Shown here piece by piece: positions 1-64,000 of a DNA stretch of 64,000 nt. This DNA comes from Halobacteria archaeon AArc-dxtr1 (lineage in GTDB: Archaea > Halobacteriota > Halobacteria > Halobacteriales > Natrialbaceae), in NCBI GenBank assembly GCA_025517425.1, contig JAOPJY010000001.1, positions 1,660,217 through 1,724,216 of the forward strand, given 5' to 3'. The notes beneath the pieces were generated by a model that made no database searches, was not told the origin of the DNA, and saw only the letters and a program-made list of their open reading frames with translations. How positions within the stretch are numbered: the first letter of the stretch is position 1; the number at the start of each line of letters is the position of its first letter. The position numbers were made by a program, and so were the translations under genes.

Positions 1-1
1 A

Positions 2-298
2 GATGGTAAGCGGAACTTCGCGCTGCGCGAGGGCAACGGCGATGAATCGAGCGTCTTTTCCGGAAACACGCCGCGGCAGGCGGCACTCAAGGCAGCCCGA
101 CGGTTAGATCCCGGCTCCAGCGAGGACGAGGCCGATCGGGTCGAGCTCAAACTCCGCGAAAAAGGCACCGACAAGGTACACATCTACGACGGCTGGGCGT
201 GGGAAGAGACGGCCCCCGACGACAAACCGGACTGGATGCCCGGTGAGATCACGGAGGCGAACGTCTCGAAGAAAGGTATCGAGCATCTAGAGGAGTAA
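2..298 (+). CDS. MC1 family non-histone chromosomal protein, 3' part
   Basis: The window opens inside this gene, so the start codon is missing and about 98 residues to the TAA at 296 are visible. The protein has the hallmarks of archaeal MC1: NFALREGNGDESSVFSGNTP, then PRQAALKAARRL, then HIYDGWAWEE and KPDWMPGEI. MC1 is a small monomeric protein that bends and compacts DNA in haloarchaea and Methanosarcina; the Trp-rich C-terminal half is its DNA-binding surface. Most of the roughly 100-residue family length is present, so little is lost. The recognition rests on the family-typical order of motifs; the role in nucleoid organisation is inferred from the family. Confidence 0.9.
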   Translation, partial: DGKRNFALREGNGDESSVFSGNTPRQAALKAARRLDPGSSEDEADRVELKLREKGTDKVHIYDGWAWEETAPDDKPDWMPGEITEANVSKKGIEHLEE

Positions 299-630
299 TT
301 CCACGACAGTCGCCTGTTCGATGCAGACGGCTTCGATTGATAGCAGCGGCGCCACGCCGAAGAGGCCGAGCGACCCTCGCTCGCGGCGGCGATCTATCGT
401 TTCCGCTTCCGTAGAGAACGACGACTCGATTTGGAGGTATCGACTTCGACGAATAGTTGCACGTCGCGACCACGTACGAGGTGTTTACTGCCTTCCGCGT
501 CATGGCCTCGCTGGCTGGGGTTACGTTCGTTATCGGCACCCAGCACGTCGCCCAGTGGTTCGAAGAGGAGAACCTCGGGCTCGCAGAGTGGACGACGGTC
601 TTTTTGCCCCGTCAGCACAAGTAAGCGGTA
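299..630. other. Intergenic stretch before pheA
   Basis: Apart from one doubtful short reading frame near its end, I see no gene here. The T-rich stretch CTTTTTG at about 600-606, some 25-30 nt before the pheA ATG, fits a weak haloarchaeal promoter element and argues that pheA starts its own near-leaderless transcript. Confidence 0.4.
481..624 (+). CDS. Possible 47-aa small protein upstream of pheA (tentative)
   Basis: A GTG-initiated frame (an alternative ATG is at 502) reads [20 protein letters not shown], then a Glu-rich, Trp-containing stretch ending in FLPRQHK. The first half is hydrophobic enough for one membrane segment. The stop lies 6 nt before the pheA ATG, which would allow translational coupling. 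Against it, the T-rich stretch near its 3' end looks like the pheA promoter, there is no clear promoter or ribosome-binding site of its own, and I do not recognise the sequence. It may be chance. Confidence 0.22.
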
Positions 631-1440
631 ATGACGACAGTTACACTCGGACCCGAGGGGACCTACTCCCACCGAGCCGCACGGGCGGTCGCTGAGAACG
701 GGATCGACTTTCGCCAGTCGGTGACGGCGATCGTCGACGCCGTCGCGAACGAGGGATACGAGTACGGAGTCATTCCAATCGAGAACAGTATCGAGGGGAG
801 CGTCACCGAGAGTCTCGACGCAATCGGAGAGTACGACGTGGCCGTCGTCCGCGAGATCGTCACCCCAATCACGCACGCACTGCTCGCCCAGGGCTCGGAG
901 TTCGAGACGATCGCCAGCCACTCCCAGGCGCTGGCACAATGTCGGGGCTACCTCGACCGAGAGTATCCGGAGGTCACACTCGAAGCCGTCGCGAGCACCG
1001 CCCAGGGCGTCGAGTACGCCCACGAAGATCCAACGATCGCGGGGATCGGGCATCCGGACAACGCCGACGGCGAGTTGCAGGTACTCGCCGAAGGGATCCA
1101 GGACCAATCGTCGAACGCGACGCGCTTTTTCGTGGTCGCACCCGTCGATGCGCGCTCTACAGGGGGCGGGAAGACCTCGCTCGTCGTCTACCCAGACGTC
1201 GACTACCCAGGCCTGCTACTCGAGCTGTTGAAACCGTTCGCCGAGCGAAATATCAACCTGACGCGCCTCGAGTCCCGCCCGAGCGGGGAGCGTCTGGGCG
1301 ACTACGTCTTCCACATCGACATCGAAGCGGGACTGTACGAGGAGCGGACGGACGAAGCACTCGCGGACATCGAAGCGCTCGCAGAAAACGGCTGGGTCCG
1401 GCGGCTCGGTTCGTACGACACCGAACACGTCGTGGAGTAA
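631..1440 (+). CDS. pheA: Prephenate dehydratase
   Basis: PheA converts prephenate to phenylpyruvate, the committed step to phenylalanine, in the cytoplasm. At 269 aa it has the length of a stand-alone archaeal dehydratase without chorismate mutase. The catalytic domain opens with LGPEGTYSH (residues 6-14), continues with IPIENSIEGSV, and carries the NATRFFVV motif near residue 165, whose Thr-Arg-Phe is essential in this family. The C-terminal third is an ACT domain; ESRP at residues 214-217 is the signature of the phenylalanine-binding regulatory site, so feedback inhibition by phenylalanine is expected. The ATG at 631 directly precedes the conserved N-terminal strand. It stands alone, with a chaperone gene downstream on the same strand. 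Confidence 0.95.
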   Translation: MTTVTLGPEGTYSHRAARAVAENGIDFRQSVTAIVDAVANEGYEYGVIPIENSIEGSVTESLDAIGEYDVAVVREIVTPITHALLAQGSEFETIASHSQALAQCRGYLDREYPEVTLEAVASTAQGVEYAHEDPTIAGIGHPDNADGELQVLAEGIQDQSSNATRFFVVAPVDARSTGGGKTSLVVYPDVDYPGLLLELLKPFAERNINLTRLESRPSGERLGDYVFHIDIEAGLYEERTDEALADIEALAENGWVRRLGSYDTEHVVE

Positions 1441-1532
1441 GAGCGGGCGTGAGGTGAGACCGGACGTGGAGTGAAGGCGGTGCATCTACAAGACGGACCA
1501 GCCACCGACAGCGAGCCCCCATCCGCGGGCAG

Positions 1533-1541
1533 AGTTTATCC
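1533..1541 (+). promoter_or_regulatory. TATA-like box of the hsp20 gene
   Basis: AGTTTATCC lies 24-32 nt before the ATG at 1565, the spacing expected for a leaderless haloarchaeal transcript. This supports ATG 1565 over an in-frame TTG at 1544. Confidence 0.5.
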
Positions 1542-1564
1542 TCTTGGGAGGCCTACAGGCGAAT

Positions 1565-1984
1565 ATGCGACGCAATCCGTTCGACGAACTCGAGGAGATG
1601 CTAAATCGAGTGAGCCGGCAGGTCGAAGAGGGTGTAACCGCTGGCGGGCTCCAGACGCCGGGCTCGGTCGCCGTCGACGTCGTCGACGCGGGCGAGGCGT
1701 ACACCGTCACCGCCGACCTCCCGGGATACGAGACCGAGGACCTGGAGCTAACGCTGACGGAGGGGACGCTCCAGCTCGAGGCGGCCCGCGAGCGATCCCG
1801 CGAACACCAGGAGGGCGAGTACGTCCGCCGCGAGCGGACAGGACAGACGGTGAGCCGGCGAATTCGCCTCCCAGAGCCCGTCGACGAGGAGGGAGTTTCG
1901 GCGACCTACAACAACGGTGTGTTGACGGTACGGCTGCCGAAGGAAACTCCCGGCGGAGACTCGAAACAGATCGACATCGAGTAA
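1565..1984 (+). CDS. Hsp20/alpha-crystallin small heat-shock protein
   Basis: This 139-aa protein begins MRRNPFDELEEML, the usual N-terminus of haloarchaeal Hsp20 proteins, followed by a short variable arm. From about residue 40 it has the alpha-crystallin domain, including VDVVDAGEAYTVTADLPGY, a central charged region and the C-terminal NNGVLTVRLPK strand. Family members form oligomers that hold unfolding proteins without ATP. The start is set by the TATA-like box upstream and by the family N-terminus; an in-frame TTG seven codons earlier is unlikely. It is convergent with the giant surface-protein gene, whose stop lies about 60 nt downstream. Confidence 0.92.
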   Translation: MRRNPFDELEEMLNRVSRQVEEGVTAGGLQTPGSVAVDVVDAGEAYTVTADLPGYETEDLELTLTEGTLQLEAARERSREHQEGEYVRRERTGQTVSRRIRLPEPVDEEGVSATYNNGVLTVRLPKETPGGDSKQIDIE

Positions 1985-2045
1985 CTCGCACGCCAAAGTG
2001 GCGAACTGAGGACAATCGAGTTGTCCGTGTGAGAGCCGAGCCGAA

Positions 2046-5000
2046 CTACGAGCGAGCGTTCTTTTTGCGACGTGTTCGAACAAGGCTTCGTCCGAGCAGC
2101 AGTGTGCCGATGGTAACGAGCACGGTCAACACGCCGAATCCAGGAACCGAATCGTCATCCGCCGAATCGTCTCCGGTAGCCGTCCGAGAGTCATCCGCCG
2201 AACGGTCGACTCCGTCACCGTCTGCTCTCTCGTCGTCTGAAGCGTCGTCTGTACCGTCGCTATCATCCTCGTCATCGTCTGGGACGGCATCCTCGACGGC
2301 GAAAGACGTCTCAGCAGTGACGTCACTGCCGTCTTCGGCGAGGATCGTGAGCGTCGCAGCGTACGATTCGCCGGGAGCGACGGCGAGGACGTACTGGGCC
2401 ACCGAGTCCGTGATCTGTGCGTTCTCGTCGTCGGTGACGTCCTCGCCGTTTACCGTCAGCGCGACGGCGCCGTCAGCTGTCGACGAAACGCCTTCGTACT
2501 CGAAGCCGACGGTGATCTCCTCGGTCTCCGCGTCAAGCGACGTCCCGTCGGCTGGCGAGACGTCGACGATCTCCGGTGGTTCGTCGGGCGTCGGGTCGAC
2601 TTCATCTTCGACCTCGAAGGCCGTCTCAGCACTGGCCACATTGCCAGCGTTGTCAGCGACCGTGATCTCGGCGACGTACGATTCGCCGGGCGCGACGTCG
2701 AAGGTGTACTCCGCTACCGAGCCCGTGATCTGTGCGTTCTCGCCGTCGGTGACGTCCTCGCCGTTTACCGTCAGCGCAACGGCGCCGACGTCGACGCCCG
2801 AGAGCGCGTCTTCGTATTCGAAGCCGACGGTGATCTCCTCGGTCTCCGCGTCAAGCGACGTCCCGTCGGCTGGCGAGACGTCGACGATCTCCGGTGGCTC
2901 CTCGTCGATGACGAGCGCCCCGTAGGTCGAGAACCTGGTAACGTCGGCGACGACGAACGGATCGTCGTCGTAATAGGTCACTGTCGAGTCGACTGCGTTC
3001 CAGTCGCCGCTGGTCTCGTCGAGGTGATAGAGGCCGACGTCGTCAACTGACGCACCGTCATCGAGCTCGTGCTCGTCGATGGCCATCGAGACCGTCGCGC
3101 TCTCGATCGTCCCCGATTCCATGTGGTAGTCGATGAAGCCGTCCAGTTGCGCAGTCAAGAAGCCGACGCCGAGTTCACCAGCGCCGAGGTTCGTGTTGAC
3201 CGAGTTCTCAGAGAGCGCGAGGAACAACTCTTCGGCGAGGATTGCCTGTTCTGCCTCCTCGATCACGTCAAACGTGATCGTCGTCCCCGTCTCGTCGATG
3301 ACGATCTCTCCGTCACCGATCGTGAACCCGGTGTTGATTACCGTTGACACGTCGTTGCTCCCGACATTACCGGCGCGGTCGGTTCCGGTAGCAGTGACGA
3401 CGTACTCGCCGGATTCCTCGAACTCGATCGTGCCGGTGAAGAGCTGATCAGAGTTGCTCGTCCCGTCGAGGGTCACCGTCACGGGTGACGTCGAGCCGTC
3501 GTCGTGGACGACGACCGCGCTTACGTCGGGAACATCGGAGAGGGGCTCGTCGCTCTCGACGACGACCGTCGCGGAGTCACCGTCGACGTCCTCGATCGTC
3601 ACCGACATCGAGGGGGTATTTCGGTCGATCACGAGAAGTTCGTCCGCGGCGTCCATCCCCGCGTTCCCCTGTTCGTCCACTGCAATCACCGACACCTCGT
3701 ATGCCCCGTCGTCGGGGAGGGCGTCGAGCGGAATCTCGGCAGTCCAGCGGTCGCTGCCGTCGTGGGTTGCGTCCACGCCGACGGAGTAGGTCGTCTGCAT
3801 GGAACTGACCAGCAGCGTCGCTTCCTCGAGATCGAAGTCGGATTCGACGTCGATCGTGACGGTGGTATCCTCACTCGCATAGACCGCGTCTGCCTCGAGA
3901 TCGAGGTCGTACCCGTCCGAGTAGCCCTCAACGTTCGTGATGGACGGATCGACGGTCGGTTCGACGACCTCAACGGTCCCGGCGTATCGGTCACCGAGCC
4001 TGAGTTCGTACGCACCGGTCTGCTCGGGCTGGAAGGTGATGTTCAGCGCACCCAGGTGGTAGAACCCGGGCGCGAGCGTTACCTCCTGACTGTCGACGAC
4101 GAACTCCTCGCCGGAGTCCTGGTCGATCGCGACTAACTCGATCGTCTCGGTTCCCTCGACGTTTCCAGCCTGGTAGATGCTTCCCACCACATGTAGCTCC
4201 TGACCCAGCGCGATCTCGATCTCGGAGGAAGAAGCGGCGATCACTTGTACGTCCGAGTACGCCTCGGTCACGTCCAGTTCGCCGGCATCACGATCGCCCA
4301 GTTTGAGGTCGTAGACGCCCGGATCGTCGATCGTTGCGGTCACGTTTAGCGCACCAAGGTGGTAGAAGCCCGGTGCGAGCGTTACCTCCTGGCTGCCCAG
4401 GACCATCTCCTCGCCGGTGTCCTGATCGATTGCCACCAGGTCGATCGTCTCGGTTCCCTCGACGTTGCCAGCCTGATAGATGCTACCCACCACGTACAGC
4501 TCCTCGCCTTCCAAGACTTCGATCTCCGAAGTCGACGCCGCGATGACCTGGATGTCCGATTCGGCGGCTTCGACCTCGACCGTTCCGGCGGAGCGGTCGC
4601 CGAGTTCGAGGTCGTAGGTACCACTTTCCTCGGGTGCGAAGGAGATGTTGAGTGCACCCAGATGGTAGAAGCCCGGAGAGAGGGTCACCTCCTGGCTGCC
4701 GATGATCTCGGTTTCGTTCGTCTCCGTGTTTGTCGCCGTCAGTTCGATCGTCTCGGTTCCCTCGACGTTCCCGCTCTGGTAGATGCTCCCGACAGTGTAG
4801 GCCTCCTCGCCCTCGATCAGTTCGATCTCCGAAGTCGACGCCGCGATGACCTGGATGTCCGATTCGGCGGCTTCAACCTCGACCCAGCCTGCATAGCGCT
4901 CACCGAGGTGGAGATCGTACGTTCCAGGCGCGTGGGGCTCGAACGTGATGTTGATCGCTCCCAGGTGGTAGAAGCCCGGATCGAGTGTGACGTCCTGACT

Positions 5001-8000
5001 GCCGACGACATCGGTTTCATTGGTCTCAGTGTTTGTCGCCGTCAGTTCGATCGTCTCAGTACCACCTTCCTCACCGGCTTGGTAGATGCTGCCGGTCACG
5101 GAGGTGTGCTCACCCTCGATTAGTTCCACGTCGGCGACCGAGGAACCGACTACCTGAATGTCCGAAAGGGACTGCTCGACGGAGACGGAGCCCGCATCCC
5201 GTCCGCCGAGTTCGAGATCGTAGGTCCCGGCCTCTTCGGGTGTAAATGAGATGTTAAGCGCACCGAGATGATAGAAGCCCGAGGAGAGCGTCACCTCCTG
5301 GCTGCCGACGGATACCGTCTCGTTCGTCCCCCGGTGGGTCGCGTTCAGTGAGATCTCCTGGGTGCCTTCGATATTCCCTGCCTGATAGACGCTTCCGATG
5401 ACGTTGACTTCCTCACCGACGGTGAGATTGTATCCGTCCGGCGAGGCCGCGATGACCTGAATGTCAGAGACTGCGGGTTCGACGTCGATCGCCCCGGCGT
5501 TCTGTCCGCCGAGTTCGAGATCGTACGTCCCCGGTTCGTCGGGTGCGAACGTGATGTTCAGCGCACCCAGGTGGTAGAACCCGGGCGAGAGCGTCACCTC
5601 CTGGCTTCCCATGTCGGTCTCCTCACCGGTGTCCTGATCGATTGCCACCAGGTCGATCGTCTCGGTTCCCTCGACGTTGCCAGCCTGGTAGATGCTGCCG
5701 ACAGTGTAGGCTTCCTCACCCTCGATCAGCTCGAGTTCGGAGGTCGACGCCGCGATCACCTGGATGTCCGATTCGGCGGCTTCGACCTCAACGGTTCCGG
5801 CGGAGCGGTCGCCGAGTTCGAGGTCGTAGGTACCACTTTCCTCGGGTGCGAAGGAGATGTTCAGCGCACCCAGATGGTAGAAGCCCGGAGAGAGGGTCAC
5901 CTCCTGGCTGCCGATGATCTCGGTTTCGTTCGTCTCCGTGTTTGTCGCCGTCAGTTCGATCGTCTCGGTTCCCTCGACGTTCCCGCTCTGGTAGATGCTC
6001 CCGACAGTGTAGGCCTCCTCGCCCTCGATCAGTTCGATCTCCGAAGTCGACGCCGCGATGACCTGGATGTCCGATTCGCCCGGTTCGACCTCGACCGTTC
6101 CGGCGGAGCGGTCGCCGAGTTCGAGGTCGTAGGTTCCCGGTTCGGGTGCGAACGTGATGTTGATTGCTCCCAGGTGGTAGAAGCCCGGAGAGAGCGTCAC
6201 ATCCTGGCTGCCCAGGACAATCTCCTCACCGGTGTCCTGATCGATTGCCACCAGGTCGATCGTCTCGGTTTCCTCGACGTTACCAGCCTGGTAGATGCTG
6301 CCGACGGTGTAGGCTTCCTCACCCTCGATCAGTTCGATCTCCGAGGTCGAGGCTGCGATGACCTGAATATCAGAGACTGCAGGTTCGACCTCGACCGTTC
6401 CGGCGGAGCGGTCGCCGAGTTCGAGGTCATAGATGCCGGGTTCTTCGAGCGCCGCGGTGATGTTGAGCGCACCCAGGTGATAGAATCCTGGGGAGAGCGT
6501 TACCTCCTGGCTGCCCAGGTGAATTTCGTCGCCGGTTTCCTGGTCGATGGCGACGAGGTCGATCGTCTCGGGACCCTCGGCGGTCCCGTCCTGGTAGATG
6601 CTGCCGATCGCGTACACCTCCTCGCCCTGGATAACGTCGGTTTCAGACAGCGAGGCCGCGATGACCTGCACATCAGAGAACTGGTTCTCGATCGTGACCG
6701 TTTCGACGACGAAGCCGTTGACCGAGAGCGTCACCTCGGCGCTCTCGCCCTCATCGGGAATGTCGCCCGGCGCGGGAGTCCAAGAGAGCGTCCCACCGTC
6801 GCGGGTGATTCCGGATTCGACGAACACCGTCGCTTCGTCGACCGCCTCGCCGTCAACGTCGAGCACCAGGGTTTCGATTCCCGGTTGATCACCGCTGTTG
6901 AAGAAGTCGACGGAGACGGTGACCGACTCGTCGATTCCGACCGTCTCCCGGTCTGCACTCGCACCGTAGACGAGGACAGACGCGTCGGGATCCGCGACAG
7001 CGACGGTGCCGACAGCGGTTCCGTTGACAGTCAGGTCGTGTTCGCCGGCCTCGTCGAACGCGTGCTCGAAGGTGACCGTCCCGGTCGCACCCGGTTCGAC
7101 GGAAATCGTCTCGGCGTCGACCGGCACGCCGTCGACCTCGAAGTCGAGTTCCTCGTTACCGGCGACCGTTCCGTCGTTGGTCACCTCGACGACGACAGCT
7201 ACGCTGTCACCGACTGTAACGGCGGTCGGATCGACCGTTCCGTCGACAATCACCAGGTCGGCGTAGGCCGCCTCCACAGTCGTCGCCGTCGCGGCTTCGT
7301 CGTCGTCGCTGCGCACGACGACCGAAACGTCGCCTGCATCTTCTGCCTCGGTCGCCCAGACGAGCGTTACCGTCTCGTGCTCGCCGCCGTCGAGGGAGAC
7401 GTCGATCGCGTCAACGACCGTTCCGTCGACAACCAGCTCGATCGGTTGGGTCGCACTGATATCGCCGGTGTTCGTCAGCGTCGTAGTAACGTCGAGTTCC
7501 TCTCCCGCCACCACCGGCGTGGTCGTGTTCTCGATCGTCACGTCGAACGACGCCGGCTCGGCGACAGCCACGGTTCCAATGGGGGCCCCGTCGACGGTCA
7601 GGTCGTACTCGCCAGCGGCACCGAACGCGTGTTCGAACGCGATCGTCTCGGTTGTTCCGGCATCGACAGTTACTGTCTCGTTGGCCACGGACACATCGCT
7701 CGTCGCAAGGGTGAGAGTTCGCGTTCCGGAAACCGTCCCGTCGTTGGTCACCTCGGCGAGGACAGTGACGGTCTCGTCGACCAGGACAGAATCCGGATCG
7801 ATCGTTCCGTCGACGACCACCAGGTCGGCGTAGGCCGCCTCCACAGTCGCCGCCGCCGCGGCTTCGTCGTCGTCGCTGCGCACGACGACCGAAACGTCGC
7901 CTGCATCTTCTGCCTCGGTCGCCCAGACGAGTGTCACCGTCTCTCGCTCGCCACCGTCGAGAGAGACCGCAACTGTGTCGACGACCGTTCCGTCGACGAC

Positions 8001-11000
8001 TAACTCGATCGTCTGACTGCTTTCGATCCCGCCGAGGTTCTCGACCGTCGCGACGGTCGAGAGGGGCTCGCCGGCAACCACTGGCGCGTCCGTACTCTCG
8101 ATCAGTACGTCGAACGAGGCGGGTGGAGGAGCGACAGTAACGGTGTCAACAGCGGTTCCGCCGATGGTCACGGCGTATTCGCCGGCATCGGCGAACACGT
8201 GTTCGAAGGTGACCGTCTCGGTCGTACCCGGCGCGACGGACACCGTCGCGTCGTCAGCGACCACGCCGTCGATTTCGAGGGAGATCGTCTCGTCGCCGGC
8301 GATCGTCCCGTCGTTGGTCACCTCCGCAGAGATCGTGACGGATTCACCGACCTCGACGTCGCTTCGGTCAAGGGTTCCGTCGACGACGGTCAGATCGGCG
8401 TAGGCCGCCTCGACGGTCACGTCGGTGGACGCCTCACTGTCGTCGCTTTCCACTACGATCGTGATCGCATCGCCTGCGTCTCCCGTGCTTGTCGCCCAGA
8501 CGAGTGTCACGGTCTCGGACTCGCCGCCCGTGAGGGTGACGTCGATCTCGTCGAGGACCGTGCCGTCGGCGACCAGTTCGACTGTCTGGGTTCCGTCCTC
8601 GTCGCCAGTGTTCTCGACCGTTGCGGTGACGAGGAGGTCCTCGCCGGCAACGACCGGATCGGCGGTACCGTCGATCGTTACATCGAACGAGGCGGGTTCG
8701 GGGTCCGGATCGGGGACGTCGTCCAACTCGCCGAAGACGCCGAACGTGGAGAAGCCGGTCACACCGGTGGCGTAGACGTATCCTTCGTTTGCGTCGACTC
8801 CCGACTCGTAGGGTTCGTCGCCGGGAGCGTGCCAAGTGCCGTCGTAACGCCAGATGCCGAGCGTCGATTCGTCGAGATCGCCGAGGTCGGCCGCGTCGTA
8901 GTAGATCCGGAGTTCTGCGAGTGCCGCGTCGTCATCCAGACTGGTCACCTCGACGTATCTGCTGAGGGAGTCGAATCCGTCGGGACCGGTTCCGGAGCCG
9001 GCCGCCGCGTTGAGTTGTACACCGTTTCCGACGACTGTCACCGTCGCGTCGCCCAGCGTCAGCCGGTCGAGCGTGGTATCGCTCTCACCGTCGAGTAAGA
9101 CGTCGGCTCCTTCGACATCGGTGACGGTCAGGTTCGAGACAGTCGTGTTCTCGCCGTAGATCACCATACCGGTCGGGCTTCCGTCGATCGTGACGTCCTC
9201 GAACGCGTTGTTGTAGTTCTCGCTGGAGGCGACGTGTACGGCGTCCCACGTTCCACCGATAACGGTGACGTTGGTGAATGTGTTCCCGCTCGACTGGCGG
9301 ACCAGACTGAGCGAACTACCGGTGTTGTCGATCAATGTGACGTCAGTGAACGTGCTGTCGTCGGCGGCGGTCAACCCGATGCCGCTCCCTTCGTTTTCGG
9401 TCGCGGTAACTCCGTGGAACTCGTTGTGCACGACGGGTTCGTTCGACCGTGAATCGCCGATGAGGTAGATTCCCTCGCCGTAGTTTCCAGACGCCGTAAC
9501 GTCCCGCAGGACGTTTCCACTGCTGTCGTCGACGACGATCCCGTTCCAGCCGTTACCGGAGACGCTGACGTTCTCGAACTCGTTCCCGACGTTGCTCTCG
9601 AGATTCAGCCCGTACATCGAGTTGTCGTCGGCCGTGACGTCGACGAACGTGTTACCCGAGCCGAACGTCGTCAGCCCGGCCTGGCTCGACGAGGAGTCCA
9701 GTCCGACGAAGACGTTCCCCGTCGAACCGGATCTCACCTGCACTGCGCCGGGTGAGAGCGCGCTCTGCTGGGCCTCGTTCTGGTAAGCGGTGACGTTCGT
9801 GAACACGTTGTCGTGACTGTATCCTTGCCACCCTGAGCCGACCTCAAGCCCCCGGTAGTCGTTGTGCCGCGTTACCAGGTTCGTCACCTCGTTGTTGTGC
9901 GCATTGGCGAACTCGGCGCCGGTGCCACCGTTCTCGACGAGCACATCCGTGACCACGCCGTCGCTTCCCGAGAAGTACAGTCCGGTGTCCCAGCCGTCGA
10001 TCGTCACGTCAGTGAGGGTGACGTTATCCGCGCCGTCAACGTGAATCCCGTACTGGGATCCATCCACATCGGCGCCTTGGATCGTGTGCCCTTGCCCGTC
10101 GAAGACCACGTCGTTCGCGTCGATCACGATTGCCGTCGAGTCCTTCGTTAGGTCTTCGTCGAGGAGGTAGGTTCCTGGCGTCGTGATAGTTGTACTCTCG
10201 GTGATCGTCACCGGCCCATCGTGGGTAACCGACACTGGTGCGGTGGCGATATCGTCCTGGCTCTTAACTGTCACCTCGCCGCTGCCAACGTTATCAGTAT
10301 CTGTCGTCCACGTGAGGGCCAGTGTCTCATCCTCGCCCCCGTCGAGTGTGCGTTCCTTCGTATCGACGACCGTTCCGTCGAAGTCCTCGAGGGAAATCGT
10401 CTGGGTTCCCGTCTTCTCGCCCACGTTGGTGACAGTGACGGTAACTTCCAGGTCTTCGCCCGTGTCAACCGGTGAGTTCATGTCGTCAATCACCACGTCA
10501 AAGTATGCCTCGAGCGGCGGCGCACCGATTGGATTTTCGTTGAGGAATGGCTCGTAGTCGATGTTCTCCCCGACCGAGTCGCCATCCCCGTCGCCTTCAC
10601 CGCTGGGGCCGCTCTCGTGACCCCACCAGTTGTTCGTCGCGTTGAGCGTCCCGTGACCATCGTAGACGAGTCCCTGATCGTTGCCGGCGATCGCGTTATC
10701 GTGAATGGCGACGACATCGTCGTTTCTCGCAAAGAGGTACAGACCCACATCGTTATTCCTGACGTCGTTGCTGTGAATAGAACCGGCATCGCTGCCAAAA
10801 TCGACGAAGATTCCCCGATCGGCATTATCTATTACCGTGTTGGATTCGATTGTCGTACCGTCTCGGCCGTCGACTTCGATTCCGTGGCCCCCACTTCCAG
10901 TAATAACGTTGTTCGTCACTTCGACGTCATCTACGGAACTGACAGGGGCCGCTGACCTCGGTATCCCAATTCGAATTCCCCCACTGTCGGCGTTCTCGAT

Positions 11001-14000
11001 ACTGTTGCCGTCGATCCGTAGGTTCTCACCCCCATCGATGTAAATTCCGCGGTCGGACTGCGAAATCTTGTTTTCGAGAATCTCGACGGAGTCCACCGAA
11101 ATAACGTCCACGCCCCGCTGGTCGGTCTCGATTTCGTTGCCCGAGACCGTTGTGGTTTCTTCGAACGATGAAACGTGTTCTTGTCTGATCGAAATTCCTG
11201 CATACGAACCGTCTTCGATCCTGTTGTCGGTGATCGATGCCCCGTCGCTGTCGACCACGTAGATCGCCCGATCAGACTCGGTTATCACGTTCTGCTCGAT
11301 CGTTGCGTCCGTGGAGCTCCAGACGCTAATCGAGCCGGATATACCGCCGTGGCTTGTCTGTGTAGTCGCTAACTCGTTATCGGCGATGGTCACGCCCGCA
11401 CTGTGAACGACCTGAATCCCGGAGATCACGCCGTCGATATCGAGTCCGGAGACGGTCGCGTTCTCGACGTCAACGAGGATTATCTGTCCGGGGTTCTCAG
11501 GAATCGTCGGGTCGCTGACGCCGGCCGCGTAGAACAGGTCGTCCTCGCCGACGGTGTTTCCGGACATCTCGTGTGGCTGCTCGTCGAGATTTTCGGGAAC
11601 GCCGTCGAAACGAACGCCGGTGGCGAACTGGTTGTCAGTGACCGTGACGTTGATCGCATCGTCGAGCACGAGGTCGACTTCAGTCCCCGAAAACTCGTTG
11701 TCACGGACGATCGTATCGTCACCCGCGTGTGGGATTGCCTGGGAGATGTCGCGGAAGGTGTTCCCCTCGATGACCGTCCCGTCCATGGAGCTAGTACCGG
11801 CCCGGAGGATCCCCCATTCGGCACCTTCGATCGTATTGTCCGCCACGACCGTACCGCTCCGGACCTGGATGGCGATGCCGTCTGTTGCCGTTACGTTGTT
11901 CTGGCGTATTTCCCCGTCTCCAACAACAATTCCGTCGGCGTTACTCGTGACGGTGTTGTTGACGATGGCAACGTTGGACCAGTCGGTTCCAAGTTTGATT
12001 CCTGTCCCCGAGTTGTCCGCGATGGAGTTGTTTTCAATGACTACATTATCACTGCCATACCAACCGTCATCGTACGTAATCCCGTCTACGTTCCCGCTGA
12101 TCACGTTGCCTTCGATAGTGAATCCATCGTTGTGCTGAGTGAGATAGAGGCCACTCACGTCGTTGTCGACGAGAGTACTATTTCGAAGTGTGAACTCATC
12201 GCCATTGACGAAGACTGCCCCGTCTCCGCCGGAATACCCCTCGATCCGGAACCCATCGACGGTCACGTCGTCAGACTCTACTCTGATCGCACCCTCGAGT
12301 CCGTCGGTGCCGTCGAGCACGGCTCCCCGCTCAACCACCGACCGCAGCGTCAGTTCCTTGTCGATCGTCAGCGACTCCTCGTAGGTGCCGTTCCCGACGA
12401 AGACCGTGTCGCCCGGCTGGGCTGCGTCGATCGCGTCCTGGATGCTGTCGCCATCCTGAACGCCGTCGACGAGCACCTCAACCGTACTGACCGATTGACC
12501 ATCGACCTCGAGATGGTACGTACCCGCCTCGGCGAGCGAAACGCTCAATCGCTCGGTCACGGTGCTCTCGCCGTCGACGTCGAGATTCCTGGTGTCGTTC
12601 GCGACTTCGATTCCCCCGTCGTCGTAGGCGACGAGTTCGCTCTCGACGCTCTCTCGATTCTGGTGGAGGTTCTCGTATCGAACGTCGACGCTCGCCTCGC
12701 CCGCTGCGCTCGGATCGAGAGGTGCTTCAACGCCGCTTATGATCGAGGCCTGGAGGCGGTTCGTTTCGGTCACGTAGATCGGCTCACCGTCCGGTAATAC
12801 CTCGATTGTGCCGATCTCTTCGTCTTCGATGTAGGCCGTATAGGTTCCGGGTTCGTCGATCGGATCGGTGACAAAAATATAGGTCTCTTTTTCACCGTTC
12901 ACAGGTCCTTCTGCATCCACGAACGCGACGTCTTCGCGATCGTCGAACGCCGGCCCATCAAGCGAGAGAGTCGTGTTCTCATCGGTATACTCCCCGAGGT
13001 TCATCGCCTCGTAGGAGACCTGTATTTGATTGCCCTCCAGTCGCGTGTCGAAAAACGGCAGCACGGACCGGAAAATCGGGTCGTTCTCGTCGACGACGGT
13101 GAGTGTCCCACTCTCTTCGTCGTTGATTCCGAGGGCGTATTCGCCGCTCTCGCTTGGCGCGGTCAGCGGCAGTTCGACCGTTTTCGTGCCGTAGGCGGGC
13201 ACCTCGACGGTCCGGCTAACCTGCAGATCGTCCTCGAGTTGGAGGGTAACGGTCGCCGACGTGGTCGGATCCCAGTCGTTTCTGACCGTGGCCGTGACCG
13301 TTAGTTCATCTTCGACAAACGCACCCCCATCGAACTCGACATCAACGACTCTGGGGTCGGAATCCGGAATATCGCCGGTCCACTGGTGGTGATTGTTCTG
13401 CCCACCGAGCATGACGCGTGAGTCGCTACTCGAACCCGAGACGCCCGCATTAATTGCGATGATACGCTCGTCGCCGCTCGTGACGGCGGCGTACGCCACG
13501 CCATCCACGACGATTACGTTGCTTCGGTCACCGGTCTCGACTGACCAGAGTTCAGTTCCATCCTTCGGGTCGAGCGCTCTGAACGCTTCCGAATCGGTGG
13601 TTTGTGGTACGAAGAGCGTACCGTCGGCGACCGTTGGCGCGTCGGCTACTGCATCGTTGTCCGACCAGCGTTCGGTTCCATCGGCCGCCTTGAGCGCATA
13701 CAACCCATCCTGACCAACGTAGACTGTTGACTCGCCACCTTCACCGGAAACTGTTGGCGATGAAGGTGTTGTTAGAAGCGCCGGTTGCGGATCATCGAAC
13801 TCAACTTCCCACTCCGTCTCACCGGTTTCTTCGTCAATAGCTACGGTGAACAGCTCATAGTCGTCTGGATCAGGATCATTCGAACCAAGGCCTTCCGTAT
13901 AGCTGAAATAGACAAGACCATCTACAATAGTTGGCTCCGTCACCGCACCGCGGTCCTGGAGAGTACCTATCTCGTCCCACGTCCACTGTTCGTCCCCTTT

Positions 14001-14855
14001 CCCTGCGTCGACAGCGATCATCCCGTCCGAGGTGACGTAATAGACGGTTCCGTTGTTGAACGTTGGTCCGGCGTAGACTTGGCTGTTGGTCTCGATGGAC
14101 CAGTTCTCATCACCTGTCTCGGCATCGAGGGAGAGAACCGTGCCTGAGGATTGGTCAGACCAGCTGACGTACACACCCCCGTCACCGACCGACTGGTACC
14201 CGGTCGAGCTTATCGCGTCTTCGTCGGACTCGACGTGCCACTCGATCGCTCCGAGTTCCAAATCGAGTGCCCAAACGCCGTCGGAACCAGAGACATACAC
14301 AGTCCCGTCGACGACCGTCGGCGACCCACGGGCAGAAATCTCTGTCGCCCACCGTTCCTCACCGGTGCCGACATCGTACGCCACGACGCGATCGGACGCT
14401 ACGATAACGAGAATGCCGTCAACTACCGTCGGAGCTGCGTCGCTCTCTAGTGACTCGTCGGCCTCCCAGAGGATCTCACCTTCCTCAGCGTCGAATGTTG
14501 TCGGTGAGACCCGATCGTTCGGCCCTGCATCGTTTTCATCCTCGTTCGCCGTCGTATCGTCTGATCCGTCATCCGCGGAGTCAGAGTCACTCTCTTCGTC
14601 GTCAGGTTCAGGTTCGGCGGGTTCCAAATCTAACGTAGGACCATCTTCGCCGTCTGATATCTCTTCATTGACCCCATCAATATCCGCTGACTTGAGTTCC
14701 TCAGAATTATCAGTCAATCCACCATCTTCGACGCTTGAGGGCCCTATAGCACCAACCGGCACCATAATCGATCCAACCATCAGCACCGAAAACAGAATCG
14801 CAAACACCTGCACTCGACCGAATCGTCGACTCTCTTGGGAGGACCGTCGTTGCAT
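2046..14855 (-). CDS. Giant secreted PGF-CTERM surface protein (about 4,269 aa)
   Basis: One uninterrupted frame encodes a modular extracellular protein. Approximate order: Sec signal peptide (residues 1-37, ending near VPVGAIG); Asp/Glu-rich linker (45-120); PQQ-type beta-propeller with repeated TVVDGTVYV blades (125-490); CARDB/Ig-like domains (500-795); a NosD-like right-handed beta-helix (800-1450); a CARDB domain; a second beta-helix (1550-1940); about six CARDB domains (2060-2720); nine ~101-aa repeats (2725-3635); further Ig-like domains; an acidic linker; and a PGF-CTERM tail (PGFGVLTVLVTIGTLLLG then basic residues). The tail marks it for archaeosortase A processing and lipid anchoring at the S-layer. 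An in-frame GTG lies four codons earlier, but the TATA box position favours ATG 14855. Adhesion, a mucin-like coat or polysaccharide binding are plausible roles; none is proven. Confidence 0.9.
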   Translation of the reverse strand: MQRRSSQESRRFGRVQVFAILFSVLMVGSIMVPVGAIGPSSVEDGGLTDNSEELKSADIDGVNEEISDGEDGPTLDLEPAEPEPDDEESDSDSADDGSDDTTANEDENDAGPNDRVSPTTFDAEEGEILWEADESLESDAAPTVVDGILVIVASDRVVAYDVGTGEERWATEISARGSPTVVDGTVYVSGSDGVWALDLELGAIEWHVESDEDAISSTGYQSVGDGGVYVSWSDQSSGTVLSLDAETGDENWSIETNSQVYAGPTFNNGTVYYVTSDGMIAVDAGKGDEQWTWDEIGTLQDRGAVTEPTIVDGLVYFSYTEGLGSNDPDPDDYELFTVAIDEETGETEWEVEFDDPQPALLTTPSSPTVSGEGGESTVYVGQDGLYALKAADGTERWSDNDAVADAPTVADGTLFVPQTTDSEAFRALDPKDGTELWSVETGDRSNVIVVDGVAYAAVTSGDERIIAINAGVSGSSSDSRVMLGGQNNHHQWTGDIPDSDPRVVDVEFDGGAFVEDELTVTATVRNDWDPTTSATVTLQLEDDLQVSRTVEVPAYGTKTVELPLTAPSESGEYALGINDEESGTLTVVDENDPIFRSVLPFFDTRLEGNQIQVSYEAMNLGEYTDENTTLSLDGPAFDDREDVAFVDAEGPVNGEKETYIFVTDPIDEPGTYTAYIEDEEIGTIEVLPDGEPIYVTETNRLQASIISGVEAPLDPSAAGEASVDVRYENLHQNRESVESELVAYDDGGIEVANDTRNLDVDGESTVTERLSVSLAEAGTYHLEVDGQSVSTVEVLVDGVQDGDSIQDAIDAAQPGDTVFVGNGTYEESLTIDKELTLRSVVERGAVLDGTDGLEGAIRVESDDVTVDGFRIEGYSGGDGAVFVNGDEFTLRNSTLVDNDVSGLYLTQHNDGFTIEGNVISGNVDGITYDDGWYGSDNVVIENNSIADNSGTGIKLGTDWSNVAIVNNTVTSNADGIVVGDGEIRQNNVTATDGIAIQVRSGTVVADNTIEGAEWGILRAGTSSMDGTVIEGNTFRDISQAIPHAGDDTIVRDNEFSGTEVDLVLDDAINVTVTDNQFATGVRFDGVPENLDEQPHEMSGNTVGEDDLFYAAGVSDPTIPENPGQIILVDVENATVSGLDIDGVISGIQVVHSAGVTIADNELATTQTSHGGISGSISVWSSTDATIEQNVITESDRAIYVVDSDGASITDNRIEDGSYAGISIRQEHVSSFEETTTVSGNEIETDQRGVDVISVDSVEILENKISQSDRGIYIDGGENLRIDGNSIENADSGGIRIGIPRSAAPVSSVDDVEVTNNVITGSGGHGIEVDGRDGTTIESNTVIDNADRGIFVDFGSDAGSIHSNDVRNNDVGLYLFARNDDVVAIHDNAIAGNDQGLVYDGHGTLNATNNWWGHESGPSGEGDGDGDSVGENIDYEPFLNENPIGAPPLEAYFDVVIDDMNSPVDTGEDLEVTVTVTNVGEKTGTQTISLEDFDGTVVDTKERTLDGGEDETLALTWTTDTDNVGSGEVTVKSQDDIATAPVSVTHDGPVTITESTTITTPGTYLLDEDLTKDSTAIVIDANDVVFDGQGHTIQGADVDGSQYGIHVDGADNVTLTDVTIDGWDTGLYFSGSDGVVTDVLVENGGTGAEFANAHNNEVTNLVTRHNDYRGLEVGSGWQGYSHDNVFTNVTAYQNEAQQSALSPGAVQVRSGSTGNVFVGLDSSSSQAGLTTFGSGNTFVDVTADDNSMYGLNLESNVGNEFENVSVSGNGWNGIVVDDSSGNVLRDVTASGNYGEGIYLIGDSRSNEPVVHNEFHGVTATENEGSGIGLTAADDSTFTDVTLIDNTGSSLSLVRQSSGNTFTNVTVIGGTWDAVHVASSENYNNAFEDVTIDGSPTGMVIYGENTTVSNLTVTDVEGADVLLDGESDTTLDRLTLGDATVTVVGNGVQLNAAAGSGTGPDGFDSLSRYVEVTSLDDDAALAELRIYYDAADLGDLDESTLGIWRYDGTWHAPGDEPYESGVDANEGYVYATGVTGFSTFGVFGELDDVPDPDPEPASFDVTIDGTADPVVAGEDLLVTATVENTGDEDGTQTVELVADGTVLDEIDVTLTGGESETVTLVWATSTGDAGDAITIVVESDDSEASTDVTVEAAYADLTVVDGTLDRSDVEVGESVTISAEVTNDGTIAGDETISLEIDGVVADDATVSVAPGTTETVTFEHVFADAGEYAVTIGGTAVDTVTVAPPPASFDVLIESTDAPVVAGEPLSTVATVENLGGIESSQTIELVVDGTVVDTVAVSLDGGERETVTLVWATEAEDAGDVSVVVRSDDDEAAAAATVEAAYADLVVVDGTIDPDSVLVDETVTVLAEVTNDGTVSGTRTLTLATSDVSVANETVTVDAGTTETIAFEHAFGAAGEYDLTVDGAPIGTVAVAEPASFDVTIENTTTPVVAGEELDVTTTLTNTGDISATQPIELVVDGTVVDAIDVSLDGGEHETVTLVWATEAEDAGDVSVVVRSDDDEAATATTVEAAYADLVIVDGTVDPTAVTVGDSVAVVVEVTNDGTVAGNEELDFEVDGVPVDAETISVEPGATGTVTFEHAFDEAGEHDLTVNGTAVGTVAVADPDASVLVYGASADRETVGIDESVTVSVDFFNSGDQPGIETLVLDVDGEAVDEATVFVESGITRDGGTLSWTPAPGDIPDEGESAEVTLSVNGFVVETVTIENQFSDVQVIAASLSETDVIQGEEVYAIGSIYQDGTAEGPETIDLVAIDQETGDEIHLGSQEVTLSPGFYHLGALNITAALEEPGIYDLELGDRSAGTVEVEPAVSDIQVIAASTSEIELIEGEEAYTVGSIYQAGNVEETETIDLVAIDQDTGEEIVLGSQDVTLSPGFYHLGAINITFAPEPGTYDLELGDRSAGTVEVEPGESDIQVIAASTSEIELIEGEEAYTVGSIYQSGNVEGTETIELTATNTETNETEIIGSQEVTLSPGFYHLGALNISFAPEESGTYDLELGDRSAGTVEVEAAESDIQVIAASTSELELIEGEEAYTVGSIYQAGNVEGTETIDLVAIDQDTGEETDMGSQEVTLSPGFYHLGALNITFAPDEPGTYDLELGGQNAGAIDVEPAVSDIQVIAASPDGYNLTVGEEVNVIGSVYQAGNIEGTQEISLNATHRGTNETVSVGSQEVTLSSGFYHLGALNISFTPEEAGTYDLELGGRDAGSVSVEQSLSDIQVVGSSVADVELIEGEHTSVTGSIYQAGEEGGTETIELTATNTETNETDVVGSQDVTLDPGFYHLGAINITFEPHAPGTYDLHLGERYAGWVEVEAAESDIQVIAASTSEIELIEGEEAYTVGSIYQSGNVEGTETIELTATNTETNETEIIGSQEVTLSPGFYHLGALNISFAPEESGTYDLELGDRSAGTVEVEAAESDIQVIAASTSEIEVLEGEELYVVGSIYQAGNVEGTETIDLVAIDQDTGEEMVLGSQEVTLAPGFYHLGALNVTATIDDPGVYDLKLGDRDAGELDVTEAYSDVQVIAASSSEIEIALGQELHVVGSIYQAGNVEGTETIELVAIDQDSGEEFVVDSQEVTLAPGFYHLGALNITFQPEQTGAYELRLGDRYAGTVEVVEPTVDPSITNVEGYSDGYDLDLEADAVYASEDTTVTIDVESDFDLEEATLLVSSMQTTYSVGVDATHDGSDRWTAEIPLDALPDDGAYEVSVIAVDEQGNAGMDAADELLVIDRNTPSMSVTIEDVDGDSATVVVESDEPLSDVPDVSAVVVHDDGSTSPVTVTLDGTSNSDQLFTGTIEFEESGEYVVTATGTDRAGNVGSNDVSTVINTGFTIGDGEIVIDETGTTITFDVIEEAEQAILAEELFLALSENSVNTNLGAGELGVGFLTAQLDGFIDYHMESGTIESATVSMAIDEHELDDGASVDDVGLYHLDETSGDWNAVDSTVTYYDDDPFVVADVTRFSTYGALVIDEEPPEIVDVSPADGTSLDAETEEITVGFEYEDALSGVDVGAVALTVNGEDVTDGENAQITGSVAEYTFDVAPGESYVAEITVADNAGNVASAETAFEVEDEVDPTPDEPPEIVDVSPADGTSLDAETEEITVGFEYEGVSSTADGAVALTVNGEDVTDDENAQITDSVAQYVLAVAPGESYAATLTILAEDGSDVTAETSFAVEDAVPDDDEDDSDGTDDASDDERADGDGVDRSADDSRTATGDDSADDDSVPGFGVLTVLVTIGTLLLGRSLVRTRRKKNARS
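3960..6690 (-). repeat. Nine tandem ~303-bp (101-aa) domain repeats in the giant gene
   Basis: Nine consecutive units each begin S-D-[IV]-Q-V-[IV], carry GSIYQ.GN, then GSQ[ED]VTLSPGFYHLGA.N, then YDLELG and AG..EVE. They look like CARDB/Ig-type beta-sandwiches. The third and seventh copies in protein order (DNA about 5770-6070 and 4560-4860) are identical in protein sequence and differ at only a few synonymous bases, which points to recent duplication or gene conversion. Confidence 0.92.
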
Positions 14856-14875
14856 GCTGAGGGTCACACGTAAAT

Positions 14876-14885
14876 GAGTATAATC
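14876..14885 (-). promoter_or_regulatory. TATA box of the giant surface-protein gene
   Basis: Read on the minus strand, GATTATACTC is centred about 26 nt before the ATG at 14855. This is the canonical spacing for a leaderless haloarchaeal mRNA and rules against the GTG at 14867, which would be only about 14 nt away. Confidence 0.6.
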
Positions 14886-14890
14886 TATCG

Positions 14891-14928
14891 CTTACCATTC
14901 GGTGCCGACCCACTTACCGTTCGGTAAG
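14891..14928. promoter_or_regulatory. Palindromic operator candidate upstream of the giant gene
   Basis: CTTACCGTTCGGTAAG at 14913-14928 has 7-base inverted arms (CTTACCG/CGGTAAG). A direct half-copy, CTTACCATTCGG, lies at 14891-14902. The pair sits just upstream of the minus-strand TATA box, where archaeal activators usually bind, and between the giant gene and the HxlR-receiver-HalX regulator gene. Which protein binds it is inference. Confidence 0.5.
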
Positions 14929-15001
14929 TAAACCAGTCGCGATCCGAACGTCGAGCAAAGCCGCTCGAAACCCACCGAACTCCCCAGAATCACCGACCGA
15001 A

Positions 15002-15826
15002 TCACTCGCCGTCGCGTTCCGATGCGAGGGCCACGATCCGGTCTTCGAGTGCGGCAAAGCGCTCGTCACCGTCGAGCACGGCCTCCGAGACGTTCTCCTG
15101 CAGGGCGTTTCGTTTCGCACAGAGTGCGTGGTACTCACGCTCGAGGGCATCCTCTCCGTACCGATCCACCTGCGTCATGACGATCTCGCCGAGGGCTGTC
15201 TTCGAGAGAGGTTTTCGAACCACGGCGTCACAGTCGAGATCCAGTACCGACAGACCGATCCGCCCAGTCCGTAACGCGACGAACCGACAGTCCGGACTCG
15301 CGCCGTCGATCAACCCCGAGATCTCGAGGTGGGCGGTTCCAGGGAGGTGCGTGTCGGAGAGGAGGACCGTCGTGCGCTCGTCGACGGCCTCGACGAGTTC
15401 CTCGCGGTCGTGAGCGCGCCGGACAGTGTAGCTCTCGTCGAACCACCGCCTGACGATGTCGGTGAACCGGCGGTCCTCGTCGGCGACGACGAGCGTGGGC
15501 CGGTCGGTGACCAGGTGTCGCTCACCCCAGTCTTCAAGGCTGTCGAAGACGGCCTCGAGTTCGCGACCCGCTTCGGAGAGTGTGTACTCGACGCGCAGTG
15601 GGGACTCGGAGACGACCGTGCGTTGGACGACGCCGGCGTCGATAAGCGCCTCGAGACGCTGTGTCAAGACCTTCGCGGAGACCCCGGGGACGGCGGACTC
15701 GAGAGAGGAAAAGCCGAGGGGCCCCTCGGCGTCGAGCGCCCGGACGATCCGGGTCGTCCACTTCCGCGAAAGCAACGAGAGGGTGGCGACCAAGGCGTCG
15801 CCTCCGTGGTCAGGGCCGGAGGGCAT
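15002..15826 (-). CDS. HxlR-type winged helix fused to receiver and HalX domains
   Basis: This 274-aa regulator joins three domains. Residues ~10-95 are an HxlR-type winged helix (ATLSLLSRKWTTRIVRAL, then GVSAKVLTQRLEALIDAGVV and VEYTLSEAGREL). Residues ~105-225 are a receiver: VVADED acidic pocket, LLSDTHLPG with the probable phospho-Asp, and VVRKPLS with the conserved Lys-Pro. Residues ~228-270 are a HalX helix (EREYHALCAKRNALQE, then ERFAALEDRIVALA). HalX normally follows a receiver alone, and HxlR proteins are normally single-domain, so the fusion is unusual. The start at 15826 matches a TATA-like box about 28 nt upstream; in-frame codons before it are unlikely. Two histidine kinases lie upstream on the same strand and the giant surface-protein gene downstream. 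The DNA site is unknown. Confidence 0.85.
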   Translation of the reverse strand: MPSGPDHGGDALVATLSLLSRKWTTRIVRALDAEGPLGFSSLESAVPGVSAKVLTQRLEALIDAGVVQRTVVSESPLRVEYTLSEAGRELEAVFDSLEDWGERHLVTDRPTLVVADEDRRFTDIVRRWFDESYTVRRAHDREELVEAVDERTTVLLSDTHLPGTAHLEISGLIDGASPDCRFVALRTGRIGLSVLDLDCDAVVRKPLSKTALGEIVMTQVDRYGEDALEREYHALCAKRNALQENVSEAVLDGDERFAALEDRIVALASERDGE

Positions 15827-15849
15827 TACTGAATGGTTCGGGCCGGTGT

Positions 15850-15857
15850 CAATATAC
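15850..15857 (-). promoter_or_regulatory. TATA-like box of the HxlR-receiver-HalX gene
   Basis: GTATATTG on the minus strand is centred about 28 nt before the ATG at 15826. It supports the short form of the regulator and a leaderless transcript separate from the kinase gene upstream. Confidence 0.45.
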
Positions 15858-15965
15858 GTCACGGTCGTAAGCGCGAGTGGGTACGACGGGTGCAGGACAC
15901 GGTCGTGGGTTCGGGTGAGCACGCTAGAGGGTCGACAGCTACCTCGGCACGGTCTCGTGGTGGCC

Positions 15966-17084
15966 TCACTCGTCCGAGTCGGGGGGACGCTCGAGGGAGA
16001 CCACGATACGTGAGTCGCGGTCTACGTGGATGGAGCCACCGACGTGGTCGAGAACGGTCGCGGCGAGATAGAGACCGGTTCCCGTCCGACGGGCCGACTC
16101 CGACGGCGTCTCGTGGTCGTTCAGGAACGCGACCTGGTCGTCGGTGAGCGAGACGCCCTCTCCCCGAATCGTCACGGAGACGGTGTCTTCGACACCGATC
16201 GTTATTCGCGGTCGTGGCTCCTCGGCACCGTGCACCTGGATCGCCTCGGAGAAGAGGTGTTCGAACACCGATCCGAGCATCGGCGTGGCGAGCACCGGGA
16301 CGTCACTGTCGAGACTGTCGAGCGTGAACGCCACCGACGGATGAGCGGCGGTATACCGATCGACTTCGGTTTCGAGGATAGCGTCGATGGATCGGGCCTC
16401 GAGGTCTTCCTCGGAGGTGCTTTCGATCAGCGAGACCACGTCCGCGGCCGCGTCGGCCAGTTCGACGACGATCTCGAGGGAGTGGATCAGTGACTCGGCG
16501 ACGTCACGGTCGGTGGAGGCGCGGTCGGCGCCGCCGTCGTCCGTCAGTTCGCCGGCCCAGCCCATGGAGACGCTCATCTCCCGCTGGAGATCGTGGCCGA
16601 TGATCCGCCCGAGCAGTGCCAGACGGCGGTTCGTCTCGAGCAGTTCGAGTTCGTGGCGCTTTCGCTCGATCGCGTAACGAATCGAGCGGCCGACGGTCTC
16701 GGCGTCGATCCGACCCTTGACGAGGTAGTCCTGAGCGCCCGCCTGAATGGTCTGTGTCCCGATGCGATTCCCGTCGTGGGACGTCAGGGCGATGATCGGG
16801 ACCAGTGGCGCCTGACGGTTGAGCGCGGCGATGGTGTCGGCGCCGCGACTGTCCGGAACCATGAGATCGGAGACGATCACGTCGACGGACGCTCGATCCA
16901 GGACGGCGATGGCCCCCTCCAGGGTGTCGGCGTGGTGCCACTCGCCGACGTCGACGACGGCGTCCCCGCTGGCGGCCGACCCGGAGCCGCGAACGATTCG
17001 CTCGACGAGGGCCGCTTCCGTGGGCGTATCTTCGAGGAGGAGAACGTCGAGCGTTCCGGAGACGACCTCGTCTGCCGTGCTCAC
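15966..17084 (-). CDS. Receiver-histidine kinase hybrid
   Basis: At 372 aa this has an N-terminal receiver (LDVLLLEDTPTEAALVERIV, VIVSDLMVPDS with the phospho-Asp, then AGAQDYLVKG), followed by a kinase core. The dimerisation/phosphoacceptor helix reads LALLGRIIGHDLQREMSV, with His in the position of the usual HDL[RQ]NP box. The ATPase domain is shortened but ends GTGLYLAATVLDHVGG, a G2-type box. There is no membrane segment, so it should be cytoplasmic and may be controlled by phosphorylation of its own receiver. The H-box lacks the usual Asn-Pro, and the N-box region (VFEHLFSEAI) lacks the canonical Asn; catalytic strength is therefore uncertain. It lies between a membrane histidine kinase and the HalX regulator on the same strand, which suggests a phosphorelay. 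Confidence 0.82.
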   Translation of the reverse strand: MSTADEVVSGTLDVLLLEDTPTEAALVERIVRGSGSAASGDAVVDVGEWHHADTLEGAIAVLDRASVDVIVSDLMVPDSRGADTIAALNRQAPLVPIIALTSHDGNRIGTQTIQAGAQDYLVKGRIDAETVGRSIRYAIERKRHELELLETNRRLALLGRIIGHDLQREMSVSMGWAGELTDDGGADRASTDRDVAESLIHSLEIVVELADAAADVVSLIESTSEEDLEARSIDAILETEVDRYTAAHPSVAFTLDSLDSDVPVLATPMLGSVFEHLFSEAIQVHGAEEPRPRITIGVEDTVSVTIRGEGVSLTDDQVAFLNDHETPSESARRTGTGLYLAATVLDHVGGSIHVDRDSRIVVSLERPPDSDE

Positions 17085-17298
17085 GCCACCTCACCCACCA
17101 TCGCGGGACGGAACCGATTCGACGACTGCCCCACCGAACTGGTCAGTCTCACCCTCGACCCTTGTTCACAGGTGAAACTATCTCTTTCGCAGATTGACCC
17201 GTGGACACAGCGCGTCGACCGTTGCAGCCGAGAGCGGTACGTAAGTAGGGAGCCGAATCGGTAGCCCCACTGGTGCCGAAACCGACACCCTCGGTCGA

Positions 17299-19413
17299 TC
17301 ACGACGTCTCCACCTCGAAACGGGCACCGCCATCGCGGCCGACCGTCACCGCAACGGTCCAGCCGTGGGCTTCGACCACGTCGCGAACGATTGCGAGGCC
17401 GAACCCGGTTCCATCGGCGCTGGTGGTGTGGCCCCGCTCGAAAACGTGGGGACGGACGGCGTCGGAGATCCCGTCACCGTCGTCTTCAACGAAGAACCCA
17501 ACCGGGGAGTCGACCGTCGTCCCGACCATCGTTCGAGTGACAACTGCACCGTCGGCAGTCGCGGTCGAACTACCGGTCACACCGTCGCCGGTAAGCGGTC
17601 CGACCCGGACGGTCACCGGCTCGTCGTTGTGAACGACGGCGTTGCGAAAGAGGTTCTCGAAGACGTGACGGAGCCGTTCGCCGTCGCCCTTGACCGTCCA
17701 GTCGGCAGGGAGGTCACACACGAGAGTCGACTCCCCAGTGGCGACCGCTTCCCAGGAGTCGAGCGCCACCGAGCGCAGCGAGACGGGTTCGGTCGCCGTG
17801 ATGGTCGTCCCGGCCCGGGCCATCGTGAGAAAACGGTCGATCATCCGCTCCATCCGGTCGAGGACGTGCTCGACCATCCGGACGTCCTCGGGGTCCCCCG
17901 ACTCCCTGGCCAGTCGGGCGTGCGTCCGCGCCAGCCCGATCGGGTTCTGCAGGTCGTGGCTGATGACGCCAGCGAACTCGTCGAGACGCTGGTTCGTCCG
18001 TTCGAGTTCCCGTTCACGCTCGTTCCGTTCGGTGACGTCCCGGAGACTGATGACGACGCCACCGACGATGTCGTTGTCGAGTAAGTCCGCGGAGACGCCC
18101 TCGAGACCGACCCAGGAACCATCGTGGTGGCGCCCCCGGTACTCGAAGCGGTTCTCGTCATTGGGGCCAGTCAGGAGGGCGTCGAACGACTCGACTGCAC
18201 GCGGCCGGTCGTCGTCGTGGACGTACTCGAACACCGACGAGCCGACGACGTCGTCCGGACGGTAGCCGAGGACGGAACGAACGGATGGGCTGGCGTAGGT
18301 GATCTCGCCGGCAGCGGTCACGACCACGACGGCGTCGGAGACGTTCTCGATGAGCGCCTGGAACCGTCGTTCGGCCCGCCGCTGAGCGGTGACGTCCCGG
18401 AGCATCAACACCCACCCTTCCGCACGACCGTCGCTGGTGGTCGAGAGGGTGGATTCGCCCACGGCCGAGGAGGCATCGCCCACGGTCGAGGCGGTGGCGT
18501 CAACGACGGTCGTTCCCCGGGTTATCGTCTGCTCCTGTCGGTCACCGTCGAGCAGCGGCCGACATTCGGGCAGGACCTCCCGGATGGGATCGCCGACGGC
18601 CACCTCTCCGCCGAGGAGTGATCGAGCCGCGGGGTTGTAGTCGACGACGCGCCCTGCGTCGTCAATCACCAGGTAGCCGTCACGCATCTCGTCGACGACC
18701 CGGTTGCGCGCGATCGGAACGAGGTCGAGCCACCGGTAGCGGTAGAGCGCGATGGCGATGAGGATCCCGGTCGCGCCGAACGCCCAGACCGAGTAGTTCA
18801 TCGAGGTCACCTGCCCGAACGCGAGGACGTTCGTCGCGCCAGGGATCAACGGCGCGAGCACGACCAGTCGCGACTGCTTGTGGTAGACGCCGCTGCCACG
18901 AGCGTCGACGTACTCGAGGAAAAAGAGGAAGATCCCCCCAGCGGAGAGCGACCAGTTCCAGAAGACGTAGAGCCAGTAGCCGGTGTTCTGGAACTCGACC
19001 ACCGGTAACAGCACCTGGGTGTACTCCATGGGCTGGTGCATCCAGTGGTGGATCGGATCGGTCACGATGACGACGATCCAGGCGGCGGTCCCGAGGTAAA
19101 CGAGGCCGAGCCGGCCTGGCCGGAGCCAGTCTGTTCGCCCCGTGTACGCCAGCGCGAAGTGAAAGAGCCCGGTCGCCATGATGACGGCCCCCGAATTGAT
19201 GACGAGCGAGAGCGCGAGACCGACGGTCGGGTTGGTTTCGACGAGCAACCACCCCTGCGGGATCGTCCACAGCGAGATGCCAGCCAGAAATCCCGCCAGG
19301 GGGACGACGTCCTGTTCAGAGCGCGTCCGAAGAACCAGGACGGCCAGCCCCAGGTTCAAGAGACCGATCGCAACGAGCGAGGCTGCGTGCAGGGAGGTGT
19401 ACGCATCGGCCAT
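17299..19413 (-). CDS. 7TM-PAS-PAS sensor histidine kinase
   Basis: This 704-aa membrane sensor opens with about seven hydrophobic helices (residues ~8-235) matching the 7TM N-terminal module of haloarchaeal histidine kinases. Two PAS domains follow: one around MRDGYLVIDDAGRVVDYNPA and one around NVSDAVVVVTAAGEITYASP. The phosphoacceptor box is ISHDLQNPIGLARTHARLA. The ATPase domain has the N-box LRHVFENLFRNAVVHND, FFVEDDGDGI and GFGLAIVRDVVEAHGW. All catalytic boxes look intact. It should sense a membrane or extracellular cue and autophosphorylate. It is the first gene of the minus-strand signalling cluster; about 214 nt separate it from the receiver-kinase. Confidence 0.9.
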   Translation of the reverse strand: MADAYTSLHAASLVAIGLLNLGLAVLVLRTRSEQDVVPLAGFLAGISLWTIPQGWLLVETNPTVGLALSLVINSGAVIMATGLFHFALAYTGRTDWLRPGRLGLVYLGTAAWIVVIVTDPIHHWMHQPMEYTQVLLPVVEFQNTGYWLYVFWNWSLSAGGIFLFFLEYVDARGSGVYHKQSRLVVLAPLIPGATNVLAFGQVTSMNYSVWAFGATGILIAIALYRYRWLDLVPIARNRVVDEMRDGYLVIDDAGRVVDYNPAARSLLGGEVAVGDPIREVLPECRPLLDGDRQEQTITRGTTVVDATASTVGDASSAVGESTLSTTSDGRAEGWVLMLRDVTAQRRAERRFQALIENVSDAVVVVTAAGEITYASPSVRSVLGYRPDDVVGSSVFEYVHDDDRPRAVESFDALLTGPNDENRFEYRGRHHDGSWVGLEGVSADLLDNDIVGGVVISLRDVTERNERERELERTNQRLDEFAGVISHDLQNPIGLARTHARLARESGDPEDVRMVEHVLDRMERMIDRFLTMARAGTTITATEPVSLRSVALDSWEAVATGESTLVCDLPADWTVKGDGERLRHVFENLFRNAVVHNDEPVTVRVGPLTGDGVTGSSTATADGAVVTRTMVGTTVDSPVGFFVEDDGDGISDAVRPHVFERGHTTSADGTGFGLAIVRDVVEAHGWTVAVTVGRDGGARFEVETS

Positions 19414-19744
19414 TGGTCATAGAGGGACCGTCGCTGGGAAATACGTTCGGGAGCACCTGTGTGATCGGACGGTCGCGGAAGACCGAGGAGGGCGAGCCGA
19501 AAACACAACTCGTCATCCACACACATTACGACTGGACAGACCCCGGTCAGAGCCACAAGCGGCGACGGCGTCTCGACTGACGTCGACACCCACCGCTCGT
19601 TCTGCGAGGCGAAGGCTGGTTTCGACCCGCTCTCGGATCCGGACGGCCGAGCTCGCCAGGCGAATCCAGATCCGGAGCGAACCGCGGCGCGATAGTCGTA
19701 TGGAAAGCTATAGGACGGCGACGACTCCTAAAACGAGGTAAGAA
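19414..19744. other. Divergent intergenic region between the sensor kinase and leuS
   Basis: No supportable gene lies here. The last 40 bases contain CTATAG near 19708 and a GAGGT at 19735-19739, five bases before the leuS ATG, which look like the leuS promoter and ribosome-binding site. Confidence 0.5.
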
Positions 19745-22405
19745 ATGAGCGACGAGGGATACGATCACGCGGCGGTCGAGCGGCGCTGGCAGGAGGCGTG
19801 GGACGAGGCCGAAGCCTACCGCACGCCCGACGACGTCGACGATCCGACGTACGTGCTGGGAATGTACCCGTATCCGTCCGGCAAGCTCCACATGGGGCAC
19901 GTCCGCAACTACACGATCACGGACGCGTACGCCCGATACCGCCGGATGCGAGGCGACGACGTGCTTCACCCGATGGGGTGGGACGCCTTTGGCCTCCCCG
20001 CCGAGAACGCGGCCAAGGAACGCGACACCAACCCCCGCGACTGGACGTTCGAGTGTATCGAGACGATGCGCGGCCAGATGGAGGCGATGGGCTTTGGTTA
20101 CGACTGGGATCGCGAGATCGCCACCTGCGTACCAGAGTACTACCAGTGGAACCAGTGGCTCTTTACCCGCTTTCACGAGGAAGGGCTGGTCGAGCGCCGC
20201 GACGCCGAGGTCAACTGGTGTCCCGAGTGCGAGACCGTCCTCGCAGACGAACAGGTCGAGGGCGAGGCCGAACTCTGCTGGCGCTGTGACACGGCCGTCG
20301 AGAGCCGCGAGTTAGAGCAGTGGTTCCTACGGATTACCGAGTACGCAGACGAGCTACTCGAGGGGATCGACGAGCTCGACGGATGGCCAAACTCGGTGCG
20401 CCAGATGCAGCGCAACTGGATCGGCCGCCAGGACGGCACTGAAGTCGAGTTCGGCATCTCGGGTCACGGATCGGTGACGGCGTTTACGACGCGTCTCGAC
20501 ACCATCCACGGCGCGACATTCTTCGCGCTCGCACCGGATCACCCGATCAGCCAGGAGGTGGCCGAGGAAGACGAGGACGTGCGTCACTTCGTCGACCACG
20601 TTGCCGACCCAGAGGGTGACGAGCCAAACGGCGTCGCGACCGATCTGACCGCGACGAACCCGGCGACCGGCGAGGAGATTCCCGTCTACGTCGCGGACTT
20701 CGTCCTCTCGGACGTCGGGACGGGCGCGCTGATGGCCGTCCCCGGCCACGACGAGCGCGACCACGCCTTCGCCGAGAAACACGACCTGCCGATCGAGGCC
20801 GTCGTCGCCCCCGAACCCGAGAGTTGGGACGGCGAGACGGCGCCCGAGGCGCCCGACGTTAGCGAGGCAGCGTTCACCGACGATGGCGTGCTCGTGAATT
20901 CCGGCGACTACTCCGGACTCGGCAGCGAGACGGCACGAGAACGGCTGACCGCAGATATCGAGAGCGCCAACACGGCCACCCAGTACCAGCTTCGTGACTG
21001 GGGGATCTCCCGACAACGCTACTGGGGAACCCCGATTCCGGTCGTCCACTGCCACGATGACTGTGGCGCCGTGATGGTTCCCGAGGAAAACCTCCCCGTC
21101 GAGTTGCCGGAGTTCATCAACACCACTGGGAACCCCCTCGATGCGGCCGAAGAGTGGAAACAGACAACCTGCCCCGCGTGTGGCGGCGAGGCCACCCGGG
21201 AGACGGACACGATGGACACCTTCGTCGACTCCTCGTGGTACTTCCTGCGGTACGTCTCCCCGGAGTTGGACGAGGCACCCTTCGAGACGGAGCGAGCGAA
21301 CGACTGGATGCCCGTCGACCAGTACGTCGGCGGCATCGAGCACGCCGTGATGCACCTGCTCTATTCACGATTCTTCACGAAAGTGCTGGCAGACCACGAG
21401 GGACTCGAGCACCGTGAACCCTTCACGAATCTGCTCGCACAAGGCATGGTCCAGCTAGAGGGCGAGAAAATGTCGAAGTCGGTCGGCAACGTCGTCTCGC
21501 CCCAGCGCATCGTCGAAGAGTACGGCGCTGACACCGCCCGCCTCTTTATGATGCAGGCCGCTCAGCCCGAGCGCGACTTCGACTGGAGCGAGGAGGGCGT
21601 CCGGTCGACGAACGCCTTCCTGGGGCGACTCCAGGAGATGGTCACCGACGTCGTCGACGAGCCCCCGAAAGGTACAGACGACGCCGTCGCCAGCTACGTC
21701 GCGAGCGAGATCGACGCCACGGTCGCCATCGCAGGGTCGGAGTACGACGAGTTGCGATTTAACCGCGCGCTGCGAGAGACCCAGGACCTGGTCCGAACGC
21801 TCCGGCAGTACGCCGAGTACGCGGAACCCCACGCCGAGACCTACGAGCGGGGACTCGCAGCCGTCGTGCGGCTGCTGGCACCGGTCGCGCCACACCTCGC
21901 CGAGGAGCTTCACGAGGCACTGGGTGGCGAGGGGTTCGTCGTCGACGCCCCCTGGCCGACCGCGGAAGTCGACCGCGAGCACGTCACGAAACGGCGGCAG
22001 TTGGTCCGGAACACTCGCGAGGACGTCCGCGACATCGTCGAGGTCGCAGGCATCGAAGACCCGAAGCGAATCGAAGTCGTCGTTGCCCCCGACTGGAAGT
22101 ACGACGCCTTAGAGATCGCCATCGAGAGCGACGCACCAAACCTGATCGGCGAGCTAATGGGTGAGAGTCACATTCGCGAACAGGGCGACGCCGCCGCGAG
22201 CTACGGCCAGGATCTCCAGGCCGAGCGCGAAGCCCTCGAAATGACGCTCGGTCCCGACGAGGAGTTCGCGGCGCTCGAGGCGGCCACCTGGCTGATCGAA
22301 CGCGAGTTCGAAGCCGACGTCGACGTGGTGCGGGCGGCGGACGTCCCAGAGAGCGTCGTCCGGAAGGCCGAGCCGGGGCGGCCGGCGATCGAGATCGAAG
22401 AATAG
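19745..22405 (+). CDS. leuS: Leucyl-tRNA synthetase
   Basis: LeuS charges tRNA-Leu with leucine. The 886-aa class I enzyme has the HIGH-type motif in YPYPSGKLHMGHVRNY (about residues 40-55) and the KMSKS motif in EGEKMSKSVGN (about 572-582). The editing CP1 domain lies between them, including the TTRLDTIHGATFF region, and a Cys pair before it (CPEC, later CWRC) probably binds zinc. The C-terminal anticodon-binding domain is present, so the enzyme looks complete. Its length and the zinc and CP1 layout resemble bacterial-type LeuRS, which is usual for haloarchaea. GAGGT five bases before the ATG supports the start. It stands as a single gene followed 71 nt later by a DUF2071 gene. Confidence 0.97.
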   Translation: MSDEGYDHAAVERRWQEAWDEAEAYRTPDDVDDPTYVLGMYPYPSGKLHMGHVRNYTITDAYARYRRMRGDDVLHPMGWDAFGLPAENAAKERDTNPRDWTFECIETMRGQMEAMGFGYDWDREIATCVPEYYQWNQWLFTRFHEEGLVERRDAEVNWCPECETVLADEQVEGEAELCWRCDTAVESRELEQWFLRITEYADELLEGIDELDGWPNSVRQMQRNWIGRQDGTEVEFGISGHGSVTAFTTRLDTIHGATFFALAPDHPISQEVAEEDEDVRHFVDHVADPEGDEPNGVATDLTATNPATGEEIPVYVADFVLSDVGTGALMAVPGHDERDHAFAEKHDLPIEAVVAPEPESWDGETAPEAPDVSEAAFTDDGVLVNSGDYSGLGSETARERLTADIESANTATQYQLRDWGISRQRYWGTPIPVVHCHDDCGAVMVPEENLPVELPEFINTTGNPLDAAEEWKQTTCPACGGEATRETDTMDTFVDSSWYFLRYVSPELDEAPFETERANDWMPVDQYVGGIEHAVMHLLYSRFFTKVLADHEGLEHREPFTNLLAQGMVQLEGEKMSKSVGNVVSPQRIVEEYGADTARLFMMQAAQPERDFDWSEEGVRSTNAFLGRLQEMVTDVVDEPPKGTDDAVASYVASEIDATVAIAGSEYDELRFNRALRETQDLVRTLRQYAEYAEPHAETYERGLAAVVRLLAPVAPHLAEELHEALGGEGFVVDAPWPTAEVDREHVTKRRQLVRNTREDVRDIVEVAGIEDPKRIEVVVAPDWKYDALEIAIESDAPNLIGELMGESHIREQGDAAASYGQDLQAEREALEMTLGPDEEFAALEAATWLIEREFEADVDVVRAADVPESVVRKAEPGRPAIEIEE

Positions 22406-22463
22406 GTCCGGCGGCCGTTCGGGTGGGCGCAAGCGCCCGAGATTTTTGACGGTTGCCGTGGTA

Positions 22464-22469
22464 GGAGGT
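22464..22469 (+). promoter_or_regulatory. Strong Shine-Dalgarno site
   Basis: GGAGGT ends 7 nt before the ATG at 22477. It fixes the start of the DUF2071 gene 31 codons before the recognisable domain and contrasts with the mostly leaderless genes around it. Confidence 0.7.
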
Positions 22470-22476
22470 CAAATCG

Positions 22477-23232
22477 ATGAGACGTATCGTGTCGAATACC
22501 GGCTCACAGCGAACCGAGCGCAGACGGGGATCGAACGCTGCTCGAACGCGGTTTCCGCACGTACTCGCGATGACCTGGCGGTATGGGCTGTTCGCCCACT
22601 GGCCGGTCGAGCCGGCGGCACTCGCGCCCCATATTCCCGAGCCGCTGGACCTGGAGACCTGGGATGGCCGAGCCTGGATCAGCGTCCTCCCGTTCGCCCT
22701 CGCGGATGCAGGACTCAGGGGGTCGCCGCAGCTAACCCGGCTCTCGTTCCCGGAGGTGAACGTCCGGACGTACGTCAGCTACCGCGGCGATCCGGCCGTC
22801 TTCTTCTGCAGTATCGACCTCGGACAGCCGCTGCTGGCGGGGCTCGTCGGACGAACGACCAGACTCCCGGTCGCGGCTGCACGGATGCGTGTCCACCCGA
22901 ACGGAGAGTCTGTCGCCTTCTCGAGTGAGCGAGACGGTGCCCGCTTCGAAGCGACCTACCAGCCGACAGGAGAGTCCACGGTCGCGAGGCCAGGCTCGTT
23001 CGCCTACTGGGCGACGGCGCGCCGACGGCTCTACGCGCCGGAGGAGGCGGGGGGCGTCTTAGGCGCGGAGATCGCCCACGAGCCATGGCCGCTCCAGCCC
23101 GCGACGGCGGAGATCCGCGAGAACACGCTGTTCGAGGCGAACGACCTTCCGGAGCCGATCGGGGAGCCGACGCTGCACTACTGTGACAAGCTGGGGATGA
23201 CCGGATCGATCGCCCGGCGACTGCGGGAGTGA
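22477..23232 (+). CDS. DUF2071 (YqjF-like) family protein
   Basis: This 251-aa protein matches the DUF2071/YqjF family, whose biochemical role is not established. The domain starts at about residue 32 with MTWRYGLFAHWPVEP and continues with HIPEPLDLETWDGRAWI, then FPEVNVRTYV and the C-terminal LHYCDKLGMTG. The first ~31 residues are basic and variable (many Arg, Ser), but a strong Shine-Dalgarno site directly before the ATG at 22477 supports including them. The fold is related to the acetoacetate-decarboxylase-like superfamily according to family knowledge; I see no catalytic lysine that would let me claim an enzyme activity. It may be co-transcribed with leuS, although the own ribosome-binding site and a T-rich element at 22442 suggest its own promoter. 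Confidence 0.85.
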   Translation: MRRIVSNTGSQRTERRRGSNAARTRFPHVLAMTWRYGLFAHWPVEPAALAPHIPEPLDLETWDGRAWISVLPFALADAGLRGSPQLTRLSFPEVNVRTYVSYRGDPAVFFCSIDLGQPLLAGLVGRTTRLPVAAARMRVHPNGESVAFSSERDGARFEATYQPTGESTVARPGSFAYWATARRRLYAPEEAGGVLGAEIAHEPWPLQPATAEIRENTLFEANDLPEPIGEPTLHYCDKLGMTGSIARRLRE

Positions 23233-23278
23233 GCGCTCGATCGCCCGGCGACTGTGATCGACCCGACCCCCACTAGGG

Positions 23279-24292
23279 CTACCGACCCAGGCCGACCAGA
23301 TCGATCGCCACGCCGTCACCGTGCTCTCGGGCGGTCTCGTAGACGACGCGGGCGGTGGCGACGTCCTGGATAGCGAGCCCCGTCGAATCGAAGACGGTGA
23401 CGCCGGTTCCGTCGGTTCGACCCGGCTTCGCGTCGACGACGAGTTCGCCGATCTCGGCGTGGATATCTGCACCCGTGAGCGTCCCCTTGTCGTAAGGGAC
23501 GTTGATCTCGCCGGAGTGGGTACACTGCTCGCGGTCGTCGATGACGACCGTTGCGTCGAGCAGGAGGTCATCGGCGAGTTCGTGCTTGCCCGGCGCGTCG
23601 GCACCGATGGCGTTAACGTGGGTGTGCTCGCCGACGTCCTCGGGGCCGACAATCGGCTCGGAGACGGGCGTCACCGTCGAGAGCACGTCGCAGTGTCCCG
23701 CCTCGGCGATCGAGCCGCTGTGGACGTCGAACTCGTCGCCGAACCGGTCGACGAACGCCTGGACGCGTGCCTCGTCTTTATCTGCCACGACGACTGTCTC
23801 GATCGGCCTGACCGCGGCGATCGCCTCAAGCTGGGCGGCCGATTGGACGCCGGCGCCGACGATACCGAGCGAGGAGGCGTCCGGAACCGCGAGGTGATCC
23901 GTGGCGACGGCGGCAGCCGCCCCTGTTCGCTGGAGTGTGAGCTCCGTCCCGTCCATAATTGCGAGTGGAAAGCCTGTCTCGGGATCGGAGTAGAGCATCA
24001 TCCCCATCACCGTCGGTAGGTCACGGGCGTCGGGGTTGTCCGGGTGGACGTTCACCCACTTCAGACCCGCGGCGTCCCACTGGTCAGTCTGTAAATACGC
24101 CGGCATCGACCGGAAGTCGCCGTTGTACTGCGGAAGATCGATATAGGACTTCGAAGGCATGCGAACGTCGCCGCGCTCGTAGGCCGCGAAGGCGGCCTCG
24201 ACGACGGCGATCACGTCGGCCGTCGTCGCGTGCTGTCTGACCGTCTCGCGGTCGCAGACGAGCGTCTCCATACGCGAGTGTTCGGTGTTCAT
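23279..24292 (-). CDS. Ornithine cyclodeaminase/mu-crystallin family enzyme (ornithine or alanine dehydrogenase type)
   Basis: The 337-aa protein belongs to the NAD(P)-dependent ornithine cyclodeaminase/mu-crystallin family. The N-terminal part has AAFAAYERGDVRMPSKSY and GLKWVNVHPDNP (substrate-binding Lys). TELTLQRTGAAAAVATDHL precedes a Rossmann motif, LGIVGAGVQSAAQLEAI, and an acidic residue (VVVADKDE) that would favour NAD(H). In archaea this family includes alanine dehydrogenases as well as ornithine cyclodeaminases, and sequence alone does not settle the substrate. The ATG at 24292 fits a TATA-like GTTAAGAC about 25 nt upstream; an alternative ATG lies seven codons downstream. It appears monocistronic. 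Confidence 0.88.
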   Translation of the reverse strand: MNTEHSRMETLVCDRETVRQHATTADVIAVVEAAFAAYERGDVRMPSKSYIDLPQYNGDFRSMPAYLQTDQWDAAGLKWVNVHPDNPDARDLPTVMGMMLYSDPETGFPLAIMDGTELTLQRTGAAAAVATDHLAVPDASSLGIVGAGVQSAAQLEAIAAVRPIETVVVADKDEARVQAFVDRFGDEFDVHSGSIAEAGHCDVLSTVTPVSEPIVGPEDVGEHTHVNAIGADAPGKHELADDLLLDATVVIDDREQCTHSGEINVPYDKGTLTGADIHAEIGELVVDAKPGRTDGTGVTVFDSTGLAIQDVATARVVYETAREHGDGVAIDLVGLGR

Positions 24293-24313
24293 ATGCGACT
24301 GTTCGTGGGCGGC

Positions 24314-24320
24314 GTCTTAA
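24314..24320 (-). promoter_or_regulatory. TATA-like box of the cyclodeaminase-family gene
   Basis: TTAAGAC on the minus strand is centred about 25 nt before the ATG at 24292, which favours the longer of the two possible N-termini and a leaderless mRNA. Confidence 0.4.
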
Positions 24321-24348
24321 CGGTTGAAGTCGAGTCCGTTCTGTTGAC

Positions 24349-25545
24349 TCAGTCCTCCTCGCTGAGTGCGACGACGTCGCCGCCGAAAGAGGCTGCGTAG
24401 ACGGTACCGTCGACGATCACGGGCGAACTTCGGGTACCGGCGTAGACGCCGTCACTGAGATCAGTCCGATCGGGAAGCGCGTAGCGCCAGCGCTGGCTGC
24501 CGTCCGCGAGATCGAAACAATAGATGGCGTCGCCGGCGGCGACGAGACCGTCGTCGGCGACGGAGAGAGCGCCGAGGCCGTGTCGGTCTACCGACCACTG
24601 CTTCTCGCCCGTCTTGTCAAGGGCGACCAGAGAGTCGGCGGTCGGCACGTACACGCCTTCGGGGGACGCGGCGAGAGGCACTCTCACGTCGGAACCAACC
24701 CGGGTGCTCCAGCGCTCGTCGCCGTCGGATGCGTCGAGCGCGTACACCCGTCCGCTTCGCGAGGTAGCGTAGACGGTCTCCTCGACGACGGCCGGCGGAG
24801 TCCAGGCGCGATCGTCCGTCTCGTACTCCCAGATCGCGTCGCCGTCGGCGGCGTCGAGCGCGTACACTGCGGATTCGGAGCCCCCAGCGGCGAAGACAGT
24901 GCCGTCGGCGACGGCCGGCGTCGGGGCGTTTTCCCCGACCTCGAAGCGCCACCGCTCGCTTCCGTCGGCCGCGTCGAGAGCGATGACCTGGCTGCTGTTA
25001 ATCGAGCCACCGACGTACACGGTCTCGCCCGCAAGCGTCGGAGCGGACGAGATATCCACGTCGGAGACGGCGCGCCAGTGCTCGCTGCCGTCCGCAAGGG
25101 AGAGTGCAGCGATACCGCGGTCGCCGGTCCCGTTCCAGGCGGTGACGTAAGCCGCCTCGCCGTCCAAGGCGGGCGGTGCGGCGATGTCGTGGCCGATATC
25201 CGCGTCCCACAGCTCCGCGCCGTCGGCGCGGTCGACGGCGAACAGCGTTCCACCCGCGGCGACGACGATCCGTTCGTCCCCGACGGCGAGGCCGCCGTCG
25301 ACCGGCGAGAGGCGGGTTTCCCAGTCTGTTGTTGCGGAGTCGGGAACGGATCCGGGCGCAACGCCGGCGTTTCGGGCGCCGTACTGGAACTGGGTTTCGG
25401 GGCTCTCGTCGTCAGGGACGGAAGCGGTGCCATCCCAGGAGTCGCCAAGTGAGTCGGAGAGGAGGGCTTCAGCGTCGCTCAGACAGCCCGCGAGCGCGCC
25501 GAGGGCGGAGGCGGTTACGGAGGTGAGGGCGGTCCGTCGGTTCAT
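24349..25545 (-). CDS. PQQ-type beta-propeller lipoprotein
   Basis: This 398-aa protein starts MNRRTALTSVTASALGALAG followed by Cys21, a twin-arginine lipoprotein signal with a clear lipobox. After an Asp/Glu-rich linker come about eight propeller blades with the recurring pattern DAADGDERW and TVYV/TVYA, typical of the PQQ-like/BamB-type propeller. Such haloarchaeal proteins are exported folded by Tat and lipid-anchored on the outer face of the membrane. I see no set of residues showing that PQQ itself is bound, so a binding or scaffold role is as likely as a dehydrogenase. It lies between an amino-acid enzyme and an ABC transporter, with no clear operon link. Confidence 0.87.
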   Translation of the reverse strand: MNRRTALTSVTASALGALAGCLSDAEALLSDSLGDSWDGTASVPDDESPETQFQYGARNAGVAPGSVPDSATTDWETRLSPVDGGLAVGDERIVVAAGGTLFAVDRADGAELWDADIGHDIAAPPALDGEAAYVTAWNGTGDRGIAALSLADGSEHWRAVSDVDISSAPTLAGETVYVGGSINSSQVIALDAADGSERWRFEVGENAPTPAVADGTVFAAGGSESAVYALDAADGDAIWEYETDDRAWTPPAVVEETVYATSRSGRVYALDASDGDERWSTRVGSDVRVPLAASPEGVYVPTADSLVALDKTGEKQWSVDRHGLGALSVADDGLVAAGDAIYCFDLADGSQRWRYALPDRTDLSDGVYAGTRSSPVIVDGTVYAASFGGDVVALSEED

Positions 25546-25605
25546 AGACGAAGATACAGTTCCTTGACTGATATTTTTTCCCCGCGATTCAGCGCTGGTC
25601 GCGGT

Positions 25606-26391
25606 CTACAGATCCTTCCGGACGAACCACAGTTGGCTCGCGAGGACGAGGGCGACGGTCATCGCGACCAGGATCGCGGCGCCGGTCAGGTCGTAGGTGC
25701 TCTCGAGGAGCACGTCGTTGGGATCGAAGTAGCGCATGGGCGCTACCGCGCCGAGGGACTCGTAGTCGGTTCCCTCGATCACCGACTCGGCCAGAAAGAG
25801 CGCGAAGGTGACGCCGAGGGCGACCCGCTGGGCGATGCTGACGCGGTCGAAGACGACCGAGCAGACGATGCCGATCCCGGCACAGGCAAAGAGATACGGG
25901 ATCGAGAGCAGGTGAACCGCGACGACGTCTGTGACGGGCAAGGACTCGTCGATCAGCCAGGCGGCGCCGAGGACGATCGGCGGAAGCAGGAGATTTACCG
26001 TGATGATCGGTACCCCGAGAGCGGCGAAACGCTCGGCAAGGAGTCGGGGACGAGAGACTGGCATCGCGAGCAGCGTGTCCATGCGTCCACGGTCGACATC
26101 GTCGGCGATCACGCCCGCAGCGCTGTAGGCGAAGTAGAGTCCGAGGAGAATGATCCAACCGAAGACGTACAGCTCGAAGGCGAGAAAGCCCTCGAGCGAA
26201 CCCATCGTCTGGATGTCAAAGAGGGCGAGCATCTCATCCGGGTAGGCCTCGAGGAGTTCGTCCCCTTCGAAGGCGTCGCTAAACGAGGGCCAGATCCAGA
26301 TGATCATCCCGGCCAGCACGGCCATTCCAGCCGAGAGATAGAGACTTCCCTTGAGGCGTCGCCGAGCGTCGTACCGGAGGAACTCAAACAT
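25606..26391 (-). CDS. ABC-2 type transporter permease
   Basis: This 261-aa membrane protein has six or so hydrophobic segments and the ABC-2 permease style: MFEFLRYDARRRLKGSLYL at the N-terminus, then a periplasmic loop, then helices including LGLYFAYSAAGVIADDVDRG and DTLLAMPVSRPRLLAERF, the cytoplasmic helix that contacts the ATPase. The chosen ATG at 26391 overlaps the end of the ATPase gene by 8 nt; an ATG at 26400 is also possible. Longer in-frame extensions only read the ATPase gene out of frame. With the ATPase it should form an efflux or export system; the substrate cannot be told. Confidence 0.88.
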   Translation of the reverse strand: MFEFLRYDARRRLKGSLYLSAGMAVLAGMIIWIWPSFSDAFEGDELLEAYPDEMLALFDIQTMGSLEGFLAFELYVFGWIILLGLYFAYSAAGVIADDVDRGRMDTLLAMPVSRPRLLAERFAALGVPIITVNLLLPPIVLGAAWLIDESLPVTDVVAVHLLSIPYLFACAGIGIVCSVVFDRVSIAQRVALGVTFALFLAESVIEGTDYESLGAVAPMRYFDPNDVLLESTYDLTGAAILVAMTVALVLASQLWFVRKDL

Positions 26392-27310
26392 CGTTCTCAT
26401 CTCCGTAAAATCGCAGGAAGACGTCCTCAAGGGGTGCCTCCTCGATTGCGAGATCCAGCAGTTCGTACTGGGTGAGTCGGGGGAGGAGCGCATCGATGCT
26501 GCCGGTGTAGGTGAACGCGCACTCGGTGAACACCGTCGACTCGTCAGTGTTAGCGACGCCATCAGCAAGGCTCGTCTCCAGATCGTGGACACCCTCGAGG
26601 TCGAGTGCGTCGACGGGAATCGGTTCGGCGGCGTGAATTCGAACCGCCTTCCCGCTTCTGGTCAACAGTGTCTCGATCGGGTCGACAGTCACGAGCTCGC
26701 CCTGCCGGATGATGCCGACGCGGTCGCAGAGTCTGCGGACCTCACTCAATATGTGTGAGGAGAAAAAGACGGTTACACCGCGGTCGCGCTCCGCGCGAAG
26801 GAACTCGGCGAAGCGCTGTTTCATCAACGGGTCGAGCCCACTGGTCGGTTCGTCTAAGATCACGAGATCGGGCTCGTGCATGAACGTCGTCACAATCCCG
26901 AGCTTCTGGACGTTGCCCCGCGAGTAGTCTCGAACCCGGCGGTCGATCGGCGGATCGAACACCTCGAGGAGCTCCGCGCTGCGCTCGTCACCCTTGACCG
27001 AGGCGTGGAGGTCGACGATTTCGGCCCCGGTCGCTTCCTCGTCGAAGCCAGGTTCGTCGGAGAGGTAGCCAATCCGGCGTCTGGTGTCGACGAGCTCCCG
27101 GCGATCGTGGATATCGGTCCCGAGCACCCGAGCGGTGCCCGAGGTCGGCGAGATAAAGCCCAGAAGCATCCGGATCGTCGTCGTCTTCCCGGCGCCGTTT
27201 GGGCCGAGGTAGCCGAAGATCTCGCCGCGCTCGACGTCGAACGTCAGCGCGTCGTTGGCGAGAACGGCACCGTAGTCTTTCGTCAGTCCCTCGAGTTCGA
27301 TGACGGCCAT
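26384..27310 (-). CDS. ABC transporter ATP-binding protein
   Basis: The 308-aa protein is a DrrA/CcmA-type ATPase. Walker A is YLGPNGAGKTTTIRML, the signature DYSRGNVQKLGIV replaces the usual LSGGQ, Walker B is DLVILDEPTSGLDP and the H-loop is FFSSHILSEVRRLCDR. The C-terminal ~80 residues are the accessory domain seen in ABC-2 exporter ATPases. The S-R-G-N signature is common in the sodium-efflux-like NatA branch. It overlaps the permease gene downstream by 8 nt, so the two are translationally coupled. A role in drug, lipid or ion export is possible, but no substrate is indicated by the neighbours. Confidence 0.93.
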   Translation of the reverse strand: MAVIELEGLTKDYGAVLANDALTFDVERGEIFGYLGPNGAGKTTTIRMLLGFISPTSGTARVLGTDIHDRRELVDTRRRIGYLSDEPGFDEEATGAEIVDLHASVKGDERSAELLEVFDPPIDRRVRDYSRGNVQKLGIVTTFMHEPDLVILDEPTSGLDPLMKQRFAEFLRAERDRGVTVFFSSHILSEVRRLCDRVGIIRQGELVTVDPIETLLTRSGKAVRIHAAEPIPVDALDLEGVHDLETSLADGVANTDESTVFTECAFTYTGSIDALLPRLTQYELLDLAIEEAPLEDVFLRFYGDENDV

Positions 27311-27472
27311 ACGGTCCCCTTACGCAGGCGTCCCCTTTGATAGTATTGGGCAGGCAACCAGTTTTCGAGGGAAGCTAGCTGAGAGAGCGAACCGAAGAAA
27401 CTGAAACGGCGATACGTTTGTCGAATGGGATGATACGTTCGTTGGAGGGAGTGGGGTCGGGTGTGGCCGAGC

Positions 27473-29161
27473 TTACATCATGCCGCCCATACCGCCGCCC
27501 ATGCCGCCCATGCCGCCGCCCATTCCGCCTGGGCCGCCGGGGCCGCCGGGCATCTCCTCGTCGTCATCGTCGTCCGTGCTGCCGCCTTTGAGCTCGCCGG
27601 CGGCGATCACGTCGTCGATGCGAAGCAGCATGACGGCCGCCTCGGTGGCGGACTCGATGGCCTGGGTCTTGACTCGCAGGGGCTCGTAGACGCCTTCCTC
27701 GTCCATGCTGATCGTGTCGCCCGTGTGGGCGTCCAGCCCGGCGGCGGTGTCGCCGCCGTCGTGGGCGCTTCGCAGCTCCACGAGGGAGTCGATGGGGTCG
27801 AGGCCGGCGTTCTCGGCGAGCGTTCGTGGGATGACCTCGAGCGCGTCGGCGAAGGCCTCGACGGCGAGCTGTTCGCGGCCGCCGACGGAGTCGGCGTAAT
27901 CTCGCAGCGCGAGCGAGAGCTCGACTTCGGGCGCACCGCCGCCGGCGAGCACCTGACCGTCCTCGATCGTTGTCTTGACGACGCCGAGTGAGTCCTCGAT
28001 GGCGCGGTCGACCTCGTCGATGACGTGCTCGGTCCCACCACGCAGGATGAGGGTGACGGACTTTGCGTCCTCGACGTCCTCGACGAACAGGCGCTGGTCG
28101 CCGGCGATCTCCTTCTGGGCGACGCTGCCGGCGAAGCCGAGGTCGTCCTCGGTGATGTCGGTGGCGTTGGCGACGGGTTTGGCGCCGGTTGCGCGGGCGA
28201 TACGGCCCGCGTCACTGGACTTGACGCGACGGGCCGCGATGATGCCTTCCTCGGCGAGGTAGTGCTGGGCCATGTCGTCGATGGCGCCGTCGACGAAGAC
28301 GACGTCGGCACCGACGTCGGCGAGGTGGTCGACCATCTCCTTTAACTGGGCTTGCTCCTGATCTAAGAACTCCTGGAGCTGGTCAGGATCGGTGACGTTG
28401 ACCTCGGCGTCGATCTCGGTCTCTTTGATCTCGAGAGCGCCGTCGACGACTGCGATGTCAGCGTCCTCGGCGAAGTACGGCATGTTCTCCGAGACGCGGC
28501 TCTTGTTGATGATGACGCCCTCGACGAGTTCGGAGTTCTCGATCGAACCGCCGACGACCTTCTCGACGGAGACGTTGTCGGTGTCGATCCCGTCCTCGTC
28601 AGCGACCTGCTGGACGGCGTTGACGACCAGTTCGGCCAGCAGGTCGCGGGCGTTCTCTGCGCCCTTGCCCGTCATCGCGGTGGCGGCGATCTGGTTGAGG
28701 ATCTCCTCGTCGTCCTCGTCGACCTCGATGGCGATCTCCTCTAAGGCCTCGCGGGCCTCCTCTGCGGCCTGACGATAGCCCTGTGCGAGCGTCGTTGCGT
28801 GGATATCCTGCTCAAGAAGATCCTCGGCGCGCTTTAAGAGTTCACCCGCAACGACAACAGCACTCGTGGTGCCGTCGCCGACCTCGTCTTCCTGCGTCTC
28901 GGAGACCTCGACGATCATGTTGGCCGCCGGGTGGTCGATCTCCATCTCGGAGAGGATCGTGACGCCGTCGTTGGTGACGACGACTCCGCCCGTCGAGTCG
29001 ACGAGCATCTTGTCCATCCCCTTCGGGCCGAGCGTGGTGCGGACGGACTCGGCGACTGCCTTGCCGGCCGTGATGTTCATCGACTGTGCGTCCTTGCCAG
29101 ACGTGCGCTGGCTGTCGTCGGAAAGTACGATGAGGGGCTGGTTACCCATCTGCTGAGCCAT
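27473..29161 (-). CDS. Thermosome subunit (group II chaperonin)
   Basis: This 562-aa subunit of the archaeal chaperonin folds proteins in an ATP-driven double ring. [13 protein letters not shown] lies at residues 44-56 and the nucleotide-binding GDGTTS at 95-100, followed by the apical and equatorial domains. The C-terminus is the Gly-Met-rich tail typical of haloarchaeal thermosomes (repeats of GGM from about residue 540). ATG 29161 is preferred to an in-frame TTG two codons earlier because the TATA box is centred about 31 nt upstream. It is a single gene; the near-consensus TATA box suits a strong, heat-inducible promoter, though heat control is family knowledge and not shown here. Confidence 0.96.
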
Positions 29162-29188
29162 AGTCAAGGGGAAGATTGATTGTTATTC

Positions 29189-29195
29189 TATATAA
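29189..29195 (-). promoter_or_regulatory. TATA box of the thermosome gene
   Basis: The minus strand reads TTATATA within CTTATATAGAA, a near-consensus archaeal TATA box about 28-34 nt before the ATG. It is the strongest-looking core promoter in this part of the window. Confidence 0.7.
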
Positions 29196-29327
29196 GTGTT
29201 TTCGTCTCGGTCGAGGGCGAATCGCCGGACTGAGTCGATGTCACACACCCTCAGCCGACGAGCAGTGAGGGTCAACAAAAGGGGAAACGACGGAAAGTTC
29301 GTGTGTAGCAATACCGCTCGCAGAGAG

Positions 29328-29885
29328 TCAGCTTTCGCCGCCGGGGAACCGGTGGTACTGCATCCCCTGGTGTTTCATCTCGTTGTGTCGCTCCTCTAAG
29401 AACGAGTAGACCGAGCCGTGGGGGGCGCCGTCTAGAAGCATCTCGGCTGCGGTCCTGGCGGCGTCGACTTCCGGGGGCGTCCCGATGATACCGAACGTCG
29501 AGCCATAGATGACGACCGAAGCGCCCGACAGCTCTTCCATCAGCTCTCGGGTTCGGCCGTTCTCGCCGATCAACCGTCCCTTCTTGCGTTTCATGTCGTT
29601 TGTGTTCCGGGCGGCGGCGTCGATATCGACGAGGTCGAACAGCATCATTTCGTCGTCTAACAGCCGGAGGGCGTCTTCGGGCGGGAAGCCGCGACCGATC
29701 GCGCGGACGACGTCAGGGCCTTTGAGGCCGAGTACCGGGTCGCCGACGGTTTCGATCGCGACCGACCCGTTCTCGGAGTCGATGTCGAGACGGACCTCGG
29801 CTTCCGCCTCGATCTTGCGCATCGTCTCGCCTCCTTCGCCGATGAGAACGCCGATGCGGTCCTGCGGAATCTTCACGTGCTGCAT
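29328..29885 (-). CDS. KH domain RNA-binding protein (Dim2/Krr1-like)
   Basis: This 185-aa protein carries two KH modules. The first, near the N-terminus, reads VKIPQDRIGVLIGEGGETMR; the second has GRLIGENGRTRELMEE, with GIIGTPPEVDAARTAAEMLL behind it. It matches the archaeal homologue of eukaryotic Dim2/Krr1, which acts in small-subunit ribosome maturation. In archaea its gene commonly follows rio1, as it does here with one phosphoesterase gene between. The start is MQHVKIP at 29885; ATG 29891 (two codons earlier) is equally possible. A role near 16S rRNA 3'-end processing is inferred from the family. Confidence 0.9.
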   Translation of the reverse strand: MQHVKIPQDRIGVLIGEGGETMRKIEAEAEVRLDIDSENGSVAIETVGDPVLGLKGPDVVRAIGRGFPPEDALRLLDDEMMLFDLVDIDAAARNTNDMKRKKGRLIGENGRTRELMEELSGASVVIYGSTFGIIGTPPEVDAARTAAEMLLDGAPHGSVYSFLEERHNEMKHQGMQYHRFPGGES

Positions 29886-30008
29886 GTACATCCGTACTCC
29901 CCGCGGGGGCAAAAGCCCTTGGAACGGTGTGTAAGGAGTGTGCGAAGGGATCTCTGTCGAGACGATAACGGGCAGTAAATCAGCGAGGCGATGAGGGGGA
30001 AGCGAGAG

Positions 30009-30512
30009 TCAGTCGGCGACTGAACGAAATCGCACCGTCTCCGCGCGGGTGTCGAGGATCGCCACAGTTCGGTGTTCGTCGGGGACGGTACCGAAGTGGG
30101 CACCGGGATTGAGTAGCGTCGTCCGGCCGTCTTCTGTTAGTTCACGCTCGTGGTGGTGACCGAAGCAGACGTAGTCGAAGCTGTCAGCGGCCGCGAGCGC
30201 CTCGACCTCGGCGCGGGACTCGCCGTGGAGGACAGCCACCGAGAGGCCGTCGAACTCGAGGGCTGCAAAGCGGCCGTGGAGTTCGCTTCCCCGCCCAAGA
30301 GAGTCGAACGCGGCGTGGAGTCCCGCGATCTCGCCGTCGTTGTTTCCGAGGACGCCATGGAGTTCGAAGCCGTCGAACGCCGAGAGCAGCGGGGGCGCGA
30401 CGAAGTCGCCACAGTGGATGACGACGGAGACGCCCGCCTCCGAAAACAGCTCTGCGGCGCGCTCGGCCGCCGCGACGTTGTCGTGGGTATCGGAAATGAT
30501 GCCGGCGTGCAT
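30009..30512 (-). CDS. MJ0936/YfcE-type metallophosphoesterase
   Basis: This 167-aa phosphodiesterase has all the family motifs: GIISDTHDN (metal-binding Asp and His) at the start, VVIHCGDF, VLGNND, VLHGES and YVCFGHHHE, then LLNPGAHF. Family members hydrolyse phosphodiester bonds with two Mn or Ni ions, but the physiological substrate is generally unknown. The start at MHAGIISDTHDN (30512) directly precedes the first motif; the longer frame upstream is not supported. It sits between rio1 and the KH protein gene on the same strand, with gaps of about 120 nt on each side, so co-transcription is possible but not certain. Confidence 0.92.
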   Translation of the reverse strand: MHAGIISDTHDNVAAAERAAELFSEAGVSVVIHCGDFVAPPLLSAFDGFELHGVLGNNDGEIAGLHAAFDSLGRGSELHGRFAALEFDGLSVAVLHGESRAEVEALAAADSFDYVCFGHHHERELTEDGRTTLLNPGAHFGTVPDEHRTVAILDTRAETVRFRSVAD

Positions 30513-30629
30513 GGTTGACAGCGCGGGGGCGAGACAGAAATGTGTTCGGGGCTGCCAGGTTTTCGGTCGGTGAAAAGATAGCGCCGAATCCATACCCGAT
30601 GAGGGGTCGCCGCGTTCGATTCGGTTCGG

Positions 30630-31508
30630 TTAGTCTCGCGACGGATCCGGCTCTGGATCCGTAACGAACTCAAGGAGGTCGTCTTCGGTCGTCTCGAGTC
30701 CCTGGCGAGAAAAGAAGGCCGCGACGTTCCGACAGTCTCGCTCCAGGAAGTCCCGACTGTTGGGGTGGTGGACCGTGACCGCCTGTCCGAGGTCGATGAC
30801 GACGAGTTGGCCCTCGTCCTCGTCGAAGACGACGTTGTACTCACTCAGGTCTCCGTGGATGAGACCGGCCGCGTAGAGTCGGCGCATGTACTCGCGCATG
30901 ACCTCGTAGGCGGTCTGTGGGTTCTCGATGTGAACCTCGCCGAGGCGCTTTGCGCGGCCATCGTCGCCGCCGATATACTCCATTACGAGGACGTTTCGCT
31001 CGGTTGCGATCGGCTCCGGAACCCGAACTCCGGCCGCTGCGGCCCGCCGAAGGTTCGCTAGCTCCTTTTTGGTCCACGCGAGGACGACGTCTTTCTTTTT
31101 GCCACCCAGCCCTTCGAAGCGTGGATCCCCCTCCAGATAGTCACGCATCTGCCGGAAGTTCGAGGCGTTAATCCGGTAGACCTTCACGGCGACCGTCGTC
31201 TCGTCCGGCCCCAGGGCCTGGTAGACGTTTGCCTCCTTGCCCGTCGAGAGGGGGCCGCCGAACGCCTCGACGTGGCCGTCCTGAACGAGTTTGTACAGCG
31301 CAGCGAGCGTCGCGTCGTCGAACACCGACTGCTCGACTTTGAACTGATCGGCGTCTTTGATCCGTTCTTCGAACTGCTCGAATTTGCGGTCGCGCTTGCG
31401 GGCGATCCGGTCGGCCTCGGTATCCGAGACGTCGATCTCTTCCCACTCGTCGCCCAGCGTGTCGACCTCCTCGGGGTCGACCAGATCGAACTCCGATACC
31501 TCGTCCAT
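30630..31508 (-). CDS. rio1: Rio1 serine protein kinase/ATPase
   Basis: The 292-aa protein is an archaeal Rio1. The RIO1 nucleotide loop is STGKEANV (88-95), the hinge LVMEYIG (174-180), the catalytic loop HGDLSEYN (218-225) with the catalytic Asp220, and the metal loop IDLGQAV (238-244) with Asp239. The N-terminal ~80 residues hold acidic and coiled segments and the winged-helix-like region. Rio1 is required for late 40S/30S assembly, which agrees with the KH/Dim2-like gene downstream. The translation factor eIF1A gene that often precedes rio1 in archaea is absent here: the next gene upstream is a divergent ferredoxin. Confidence 0.95.
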   Translation of the reverse strand: MDEVSEFDLVDPEEVDTLGDEWEEIDVSDTEADRIARKRDRKFEQFEERIKDADQFKVEQSVFDDATLAALYKLVQDGHVEAFGGPLSTGKEANVYQALGPDETTVAVKVYRINASNFRQMRDYLEGDPRFEGLGGKKKDVVLAWTKKELANLRRAAAAGVRVPEPIATERNVLVMEYIGGDDGRAKRLGEVHIENPQTAYEVMREYMRRLYAAGLIHGDLSEYNVVFDEDEGQLVVIDLGQAVTVHHPNSRDFLERDCRNVAAFFSRQGLETTEDDLLEFVTDPEPDPSRD

Positions 31509-31642
31509 CTATCCTCCGTAGGGGTCCAAGGCGCTAAAGGGCTGGGTATCACTGACCGGCCCAGATCGACGCCGTAGCGCCCGAACCCGGCGGTCGCAGT
31601 TGCCGCCTCCAGCCTTTTGCCGTCGCGTTCCCTACCGACACC

Positions 31643-31687
31643 ATGTCCGAATGGTTGACGCGAACGGCGACGAGGCTCGACCCATGA
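31643..31687 (+). CDS. Possible 14-codon upstream ORF coupled to the ferredoxin gene
   Basis: An ATG at 31643 opens a frame reading MSEWLTRTATRLDP and stops at TGA 31685-31687, overlapping the ferredoxin ATG as ATGA. A CTTTTGCC promoter-like element lies about 28 nt before 31643, so this short frame would be the first encountered on a leaderless mRNA. It may serve only to deliver ribosomes to the ferredoxin start. Confidence 0.35.
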   Translation: MSEWLTRTATRLDP

Positions 31688-32076
31688 CCCAGTATGACGT
31701 CACCCTGGAGTGGCCGGACGGCCGAACCGAGACGGTCGCGGTCGATCCGCGGGAAACGGTACTCGAGGTGGGGCTGCGAGAGGGGATCCGGTTGCCCTAC
31801 GACTGTCGAAAGGGGACCTGCATCACCTGCGTCGGTCGGGTTCTCGCGGTCGGTGAGGACGATACCGGCGCGAGCGACGTGGTCGACACAGTCGACTCAA
31901 GCGCCGCAGTCAACGCCGCTGACGCATTCGACTACCGACGCCAGCCCAGAGCTCTCACGGAACGTGAGCGGAGGGACGGCTACGTCCTGTTGTGCATCGC
32001 GGTGCCACGAGCCGACTGTCACGTCCAGGTCGGTCCGATGGTTCGTGCCGAGGTCGGCGACAGTCCCTGGAGCTAG
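31684..32076 (+). CDS. Plant-type [2Fe-2S] ferredoxin domain protein
   Basis: This 130-aa protein has a beta-grasp ferredoxin fold, starting MTQYDVTLEWPDGRTETV. Three cluster cysteines occur in YDCRKGTCITCVGR (C-x4-C-x2-C), and the fourth is in GYVLLCIAVPRADC. The gap between the third and fourth Cys is about 50 residues instead of the usual ~29, because of an Asp/Ala-rich insertion followed by RRQPRALTERERRDGY. It should be a soluble one-electron carrier; its partner is unknown. The ATG at 31684 overlaps the stop of a 14-codon upstream frame; an alternative in-frame ATG lies at 31651. It is divergent from rio1 and followed by ligA on the same strand. Confidence 0.85.
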   Translation: MTQYDVTLEWPDGRTETVAVDPRETVLEVGLREGIRLPYDCRKGTCITCVGRVLAVGEDDTGASDVVDTVDSSAAVNAADAFDYRRQPRALTERERRDGYVLLCIAVPRADCHVQVGPMVRAEVGDSPWS

Positions 32077-32164
32077 ACCACACTTATCACGTGCGGGAAG
32101 GCGGCCACTCACTGCGCGACGACGGTAACGTTAACGGGACCGCACCGCAACCCTCGAGCAACGA

Positions 32165-34270
32165 ATGTCTCTCGCCGACGAGGATGCGGACGACAATCCC
32201 TACCTCAGCGATCCGCCGACGACCTTCGAGCCGGTCGACGAACTCACGGAAGCCGAGGCTCGCGAACAGGTCGAGTTGCTCCGAGAAGCGATCCGCGAAC
32301 ACGACCGCCGATACTACGTCGAGAGCGATCCACTCATCGCCGATCGAACCTACGACGCGCTGTTCGCGCGCCTGCAGGAACTCGAGGACGCGTTCGAACT
32401 CACCCACCCAGACAGCCCGACCAGAAGCGTTGGCGGCGAGCCGATCGAGGCGTTCGAGACCGTCGAGCACGTCGCACCGATGCTCTCGATCCCGCAGTCG
32501 GGGGAGGCAGCGGACGTCCGAGAGTTCGATGAGCGTGTGTGTCGGGAGTTGGCGGCGAGCAACGAAGCGAACGGAACCGAGCTTCAGTACGTCTGCGAGC
32601 CAAAGTTCGACGGCATCTCGGTTGCGTTCGTCTACCAGGACGGCCGACTCGTGCGCGCTGTGACGCGCGGAGACGGTCGAGAAGGTGACGACGTCACGCG
32701 AAACGCGCGAACGATCGGCTCGGTCCCGCAGAAACTCCACGGAGAGTACCCCGAGTTCCTGACGGTCCGCGGCGAGGTCTACATGCCGAAAGACGCTTTC
32801 CAGGCGCACAACCGCGAGCGGATCGAACGAGGTGAGGAACCCTTCGCCAATCCGCGGAACGCGACCGCGGGGACGATCCGCCAGCTCGATCCGTCGGTCG
32901 TCGCACAGCGTCCACTCGAGGTCTTCTTCTTCGACGTGCTGGACGCGAGCGAGGTCGCGGAGAGCCACCGCGAGGCGTTAGCGCAGTTTCCCGACTGGGG
33001 GTTGCGGGTGACCGATCGCGTCGAGGTGGCCGCGTCGATCGACGAGGCGATCGCCTACCGGGACGACCTGCTCGACGCGCGCGACGACCTCCCCTACGAG
33101 ATCGACGGCGTGGTGATCAAAGTCGACGATCGTGACGCCCGCGAGGAGCTGGGTCAGACCGCAAGACACGATCGCTGGGCGTTCGCCTACAAGTTCCCAG
33201 CCCGCGCAGAGGTGACGATGATTCAAGATGTGGCAGTACAGGTAGGTCGGACCGGCCGGCTTACGCCGGTTGCGCTGCTCGATCCGGTGGACGTCGGTGG
33301 GGTGACGGTTTCGCGGGCGAGCCTGCACAATCCCGCGGAGATCGCCGAAAAGGACGTCGGCGTCGGAGATACGGTTCGCGTCCAGCGGGCGGGTGACGTG
33401 ATTCCGTACGTCGAGGAAGTGGTCGAGAAGGGAAGCGATGGCCACTACGAGCTACCGGCGACCTGCCCCATCTGTGAGAGTGCAATCGAGCGCGATGGCC
33501 CCCTCGCGTACTGTACGGGTGGACTGGCCTGTGACGCCCAGCTCCGCCGATCGGTCGAGTACTACGCGGGAGACGACGGCCTCGACCTCGAGGGAGTCGG
33601 CGAGCAGAGCGTCCGCCAGCTGGTCGACGCGGGACTCGTCTCCGAGGTGGCGGATCTCTACGAGCTGACCGAAGCGGAGCTAACTGCGCTCGAGGGGTGG
33701 GGTGAAACGAGCGCCGAAAACCTGCTCGCGGAGATCGAAGCCAGCCGGGAGCCCGATCTGGCCGACTTCCTCTCGGCGCTTGGCATTCCCCACGTCGGAC
33801 CGGCGACGGCCCGCGAACTGGCCCGCGAGTTCGGGACGTTCGCGGCGTTTCGGGTGGTTGCAGAGGACGAGCCCGAGCAACTTGAGGGGGTCGACGATGT
33901 CGGCGAAACCGTCGCCGAGACGATCCACGACTTCTTCGCAAGCGAGGCCAACGCGGCGGCGGTCGACGCCGTGCTCGAACACGTCTCGCCCACGGAGGCG
34001 GAGACGGAACATGGCGGTGACGAACTCGACGGGCTGACGTTCGTCTTCACCGGCAGTCTGGAGGGAATGACGCGAGGGGAGGCCCAGGAACTCGTCGAGA
34101 GCCACGGTGCAAACGCCACGGGAAGCGTCTCGGGGAACACGGATTATCTGGTCGCTGGAGAGAGTCCGGGTACGACGAAACTCGAGGATGCCGAGGAAAA
34201 CGGTGTGGCAATTCTGGAGGAGAGCGAATTTCGAGAGCTACTCACGGAAGCAGGGCTCGAGGCGGAATAA
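32165..34270 (+). CDS. ligA: NAD+-dependent DNA ligase
   Basis: LigA seals nicks using NAD+. The 701-aa protein has the full bacterial domain set: the Ia domain (ADRTYDALFARLQELE), the adenylation core with the nucleophile Lys147 in CEPKFDGIS, an OB fold, a four-Cys zinc finger (CPIC, then CTGGLAC), a helix-hairpin-helix array (about 470-610) and a C-terminal BRCT domain ending LTEAGLEAE. This bacterial-type ligase is an old acquisition in haloarchaea, which also have an ATP-dependent ligase; it is not recent local transfer. The ATG at 32165 begins an acidic N-terminal extension of about 25 residues before the domain. It lies next to uvrC and an origin, but gene order does not show an operon. 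Confidence 0.97.
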   Translation: MSLADEDADDNPYLSDPPTTFEPVDELTEAEAREQVELLREAIREHDRRYYVESDPLIADRTYDALFARLQELEDAFELTHPDSPTRSVGGEPIEAFETVEHVAPMLSIPQSGEAADVREFDERVCRELAASNEANGTELQYVCEPKFDGISVAFVYQDGRLVRAVTRGDGREGDDVTRNARTIGSVPQKLHGEYPEFLTVRGEVYMPKDAFQAHNRERIERGEEPFANPRNATAGTIRQLDPSVVAQRPLEVFFFDVLDASEVAESHREALAQFPDWGLRVTDRVEVAASIDEAIAYRDDLLDARDDLPYEIDGVVIKVDDRDAREELGQTARHDRWAFAYKFPARAEVTMIQDVAVQVGRTGRLTPVALLDPVDVGGVTVSRASLHNPAEIAEKDVGVGDTVRVQRAGDVIPYVEEVVEKGSDGHYELPATCPICESAIERDGPLAYCTGGLACDAQLRRSVEYYAGDDGLDLEGVGEQSVRQLVDAGLVSEVADLYELTEAELTALEGWGETSAENLLAEIEASREPDLADFLSALGIPHVGPATARELAREFGTFAAFRVVAEDEPEQLEGVDDVGETVAETIHDFFASEANAAAVDAVLEHVSPTEAETEHGGDELDGLTFVFTGSLEGMTRGEAQELVESHGANATGSVSGNTDYLVAGESPGTTKLEDAEENGVAILEESEFRELLTEAGLEAE

Positions 34271-34300
34271 ACCAATAGTGGCGAAACCGGACCCGAATGC

Positions 34301-35281
34301 CTAGAGGTCGACTCGGTCGAATCGGTAGAGCGCGATCGCGAGCGGGACGACGATCCACAGCAGTAGAATAATAAAGGAGAACCAGTCTTGGAGGTAGAAC
34401 GGCACTTGGCCGTCCGGAAACCACACCTCGGGGTAGTTCGTGCCGAGCTCGTCCCCACCGGTGGAACTGAGGAATGCGAGTGTGTTCTGGAACGCATTCC
34501 CCGGATCGACCATATCGACGAACAAGGCCCAATCCGGGAGCCGCTCGTTTTGCAGTACCTCCGTCGTTCCGTCTGGAAGCTCGACTTCCTGGGTGTAAGC
34601 GACGCCGTCGATCGTCCCTCGGCCCATCAACATGTCCAGTGCCACCATGATTGCGTTCCAGACGATGTAAAACAGGACGAAGATGCCGAACATCGCGGCG
34701 CCGGCGATCGTCGTCGACTTCGTAAGGGAAGACAGCGAGACAGCAATGCTCGTGTACGCGACGGCGTAGAGGATCGACATCGCGAGAAGCGCGACGTAAT
34801 CACCGATGTCGAATCCGCCGAGCACCACGGCGACGACGACGGCCGCGAGCACGAAGCCGATGACAAGCGAGAACGAAAGGACGGCCGATCGGCCGACGAG
34901 TTTACCGAGAATAACGTCCTTTCGGGAGTGAGGAAGCGAGAGTAACACTTTGATGCTTCCAGACTCTCGCTCGCCAGCGATCGCTTTCCAGCCGAGAATC
35001 AGTGCGATCAGTGGAATAACGAGCCGTGTGATCTGACTCACGAGAAGGACAAGCGCTTCCGTAGTGGCATCGGCTTGGACGAGATCATCTGCACCGAAAT
35101 ACGAGATCAAGCCCGTTATACCGGCAAGGAGCATGAAAAAGAAGATGCTTAGCCCCCAGAAGGTCCAGGAGCGAATGGCATCCTGAAAGTCCTTCTTTGC
35201 GATTGCACGAACGCTATCCAGATTGATCGAACTCGGCGCGGTGGATGACGAGGCGACACCGGTGTCGGATTCTGTACTCAT
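34301..35281 (-). CDS. ABC-2 type transporter permease
   Basis: This 326-aa membrane protein has a cytoplasmic Ser/Asp-rich N-terminus, then AIAKKDFQDAIRSWTFWGLS and about six membrane helices. The helix GWKAIAGERESGSIKVLLSL followed by PHSRKDVILGKLVGR is the diagnostic ABC-2/NosY coupling region. A roughly 80-residue external domain lies between the last two helices. Its ATG overlaps the ATPase stop as ATGA, so translation is coupled to the ATPase gene. A possible copper-processing (NosFY) role is only one option, as such pairs serve many export tasks. Confidence 0.9.
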   Translation of the reverse strand: MSTESDTGVASSSTAPSSINLDSVRAIAKKDFQDAIRSWTFWGLSIFFFMLLAGITGLISYFGADDLVQADATTEALVLLVSQITRLVIPLIALILGWKAIAGERESGSIKVLLSLPHSRKDVILGKLVGRSAVLSFSLVIGFVLAAVVVAVVLGGFDIGDYVALLAMSILYAVAYTSIAVSLSSLTKSTTIAGAAMFGIFVLFYIVWNAIMVALDMLMGRGTIDGVAYTQEVELPDGTTEVLQNERLPDWALFVDMVDPGNAFQNTLAFLSSTGGDELGTNYPEVWFPDGQVPFYLQDWFSFIILLLWIVVPLAIALYRFDRVDL

Positions 35282-36192
35282 GCACGCACCCCCGTGGTGT
35301 ACGACTGGAAGACGTCGTCGAGAGAGGCTTCCTCCGTCCGGAAGTCACGGACTTCGAGTCCCTGTGACTCGATTTCGTTTAGAACTGCGGTCTTCGAACC
35401 GTTGCACTCGACGACGAGGGTGGGACCACTCTCGTCCGTACTGACGCTTCCCACCTCCGAGAGTTGTCGGACAGCGGTGGTGGCGTCATCGTCAAGTCGG
35501 TCGACACTGATTCGCAGTATCGTCCCGCCGCTCATCGAATCGCGAAGCCCTTCGACCGTATCGGTCGCGACCATCTCCCCGTCCCGAAGGATGCCGACGC
35601 GGTCACAGACGGCCTCGACTTGCTCCATGATGTGACTCGAGAAGAAAATGGTCGCGCCGCGGGCGTTCTCCTCGCGGACGATCTCGCGCATCTCGCGTGC
35701 GCCGTTGGGATCGAGGCCCGTCGAGGGCTCGTCTAGGATGAGCAACTCCGGCTCGCCGACCAGCGCCATCGCGAGGAGGAGTCGCTGGGACATCCCCTTC
35801 GAGTAGCCGCCGGCTTTTCGGTCGGCTGCGTCGGCGATACCGACGCGCTCGAGGAGCGCGTCTGGATCGTCGTCGACACCTTTCGAGTCGATCGTAAACT
35901 CGAGGTGCTGACGGCCAGTGAGGCGGTCGTAGGTTTCGGCACCCTCCGGAAGGACACCGGTTCGCTGACGGATCTCCCGGCTGTGCGTCTGGGCGTCGAG
36001 TCCGAGGACGCTCGCGTCGCCGGCAGTCGGTCGAGCGAAGTCGAGCAAAATGTTGATCGTCGTCGACTTGCCGGCGCCGTTGGGCCCCAAAAACCCGAAC
36101 ACCTCGCCCTCCTCGACTTGGAACGAGAGGTCGTCGAGCGCGAGCGTGTCCCCGAAGGACTTGGTCAGAGTAGTTGCCTCTATCGCGGTCAT
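35278..36192 (-). CDS. ABC transporter ATP-binding protein
   Basis: This 304-aa ATPase pairs with the permease directly downstream. Walker A is FLGPNGAGKSTTINILL, the signature is YSKGMSQRLLLAMAL, Walker B LLILDEPSTGLDP, and the H-loop FFSSHIMEQVEAVCDR. The last ~90 residues form the accessory domain typical of exporter ATPases. ATG 36192 is preferred to a GTG three codons earlier. The stop overlaps the permease start by four bases (ATGA). It differs from the ATPase at 26-27 kb mainly in the signature loop and C-terminal domain, so the two pairs are not recent duplicates. Confidence 0.93.
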   Translation of the reverse strand: MTAIEATTLTKSFGDTLALDDLSFQVEEGEVFGFLGPNGAGKSTTINILLDFARPTAGDASVLGLDAQTHSREIRQRTGVLPEGAETYDRLTGRQHLEFTIDSKGVDDDPDALLERVGIADAADRKAGGYSKGMSQRLLLAMALVGEPELLILDEPSTGLDPNGAREMREIVREENARGATIFFSSHIMEQVEAVCDRVGILRDGEMVATDTVEGLRDSMSGGTILRISVDRLDDDATTAVRQLSEVGSVSTDESGPTLVVECNGSKTAVLNEIESQGLEVRDFRTEEASLDDVFQSYTTGVRA

Positions 36193-36320
36193 ACTCGCCA
36201 CCAGTCACTGTCACCAGATAAGGGTTTTCCACGAGTTTCTGGCCTGGAACAAAGTTGGGTGGTTAGGGAGCTTTCAGGTTGATTCCGGCGGAAAGAGTCT
36301 ATCGAGCGTCCCGATGGCTG

Positions 36321-36590
36321 CTACAGTTCGTCGTCAGGATCGTACTGCTCGGCGGTCCGTTCGGCCTCCGTGGCGTACTGTTCGCGTGTGGACTCGTCGG
36401 GAACCGATTCGAGCTGGGCAGACTCGACGTCGACGGCTGCGGTCACCGGCGAACCGGTCTGTAACGACATCGCCGAGCGCTCGCGTTGTTGGTACTGCGA
36501 ACCGTCCGGGGTGGCGTAGACGATCGTCACAAGATTGCGCGCGTCGAAGCTCCGTTCGACCAGCCAGCATCGAACCGTATCGTCGTCCAT
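36321..36590 (-). CDS. Conserved haloarchaeal small acidic protein
   Basis: The 89-aa protein starts MDDDTVRCWLVER and continues NLVTIVYATPDGS, QRERSA and VTAAVDVE, then a Glu-rich tail. This arrangement resembles a small family found across haloarchaea with no known function. There is no membrane segment or signal. It lies divergent from uvrC, with direct repeats between them. The start at 36590 is the only ATG directly preceding the conserved core. Confidence 0.72.
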   Translation of the reverse strand: MDDDTVRCWLVERSFDARNLVTIVYATPDGSQYQQRERSAMSLQTGSPVTAAVDVESAQLESVPDESTREQYATEAERTAEQYDPDDEL

Positions 36591-36622
36591 AGGTGGTGTT
36601 TCGGGTCGAACACCGAGAAAGT

Positions 36623-36767
36623 GTGGGCTGGTGATTTTGTGGGCTGGTGATCTGCGCGAAAGTGGGGCATGAACGCCAAGAGTCGACCCGAAACGAACCC
36701 CGCGGAAGCAACCCAAAACGAACCCTGAGGAGTCAACCTGAAACGCCTCGGCGCCGTAGGGCGGGCG
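36623..36767. repeat. Imperfect direct repeats between the small acidic gene and uvrC
   Basis: GTGGGCTGGTGAT occurs twice within 36623-36652, and a CGACCCGAAACGAACCC-like unit is repeated with changes at about 36681-36728. They lie in the promoter space of two divergent genes; no function is evident. Confidence 0.45.
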
Positions 36768-38513
36768 ATGAACGCCGACGCGGTTCGCGAGCGTGCCCGA
36801 TCGGCACCGCAAGAGCCCGGCGTCTACCAGTTTCGGGCCGACGGGAGTACATTGTACGTGGGAAAGGCGGTCGACCTCCGAAGTCGACTACAATCGTACG
36901 CGAGCCCGCGAAGCGCGAGGATCGCCCGGATGGTCGATCGTGCCGAGACAGTCGAGATCGCGGTGACCGATACCGAGACACAGGCGCTACTTCTGGAAGC
37001 GAACCTGATCAAACGCCACCAGCCGCGGTACAACGTCCGGCTGAAAGACGACAAATCGTACCCGATGGTCCAGCTGACGGATCACGAGGCGCCACGAATC
37101 GAGGTGACGCGCGATCCCGCGGAGTCGGCGACGATTTTTGGACCGTACACGAGCAAGAAGCGAGTCGAGACGGTCGTGAAGGCGCTCCGAGAGACATACG
37201 GGGTTCGTGGGTGTTCGAACCACAAATACGCGGGACGAGATCGTCCCTGCCTCGACTACGAGATGGGACTGTGTACGGCGCCCTGTACGCATGAAATCGA
37301 CCTCGACGAGTACGTGGCTGACGTCGCGGCCGTCGAAGGATTCCTCGAGGGCGAAACTGGGATTCTGGCAGATCCGCTGCGACAGGAGATGGAGGCAGCC
37401 GCAGCAAATCAGGAGTTCGAACGCGCTGCAAACCTGCGAGATCGGCTAGGGGCCGTACGCACGTTCCACGAAGGCGGTGGCGAGGCTGTCCAATCGACCG
37501 GCGAGGAACGAACGGTAGACGTGCTGGGTGTCGCAATCGAAGGCGAGAGCGCAACGGTAGCGCGACTTCGCTCGGAGGACGGCAAACTCGTCGAGCGCGA
37601 TCGACACGTGGTCGAGGTACCAACCAACGAAGACAGATCTCAGGGGGCCGTTAGGGAGGTCCTTGCATCGTTTTTGGTCCAGTACTACGCCGAGCGTGAT
37701 CTTCCGAGGGCGTTGTTGCTTCCCGAACACCACGGTGACGACGAAGTGTCGGAGTGGCTCGAGGCAGAGGGTGTCTCCGCGCGGGTCCCAGGTGCAGGGC
37801 GTGAGGCAACGCTCGTCGAACTCGCGCTGAAGAACGCACGCCGAAACGTCGGACAGAGAGACGAGTGTGGCGCACTCGCCGAGGCGCTCGATCTCGATGC
37901 GGCGAATCGTATCGAGGGATTCGACGTGAGCCACGCCCAGGGGACGGCGGCGGTCGGGAGCAACGTCGTCTTCGTCGACGGAAGCGCAGAGACGGCCGCT
38001 TATCGGCGAAAACGTCTCGACGATCAAAATGACGATTACGCGAACATGCGGTCGCTGGTCGCGTGGCGAGCTCGCCGAGCACTGACCGGACGCGACGAAC
38101 GACCAGATCCCGACCTGCTCCTGATTGACGGCGGTTCGGGGCAGGTATCGGCCGCTTGCGACGCACTCGAAACGGAGGGATGGGACGTCCCAATCATCGG
38201 GTTAGCGAAGGCTGAAGAGCGCGTGGTGACTCCAACACGCGAGGTATCGTGGGCGTCGGATGCCCCACAGCTGCATCTATGCCAGCGGGTGCGAGATGAG
38301 GCACACCGGTTTGCCGTTCAGTACCACCAGACGCTGCGAGACGAGGTGAAAACGGTGTTAGACGACATTCCTGGGGTGGGTCCGGAAACCCGAAACCGTC
38401 TCCTCGGCCGGTTTGGAAGTGTAGCAAACGTTCGCGAGGCCACGCTCGAGGAACTCACGACTGTCCGTGGTGTCGGGGAAAAAACTGCCCAAACACTGCA
38501 ACAGCGGCTATGA
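36768..38513 (+). CDS. uvrC: UvrC subunit of the UvrABC excinuclease
   Basis: UvrC makes the two incisions in nucleotide excision repair. This 581-aa protein has the N-terminal GIY-YIG nuclease ([18 protein letters not shown], then SRLQSY), an UVR/UvrB-binding motif ([16 protein letters not shown]), the C-terminal RNase H-like nuclease ([19 protein letters not shown] with the catalytic Asp) and a double helix-hairpin-helix ([27 protein letters not shown]). It looks complete. Haloarchaea acquired the bacterial uvrABC set, so the presence here is expected. It directly precedes the replication origin; the 3' end lies within 70 nt of the first repeat of the origin region. Confidence 0.97.
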
Positions 38514-38519
38514 CGGATA

Positions 38520-38564
38520 GGGTCGATACTGACTAAAACTCAACGGGTCGATACTGACTACAAC
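38520..38564 (+). repeat. Tandem 25-bp imperfect repeat in the origin
   Basis: GGGTCGATACTGACTAAAAC and GGGTCGATACTGACTACAAC are spaced 25 bp apart just after uvrC and just before the first ORB. They could be initiator-associated iterons or remnants of duplication. Confidence 0.7.
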
Positions 38565-38584
38565 CGGTGCAGTAGCTGCGGTAT

Positions 38585-38607
38585 CTCGAGTTGAAATGAG
38601 GGGGTTT
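38585..38607 (+). promoter_or_regulatory. Origin recognition box ORB1
   Basis: GAGTTGAAATGAGGGGGTTT has the ORB core followed by a G-string, in the plus orientation. Its GAAATGAGGGGGT core is shared with ORB4 near orc1. Confidence 0.75.
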
Positions 38608-38753
38608 CCCTAGAGAATACTAGTGATACTAGTTCACAGGTAGAAAAATCATTACACGTACAACCGTCCACCATTACCATGGTCGGCAGACTCGTGGTGT
38701 GGCGAGACCGGCTGAATCAGTATTCGGTATCCTCACTCGAAACCGTAGAGAAC

Positions 38754-38780
38754 ACCCCCACCCCTTCGTTTCAAGTGGAG
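38754..38780 (-). promoter_or_regulatory. Origin recognition box ORB2
   Basis: The minus strand reads CCACTTGAAACGAAGGGGTG followed by more G. It matches ORB3 but in the opposite orientation, so the two point towards each other's flanks across the AT-rich segment. Confidence 0.85.
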
Positions 38781-38899
38781 ATGCCAGAGAGAGTAGGGCG
38801 CAAAAGAGCGAGAGTGGAGATAGATTCCGTGTCGAGCGATTAGAGAGAGGAGATACTGATAGTAGAGAACCGATAGCTGCTGATATCGGTACCTAGTAA

Positions 38900-39035
38900 C
38901 TGAGTGTCGCTATAGCAAATAATCTAGTTAACTCTAGGGATAACCTAAACAACCCTAGTAACTAGTCTCTTTTGCTAGTGCTGCGGATATTGTTTCTACC
39001 CTATTCATATAAACCTTCCTGTCGTAAAAATCACC
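38900..39035. other. Candidate duplex unwinding element with nested palindrome
   Basis: This is the most AT-rich block of the origin. Within it three inverted arm pairs nest in order: TAGCAAA/TTTGCTA (38913-38919 and 38971-38977), CTAGTTA/TAACTAG (38924-38930 and 38959-38965) and CTAGGG/CCCTAG (38934-38939 and 38953-38958). It lies between the inverted ORB2 and ORB3, where the unwinding element is expected. Confidence 0.7.
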
Positions 39036-39060
39036 CCCTACCCCCTCCCCCTCCTCCACT

Positions 39061-39090
39061 GTTCCAGTGGAAACGAAGGGGTGGGGGGGT
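39061..39090 (+). promoter_or_regulatory. Origin recognition box ORB3
   Basis: TCCAGTGGAAACGAAGGGGT (39063-39082) with a further run of G is the most complete ORB in the window. A pyrimidine tract with three C5 runs precedes it directly. Confidence 0.88.
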
Positions 39091-39341
39091 CACTCCAATT
39101 GTTCTTTTCGAGCAGGCATCTCTCAACTGGTCGTGATCTCTCATCTGATCAGTTCGTCCCAACCAAACAGCAGTTGATGATCTCTTTGCCCCGAGCTCGT
39201 AGTGTATTCTATCCTCTTTTCAACCTGTTCGCCTCGTTCTCCCGTAGTATCGTGTGTGCGGTTCCGTGGCCGTGTGGTGGCGCCACTCGCATGCCGTACG
39301 CGCTACGCGCAGGGTGAACTAGAATAAGAACTATAACTAAA

Positions 39342-39391
39342 CTTCAACTGCAAACACTAAACCTCGCTTCAACTGCAAACACTAAACCTCG
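39342..39391 (+). repeat. Exact 25-bp tandem duplication in the origin
   Basis: Two identical 25-base units, 39342-39366 and 39367-39391, each begin CTTCAACTGC and end ACCTCG. They lie between ORB3 and the orc1 promoter region. The lack of any difference suggests a recent slip or a maintained function. Confidence 0.85.
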
Positions 39392-39636
39392 ACTGCACAG
39401 ACCAACTTCTATCAACCTAGTAGTAGCGACCGAATTATGATTATGCACCCACAGCACATACTACGATGGAACCCACCCTCCTTTTCGGGTCGAAATCGTG
39501 TAGCGAGAAGAGAAGAATTTAAGACCTAGGTATTCCTCTGGTTCGTTTGCATCAACTGGACTCTGGAATCGACACTCCAATCTCGGACCGGTGCCGCTGG
39601 CCATGAAACCGCCGAAATTGGCCGTTTGGTGTCTGC

Positions 39637-39660
39637 GTTCCAGGTGAAATGAGGGGGTAT
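39637..39660 (+). promoter_or_regulatory. Origin recognition box ORB4, just before orc1
   Basis: TTCCAGGTGAAATGAGGGGG ends about 13 nt before the orc1 ATG. Its position suggests that Orc1 binding could also repress its own gene; this is inference. Confidence 0.78.
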
Positions 39661-39671
39661 CTGTACGACGT

Positions 39672-41486
39672 ATGTCTGACGAAAACTCACAGACGACGGG
39701 TTCGGGTCGAGACGCTGAACCGGACGGACCACACGGGTTCTCGACAGATCTCGTCGGATCTGGTATCACAGAGGAGGAATCGAACCAAGGGTTGTTCGAC
39801 GATCTACTCAGCGGCGAACCCATCTTCGAGAACAAGGAAGTCCTTAGACCGTCGTACACACCTCACGAGCTCCCCCATCGAAATAATCAGATCAACAAAA
39901 TGGCGACGATCCTTGTCGCTGCACTTCGAGGTGAAACACCCTCGAATATTCTCATCTACGGGAAGACCGGGACCGGCAAGACTGCGAGTGCAAAGTTCGT
40001 CTCGAAGGAACTCGAGAGCACGTCCTCGAAGTACAGCGTCCCCTGTGACGTCGAGTACATCAACTGTGAGGTGACAGACACCCAGTACCGCGTCCTCGCT
40101 CAGCTTGCTAACAAGTTCATCGAGGAGAACGAGCGCCGAATTACGGACCGTATTGCTGAACTCGAATCGCACCTCGACGAAATTGACTCGTTACCCTCTG
40201 ACGCAGCCGATACGTCCGACGCAGAGACACCTCTCTCTGGCGACCTCGATTCACCTCATTCGGCTGGTTCGTCTGAACCGTCTCACGACGGGGAACCATC
40301 GGATCGAGGCACTGAGGGTACTGGTACTCCCGGGGAAACTGGGGCCGACGAGACCGGCTTCGAATTCAACGAATCTGCAACACAATCCACTACTTCTAAT
40401 GCAGACGAATCTCCTTCGAAAGACGACAGATCGGCTAATTATGGGGGCTCCCCAGTAGAAACTGAGGGGGTTGAGAGGGCAGAAAATTCTCCTGATAGCT
40501 CGGGCTCCGATCTCACACATCCGCTTGCCTCAACGCCGTTCGATTCACGCGAGGACGTTGAGGCTCGAATCGACGAACTCGAAGCCGACCGGGACTCGTT
40601 CGAGGAGGTGCCGATGACCGGGTGGCCGACCGATCGCGTCTACAGCGTCTTTTTCGACGCCGTCGACTACTCGGAGCGTGTCGTCGTTATCATGTTAGAC
40701 GAGATCGACAAACTCGTCGAAAAAAGCGGTGACGATACACTGTATAACCTCTCTCGGATGAACTCCGAACTCGAGAACTCGCGGGTGTCGATCATCGGTA
40801 TCTCGAACGACCTGAAGTTCACCGACTTTCTCGATCCGCGTGTCAAATCGAGCCTCGGCGAGGAGGAAATCGTCTTCCCCCCCTACGACGCGAACCAGCT
40901 ACGGGACATCTTGCAACACCGGTCGGAGGTATCGTTCAAACAGGGTGCCCTCTCGGACGATGTTATTCCACTCTGTGCGGCGTTCGCCGCCCAAGAGCAC
41001 GGCGACGCCCGCCGAGCGCTCGACCTCCTGCGAACAGCAGGCGAACTCGCCGAACGCTCCCAGTCCGAGACGGTTGTCGAGGAACACGTCAGACAGGCAC
41101 AGGACAAGATCGAACTCGACCGCGTCGTCGAGGTCGTCCGGACGCTTCCGACACAGAGCAAACTCGTCCTCTTCGCGATCATCCTCCTCGAGAAAAACGG
41201 CGTTCACAGCATCAATACCGGCGAGGTGTTCAACATTTACAAGCGCCTCTGTGAGGAGATCAACGCCGACGTCCTCACCCAGCGACGCGTCACCGACCTC
41301 ATCAGCGAACTTGACATGCTCGGCATCGTCAACGCGGTCGTCGTCTCGAAGGGCCGCTACGGCCGAACAAAGGAGATCAGCCTCTCGGTCCCCCTGGAGG
41401 ACACCGAGGCCGTATTGATCTCTGACTCCCGACTCAGCGACATCGACGACGTTCAGCCGTTTGTACAGGCACGGTTCGAGAACTAA
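39672..41486 (+). CDS. orc1: Orc1/Cdc6 replication initiator
   Basis: Orc1/Cdc6 binds ORBs, opens the origin and loads MCM. This 604-aa AAA+ protein has Walker A IYGKTGTGKTASAKF (about residues 95-109), Walker B VVVIMLDEIDKLVEK (about 336-350), and sensor-like VSIIGISNDLKF. The C-terminal winged helix begins near LPTQSKLVLFAIILLE and contacts ORB DNA. Between the Walker motifs there is a long disordered Ser/Asp/Glu-rich insertion (about 170-310), which makes the protein much longer than the ~400 aa of non-halophilic archaea; such insertions occur in origin-linked haloarchaeal Orc1. An ORB-like sequence lies within the codons of this insertion. ORB4 abuts the start, so autoregulation is plausible. 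Confidence 0.96.
   Translation: MSDENSQTTGSGRDAEPDGPHGFSTDLVGSGITEEESNQGLFDDLLSGEPIFENKEVLRPSYTPHELPHRNNQINKMATILVAALRGETPSNILIYGKTGTGKTASAKFVSKELESTSSKYSVPCDVEYINCEVTDTQYRVLAQLANKFIEENERRITDRIAELESHLDEIDSLPSDAADTSDAETPLSGDLDSPHSAGSSEPSHDGEPSDRGTEGTGTPGETGADETGFEFNESATQSTTSNADESPSKDDRSANYGGSPVETEGVERAENSPDSSGSDLTHPLASTPFDSREDVEARIDELEADRDSFEEVPMTGWPTDRVYSVFFDAVDYSERVVVIMLDEIDKLVEKSGDDTLYNLSRMNSELENSRVSIIGISNDLKFTDFLDPRVKSSLGEEEIVFPPYDANQLRDILQHRSEVSFKQGALSDDVIPLCAAFAAQEHGDARRALDLLRTAGELAERSQSETVVEEHVRQAQDKIELDRVVEVVRTLPTQSKLVLFAIILLEKNGVHSINTGEVFNIYKRLCEEINADVLTQRRVTDLISELDMLGIVNAVVVSKGRYGRTKEISLSVPLEDTEAVLISDSRLSDIDDVQPFVQARFEN
40451..40474 (+). promoter_or_regulatory. ORB-like sequence inside orc1
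   Basis: CCCAGTAGAAACTGAGGGGG, followed by TTGA, resembles the origin's ORBs, with one extra base between the core and the G-string. It encodes SPVETEGV in the disordered insertion of Orc1. The resemblance is moderate. Confidence 0.4.
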
Positions 41487-41558
41487 GACTTTCTAACGGC
41501 TAGTCGGCGACAGGAACCAGTCGTCGGTGACCTGTGATCGGAGCCGCTGAACTATACC

Positions 41559-41645
41559 GCTGCAGTCGAACGCTGCTGTGCAGTCAAACTCTGTTACTGT
41601 CGTCACAATTTGTTGCTGCAGTCGAAATAGACAGCTGCAGTCGGG
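41559..41645 (+). repeat. CTGCAGTC iterons between orc1 and the signal peptidase gene
   Basis: GCTGCAGTCGAA occurs at 41559 and 41615, GCTGCAGTCGG at 41634, and a variant (CTGTGCAGTCAAA) at about 41576. All are in the same orientation in the short space between two convergent genes. They could be protein-binding iterons or lie in a transcript end region. Confidence 0.6.
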
Positions 41646-41674
41646 CTGTATTCGACGGAGTAGTACCGGAGTAT

Positions 41675-42769
41675 TCAACCCCGTTGTCCGACTGCGACCG
41701 TCGTCGCACCTGCGACACTCGCCGTTCCAACCGACGCAATCCCACTACCGACAACGTGTACGGCTTCTCCACCGAGGAACGGCTCTGTCGCCCCGTTCCA
41801 CAGTCGATCCTGTTCGAGCAAGCTCTCACCGATGCCGCCGAATACGCTGCCGGTGAGCAGCAGTTCGTCGAACATGAGCCGGACGTATCCGAGATACGGG
41901 ACTCTCACCATCGCTTTCCCGGTGACCCACTCCGGCCTGACGATACCACTGTCCGTTCCGAAGCCAACCTGATCGTAGCCGCGGTTCGCATCACCCTTCG
42001 TCACGAATCCGTCGTACGGAGCCGGACAGGTCGTCACCTGATCACACGTTGCGTCCCCGAGGTAATCGGGGTTCGCCTGCTCGTCGATCCAGTTGTCCCC
42101 CTCTTCGACCCAGTAATGTGCCCGGTGTATCACCGGGTTGCCGTCTCCGCCGGGTCTGAAGATGACCACGTCACCGTCTTTCCCGAACTGATTGTGATCG
42201 TTCGCGTCCGCGAGCGGGACGATACCCGTTCCTGCAGCCGGCTCGTCGCCGACGAATCGCTCTTCGTCGGCGACGAAGACCATATCTCCGCGGTGCATGT
42301 TCGGCTCCATACTTCCGCTTTCGATCGCGACAAGCGGTGGCCATACGCCGCTGATTCCGAACAGTACGAGCCCGATTACGGCCACGATGGCGACGCTTGT
42401 GAGCACGTCCCTGACGACGACGACCGTTCCCTCTTCGCTTCGGAAGAACCACCGCAACACGCCGTCGTCTTCGATTGTGACGCGGTCGTCCGACGGTCGT
42501 GCCCGGCCGCTCGAAGCAGGACCCCTTTCACCCTGGGATCGTCCGTTAGTCTCTGGTCCTGATCTATCCGCGGATGGCTGTCGATCGCTCGTGGTCGTTC
42601 GCCGAGCGTCGTCCGGTAAGCGCTCGGATTTCCCGTCTGTGGTTCGTTCGTCCGTCACCTCATTGTCTGGCCCCTCTGTCACCTCGTCGTCAGAACTATC
42701 ACTCGCGCGAGACGGAGGGACGTGTGGTTCCGGATCGCGCTCGTCGTCGTCCGGGCCGGGAGCTCCCAT
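41675..42769 (-). CDS. sec11: Type I signal peptidase (archaeal Sec11 type)
   Basis: This 364-aa S26B peptidase removes Sec signal peptides at the membrane. A ~120-residue acidic, disordered cytoplasmic N-terminus (from MGAPGPDDDERD) precedes a membrane helix (VLTSVAIVAVIGLVLFGISG). The catalytic Ser lies in VAIESGSMEPNM, the archaeal His that replaces the bacterial Lys in NPVIHRAHYW, and the conserved Asp residues in FVTKGDAN. A second hydrophobic stretch lies near the C-terminus. Start 42769 is chosen over a longer frame because the upstream ATG would overlap promoter space. It is convergent with orc1 and divergent from polD1, the order often seen around haloarchaeal oriC1. Confidence 0.92.
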   Translation of the reverse strand: MGAPGPDDDERDPEPHVPPSRASDSSDDEVTEGPDNEVTDERTTDGKSERLPDDARRTTTSDRQPSADRSGPETNGRSQGERGPASSGRARPSDDRVTIEDDGVLRWFFRSEEGTVVVVRDVLTSVAIVAVIGLVLFGISGVWPPLVAIESGSMEPNMHRGDMVFVADEERFVGDEPAAGTGIVPLADANDHNQFGKDGDVVIFRPGGDGNPVIHRAHYWVEEGDNWIDEQANPDYLGDATCDQVTTCPAPYDGFVTKGDANRGYDQVGFGTDSGIVRPEWVTGKAMVRVPYLGYVRLMFDELLLTGSVFGGIGESLLEQDRLWNGATEPFLGGEAVHVVGSGIASVGTASVAGATTVAVGQRG

Positions 42770-42913
42770 TTCCCTCCACTTTGCTAAGGGACGCAATCAA
42801 CCTTCTGCTCGGTGGCGTCTGCTGTTCGGGACCGGCCGGCTGTCGAAGCCCCGCTGTGGTGTGTCGCCGGCATCGGTCGATTCGCTATCCTTTTCTCTCT
42901 GACCTCGCATACG

Positions 42914-44584
42914 ATGAGTGTGCCACTCGAGGGCCACACCCGGATCGTTCGCGAGCTCACCACCCGTGGATACAACGCCGAGCGGGAGGCGGTCACACTT
43001 ATAGCGACCGCTGACGATCCAGCGGCGACCCTCGAACGCGTCGTCGACGATCTTTCCGACGATACGCTCGTAATCACTCAACACCACGTTCGATCGACCC
43101 TCGATTCTGAACCAGCAGCCGACAAATCGACCACCGTTTCATCTGCATCCGATACGGGAACAAATCACACGACTGAAACTGATAGTCCAGTCGAAACGAA
43201 GGGGTCTCCTTCGGACGCTCTCACTACTGCAGACGCTCCTGTTGGAGACACACCATCCAGTCATGCGCCTGCTGAAGAGACTGCGTCAACTGAGTCTCAG
43301 CAAGCGCGGACGTCTGAGTCTCAACAAGCGCGGACGTCTGTCGATGAGGACCGATTCGACCGAGCGCAAGATCCGGCGCTTCGCTCGCTCGACATCGCGG
43401 GCGACATGACCGGTGAGAGCACTGGCACGGGCGAGTACTCGGATTTCGTCGCCGTCTTTCGGGACCGGCTCGAGCGGCTGGGGTCGAAGCTCCGCGGTCG
43501 GGTCAATCACCGCCCTGCGAGCGCAATTGGGAGCATGCCTGGTGGCAGCGAGGCCGCGATGGTCGGGCTGGTCAACGACGTCCGGTCGACCGCCAGCGGC
43601 CACTGGCTGATCGAACTGGAGGATGCGTCCGGAACCTTCCCCTGGCTGGTGATGAAAGACCGCGAGTACGTCGACCTCGTCGACGAACTACTCTACGACG
43701 AGGTGATCGCGATGGAGGGGACGCTCGCCGACGACGCCGGGATCGCGTTCGTCGACTCGATGTACTTCCCGGACGTCCCCCGCACCCACGAGCCGTCGAC
43801 GGCGGACCGCCACGTACAGGCGGCGCTCATCAGCGACGTCCACGTCGGCAGCCAGGAGTTCATGGAAGACGCCTGGAACCGCTTTACAGACTGGCTCCAC
43901 ACGCCCGCGGCCCAACACGTCGAGTACCTGTTGATCGCCGGCGACATGGTTGAGGGCGTCGGCGTCTACCCAAACCAGGACGAAGAACTCGACGTCGTCG
44001 ACATCTACGACCAGTACGCGGCGTTCAGCGAGCACCTGAAGTCTGTTCCCGGTGACATGGAGATCGTCATGATCCCGGGCAATCACGACGCGGTCCGACT
44101 CGCCGAACCGCAGCCCGGATTCTCCGAGGAGCTCCGAGAGATCATGTCGGCCCACGACGCCCGCATCGTCAGCAATCCGTCGACGGTCACGATCGAGGGT
44201 GTCACCGTGCTCATGTACCACGGCGTCTCGCTGGACGAGGTAATCGCCGAACTACCCGAAGAGAAGGCGAGTTACGACGATCCCCACAAGGCGATGTACC
44301 AGCTGTTAAAGAAGCGCCACGTCGCCCCGCAGTTCGGCGGCCACACTCGCCTCGCCCCCGAGGAGAAAGACTACCTCACCATCGACGAGGTGCCCGACAT
44401 CTTCCATACGGGCCACGTCCACAAGCTCGGCTTCGGCAAGTACCACAACGTCCTCGCGATCAACTCCGGCTGCTGGCAGGCCCAGACGGACTTCCAGCGC
44501 AGCGTCAACATCGACCCCGACTCCGGGTTCGCCCCGATCGTCGACCTCGATACGTTAGACGTGACGGTCCAGAAGTTCAGCTGA
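42914..44584 (+). CDS. polD1: DNA polymerase D small subunit DP1 (3'-5' exonuclease)
   Basis: DP1 is the proofreading subunit of the archaeal replicative polymerase PolD. The 556-aa protein has an N-terminal helical domain (MSVPLEGHTRIVRELTTRGY), a ~110-residue disordered acidic linker, an OB-fold domain and the Mre11-like phosphodiesterase: SDVHVGSQEF (about 307), GDMVEGVGVYP, PGNHDAVR (about 388), MYHGVS and HTGHVHKLG (about 495). All metal ligands look intact. ATG 42914 matches the family N-terminus; the longer frame from 42812 is not supported. The linker contains a near-perfect ORB core (43186-43205) and an exact-length 24-bp tandem duplication (43292-43339). The DP2 gene is not in this window. 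Confidence 0.96.
   Translation: MSVPLEGHTRIVRELTTRGYNAEREAVTLIATADDPAATLERVVDDLSDDTLVITQHHVRSTLDSEPAADKSTTVSSASDTGTNHTTETDSPVETKGSPSDALTTADAPVGDTPSSHAPAEETASTESQQARTSESQQARTSVDEDRFDRAQDPALRSLDIAGDMTGESTGTGEYSDFVAVFRDRLERLGSKLRGRVNHRPASAIGSMPGGSEAAMVGLVNDVRSTASGHWLIELEDASGTFPWLVMKDREYVDLVDELLYDEVIAMEGTLADDAGIAFVDSMYFPDVPRTHEPSTADRHVQAALISDVHVGSQEFMEDAWNRFTDWLHTPAAQHVEYLLIAGDMVEGVGVYPNQDEELDVVDIYDQYAAFSEHLKSVPGDMEIVMIPGNHDAVRLAEPQPGFSEELREIMSAHDARIVSNPSTVTIEGVTVLMYHGVSLDEVIAELPEEKASYDDPHKAMYQLLKKRHVAPQFGGHTRLAPEEKDYLTIDEVPDIFHTGHVHKLGFGKYHNVLAINSGCWQAQTDFQRSVNIDPDSGFAPIVDLDTLDVTVQKFS
43186..43205 (+). promoter_or_regulatory. ORB core inside polD1
   Basis: TCCAGTCGAAACGAAGGGGT matches the 20-base core of ORB3 at 19 of 20 positions, in the same orientation, and encodes part of SPVETKGS in the DP1 linker. 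It is an unexpected intragenic initiator site candidate about 4.1 kb from ORB3. Confidence 0.6.
43292..43339 (+). repeat. 24-bp tandem duplication in the DP1 linker
   Basis: Two adjacent 24-base units differ at one base (GAGTCTCAGCAAGC versus GAGTCTCAACAAGC at the start) and encode ESQQARTS twice. It is a slip-type expansion in a disordered linker. Confidence 0.85.
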
Positions 44585-44663
44585 GCCCGCGTCACGTGGT
44601 CGAGCCGTCCCCCTTCGTTGAGTCCGTGTCGCTCCCCCAGCCGCTCGCTGTCTACACACTGTG

Positions 44664-45107
44664 CTACGGTTCCAGTCGAAACTTCTCGGTCTGGGAGCCG
44701 TCGAACTGTGGCCCGCTTCCGCAGTGTCGAAAGCCCAACTGCTCTACTGCAGTACTGACCGCCTCGTTGTCGGGCGAGACGAGGAGTTCGACGCTCATTC
44801 CCTCGCTCTCTGCGAACCGGACCGGCTCGGCGAGCAGGCGCTGGCACGCCTGATCGGTGCCGCCGATCTGCGTGATGTGGACGGTGTCACCCCTCGCGTC
44901 GAAGCTCACGAAGCCCAGAATGTCTTCCGGTTGCGAGCCGCCGTATCGGGGTTCGCTGCCCGAGACGTCCGCGTTCGGATCTCGAACGCCGTCTTCGGCG
45001 ATCCGCACTGTCCGATCGTGGACGAGGTTTCGCATCACGTCGGTCGGCGAGTTGGCGATCGCCGCGATGGCGTCGGCGTCGGCCTCGAGCGCGTCCCGTA
45101 CGTTCAT
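44664..45107 (-). CDS. GNAT family N-acetyltransferase
   Basis: This 147-aa protein starts MNVRDALEADADAIAAIANS, the usual first strand and helix of GNAT enzymes. ILGFVSFDARGDTVHITQIG forms the central strands, and SPDNEAVSTAVEQLGFRHCG is the acetyl-CoA site and the last helix. The pyrophosphate loop is less glycine-rich than usual. The substrate (small molecule or protein N-terminus) cannot be told. ATG 45107 is preferred over a long upstream extension without family features. It is convergent with polD1; an ORB-like half lies in its last codons. Confidence 0.82.
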   Translation of the reverse strand: MNVRDALEADADAIAAIANSPTDVMRNLVHDRTVRIAEDGVRDPNADVSGSEPRYGGSQPEDILGFVSFDARGDTVHITQIGGTDQACQRLLAEPVRFAESEGMSVELLVSPDNEAVSTAVEQLGFRHCGSGPQFDGSQTEKFRLEP

Positions 45108-45325
45108 CGTCCCGTGGTAATGATGTGCACGAACATAAATCCCGCCCGCGGAGACAGGTAGACCAACCCAAGTCGGTGTGACTGTCTCGAGTAACTGAAT
45201 ATCCAGCTGGATCGACTTGGATGACGAACAGTTACGCCTGCGATGGGACACAGTTATCTGCCCCCTCTGGTAAAGGAGTGGCACATGACCATCACTCACA
45301 CCGTCTCTCAGGATGGGGTGTTCGT

Positions 45326-46504
45326 ATGCGCGTTCTAGCCAAGTTCGGCGGTACGAGCCTCGGCAGCGGCGATCGGATCAACCGCGCCGCCGATTCCGTC
45401 GCTGCGGCCGTCGAGGACGGCCACGAGATCGCCGTCGTCGCCAGCGCGATGGGGTCGACGACCGACGATCTTCTCGACGAGATCACCTTCGACACCAGCG
45501 ATCAGGACCGCGCACAGATCGTGAGCATGGGCGAGCGGACCTCGGTCCGCATGCTTAAAGCCGCTCTCTCCTCGCGGGGCATCGACGCGATGTTCTTGGA
45601 GCCCGGCAGCGAGTACTGGCCGGTTATCACCGACGAGCACGGCGAGGTCGACGTCGAGCGAACGCGCGAGCGCGCGACTGAGCTCGCTGCCAAGTTAGAC
45701 GGCGTCGTTCCCGTCATCACCGGCTTCCTCGCCGAAGGAATCGACGGCTCGGTTACCACCCTCGGTCGCGGAGGTAGTGACACCACGGCCGTCATGCTCG
45801 GCAACTACATGGAAGCCGACGAGGTCGTCATCGTCACCGACGTCGAAGGCGTCATGACCGGCGACCCGAACGTCGTCGAGGGCGCCCGAAACGTCGGCGA
45901 GATATCCGTCGACGAGCTGCGAAATCTCTCGTTCCGCGGCGCTGAGGTCGTCGCTCCCTCCGCGCTATCGTACAAAGACCGGGGTCTCGACGTCCGCGTC
46001 GTCCACTACCAGCACGGTGATCTTCTCTCCGGTGGGACGAGCATCGAGGGTCAGTTCGAGAGTCTCGTCGATCTGCGCGAACAGCCACTTGCCTGTCTGA
46101 CTGTCGCGGGACGGGCGATTCGCAACCAGTCGGGCATCTTTCAGTCGCTTGCGGACGCCTTAGGTGATAACGAGGTCAACATCGACGCCGTCGCCAGCGG
46201 CGCAGACACCGTCACCTTCTACATCGACGAGGACGAGGCCGAGCGCGCCGAGAACATCCTCCACCGCGAGGTCGTCACGAGCGATACACTCTCGAGTGTC
46301 ACCGTCGACTCCCCGATTGCGGCGATCCGCGTCACCGGCGGCGAGCTCCCAAATCAGCCGGGTATCGTCAGCGAGATCGTCAACCCGATCGCCGACGCCC
46401 GAATCAACCTCCAGGACATCATCACCAGCGCCACCTCCGTCGCGCTGTTCGTCGACTGGGAAGACCGCGAGAAGACCCTCGAGCTCACGCAGGACCTGTT
46501 CTGA
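45326..46504 (+). CDS. lysC: Aspartate kinase
   Basis: Aspartate kinase phosphorylates aspartate, the first step to lysine, threonine and methionine. This 392-aa protein begins MRVLAKFGGTSLGSGDRI (KFGGTS motif), has VVVASAMGSTTDDLLDEI, TLGRGGSDTTAVMLG and the nucleotide region IVTDVEGVMTGDP. Two ACT domains follow: LTVAGRAIRNQSGIFQSLA and IRVTGGELPNQPGIVSEI. The ACT pair implies feedback control by a pathway amino acid. It appears monocistronic; the start codon directly precedes the invariant motif. Confidence 0.95.
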   Translation: MRVLAKFGGTSLGSGDRINRAADSVAAAVEDGHEIAVVASAMGSTTDDLLDEITFDTSDQDRAQIVSMGERTSVRMLKAALSSRGIDAMFLEPGSEYWPVITDEHGEVDVERTRERATELAAKLDGVVPVITGFLAEGIDGSVTTLGRGGSDTTAVMLGNYMEADEVVIVTDVEGVMTGDPNVVEGARNVGEISVDELRNLSFRGAEVVAPSALSYKDRGLDVRVVHYQHGDLLSGGTSIEGQFESLVDLREQPLACLTVAGRAIRNQSGIFQSLADALGDNEVNIDAVASGADTVTFYIDEDEAERAENILHREVVTSDTLSSVTVDSPIAAIRVTGGELPNQPGIVSEIVNPIADARINLQDIITSATSVALFVDWEDREKTLELTQDLF

Positions 46505-46628
46505 GACCGCTTCGTTACTCATATCGACTCTGCCAGAGCTGGCCACTCTCTCGGTAACGACTCCCTACTAGATTCGTTCGGCGCATTCAGGCTCAACCCC
46601 TTTTTGTCGCCGTCGCCTCGATCGAACC

Positions 46629-46775
46629 ATGCTAGAACTTGCACTCGCGTTCTTCATCATCGCAATCATCGCCGCCGCGTTCGGTGCGACCGGCGTCGCT
46701 GGCGTTACGATGGCCGCCGCGAAGTGGATCGTGGGGCTGTTCTTGCTGCTGGCGGTCCTCTCGATGTTGCTGTAG
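46629..46775 (+). CDS. DUF1328 (YtjA-like) small membrane protein
   Basis: A 48-aa frame, too short for many gene callers, reads MLELALAFFIIAIIAAAFGA, then TGVAGVTMAAAKWIV and LFLLLAVLSMLL. Two hydrophobic helices separated by a Gly/Thr loop match the DUF1328/YtjA family, small membrane proteins of unknown function found across bacteria and haloarchaea. A CCTTTTTGTC element about 30 nt before the ATG looks like its promoter. Codon use and the clear family pattern make it a real gene. Confidence 0.85.
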   Translation: MLELALAFFIIAIIAAAFGATGVAGVTMAAAKWIVGLFLLLAVLSMLL

Positions 46776-46819
46776 TGAGTCCCCGGCTGTCATCCAGCGA
46801 CACGCACTAGCAGCTTCGG

Positions 46820-47344
46820 TCACTCCAGCAGCGCTGCACCCTCTTCGACGTCCATCACACCCTGTGAGACGGCCGTGAGGATGCGGACGACCTCCGGATT
46901 CGGCTCGGAGCCGTCGTCGTTGTCGGCGGCCTCCGCGAGCGTCACCTTCGTCGAGTCGCCGACGAACTCCGCGACGTCGGTTCCCTCGGCGATAGCGGTC
47001 TCCTTTTTCACCCGGTAGTTCCCGCCGTCGGTGACGTGCAGATCGCCCGGGTGGAAGAAGTACCAGTCTTCGCGGTCGAATCGGACGCCGATGCGGGGCT
47101 TCGCGCCGAAGTTCTGTGCGAAGTAGATCAACGCCTCGACTTCCTCGCCGGTCAGGTAGATCGGCTTCCCCGAACTCGACTTCGCTTCGATGGCGTAGAA
47201 TCGCTCGCCGTCGCCAGCCAGGACGTCGGGAAGTTCGCGTTCCGTGGCGGCGCCGCTTGCCGGCGCGCGCATCACCGCGAATCCCGAGTCGTCGAGGAGG
47301 TTCACGAGTTCCCGCTCGCGGCGGTCACCCTTCGCCTGAGACAT
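46820..47344 (-). CDS. hjc: Holliday junction resolvase Hjc
   Basis: Hjc cuts four-way DNA junctions during recombination and fork repair. The 174-aa protein starts [20 protein letters not shown] with the catalytic Glu, then [20 protein letters not shown] with the active Asp, and [16 protein letters not shown] with the E-x-K metal motif. The family core is about 120 residues; here an acidic C-terminal tail extends it. It is convergent with the DUF1328 gene and probably monocistronic. Confidence 0.95.
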
Positions 47345-47428
47345 GCTCCTATCTCACCGACGCGAATACATAAACGGGCCGGAGGTGACCCGGTCGCGGC
47401 CGCTCCAGCGCGACGTATCGTCTCGAAC

Positions 47429-48250
47429 TCACCCCAGGACGACCAACACGTCGACGACCGCACCCGCCATCTCTTCACCCTCCTCGAACCCGTAGATCAT
47501 CGCGACGTACAGCAGCGCCCAGTTGAACGCGTTGTAGACGGCGTGGATGATGATCGGGACGACGAGGTTCTCGGTTACGACGTAGGCGTATCCCATCACG
47601 AGCCCGCCGAAGAAGAGGACGATGAGTGGGATCACGACGGCGACCGTCGACTCCGCCAGCAGGGCGTAGACGGGGAAGTGAACCAGCGAGAAGATCGCGC
47701 TCGCGACGACGACGGCCGTCGTCCGATCGAAGGCGTCGTAGAGGCGTTTCTGGATGACGTTTCGAAAGAGGAACTCCTCGGCCGGCGAGTTGAAGAGAAA
47801 CGCGATCGCGATCAGGATGAGTATCATCGCCTCGTCGCCGCCGATGTACTCCGTGATGCCCGAGCTGGCAACCGGCGCGTCGAGTAGTGTGACTACGATG
47901 TTCGTCAGGACGTAAAAGGCGATGACGGCGACGGTGCCCCCGAGTGCGTACACCCAGCCACGCTTATCGGGCACCGAGAGATCGACGTAGTCCCAGCCTC
48001 GGTTCGTATAGGCCAGATAGATCGCTCCCGCAGCGGCCATTCCGACGAAGTTCAACACGAAAAACGCCGTCCGAACCCCGAGTGACGTCTGGCCGGGTTC
48101 GTCGATAAGCATCGGCTCGTAGAGGAACGCGGGCAGCGTGAACAGTTCAGCGGTGAGGATCCCAAAGAGCGTGAGCCCGAACGCGACGAGAACCGCGCGG
48201 AGGGGACGACCGCGGACGGTTTCGACTGCACTCGTCGATTGGTCTTCCAT
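47429..48250 (-). CDS. CPBP family intramembrane metalloprotease
   Basis: This 273-aa protein has about seven membrane helices and the CPBP (CAAX protease/Abi) motifs: SPAEEFLFRNVIQKRL (E-E-x3-R), FSLVHFPVYA with the first His, and IIIHAVYNAFNWALL with the second His motif. The family includes Rce1-like proteases and bacteriocin-immunity proteins; the haloarchaeal members have no defined substrate. It lies between Hjc and adenosylhomocysteinase on the same strand, with no sign of a shared function. Confidence 0.9.
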   Translation of the reverse strand: MEDQSTSAVETVRGRPLRAVLVAFGLTLFGILTAELFTLPAFLYEPMLIDEPGQTSLGVRTAFFVLNFVGMAAAGAIYLAYTNRGWDYVDLSVPDKRGWVYALGGTVAVIAFYVLTNIVVTLLDAPVASSGITEYIGGDEAMILILIAIAFLFNSPAEEFLFRNVIQKRLYDAFDRTTAVVVASAIFSLVHFPVYALLAESTVAVVIPLIVLFFGGLVMGYAYVVTENLVVPIIIHAVYNAFNWALLYVAMIYGFEEGEEMAGAVVDVLVVLG

Positions 48251-48326
48251 ATTGGCTCGTATGTCCGTGAGGCCTTGGGCGTTCCTCTCTCGCTCGCAAC
48301 TCCGTGTCGTGGTGCGACCTACCGGT

Positions 48327-49655
48327 TCACGTTCCGTGGTCCCAGCTCCCCATGTAGTCTCGCTGGGTGTCGGTCAGCGCATCGAACTCGACGCCTTCGG
48401 CCTCGAGTTTGATCTCGGCGATCTCCTGATCTAACTCGTCGGGCACGTCGTGAACGCCGGCCTCGTAGGCGTCGCTTGTTCGCGGCTCGTCGCCGCTCAC
48501 ATCTGCGGAGCGTGGCTCCGCACTCTCGACTAACTCGCGCACACAGGCGGCTTGCACACCGAATGACTGGTCCATGACCTCGACAGGATGGCCCAGCGAA
48601 ATGGGCGCGGCGAGGTTGACGAGCCGTCCCTCCGCGACGACGTTGAGTCGGCGGCCGTCTCCCATCTCGTAGGCCTCGACACCGTCTCGCGCTTCGTAGC
48701 GGTCGACCGCGAGCTCGCCCAACGCGTCGAGATCAATCTCGATGTCGAAGTGGCCCGCGTTGGCGAGCAGGACCCCGTCTTGCATCTTCTCGAAGTGCTC
48801 GCGGACGATGACGTCACGGTTCCCGGTCGTGGTGAGGAAGACGTCGCCTACTTCGGCTGCCTCGGCCATCGGCATGACATCGTAGCCTTCCATGTGGGCC
48901 TCGAGCGCACGTCGGGGCTCGACCTCGGTGACGATGACGTTCGCGTTCTGGCCCGAGGCCTTCCGGGCGACGCCCTTGCCACAGTAACCAAAGCCGGCGA
49001 CGACCACGTTCTTGCCGGCCCACGAGAGGTTCGTGGTCATCGCGATGCTCGCAAGCGAGGACTCGCCGGTGCCGTGAACGTTGTCGAACAGGCGCTTCAT
49101 CGGCGTGTCGTTGACGGCGAAGACCGGATACTCGAGCGCGCCGTCCTCGTCCATCGCGCGCAGGCGGTGAACGCCGGTCGTGGTCTCCTCGGCGCCCCCG
49201 ATGATGCCGTCGATCAGTTCGGGGTAGTCCTCGTGAATCGCGGCGACGAGGTCCATCCCGTCGTCGACCGTGACGGTGGGTTCGTGGGCGATGACGGCCT
49301 CGATGGCGTCGTAGTACTCCTCGTCGTCGACGCCGCGTTTGGCGTAGCTCGTGATCGATTCGTGGGCGTCGAGCGCCGCCGAGACGTCGTCGTGGGTCGA
49401 CAGCGGGTTGCAGCCGGTGACGGCCACCTCTGCGCCGCCCTCCGCGAGGGTCTCGACTAAAATCGCCGTCTTCGCTTCCACGTGCATCGCCATCGCAATG
49501 CGCTCGCCCGCGAAGGGCTGGTCCTCGACGAACTCAGCACGGACGGACTCGAGAATCGGCATGTGCTGGGCGGCCCAGTCCATCTTCCGGCGGCCCTCGG
49601 CTCGAGCCTCTTCTATATCGTCTAACTGCTCGCTGATCGGTGCGTACGCGGTCAT
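48327..49655 (-). CDS. ahcY: Adenosylhomocysteinase
   Basis: AhcY splits S-adenosylhomocysteine into adenosine and homocysteine, relieving product inhibition of methyltransferases. The 442-aa protein has AVTGCNPLSTHDDV, GGAEETTTGVHRL, the catalytic VFAVNDTPMKRLFDN, the NAD-binding VVAGFGYCGKGVA, and HFDIEIDLDAL. The C-terminus ends QRDYMGSWDHGT. Near residue 380 there is an extra segment, EPRSADVSGDEPRTSD, encoded by DNA rich in inverted repeats; typical relatives pass directly to YEAGVHDVPDELD. The start at MTAYAPISEQL is the family N-terminus. Confidence 0.96.
   Translation of the reverse strand: MTAYAPISEQLDDIEEARAEGRRKMDWAAQHMPILESVRAEFVEDQPFAGERIAMAMHVEAKTAILVETLAEGGAEVAVTGCNPLSTHDDVSAALDAHESITSYAKRGVDDEEYYDAIEAVIAHEPTVTVDDGMDLVAAIHEDYPELIDGIIGGAEETTTGVHRLRAMDEDGALEYPVFAVNDTPMKRLFDNVHGTGESSLASIAMTTNLSWAGKNVVVAGFGYCGKGVARKASGQNANVIVTEVEPRRALEAHMEGYDVMPMAEAAEVGDVFLTTTGNRDVIVREHFEKMQDGVLLANAGHFDIEIDLDALGELAVDRYEARDGVEAYEMGDGRRLNVVAEGRLVNLAAPISLGHPVEVMDQSFGVQAACVRELVESAEPRSADVSGDEPRTSDAYEAGVHDVPDELDQEIAEIKLEAEGVEFDALTDTQRDYMGSWDHGT
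48480..48527. repeat. Palindromic element inserted in frame in ahcY
   Basis: The stretch contains GCGGAGCGTGGCTCCGC (48505-48521, 7-base arms around GTG) and the nearby GCGGCTCGTCGCCGC. It adds about 16 codons to ahcY without shifting the frame. The form is that of a small mobile or REP-like element; its occurrence elsewhere cannot be checked here. Confidence 0.55.
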
Positions 49656-49738
49656 AGAGTGAACTGAGTGGGACCGGAGGGAAAACGCTACCGAACCGAC
49701 GCGTTTGGTTGGGAGGTGGCGCCATTCGGATGCGTCTC

Positions 49739-50095
49739 TCACCGGTGTTCTCTCGTCCGGTCGTAGGCGTACTCGACAGCCTCCTCGAGCGATCCGGGAC
49801 CGTCGTAGCTCGCCGAAAACAGCGCCATGAACCGGCGCCCCAGTTTCAGACACCGCTCGACGGTTAGCACGCTCCGGACGGTCGTCGTCTCCGAGATATC
49901 GAGCCCAGGATAGCTGACTGCCGTCAGCGTGTAGCCGGGGTGGTCGTCGCCGTCGAGCGATGCCGGAGCAATCCGGAGACGCAAGTCCCCGGATTCGTGG
50001 CGATAGGTTCGATACTGGAGCTCCCGATCGGACTCCGCGGGGGTATACTGCCGACGCTCCTCTACGTTCCAGTCCGGTGGGACCTCGATATTCAT
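49739..50095 (-). CDS. Conserved haloarchaeal hypothetical protein
   Basis: The 118-aa protein starts MNIEVPPDWNVEERRQY and contains QYRTYRHESGDLRLRI, PGYTLTAVSYPG and a C-terminal helix LEEAVEYAYDRTREHR. No signal or membrane segment is seen. It reads like a two-layer beta-sheet domain with a helical end. I do not recognise a characterised family. ATG 50095 is preferred to a GTG two codons earlier. Confidence 0.72.
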   Translation of the reverse strand: MNIEVPPDWNVEERRQYTPAESDRELQYRTYRHESGDLRLRIAPASLDGDDHPGYTLTAVSYPGLDISETTTVRSVLTVERCLKLGRRFMALFSASYDGPGSLEEAVEYAYDRTREHR

Positions 50096-50318
50096 GTCCA
50101 CTTCTACCGGGGCAGCGGCTACCTTCGTATCGTCTTACGCAATATTCTCGAATAGCTCCACCATCGTGAGATAATCGGCCATTCTTTGCCCACTATCTGG
50201 TTATATTCTGGCCGATTGAATCGATACTGCCGGAGAAATCGGCTATGCTTCACTCGGCGTCGTGGACACTGCAGCTGGAGCGTGCGCCACCCCAGCCGCG
50301 TCCATCATCTTTCATCCA

Positions 50319-50395
50319 CCACTCCGCGTCGATTATCCTTCGCCCGCCACTCCGCGTCGATTATCCTTCGTCCGCCACTCCACGTCTCTCACTCC
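50319..50395. repeat. 28-bp tandem repeat
   Basis: A 28-base unit starting CCACTCCGCGTCGATTATCC is present at 50319 and 50347, with a decayed third copy at 50375. It lies in the intergenic space downstream of the PRC-barrel-like protein gene and slightly into its 3' end. Confidence 0.75.
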
Positions 50396-51144
50396 TCGGT
50401 GGATTCGCCGCGCTCGCTACCCCGGTCTGTCTCCCGGCTCTCCGTCCGCTGTCCGACGTCCTCCTCGGCGTCGATCTCCGCGTTGGACTCGCCTATCACC
50501 TCGTTCGGGTCGATGTCGACGTCCTCGCGCGTCCCCGACTCCGTCGCCGGATCCTCTGTGGCACCGCCCTCGCCGATCCCCTCGAGCGGGTCCGTCGTCG
50601 GATCGGCACGCCGCTCTCCATCGCCGTCGATCTCGCTGGCGGCGTCTGTCAGCCCGGCGTCCGCTGTCTCCTCTTCGATTCCAGGATCGCTACCGTCGAA
50701 GTCGTCCAGCTCGGGGTCCGTCTCGTCGAGATCAGCTGGCTCCGGATCGGTTTCGTCTTGCCGTCCGGCTCCCGCCTGGCTCTCGGTGCCACTAGTCGTC
50801 TTGCCCTCTGGCTCAGTGTCGGTCTCGTCTTGCCGGAACTCTCGTCTCCCTTCGGCGTCGGTTTCGGTCTCGTCCATCTCCCCCATCTCGTCGTGTTCCT
50901 CGGAGAACTCGCCGCCGAGTCGGACCGCGTCGGCGGTGATCTCGGCGATCGACGCGCTCGCGAGAGGCACCATCCCCCCAGACGTATTCCCCCAGTCCAG
51001 GGCGGCCCGCGTCGAGTCGGCGACGTCCGGATCGAGGTCGACGTACGCTGTCTCTCCCTCGACGTCGGCGACGGTGCCGACGGGCTCTCCAGTGGCGGTC
51101 TCGACGAGCTTGTCGATGTCGTCGTCGGTGACGGATGGACTCAT
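50389..51144 (-). CDS. Small beta-domain protein with long acidic disordered tail
   Basis: The 251-aa protein starts MSPSVTDDDIDKLVE and its first ~80 residues (GEPVGTVADVEGETAYVDLD, then LASASIAEITADAVRL) resemble a PRC-barrel-like beta domain. The remaining ~170 residues are almost entirely Asp, Glu, Thr and Ser, with repeated DETDPEP-type motifs, and should be disordered. The domain assignment is tentative. It is followed downstream by a 28-bp tandem repeat and preceded by larE on the same strand, 45 nt away. Confidence 0.7.
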   Translation of the reverse strand: MSPSVTDDDIDKLVETATGEPVGTVADVEGETAYVDLDPDVADSTRAALDWGNTSGGMVPLASASIAEITADAVRLGGEFSEEHDEMGEMDETETDAEGRREFRQDETDTEPEGKTTSGTESQAGAGRQDETDPEPADLDETDPELDDFDGSDPGIEEETADAGLTDAASEIDGDGERRADPTTDPLEGIGEGGATEDPATESGTREDVDIDPNEVIGESNAEIDAEEDVGQRTESRETDRGSERGESTEE

Positions 51145-51189
51145 GACTCGGCGCACTCCCGGTCTCCAGAAGCCGTCCGTGCCTGCAAG

Positions 51190-52029
51190 TTACGGGTGTC
51201 CGGACTCGGACGTTCCGTCCTTGCCGCCGGGGCTGACGCTTCCCGTCTGATAGCCGTGGAGATCGAGTGTGACGTGATCGAAGCCAATCTCCGAGAGGGC
51301 CTCACGAGCAGCGTCGGCGAACGCCGGATCCAGCGCCCGTTCGAGTTCGTCGGGGGCGACCTCGATGCGAGCCAGACCGTCGTGGTCGCGCACGCGGAAC
51401 TGCTCGAAGCCCCACTGCCGCAGCAGCGCCTCGGCGCGTTCGACCCGCGTCAGCCGTTCCTCGGTGACCTCGAGTCCCGTCGGAATCCGCGAGGAGAGAC
51501 AGGCCATCTGTGGCTTGTCGGCCACCGAGAGATCGTAGCGATCGGCGATTTCGCGGACCTCTGCCTTCGAGATGCCGTGGTCGAGCAGCGGTGAGTAGAC
51601 GTCGAGTTCGTCGACGGCCTGGAGGCCTGGCCGGTGGCCTGCGCCCGGATCGTCGGCGTTGGTGCCGTCACAGACGGTCTCGATCCCCAGCTCGCGGGCA
51701 GCTTCGAACATCTCGCCTAAGCGCATCGTTCGGCAGTGATAACAGCGGTCTGCGTCGTTTTCGACGAACGCGTCGCTCTCGAGTTCCGAAAAGGAGACGA
51801 TCTCGTGGCGGATGCCGATCTCCTCGGCGACCCGCTTTGCGTCCTCGAGTTCGGCCTCGGGAAGCGTCTCGGAGGCTGCGGTACAGGCCACGGCGTTCTC
51901 GCCGAGCGCGTCGGCAGCCAGCGCGGCCACGACGCTCGAGTCGACCCCGCCGGAGAACGCCACCAACGCACCGTCGTGACTCGCCAGCGAGTCTCGGGCC
52001 GCCTCGAGTTTTGCCTCCACCGTCGTCAT
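51190..52029 (-). CDS. larE: LarE-like ATP-dependent sulfur transferase
   Basis: The 279-aa protein is a PP-loop ATPase of the LarE/TIGR00268 family. The PP-loop is LVAFSGGVDSSVVAALAA; RCYHCRTMRLGEMF and ADKPQMACLSSRIPTG carry the family cysteines, the latter in the place of the sacrificial sulfur-donor Cys of LarE. LarE makes the nickel-pincer cofactor of lactate racemase; without larA, larB or larC in view the exact role is open. ATG 52029 is preferred to a longer frame. It is divergent from the membrane protein gene beside it. Confidence 0.88.
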   Translation of the reverse strand: MTTVEAKLEAARDSLASHDGALVAFSGGVDSSVVAALAADALGENAVACTAASETLPEAELEDAKRVAEEIGIRHEIVSFSELESDAFVENDADRCYHCRTMRLGEMFEAARELGIETVCDGTNADDPGAGHRPGLQAVDELDVYSPLLDHGISKAEVREIADRYDLSVADKPQMACLSSRIPTGLEVTEERLTRVERAEALLRQWGFEQFRVRDHDGLARIEVAPDELERALDPAFADAAREALSEIGFDHVTLDLHGYQTGSVSPGGKDGTSESGHP

Positions 52030-52174
52030 GGACCTCCGTTTGCTGCGGACGGGCAAAAGGGCGTTGTCGTTGTTTCACCTCGAACGGTATCGGGGACAGT
52101 GGCCTCTCGCTACCCGGAGCGTTGCAGAGGCGCGCCCGACCGTTAACTCGCCGACCGTCGTACCTGTTTCCACG

Positions 52175-52744
52175 ATGGCCCTATCCGATCAGCTCCGACG
52201 GTTTCGATCGACGGCAGAATCTGCGGAATCCACCACCGAAACCTCTCCAGACGGCACCTCCCGACTGGAACACACCGCCTCGGCGTCCGCCCGCGGGATC
52301 CAGGCGGGGTTCGTCGCCACGATCATCATGACGGCGTTCCGGCTACCGATTCTGCGATCGCTCCCGCCGTCGGCGGACTTCTGGGCGCAGTACGTTCGCG
52401 GTGGCGACCCCGACGACTACCCTCTCGCTGGCTTGCTCTTGCACCTGCTCTACGGCACCAGCGCGGGGGCAGCCTTCGGCGGCCTGTTCGCGCTCCAGTC
52501 GGCCGAGCGCTCGATCGAGTCCGAACAGCGCGGGCTGGTCTGGGGGTCGGTGTTCGGGATGGTGTTGTCGGCGTTTGGCTCCCAGATCATGTTAGAGGAG
52601 GTCCTCGACGTTCGCCTCGACGCAGACGAACTCGCGCTGTTTCACGCCTCTCACCTCGTCTACGGGATCGCTCTCGGCGCCTGGGTCGGCTCGCGGACCG
52701 AAGGTGTCGACGACCCGACGACGGAGTACGGCTACGACGACTGA
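52175..52744 (+). CDS. Haloarchaeal membrane protein of unknown function
   Basis: The 189-aa protein has a charged N-terminus with many Ser/Thr/Glu, then four hydrophobic segments: GIQAGFVATIIMTAF, PLAGLLLHLLYGTSAGAAFG, LVWGSVFGMVLSAFGSQIML and HLVYGIALGAWVGS. The family seems restricted to haloarchaea. ATG 52175 gives the shortest N-terminus before the core. The stop codon lies in the first unit of a 20-bp tandem repeat that runs on downstream. Confidence 0.72.
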   Translation: MALSDQLRRFRSTAESAESTTETSPDGTSRLEHTASASARGIQAGFVATIIMTAFRLPILRSLPPSADFWAQYVRGGDPDDYPLAGLLLHLLYGTSAGAAFGGLFALQSAERSIESEQRGLVWGSVFGMVLSAFGSQIMLEEVLDVRLDADELALFHASHLVYGIALGAWVGSRTEGVDDPTTEYGYDD

Positions 52745-52816
52745 GAAGGTACGGCGACGACTGAGAAGGTACGGCGACGACTGAGAAGGTACGGCGACGA
52801 CTGAGAATGCACGGCT
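52741..52816 (+). repeat. 20-bp tandem repeat duplicating the 3' end of the membrane-protein gene
   Basis: CTGAGAAGGTACGGCGACGA is repeated perfectly at 52741, 52761 and 52781, with a degraded fourth copy from 52801. Each unit repeats the gene's final Asp-Asp-stop context, so the array appears to have grown from the gene end. Confidence 0.9.
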
Positions 52817-52881
52817 ATGACGACTGAAACGACGCTTCTCGTCGACAGGAAGTGCCGGTACTGGCGTCTCCCCGCCTCCCC

Positions 52882-53106
52882 TTAGCTCGCCCGCGTCTCG
52901 GGCGCCCGATCCCCGCGGAAGAACTTCAACACGCCGTGGGCTGCCATCCCGAGTAGGGCCCACTTCCAGGCGACAATTCCGACCGCGAACAGCAGTCCTG
53001 CCCGGGCGTAGTTTCCACGGCTGATCGCCCGCTTGGCATCTGCGGCTACCGACAGCACGGTCAGTGACCGGGTCGCCCGCGATCCGAGCAGTTTCTTGAG
53101 TACCAT
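52882..53106 (-). CDS. Small haloarchaeal membrane protein
   Basis: This 74-aa protein starts MVLKKLLGSRATRSLTVLSV and has two hydrophobic stretches, around LTVLSVAADA and ARAGLLFAVGIVAWKWALLGMAAHGV, ending in a charged tail. It resembles small membrane proteins found in many haloarchaea; no function is known to me. It is the downstream neighbour of an acidic membrane protein on the same strand (65 nt away). Confidence 0.68.
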   Translation of the reverse strand: MVLKKLLGSRATRSLTVLSVAADAKRAISRGNYARAGLLFAVGIVAWKWALLGMAAHGVLKFFRGDRAPETRAS

Positions 53107-53170
53107 GGGGTCCCTCGCTGTCCGAGCGGTAAAACGCCCCGCCCGGAGCGCGCAAGCGCCAGCGAAGCCG

Positions 53171-53692
53171 CTACTCCTCCTCGTCTGTGGAGTCGTCTGA
53201 CGCCGATTCGTCTCCCTCCCCCTCTGCGACCTCGGCGGCGACCTCCTCGTCGACTCGTACTGCTCCCGGCTCGGCGGGCGTCTCCTGGGCGTCCGTCTCG
53301 GCCATCTCGTCGATCTCTTCGTCCGATCGGTCCTCGTTTAGATCGACGCTGAGTGCTGCCTCGTCTGTCGATTCCGATCTTGCACTCTCCGTCGCGTCTC
53401 CGTCCTCGCCTTCCGGTTCCGCGTCGTCTTCGTCGCCCTCCCCGGGACTCCCGATCGGGATCTTCTGTGCCTGCTCGAGCGTGGCTTCCTCCGCTCGCTC
53501 GATCGCGTCGGGAACGTCGATCGAGTCGTCCGACTGATCGCGTCGCCAGCGGCCCAGGAGATACGCGACTGCGACGACGCCGAGCGCTGCCAGCAGGGCG
53601 TATGCCACCCGACCCGCCCCATCTCTCGCGCTCCCGTCATCGCCCGATCGACCGCCGTCCGCTGCATTTCGTGCCTGTGAGAGGCGACCCAT
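53171..53692 (-). CDS. Single-pass membrane protein with acidic tail
   Basis: The 173-aa protein has a short N-terminus (MGRLSQARNAADGGRSGDDG), one membrane helix (AYALLAALGVVAVAYLLG) and a ~120-residue Glu/Asp/Ser tail with few structured features apart from AIERAEEATLEQAQKIPIG. It lies divergent from the MutS-type gene, with about 115 nt between them. The tail is probably disordered. No function is recognised. Confidence 0.7.
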   Translation of the reverse strand: MGRLSQARNAADGGRSGDDGSARDGAGRVAYALLAALGVVAVAYLLGRWRRDQSDDSIDVPDAIERAEEATLEQAQKIPIGSPGEGDEDDAEPEGEDGDATESARSESTDEAALSVDLNEDRSDEEIDEMAETDAQETPAEPGAVRVDEEVAAEVAEGEGDESASDDSTDEEE

Positions 53693-53807
53693 AGGCGGTG
53701 TACCGCTTCGATCAGGAAGTTCGTTGGGGGTGCACTCGCCGGATTGGGTCGACGGATCCATCGTCGGGGCGAGGGATTTTTCTCCACGCGCTCTGATACG
53801 CCGGTCG

Positions 53808-55883
53808 ATGACGATGGATCTCGAGGCGATTCCGGGCGTCGGCGAGAAGACCGCCCGCGCGCTGTCGGCACTCGACGACCCCGAACGGGCCTTACGGACC
53901 GGCGACGTCGCGACGCTCGCCGCGGCGCCGGGGATCAGCCAGGGACGGGCCGCTCGGATCGCCCGCGGTGCGATCCGTAGCGAGCACGACGATCCCGGCG
54001 GCTTCCTCGCGACCGACCGTGCCCGCGAGGTCTACCGCGAACTCCTCTCGCTGTGCCAGGAGCGGGCGGTGACCCGCTATGCGGCCCAGCGCCTCGAGAC
54101 GATCTACCCGAGCGCGCGGCGCTCTCGGATCGAGGAGGTCCGGGCGTTCGCCGAACGGGCCGTCGAGCGCGAGCCAGACCCTGCGGTTCGCGAGGCGCTG
54201 TCTGGCCTCGAACCGCTCGAAGAGCCCGGCGACGTGCAGGTTCGCGAGCGGTGTCTGGCCACCGCGGACGCCGAGCGCTACGCCGAGGCTCGGGAGGCGG
54301 TACCCGAGCTCTCCGTCGAGGTCGTCGACGACGCCCAGGGACTGGCCGAACTGGCTCGGGGGTACGCGACGGTGATCGCCTTAGACGAGCAGTTCGCCGG
54401 GATCGCCGTCGACGGCGACGTGCAGGTGCGCCCCGACGCTCTCGAGAATCCCGCCGAGATCGTCCCGGAGCGCCCGCTGGCCTTTTTCGCGCGCAATCGC
54501 GACCGCATCCGGGCCGCAGTCGCCGTCCACCGCGCGGCAGCGATGGACGCCCCTTGTGACCTCGCGGCGCTCGAAGACGGGCTCTCTCGCCTCGACGCGG
54601 ACGGGACGGTCGCGGGCGACGACGAACTCGACCGACTGACGGTAGCCGTCGACGATCTGGACGCGGCCGCCTCGGCGGCCGAGAGCGTCGCCAACGACCG
54701 ACTACGCGAGGCGATCCGCGAACAGGACGTCACCATCGAGGGCGCTGACCTACTCTCACTGGTCGAGCGCGGCGCGGGCGTCGATTCGTTACTCTCCCGG
54801 GAGCTGGCCGACGAGCACGCTGCCGCCGTCGGGGCTGCCCGCGAGCACCTGATCGACACCCTCGATCTGGACGCCGGCGAGAGCGAACTCGCCCGCCGGG
54901 TCTTCGACGACGAGCCGACGTTTCCAGTCGAGCGCGAGGAGAGTGCCCTCTCTCGGCTCCGCGAGGAGCTGACGGCGGCCAAAGAGCGCCGGGCCGCCCG
55001 GCTCAAGCGCGAGCTGGCCGCGGAGCTGGCCGACCGGCGAGAGGGAGCCGAGGCGTTGGTCCGCGACGCGCTCGAACTCGACGTGGAGCTCGCAATTTCC
55101 CGCTTCGCCCGCGATTTCGACTGCACGATGCCGGAGTTCGTCTGGGACGACGGGGAGGGAGATAACGGGGTGGGGAACGACGGAGATGTCGGTGACCGGA
55201 CGGCGACCGCCGTGACACAGGCAGACGGCGGCCTCTCCGCGACGGGATTCGCTATCGAGGGCGGGCGCTCGCCGCTGCTCGCCGAACCGCCCGAGGAAAT
55301 CGACCCCGTCGACTACGAGGTCTCCGGCGTGGCTCTCCTCTCGGGGGTCAACAGCGGCGGGAAGACCTCGACGCTGGATCTGGTCGCGAGCGTCGTCGTT
55401 TTGGCGCACATGGGGCTGCCCGTGCCCGCGGACCGGGTCCGGCTGCGCCGATTCGACGGGCTGCACTACCACGCGAAGACCCAGGGAACTCTCGATGCGG
55501 GCGCCTTCGAGTCGACGATCCGAGAGTTCGCCGACCTCGCGTCGGGCGGCTCTGGCGCGCTCGTCCTCGTCGACGAACTCGAGAGCATCACCGAGCCGGG
55601 TGCCTCCGCGACGATCATCGCGGGCATCCTAGAGGCGCTGACCGAGAACGGCGCGACCGCCGTCTTCGTCTCCCACCTCGCAGGCGAGATTCGAGAGGAA
55701 ACCGCCGTCGACGTCACTGTCGACGGCATCGAGGCGGTCGGGCTGGTCGACGGCGAGCTCGAGGTCAACCGGTCGCCGGTGAAAAACCGGCTGGCGCGCT
55801 CGACGCCCGAACTCATCGTCGAGAAGTTACACGACGAGCACGACGCCACGTTCTACGACCGCCTGCTAACGAAGTTCGAGTGA
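53808..55883 (+). CDS. MutS-type ATPase with N-terminal helix-hairpin-helix
   Basis: The 691-aa protein opens with a helix-hairpin-helix (MTMDLEAIPGVGEKTARALS, then LAAAPGISQGRAARIA), followed by lever/clamp helices with long charged coils, and ends with a MutS ATPase: Walker A LLSGVNSGGKTSTLDL, Walker B GALVLVDELES and the H-loop AVFVSHLAGEIREE. The MutS mismatch-binding domain I (Phe-x-Glu) and the Smr nuclease of MutS2 are both missing, so it is a separate haloarchaeal branch. Junction or recombination-intermediate binding is more likely than mismatch recognition; this is inference. ATG 53808 is chosen over ATG 53814 (two codons on). Confidence 0.88.
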   Translation: MTMDLEAIPGVGEKTARALSALDDPERALRTGDVATLAAAPGISQGRAARIARGAIRSEHDDPGGFLATDRAREVYRELLSLCQERAVTRYAAQRLETIYPSARRSRIEEVRAFAERAVEREPDPAVREALSGLEPLEEPGDVQVRERCLATADAERYAEAREAVPELSVEVVDDAQGLAELARGYATVIALDEQFAGIAVDGDVQVRPDALENPAEIVPERPLAFFARNRDRIRAAVAVHRAAAMDAPCDLAALEDGLSRLDADGTVAGDDELDRLTVAVDDLDAAASAAESVANDRLREAIREQDVTIEGADLLSLVERGAGVDSLLSRELADEHAAAVGAAREHLIDTLDLDAGESELARRVFDDEPTFPVEREESALSRLREELTAAKERRAARLKRELAAELADRREGAEALVRDALELDVELAISRFARDFDCTMPEFVWDDGEGDNGVGNDGDVGDRTATAVTQADGGLSATGFAIEGGRSPLLAEPPEEIDPVDYEVSGVALLSGVNSGGKTSTLDLVASVVVLAHMGLPVPADRVRLRRFDGLHYHAKTQGTLDAGAFESTIREFADLASGGSGALVLVDELESITEPGASATIIAGILEALTENGATAVFVSHLAGEIREETAVDVTVDGIEAVGLVDGELEVNRSPVKNRLARSTPELIVEKLHDEHDATFYDRLLTKFE

Positions 55884-57171
55884 CGTAGCTCGCTCACCGG
55901 CGGAAATGACGAGCGACTCCCTCCTTTTCTGTGTCTATACGTTCGCCTGTGGAACCGATACGGCGACTGTCTGTGTCGCTCAGCTCCAATCTGGAGAAAA
56001 ACTACCAGATCAGTACACAAATATTATTTCTGATTATTGTAGTGGTTGTGGCTATTTTCCAACTACTCAGGGGTTGTCATATCTGGCTGGAAGCCAGAAC
56101 CAGATCGGAGTCAGAGTGAGTTATGCGGGGCGACATGGTGTTCCAAATTCCTGATAACAAGGAACGACAGCATACCTCTTCTGCCTTCTCTAACGCGTGT
56201 ATGGTGCGTCTGAAGCCAGTATAACGCACTCACTCTGATCCCGGTACTGTGCTGAAACCCTATTTTGACGCTCCCCGTTTCTTACCGACACCTCTCTTTC
56301 GTCTCGAGAGCGGCGATCCCTCAAACCAGATCGTGAGATAGAATAAATCTATGCACTACATATAACTCTCGTGTCTTTACGCACAAAATATTTTAAATTT
56401 GGTAGTTCTCTCTCCTCGAAGCAGAACGGCAAAGATCTACTCGACCCATCGCCCCACAGAACGATCTCTCCATCTCCAAAGACTGACCGAAATCGACGCA
56501 CCATCTGGCGAATGGGGGCCGTTACTCGCTCTCAACGACGTGTACATTCTCTCGCATATTGTTGGGGTCGGGAGCACAGACGTAGTACCGCATTTCGGCG
56601 GTTGGTTCGACGCCACCGAGCGTTTGCTCGTCGTCGGTCGTTATTTCCGTTTCGTCGTCATCACCCCTTTCATTGTCACCGTTTCCACCATCCTCACCAT
56701 TTCTGATATCGTCGCCTGCATAGCCTGCGAGGAGAGCGATGGAACCGGTTCCACCAGCGACCGTTATTAATTCTCGCCGTGATATATAATCATCTATTAT
56801 CATGTGATGCCTGATAGATGAGTTTGAATTTTTTGCTGCCTGTCACATCGGTGCTTACCTTCTTTTCGTCCGTCGTCCGCGGCCTGTGTAGAGTCCGGTA
56901 CAGGATGCTGACGGCGGGGTTGAAGCTGATTCAGATCTCAATAAATTACAACTATAGGTGTGTAATTCTTCTCGTGATACCGTCTGCACTCGACGAGGGG
57001 TTCCTCGAGTTCTCAACGCCGGTTCTGACAGCTCCCTTCTGGCACTCTGCTCAGCTCACGACGACATGCTCCTCTCTGCCACTTTTACTGATAGGCTTGA
57101 ATGAAATTACGCTCTGTTTGAATGAGTCACCACTCTAACATATACATCAGATCATGTTTATTGTCTGTAGC
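55884..57171. other. AT-richer gene-poor region with decayed sequence
   Basis: Base composition drops and no intact gene is supported over almost 1.3 kb. The only recognisable content is a lipoprotein-like fragment (56522-56803, minus strand) and an inverted repeat: TCAGAGTGAGTTATG near 56112 faces a complementary ATAACGCACTCACTCTGA near 56220. The region marks the border between the conserved part and the surface-protein accessory cluster. Confidence 0.5.
56522..56803 (-). pseudogene. Probable remnant of a Tat lipoprotein gene
   Basis: The frame reads MIIDDYISRRELITVAGGTG, then SIALLAGYAGDD and an Asp/Gly/Asn-rich linker, as in a haloarchaeal Tat lipoprotein. The lipobox Cys is replaced by Tyr (LAGY for LAGC), and after about 60 residues only a short segment (AEMRYYVCAPDPNNM) remains before the stop. 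No binding or enzymatic domain is left. It could still be expressed as a small secreted protein, but decay is the simpler reading. Confidence 0.5.
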
Positions 57172-57613
57172 ATGTCGTCGACTGAGATGAGCGATGACGA
57201 ACCGACAGCAGACGAAACAGCGAGTTCCAGGCGGCGGTTTCTACAGGACGCCGATGGGTGAGGGGACGATACCGTGGCCCGGAATCCCCGACGGGAGTGG
57301 TGGACCGATGACAGGGCCCGTCTATCGGCACGACGAGGAGTTTGCGGAGACGGCGCTTCCCGAGTATTACGACGGCAAGCACGTGATCATGGACTACCAC
57401 GATAACTGGAGTCTCATCGCCAACTACGATGACGCCGACGAGGCGATGACGGTCCACGGATTCCTCCCCGAGCAACTCCAGTTAGGATCCCCGTTCAAGG
57501 CCGAGATCGGACCCGACGGACATCTGTACGTCATCGAATACGGTGTCGGCGGATTCGGTCCGACCACCGATTCTCACATCTACCGGATCGAGCACCATCC
57601 GAACGGCCAGTAA
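57172..57613 (+). pseudogene. Internally deleted paralogue of the PQQ sugar dehydrogenase
   Basis: An ATG at 57172 opens MSSTEMSDDEPTADETASS, then RRRFLQDADG and a stop at 57259: this is a Tat N-terminus cut short. In the next frame, from about 57255 to 57613, GEGTIPWPGIPDGSGGPMTG and GPVYRHDEEF lead to FLPEQ and IGPDGHLYVIEYG. These align with the C-terminal ~95 residues of the dehydrogenase at 59404-61143 (GEVTWPGV, GPAYRYSEAF, FLPDH, YGPQGRLFMMDY). Signal and C-terminus are thus joined out of frame with about 1.2 kb of gene missing between. Confidence 0.8.
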
Positions 57614-57675
57614 CGCGTACCACGACCCACTTACCGTCTTCCGATATCCGTCCCCGATGATATCAACAGGAAGAC

Positions 57676-57687
57676 AAAAATATAATT
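57676..57687 (+). promoter_or_regulatory. TATA box of the cupredoxin-like gene
   Basis: AAAAATATAATT is centred about 30 nt before the ATG at 57713 and sits in locally AT-rich DNA, consistent with a near-leaderless transcript. Confidence 0.5.
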
Positions 57688-57712
57688 ATTCGACGGAGAA
57701 CCTATCCAAACG

Positions 57713-59017
57713 ATGACTCTACGGGAAATACGACGCCGGTCTCTGCTACAGTCTGCGGTGGTGGCCGGAGAGGCGACCCTCCTTCCGACCGGTTCGCTAT
57801 CGGCAGCTCCCGACCGGCGTATCATATCCCGCCCCGAGACGGAGGAGTACGAACAAACGTTCGAGTTCGACGCCTACATCGATCGGTGGGCGTGTACGTA
57901 CCCGCCCGAGTTGGCGGGAACCGATAACCCGACGCTCCGACTCGAACCCGGATCCGTTTATCGAATTATCTTCACCGTCAGTCCCGAAGGCAGCGAGCAC
58001 GACGTTACGCTCGACAGCGTCGAGACGGCGTCGAGTCAGGACGAGTTCTTGATGCAGACGGATTCCGTTCACGACGCCGGTGAGACCCAGGAGTTGGTGT
58101 TCGAAGCGACCGAAGAACTGTTTTCGTACTACTCGACCGTCAATCCGTCTCGACAGCGCGGATTTATCGATGTGGCGGGCGTCCAGAATGATCGCGTTCG
58201 GTTCCGTCACCTTACGCTCCAATCCGATCGCTGGGTCGGCACTGCCCCGGCTGCAATAGACAGCGTCGAGAACCCGACGCTCGAACTCGACGCCGGCTCC
58301 GAGTACCGTGTCGTTCTGACGTCCGACGTTGACGAAGACCATCACTTCGTAATCGAGGACGCGTCCGGTGATGCCGTTCCGGTTCAGACGATGACCGATA
58401 ACGGACAGGTTACGGAGGTTGCGTTCGAGGCGACGACCGAGATGGCCGCCTACGCGTCCGAGACGGGTCAGGCACAAGCACGGGGCGAAATCGAGGTCGA
58501 CAGTTCTGACCTCAGAGCGCAGCGATTGGCACACCTGGAAGCGGCATGCGATATCGTCCTCGAAAGCGACGAGGACGGCTGGCGGGGGCTCGCTCCCGAC
58601 TCCCTCCAGCACGAACTGAATCCGACGCTCGAACTCGACGCTGGCGAGGAGTATACGATCGGCTGGCTCAACGGTGATGGTGGGGCACACAGCCTCGTCG
58701 TCGAAGAGGCAAACGACGTGACCGTCGCCGAAACGCCCGTCGGTGACCGCGAGGCGGAGTACCAGACGCTCTCGTTCGAGGCCACCGAGACGATCGACGC
58801 CTACCGGTGCCCTTCCCACTCAGCGGAGATGGCTGGCTCGATTTCCGTGACTGGTTCGGAGTCGTCGGACTCACTCGCGGAAACGGACGACAGGAACGGC
58901 GAGGAAAGTGACGAGGCGGCCGATGAGACACCAGGATTCGGAATCGTCGCCTCCCTCGCCGGAATCAGCGCCGGTGTTGCAACGGTCGCAGCTAGGTGGC
59001 ACAACGGTGGCGAGTAG
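57713..59017 (+). CDS. Three-domain cupredoxin-like surface protein with PGF-CTERM
   Basis: The 434-aa protein has a Tat-like signal (REIRRRSLLQSAVVAGEATL), then three ~110-residue beta-barrel domains of cupredoxin type, and a PGF-CTERM tail (TPGFGIVASLAGISAG) for archaeosortase processing. Only the third domain carries a full type-1 copper set: His326 (GGAHSLVV), Cys366, His369 and Met373 (AYRCPSHSAEM). Domains 1 and 2 keep the first His (SEHDVTL, DHHFVIE) but have Ser at the Cys position and no second His or Met. It is probably an electron carrier on the cell surface with one active copper domain and two degenerate spacers. It lies next to a PQQ-type dehydrogenase, a possible electron donor; this partnership is inferred. 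Confidence 0.85.
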   Translation: MTLREIRRRSLLQSAVVAGEATLLPTGSLSAAPDRRIISRPETEEYEQTFEFDAYIDRWACTYPPELAGTDNPTLRLEPGSVYRIIFTVSPEGSEHDVTLDSVETASSQDEFLMQTDSVHDAGETQELVFEATEELFSYYSTVNPSRQRGFIDVAGVQNDRVRFRHLTLQSDRWVGTAPAAIDSVENPTLELDAGSEYRVVLTSDVDEDHHFVIEDASGDAVPVQTMTDNGQVTEVAFEATTEMAAYASETGQAQARGEIEVDSSDLRAQRLAHLEAACDIVLESDEDGWRGLAPDSLQHELNPTLELDAGEEYTIGWLNGDGGAHSLVVEEANDVTVAETPVGDREAEYQTLSFEATETIDAYRCPSHSAEMAGSISVTGSESSDSLAETDDRNGEESDEAADETPGFGIVASLAGISAGVATVAARWHNGGE

Positions 59018-59121
59018 GACGGTAGTGTGGCCCCTCCACGACCTTTTCGGATCCATTCGCTCCGTTGGTGATTCGGCTGGGTCACGTTGTCTTGTTGCCC
59101 TCGAACGTCCGAATATTGAGT

Positions 59122-59334
59122 GTGACGGCGGAAACGGACGAGTCAGGCGAACGAATTTGGGTCCTCAGAGAAACCGACACCTCGGCTCCGGGAAGCCGTC
59201 ACCAGAGCAAAGGAAGCGCTATCAGAAAGGCTCGAATAATCGCTTCCCACGGGGTTTTCGAAGGAGTGTTAGTCAACGATCCGGACGGAAGCAGTACTCG
59301 GTACGTCGCTAACTCTGATGGAACATTTGACTAA
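59122..59334 (+). CDS. Small DUF2188-like protein
   Basis: A GTG-initiated frame of 70 aa reads VTAETDESGERIWVLRETD, then SRHQSKGSAIRKARIIASHG and FEGVLVNDPDGS. The order (Trp-containing strand, Ala/Lys-rich helix, short hydrophobic strand, DG turn) resembles DUF2188, small domains of unknown function. The start is uncertain because there is no ATG; an upstream TTG at 59065 is also in frame. It lies between two convergent surface-protein genes. Confidence 0.5.
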   Translation: MTAETDESGERIWVLRETDTSAPGSRHQSKGSAIRKARIIASHGVFEGVLVNDPDGSSTRYVANSDGTFD

Positions 59335-59403
59335 CTGTCCACAGCAGGCGACTGAGCGTCTACCGGCGCGCTCAGAGGATGCCTGGGGGAACTCGTTCAT
59401 AGA

Positions 59404-61143
59404 TCACTCATAGTACTCGATCATGTGGATACCACCGTTCCCGATATCTGAGTAGTCCATCATGAACAGCCGCCCCTGGGGGCCGTACTTCATCTCGGTC
59501 GGGTCCTGCCACGGGTGATCGGGGAGGAACTCGTTGACCTCGACGGTGCCGTCCTCCTCGTAGGTGAGATAGCCGACCCAGCTGTCGGGTGCAAATGGCG
59601 CCATGAGGAACTGTTTCCCCTCAAAGTGGGGATCCAGTGCCCCCTCGCTAAACGCCTCTGAATACCGGTAGGCCGGCCCAGCGTTCGCGGAGCCGAGCTC
59701 CGAGACGCCCGGCCAGGTCACCTCTCCGGGTTGGGGCATATCGACCCACGGTGCCGCCTCGACGTAGCTGTCCCAGTCTTGAGCCTGCCAGACGGTCGCC
59801 GGCGTGACGTTCGGGATGTCCTCGATACCGGTGTTGTTCTGGGAGTCATTCCGGAGGTTGTCGGGCCAGTAGGGTTGGCCGGGCTGGTCGCTCTCGAAGT
59901 CCCAGCGGCGGTAGGGGTAGTAGCCCTTGAAAAAAGGCCAGCCGGCATTGGCCGGCTCGCAGATCGCGTGCCACGTTGCCAGCCCAACTGGACCGATATC
60001 TGTGTCCCAGCCCCCGCCGGGGGCATAGTCGCCGACGAAGATCGAAGCGGTGTGCTCGTCGACTGAAATGATAAACGGATTCCGAAAGCCCATCGCGTAG
60101 ATTTCCGGTCGGAACTCCGCTTCGGTATATGAGTCACCCGTCTCGCTTTCCCAGGCTTCCTTGAGGTTCCCCTCTGGAATTGAGTACCCATCATTTTCGG
60201 GAACGATCCGGAGGACTTTCCCACGCAAATCAGCTGTGTTGCCAGACGTACGGCGACCGTCGAAGTTCGGGTGCGCTGTTTCGCTATCATCGAGTGGCCC
60301 CCACGTCGATCCAATGGCGTTGGCGTCGTCACCGGTCGTGACATAGAGGTGCCCCTCGGGCCCAAACTGGAGGTTCCCGCCGCGGTGACAGCAGTAGTCG
60401 TGTTGCTCGTGAATGCGAAGAAGCTCCACTTCCGAAGTCGGATCGATCCGGTCGTTTAACGTCTCGAATTGTGAGACAACCATGTACCCGAAGTCGACCT
60501 CGCCGTCGTACCACTCTGCGTAGGGGCTTTGGACGTCATCGCGCTCGTCGGCCGGCGGCGTGTAGTAGACGTAGACGTAGCCGTTGTCCTCGAAATCGGG
60601 ATCCAGCGCGATAGCCTGTCCACCGAGTTCCCGCGCCTCAACGTGCTCGTCAGGTTCTTCAAGTGCCCCTACCTGCACATCGAGTTCGATCGCAATCTCG
60701 TGGTTGCCGGTATCCGGGTCGATCCAACCAATTTCGGACGTTCCGTGTTCGAGCGTCACGAATGGAGCTCCTCGTGTGATATACCACACTCGTCCATCGG
60801 GCGAGATGTCGATCGACATCAGGTTGTCGACCGCCAACAGCTCGGTGATCTCGTAGTTGTCCCAGTCGGTGGCAGCGTCGGGATCCGGCTCACCCCAGGC
60901 AGGATCGTGGTCACGGTGCCAGGTTTCCTCAACCCCATTGGTTTTCTCTCCGTTCCCACCGGTTTCCTCGCCGTTTCCGTTCTCGTCTCCGTTTCCACCA
61001 TCATCTCCAGTATCGCTTGCGGGACCGTCAGTACCGTCGAGACAGCCCGACAACCCGATCGCCCCTAAACCACCAACACGACAGAGCAACCGATTTCGTT
61101 TACCGGTTGCTCTGTCGTTTTCGCTACCCTCGTGTTCGGTCAT
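59404..61143 (-). CDS. PQQ-dependent sugar (sorbosone-type) dehydrogenase lipoprotein
   Basis: The 579-aa protein has a lipoprotein signal: GKRNRLLCRVGGLGAIGLSG then Cys34, with KR-N-R in place of the canonical twin Arg. An Asp/Asn/Gly linker follows. The rest is a glucose/sorbosone-dehydrogenase-type propeller: MSIDISPDGRVWYITR, GGQAIALDPDFEDNGYVYVY, HRGGNLQFGPEGHLYVTTGD, RNPFIISVDEHTASIFVGDY and KYGPQGRLFMMDY. Soluble PQQ dehydrogenases of this fold oxidise aldoses outside the cytoplasm. The substrate here is unknown. Neighbours include a cupredoxin-like protein and a carbohydrate-binding-like lipoprotein. A decayed paralogue lies at 57172-57613. Confidence 0.87.
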   Translation of the reverse strand: MTEHEGSENDRATGKRNRLLCRVGGLGAIGLSGCLDGTDGPASDTGDDGGNGDENGNGEETGGNGEKTNGVEETWHRDHDPAWGEPDPDAATDWDNYEITELLAVDNLMSIDISPDGRVWYITRGAPFVTLEHGTSEIGWIDPDTGNHEIAIELDVQVGALEEPDEHVEARELGGQAIALDPDFEDNGYVYVYYTPPADERDDVQSPYAEWYDGEVDFGYMVVSQFETLNDRIDPTSEVELLRIHEQHDYCCHRGGNLQFGPEGHLYVTTGDDANAIGSTWGPLDDSETAHPNFDGRRTSGNTADLRGKVLRIVPENDGYSIPEGNLKEAWESETGDSYTEAEFRPEIYAMGFRNPFIISVDEHTASIFVGDYAPGGGWDTDIGPVGLATWHAICEPANAGWPFFKGYYPYRRWDFESDQPGQPYWPDNLRNDSQNNTGIEDIPNVTPATVWQAQDWDSYVEAAPWVDMPQPGEVTWPGVSELGSANAGPAYRYSEAFSEGALDPHFEGKQFLMAPFAPDSWVGYLTYEEDGTVEVNEFLPDHPWQDPTEMKYGPQGRLFMMDYSDIGNGGIHMIEYYE

Positions 61144-61155
61144 GCCATAATATTA

Positions 61156-61170
61156 CTATAAACTAATAAG
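61156..61170 (-). promoter_or_regulatory. TATA region of the sugar dehydrogenase gene
   Basis: The minus strand reads CTTATTAGTTTATAG, about 14-27 nt before the ATG at 61143. Two overlapping TATA-like boxes fit; the upstream one (CTTATTAG) has the usual spacing. Confidence 0.45.
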
Positions 61171-61400
61171 TGTGTTACGGCGGATCTCCCATCCAATTAT
61201 ATGATCTTAACTCCTGACTTGGGAACGCCGCCCTAACTCATAGCGCGATCTGTTTCGCTAGTGTCTGTACGCTTGATCTTGTCGCCGTTTCCCCCTTCAG
61301 TCTCTACATTGTGTTGGTCTGTCTCAGGACAGTTTCGCAGGGTACGATGATTCGTAGCCATCCCCGACAGATAATCTCTCCAAATAATATGGATGAAAAG

Positions 61401-61409
61401 AATAATATG
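61401..61409 (+). promoter_or_regulatory. TATA-like box of the CARDB/binding-module lipoprotein gene
   Basis: AATAATATG is centred about 29 nt before the ATG at 61435. The ~290-nt divergent space between this gene and the dehydrogenase is AT-rich and could hold shared control sites, but I see no clear operator. Confidence 0.42.
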
Positions 61410-61434
61410 ATGTCTGTTATATTGTCTCACTGCT

Positions 61435-63441
61435 ATGGGGTCCAAATCAAATACACGGATCGAGCGGTATAGGCGTCGCTTCTTGGAGGGAATGGGAACA
61501 GTCGGGATAGCCGGTGTGCTGGCTGGCTGTTTGGGCGACGACGACGCAAACGGCGATGATGCAAACGGTGACGATGCAAACGGCGACGATACAAATGGTT
61601 CCGGTGACGAACCGTCGTCTTTCGAAGTGGATGAACTGTTACCCGGTGATGAGACGGTAGAACGCGGAGGGGGTATCGACGTCAGTGCTGAACTTACGAA
61701 CAGTGGCGATGACGAGGGGACTCAGGAGGTCGAGTTACTCTTTGATGGTGACAGCGAGGCTACTGAGAGCCTGACGCTGACCGGCGGCGAGACCCAGAAC
61801 GTGTACTTCGCAGAGATTGAGACTACAGCCCTCGACGTCGGCGAGTACGAGTATGAGCTGGTCACCGAGGACGACAGTGTGAGTGCGACCCTCGACGTCG
61901 ACGGTGTGTTAGATGACGACCCGCTGCTTACGCTTGACGAAGACGAGGTTGGACAGGGCGAACAAACCCTCTCAGGAACGATCAGCAATCCATATCCAGT
62001 ACCGCTTGAGGACGGCGAAATCGACCTTGGCGTTCCCGATGGATGGGAACTCACTGATCCCGACGGGACTACGTTCGACGAGTTAGCAGCGCTTGGTTCT
62101 CAAGACGTCACGTGGACGTTGACTGTCCCTGCCGATGCCGAGGGCGAGCACGAATTGACTGCGTCGGCCAGCTATACGTCCGCCAACGAGTCCGCCGACG
62201 GATCGGCGAGCTTCCCGGTTGCGATCGACCTCTGGGATGGGATCGAATTCGTGGAATCGACCCACTTCGAGGACATCTTCGAGGGGCCGGACGATCGCTG
62301 CATCGAATGGGACGGAGATAACCCTGCCTGTGGTTGGGGGCCGTACGAAATCGACCTGAGCGATTTCCTCCCCGCCGAGAACGTCCAGTTGCTGTTCGAG
62401 GACCCGTACACCGACGACGGCTACGGGGTGTCGCTGTTAGAGATGACCGTCCGAGCCGACGGCGAGGAGATCCACGTCATAGACGGCGATTCGGAGACGG
62501 AAGTAGAGGAGTACCTCGTCGAGGAGTCCGGATCTAACACCAACGAGGGGGACACGTCGTCCTGGCGGTTTGCCGATGGCGAGGCCTGGTGGATCTACGA
62601 GTTCGACGTCCCCGAGGGAGCCGAGGAACTGACGGTCGAGTTCGAGATGCGAAACGGGTGGCAGATTTCGACTCGAACGATTCCGGCGAGCGACGTCGAG
62701 GATCCGGAGACGGATCCGTCGGTGCTCGCCGACTTCGTGGTCACGGACCTCGAACCAGGGGATACCACCGTCGAACACGGGGAGGTGGTTTCCGTCGACG
62801 CCACCATCCTCAACAACAGCCAGGCAGAGGGAACCCGGGACGTCGAGTTTACCGTCGGTGGACAGAGCGACGTGGTAGAGCTCAGCCTCGACGGTGACGA
62901 AACTGAAGACCTCTCGTTCGAAGTCGACACCGGCGACCTCTTCGGCGACGAGTACGAGTACGAACTCGACACCGGCGATCATACGGCGAGCGCCACACTG
63001 ACCGTCGAGGGCGACGATCGCGAGTTCGAGGAGGTGTTCCACTTTGAGGATGTCTTCGACGGGCCGGACGACCGCTGTCTGGAGTGGGACGCGGACGATC
63101 CAGCCTGCGGCTGGGGTCCGTACGAGGCTGACCTGAGCGAACTCTTGCCCGCCGACCAGATTCAGCTCCGATTCGAAGATTCGTACCCAGACGACGGGTT
63201 CGGCGTCGCGCTCAACCAGCTGACGATGCTCGCTGACGGCGAGCTGGCTCACACCTTCGACGTCCCCACCGAGGACGAGGCGTACTTGGTCGAAGACAAC
63301 TCCAGCGGGGCCGATCCTGAAAGCCACCGATGGGCCGACGGCGAGGACTACTGGACCTACCAGTTTGAGATCCCCGAGGATGCGGACGAACTGACAGTCG
63401 AGTTCTGGATGCGCAACGGGTGGCTCATTTCGGGCCGCTAA
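61435..63441 (+). CDS. Lipoprotein with CARDB domains and a duplicated binding-like module
   Basis: The 668-aa protein has a Tat lipoprotein signal (RYRRRFLEGMGTVGIAGVLA, G, Cys32), then a repeated DDANG linker, a CARDB domain (about 60-155), a NEW3-like domain (about 165-265; GVPDGWELTDPDG), module A (about 274-425), a second CARDB domain (about 430-530) and module B (about 535-668). Modules A and B share GPDDRC.EWD, PACGWGPYE.DLS, QL.FED.Y.DDG.GV and W.YEF/WTYQFEIP. Each has two Cys 10 residues apart (289/299 and 548/558), likely a disulfide. NEW3 and CARDB often accompany carbohydrate-active proteins. It lies head-to-head with the sugar dehydrogenase, so substrate capture for that enzyme is a reasonable guess. 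Confidence 0.82.
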   Translation: MGSKSNTRIERYRRRFLEGMGTVGIAGVLAGCLGDDDANGDDANGDDANGDDTNGSGDEPSSFEVDELLPGDETVERGGGIDVSAELTNSGDDEGTQEVELLFDGDSEATESLTLTGGETQNVYFAEIETTALDVGEYEYELVTEDDSVSATLDVDGVLDDDPLLTLDEDEVGQGEQTLSGTISNPYPVPLEDGEIDLGVPDGWELTDPDGTTFDELAALGSQDVTWTLTVPADAEGEHELTASASYTSANESADGSASFPVAIDLWDGIEFVESTHFEDIFEGPDDRCIEWDGDNPACGWGPYEIDLSDFLPAENVQLLFEDPYTDDGYGVSLLEMTVRADGEEIHVIDGDSETEVEEYLVEESGSNTNEGDTSSWRFADGEAWWIYEFDVPEGAEELTVEFEMRNGWQISTRTIPASDVEDPETDPSVLADFVVTDLEPGDTTVEHGEVVSVDATILNNSQAEGTRDVEFTVGGQSDVVELSLDGDETEDLSFEVDTGDLFGDEYEYELDTGDHTASATLTVEGDDREFEEVFHFEDVFDGPDDRCLEWDADDPACGWGPYEADLSELLPADQIQLRFEDSYPDDGFGVALNQLTMLADGELAHTFDVPTEDEAYLVEDNSSGADPESHRWADGEDYWTYQFEIPEDADELTVEFWMRNGWLISGR

Positions 63442-64000
63442 TCCTCTTGAACGACGGCACCTAGTAGTTGATTGGGTGTCTCTCACCCATCGCCTGTTCC
63501 ACAAAACAGGAGATCCACTGTCGTCTGTCAATTCACCCTCTTACGAGATACTGTGAATGCGGGCCGAGTGCAGGCAGGCTCGACGTGGATGGAAATATAA
63601 CCAATCTCTCAGATCTATATTTTATTCTCTTAGCAGACATATCTCCCAACATACTCATCCCCGTCGTGCTCAAGAGAGAGGCCGAGATCTGAATCGCTGT
63701 GATGTAGCCGTCAGCGGGTGACCGTCATCGACGAGAATCATGGTTTTTTAGGTCACAGATCGTGTGGACTCTCGAGAAATTCCGGCAGTTATCGAAACGC
63801 TTTGCCCTCGAGTTTCTCATGACCGTTCCGAAGAAATTGCCACGCCAATGTCCCTACAGGCGCCGAAAGACCGTCTCTGAACAATCGAACGGTGTCTGAA
63901 TCGACGGCAGCGTACAGCCAGACTGCTGTCCATTGATTCGACCATCGTCTCGTTGAGAGCCACGTGATCTGGACAACATTGCTGGCTGGCTGTAGACTAC
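63442..64000. other. Gene-free end of the window
   Basis: No intact reading frame or RNA gene is supported. A few in-frame words near 63930 (SIDSTIVSLRA) vaguely recall transposase sequences, but stops interrupt every frame and I cannot assign a family. A short AT-rich patch at 63590-63640 could contain a promoter or terminator. Confidence 0.45.

Follow-up and report, generated by a model that had tools for sequence, protein, structure and literature searches.

Three genes of export type are carried by a single genomic island in the analysed window (the whole stretch of 64,000 nucleotides from Halobacteria archaeon AArc-dxtr1). According to the ORF list they are located at 57713-59017(+), 59404-61143(-) and 61435-63441(+) and encode proteins of 434, 579 and 668 aa, respectively. 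The features of the island are as follows.

55884..64000, no strand: lineage-specific island, running to ~64268 past the window end (tblastn/blastn against three congeners)
56522..56803, minus: cupredoxin lipoprotein remnant, signal and last strand only, lipobox Cys lost (sequence matches)
57172..57261, plus: N-terminal remnant of a decayed dehydrogenase lipoprotein, RRRFLQ signal then stop (three-frame translation, tblastn)
57194..57613, plus: ORF that retains the C-terminus of a decayed GSDH of ThuA type (tblastn; gsdh profile over residues 23-135)
57713..59017, plus: three-domain cupredoxin with a Tat-like signal and a PGF-CTERM-like tail below cut-off (profiles)
57872..58174, plus: cupredoxin domain 1, which has lost its copper site, YYS..Q (profile and alignment)
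58220..58498, plus: cupredoxin domain 2, which has lost its copper site, YAS..Q (profile and alignment)
58559..58849, plus: cupredoxin domain 3, full type-1 set His326, Cys366, His369 and Met373 (alignments)
59404..61143, minus: GSDH lipoprotein; propeller 94-579, with CCH253, R354-N355-P356 and G384-P385 conserved (PF07995, model, fold comparison, profile alignments)
61144..61434, no strand: divergent intergenic region between the GSDH and CARDB lipoprotein genes (ORF coordinates; same arrangement in genome G202, locus L145)
61435..63441, plus: CARDB-NEW3-X-CARDB-X lipoprotein (PF10633 and custom profiles)
62236..62694, plus: X domain 1, a predicted beta-sandwich, carbohydrate-binding-like (profile; AF2 model, mean pLDDT 73)
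63016..63438, plus: X domain 2, sharing 62% identity with X domain 1 (profile and alignment)

The island measures ~8.4 kb and its DNA is absent from the three congeners L224-L226, as determined by tblastn/blastn of the window and flank. The flanking genes (53730-55883 and 64296-65435) are conserved in these congeners, where they stand 1.8-1.9 kb apart, and the locus is therefore a lineage-specific island. The congeners display at this site ~1.9 kb of DNA with an open frame of ~450-477 residues, MFS-type-transporter-like when inspected by eye. The GC content of the island is 49-62%, compared to 62.3% overall and 63-72% just upstream. Since the orientations of the three genes are +, - and +, the trio is not an operon. 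Elsewhere in the window, a 4273-aa ORF (2046-14867, minus strand) contains at least 7 CARDB-like repeats detected with custom profiles.

The island is partly decayed, with two gene remnants inside it. The segment 57172-57261 translates as MSSTEMSDDEPTADETASSRRRFLQDADG followed by a stop and displays the N-terminal signal of this lipoprotein type. A second frame (~57260-57598) matches at 67% (E 2e-47) residues 735-856 of the ThuA-GSDH paralogue L022:13571-16144, which are the last ~120 residues of that protein. The decayed copy is, as judged from these matches, a ThuA-type GSDH remnant from which a large internal part has been deleted and whose frame has changed. The sequence-only reading had reported a decayed dehydrogenase copy at this place; the decay is borne out by the signal-stop and the frame change. 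An origin as a copy of the intact GSDH neighbour was rejected, the match being 33% to the neighbour versus 67% to the ThuA type. A second decayed gene of the island, missing from that earlier reading, is found at 56522-56803(-), with matches of 53% to the start of L028:18233-19339 (residues 1-49) and of 45% to the end of the L030:16606-17142 cupredoxin.

The 434-aa cupredoxin has the signal motif RRRSLLQ and a PGF-CTERM-like tail including a PGFG motif. Its scores were under the cut-offs of both PGF-CTERM TIGR04126 (17.6 bits, cut-off 24.5) and halocyanin TIGR03102 (26.8 bits, cut-off 93.8). The type-1 His-Cys-His-Met ligand set is present in domain 3 only, domains 1 and 2 having lost the ligand Cys, and the four corresponding columns of domain 3 are all invariant in alignment A5. 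Domain 3 is a predicted type-1 copper site, in agreement with the single intact site announced earlier.

The 579-aa GSDH protein matches PF07995 with 53.3 bits (cut-off 25), and its AF2 model has a pTM of 0.79 and a mean pLDDT of 69.5. The closest fold is that of Pyrobaculum Asd (3a9g; Z 35.3, rmsd 2.4, 324 residues), and the comparison gave Z 28.4 with sGDH 1qbi, Z 27.5 with human HHIP and Z 24.9 with CcPDH 6jt5. The model predicts a six-bladed propeller fold as in Asd and sGDH. His144, Arg228, Asn229 and the Ca2+-site Gly247-Pro248 of Acinetobacter sGDH, numbered in part after PMC6881789, align with H253, R354, N355 and G384-P385 in the profile alignments. Alignments A1 and A2 show no variation at H253, R354 and N355. 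The PQQ carboxylate anchors Lys377, Arg406 and Arg408 of the Acinetobacter enzyme have no counterpart in the profile alignment, which is of low confidence in this stretch, and the score with TIGR03606 (glucose/sorbosone PQQ-dependent dehydrogenase) was 32.8 bits, under the cut-off of 434.55. The protein thus resembles Acinetobacter sGDH (1cq1/1qbi) and the Asd of Pyrobaculum and E. coli in its fold (Z 28-35) as well as in its catalytic His, its Arg-Asn pair and the Ca2+-site Gly-Pro. It differs from them, which have no carrier domain, by the missing anchors and by a CCH motif. This vicinal Cys-Cys pair (CCH, residues 251-253) immediately precedes the catalytic-His equivalent and is invariant in 12/12 archaeal and bacterial relatives of alignment A2; it is absent from Acinetobacter sGDH and also from the paralogue L023:13162-15777.

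The 668-aa protein matches NEW3 PF10633 with 45.7 bits (cut-off 24.4). Custom profiles placed cardb domains at residues 61-156 and 432-525 and X domains at 268-420 and 528-668; CARDB PF07705 was not listed for this protein, and homologous domains of paralogues score above cut-off (e.g. 44.2 bits). Its description as a CARDB/NEW3 lipoprotein with binding-like modules is supported by the Pfam match for NEW3 and by the custom profiles for the CARDB-like domains. The X domain model resembles the C-terminal domain of an Akkermansia enzyme (8pxu; VIA Z 10.5), CBM rows being weaker; Foldseek returned no match with E below 0.001 for this model, so that VIA Z values alone speak for the fold. The X domain also occurs inside GxGYxYP putative glycosidases, and the two X domains may bind carbohydrate. 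With respect to the claim that all three proteins are exported and anchored, the signals and lipoboxes support it by sequence: the CARDB protein has a Tat-like RRR motif and the lipobox AGC (Cys32), and the GSDH protein the lipobox SGC (Cys34). The PGF-CTERM score of the cupredoxin is under the cut-off, and the signal of the GSDH protein has KR instead of RR.

Twelve GSDH genes, all belonging to one family, are spread over contigs C1, C2 and C4 of this 2.8 Mb genome; most congeners have none. GSDH matches were obtained at E 1e-20 in 5 of 125 genomes of the taxonomic family and at E 1e-40 in 14 of the 392 genomes sampled in the order, with 3-4 candidates scored per genome in the order-wide searches, so that these tallies give presence and not copy number. 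A single-protein search of the genome contigs returned no confirmed relative; relatives were found by the alignment-based search.

In order to evaluate whether the parts belong together, 34 GSDH proteins from haloarchaea outside this genome were considered, their loci having been selected on similarity to GSDH and without regard to cupredoxin. With custom profiles, a cupredoxin was found in-chain in 24/34 GSDH proteins and within 6 kb in 6/34 more, these loci coming from related genomes and the counts not being independent events. Within this genome, one of the 12 GSDH genes is fused to a cupredoxin, 3 have a cupredoxin within 6 kb and 8 have neither. Conversely, 5/10 cupredoxin genes have a GSDH gene no further than 6 kb away; with an adjacent pair counted once, this becomes 4/9 versus the 4.4% of the genome that lies within that distance (P ~4e-4 under random placement). 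The fused forms include the architectures cup-CARDB-GSDH-cup, cup-CARDB-GSDH-malectin-cup (e.g. L030:7482-10736) and cup-CARDB-GSDH-3keto-3keto-cup. Fusion architectures are present in Halostagnicola sp. A-GB9-2, Natronococcus sp. CG52, Haladaptatus and Halobacteriales archaeon YIM A00010, with related forms in Halorubrum and others. An exclusive occurrence of the GSDH-cupredoxin fusion in haloarchaea was considered and rejected, as a Georgenia protein (L042) has a Copper-bind match.

In the tree, the GSDH of the window falls within a haloarchaeal clade that contains both fused and free forms. The protein closest to it, at 66% identity, is a CARDB-GSDH fusion from another family, and beside the gene for this fusion a CARDB-NEW3 lipoprotein is likewise encoded in divergent orientation. 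The tree requires the fused/unfused label to change at least 8 times, which indicates that fusion and fission have occurred repeatedly. The expectation that the same trio would be met in other haloarchaea did not hold, since the exact three-gene set is absent from every other genome examined; the modules as a set do recur, either fused or next to each other. The proposal that dehydrogenase, copper carrier and binding modules form one system is supported for the association of modules, through the single-chain fusions, and is not supported for the exact three-gene unit. The association is real at the module level and recurs across haloarchaea; the window would hold it in split form, within an island that has partly decayed.

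Known systems offer several points of comparison. CcPDH of Coprinopsis cinerea (AA8-AA12-CBM1) is likewise extracellular and unites a GSDH-type six-bladed propeller, an electron carrier of its own and a carbohydrate-binding module (PMC4332668, PMC6881789), its electrons passing from PQQ to the fused heme b (PMC4332668). It differs in its cytochrome b carrier and single chain, as opposed to a cupredoxin and three proteins here, and the propellers are 11% identical; no AA8 cytochrome b domain was listed by profile search in any of the three proteins. Relatives from Bacteroidota and Rhodothermota (ThuA-GSDH-PKD-cytochrome c; e.g. L063 Roseithermus, L071) belong to the same GSDH family, with ~36-37% identity, and their carrier is a cytochrome c fused in the chain. 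Unlike the window they use heme c (CxxCH) rather than type-1 copper and include ThuA and PKD domains; no functional characterisation of these proteins was found. The haloarchaeal cup-CARDB-GSDH-cup proteins (L033 Natronococcus sp. CG52, L038 Haladaptatus, L039 YIM A00010) share the domain types and the GSDH clade; they are single chains, in contrast to the separate genes of the window with their three-domain cupredoxin. As heme b in the fungus and cytochrome c in bacteria are fused to GSDH, the haloarchaeal cupredoxin fits the same position in the chain. By this analogy, the best reading of the copper-wired mode is that it would work like CcPDH with copper replacing heme.

The cofactor deserves separate consideration. 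PqqC was matched neither in this genome nor in the controls, and the PqqE search gave one match in this genome, far under cut-off, as in all 14 controls. The initial assignment as a PQQ-type dehydrogenase lipoprotein can thus be retained for the GSDH fold and catalytic residues, the PQQ part being unsupported with the anchors absent and the synthesis genes not found. CcPDH also has no Lys377 and binds PQQ via other residues (PMC6881789), so the use of PQQ by the GSDH of the window is possible from its sequence.

It is about an even call that the three genes encode, in split form and with each part anchored on its own, a copper-wired extracellular sugar-oxidising module that is a single polypeptide in other haloarchaea. 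The CARDB/X lipoprotein would hold carbohydrate near the cell surface, where the GSDH lipoprotein would oxidise a sugar or glycoside, with His253 acting as the base, Arg354/Asn355 positioned at the quinone and probably scavenged PQQ and Ca2+ as cofactor. Electrons would be delivered singly to the type-1 copper in cupredoxin domain 3, the copper-free domains 1 and 2 serving presumably as structural spacers, and would proceed to halocyanin and a terminal oxidase. In haloarchaea, halocyanins have been predicted to carry electrons to terminal oxidases (PMC3403918). Against the split-module reading stand the lack of an exact trio elsewhere, the mixed orientations, the 8/12 GSDH genes with no cupredoxin in-chain or within 6 kb, the missing anchors, the PQQ synthesis searches in which neither this genome nor, for PqqC, any control gave a match above cut-off, the two remnants and the KR signal.

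A different chemistry with the same wiring is a tentative possibility: the GSDH would oxidise C3 of a glycoside, and 3-keto-disaccharide hydrolase domains (PF06439) would cleave the product extracellularly. This alternative concerns the reaction only and is compatible with the split-module explanation. Several relatives have GSDH fused to PF06439 and malectin domains, PF06439 being joined to both GSDH and cupredoxin in several chains, and this genome encodes two-domain PF06439 lipoproteins, one of them adjoining a GSDH gene. The characterised GSDH-fold enzymes are known to oxidise aldoses at the anomeric carbon, which argues against C3 oxidation, as does the lack of a PF06439 domain in the window itself. 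In bacteria, DUF1080 proteins have been proposed as partners of a lactose 3-dehydrogenase (PMC9007349), in line with the C3 reaction. The PF06439/malectin fusions and the multicopper oxidases near such genes make C3 oxidation, or oxygen as local acceptor, plausible in the relatives having those domains; the window has neither such fusions nor a multicopper oxidase gene.

The three genes could also be chance neighbours in a decaying island, each protein having its partner elsewhere in a GSDH- and CARDB-rich genome (37 CARDB matches) and no functional unit being formed. The two remnants, the DNA unshared with congeners, the differing orientations and the absence of the exact trio elsewhere are in accordance with this explanation. 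It is nevertheless unlikely, as the same domain types occur in single chains in many genera, the cupredoxin genes cluster with GSDH genes here and the divergent arrangement of GSDH and CARDB genes is seen again in another family. Least probable is a propeller that is not a quinone enzyme, either a binding domain (cf. human HHIP, of the same fold) or a protein acting without PQQ, with cupredoxins for copper binding or docking: the missing anchors and the lack of matches to PQQ synthesis genes would suit it, but the catalytic His and Arg-Asn are invariant, CcPDH binds PQQ without Lys377 and carrier fusions suit a redox enzyme.

The split-module reading bears on an enzyme family that is already known by name, since plasmid records call the cup-CARDB-GSDH-cup relatives 'PQQ-dependent sugar dehydrogenase'; the copper wiring is less described in the papers found. 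The putative glucose/sorbosone dehydrogenase of Halobacteria was uncharacterised at the time of a 2016 soda-lake study (PMC4766312), and our literature search found no characterised haloarchaeal GSDH member or carrier. The recurrent type-1 copper fusion provides a specific candidate electron acceptor and points to a likely route of sugar oxidation at the cell surface. If true, this would be a natural case of copper standing in for heme as carrier in one enzyme family and would be of use for direct-electron-transfer biosensors working at high salt. More doubtfully, haloarchaea may possess their own class of copper-wired extracellular sugar/glycoside dehydrogenases, with type-1 copper in place of the bacterial and fungal heme carriers, here split into separately anchored proteins; in relatives, such an enzyme would perhaps be coupled to surface hydrolysis of 3-keto-glycosides and to multicopper oxidases passing electrons to oxygen. 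Halorubrum saccharovorum may form lactobionate, for which our literature search found no paper.

A number of additional observations were made around the GSDH genes of relatives. Multicopper oxidase genes are located near GSDH-cupredoxin genes at L032:13641-15728, L038:2245-3915, L040:7169-9094, L151:12881-14719, L154:9952-11751, L156:1-1179 and L160:249-2084, and Natronococcus sp. CG52 has a cupredoxin fused to a multicopper oxidase. When inspected by eye, the loci L037:3033-15753, L031:1263-17066 and L032-L033 display GSDH genes near ABC-sugar-transporter-like and sugar-isomerase-type TIM-barrel genes, as well as UbiA-like and inositol-phosphate-synthase-like genes. At L030:5019-6929 and L032:10941-13238, a xylose-isomerase-like TIM barrel is joined to 3-keto-disaccharide hydrolase domains.
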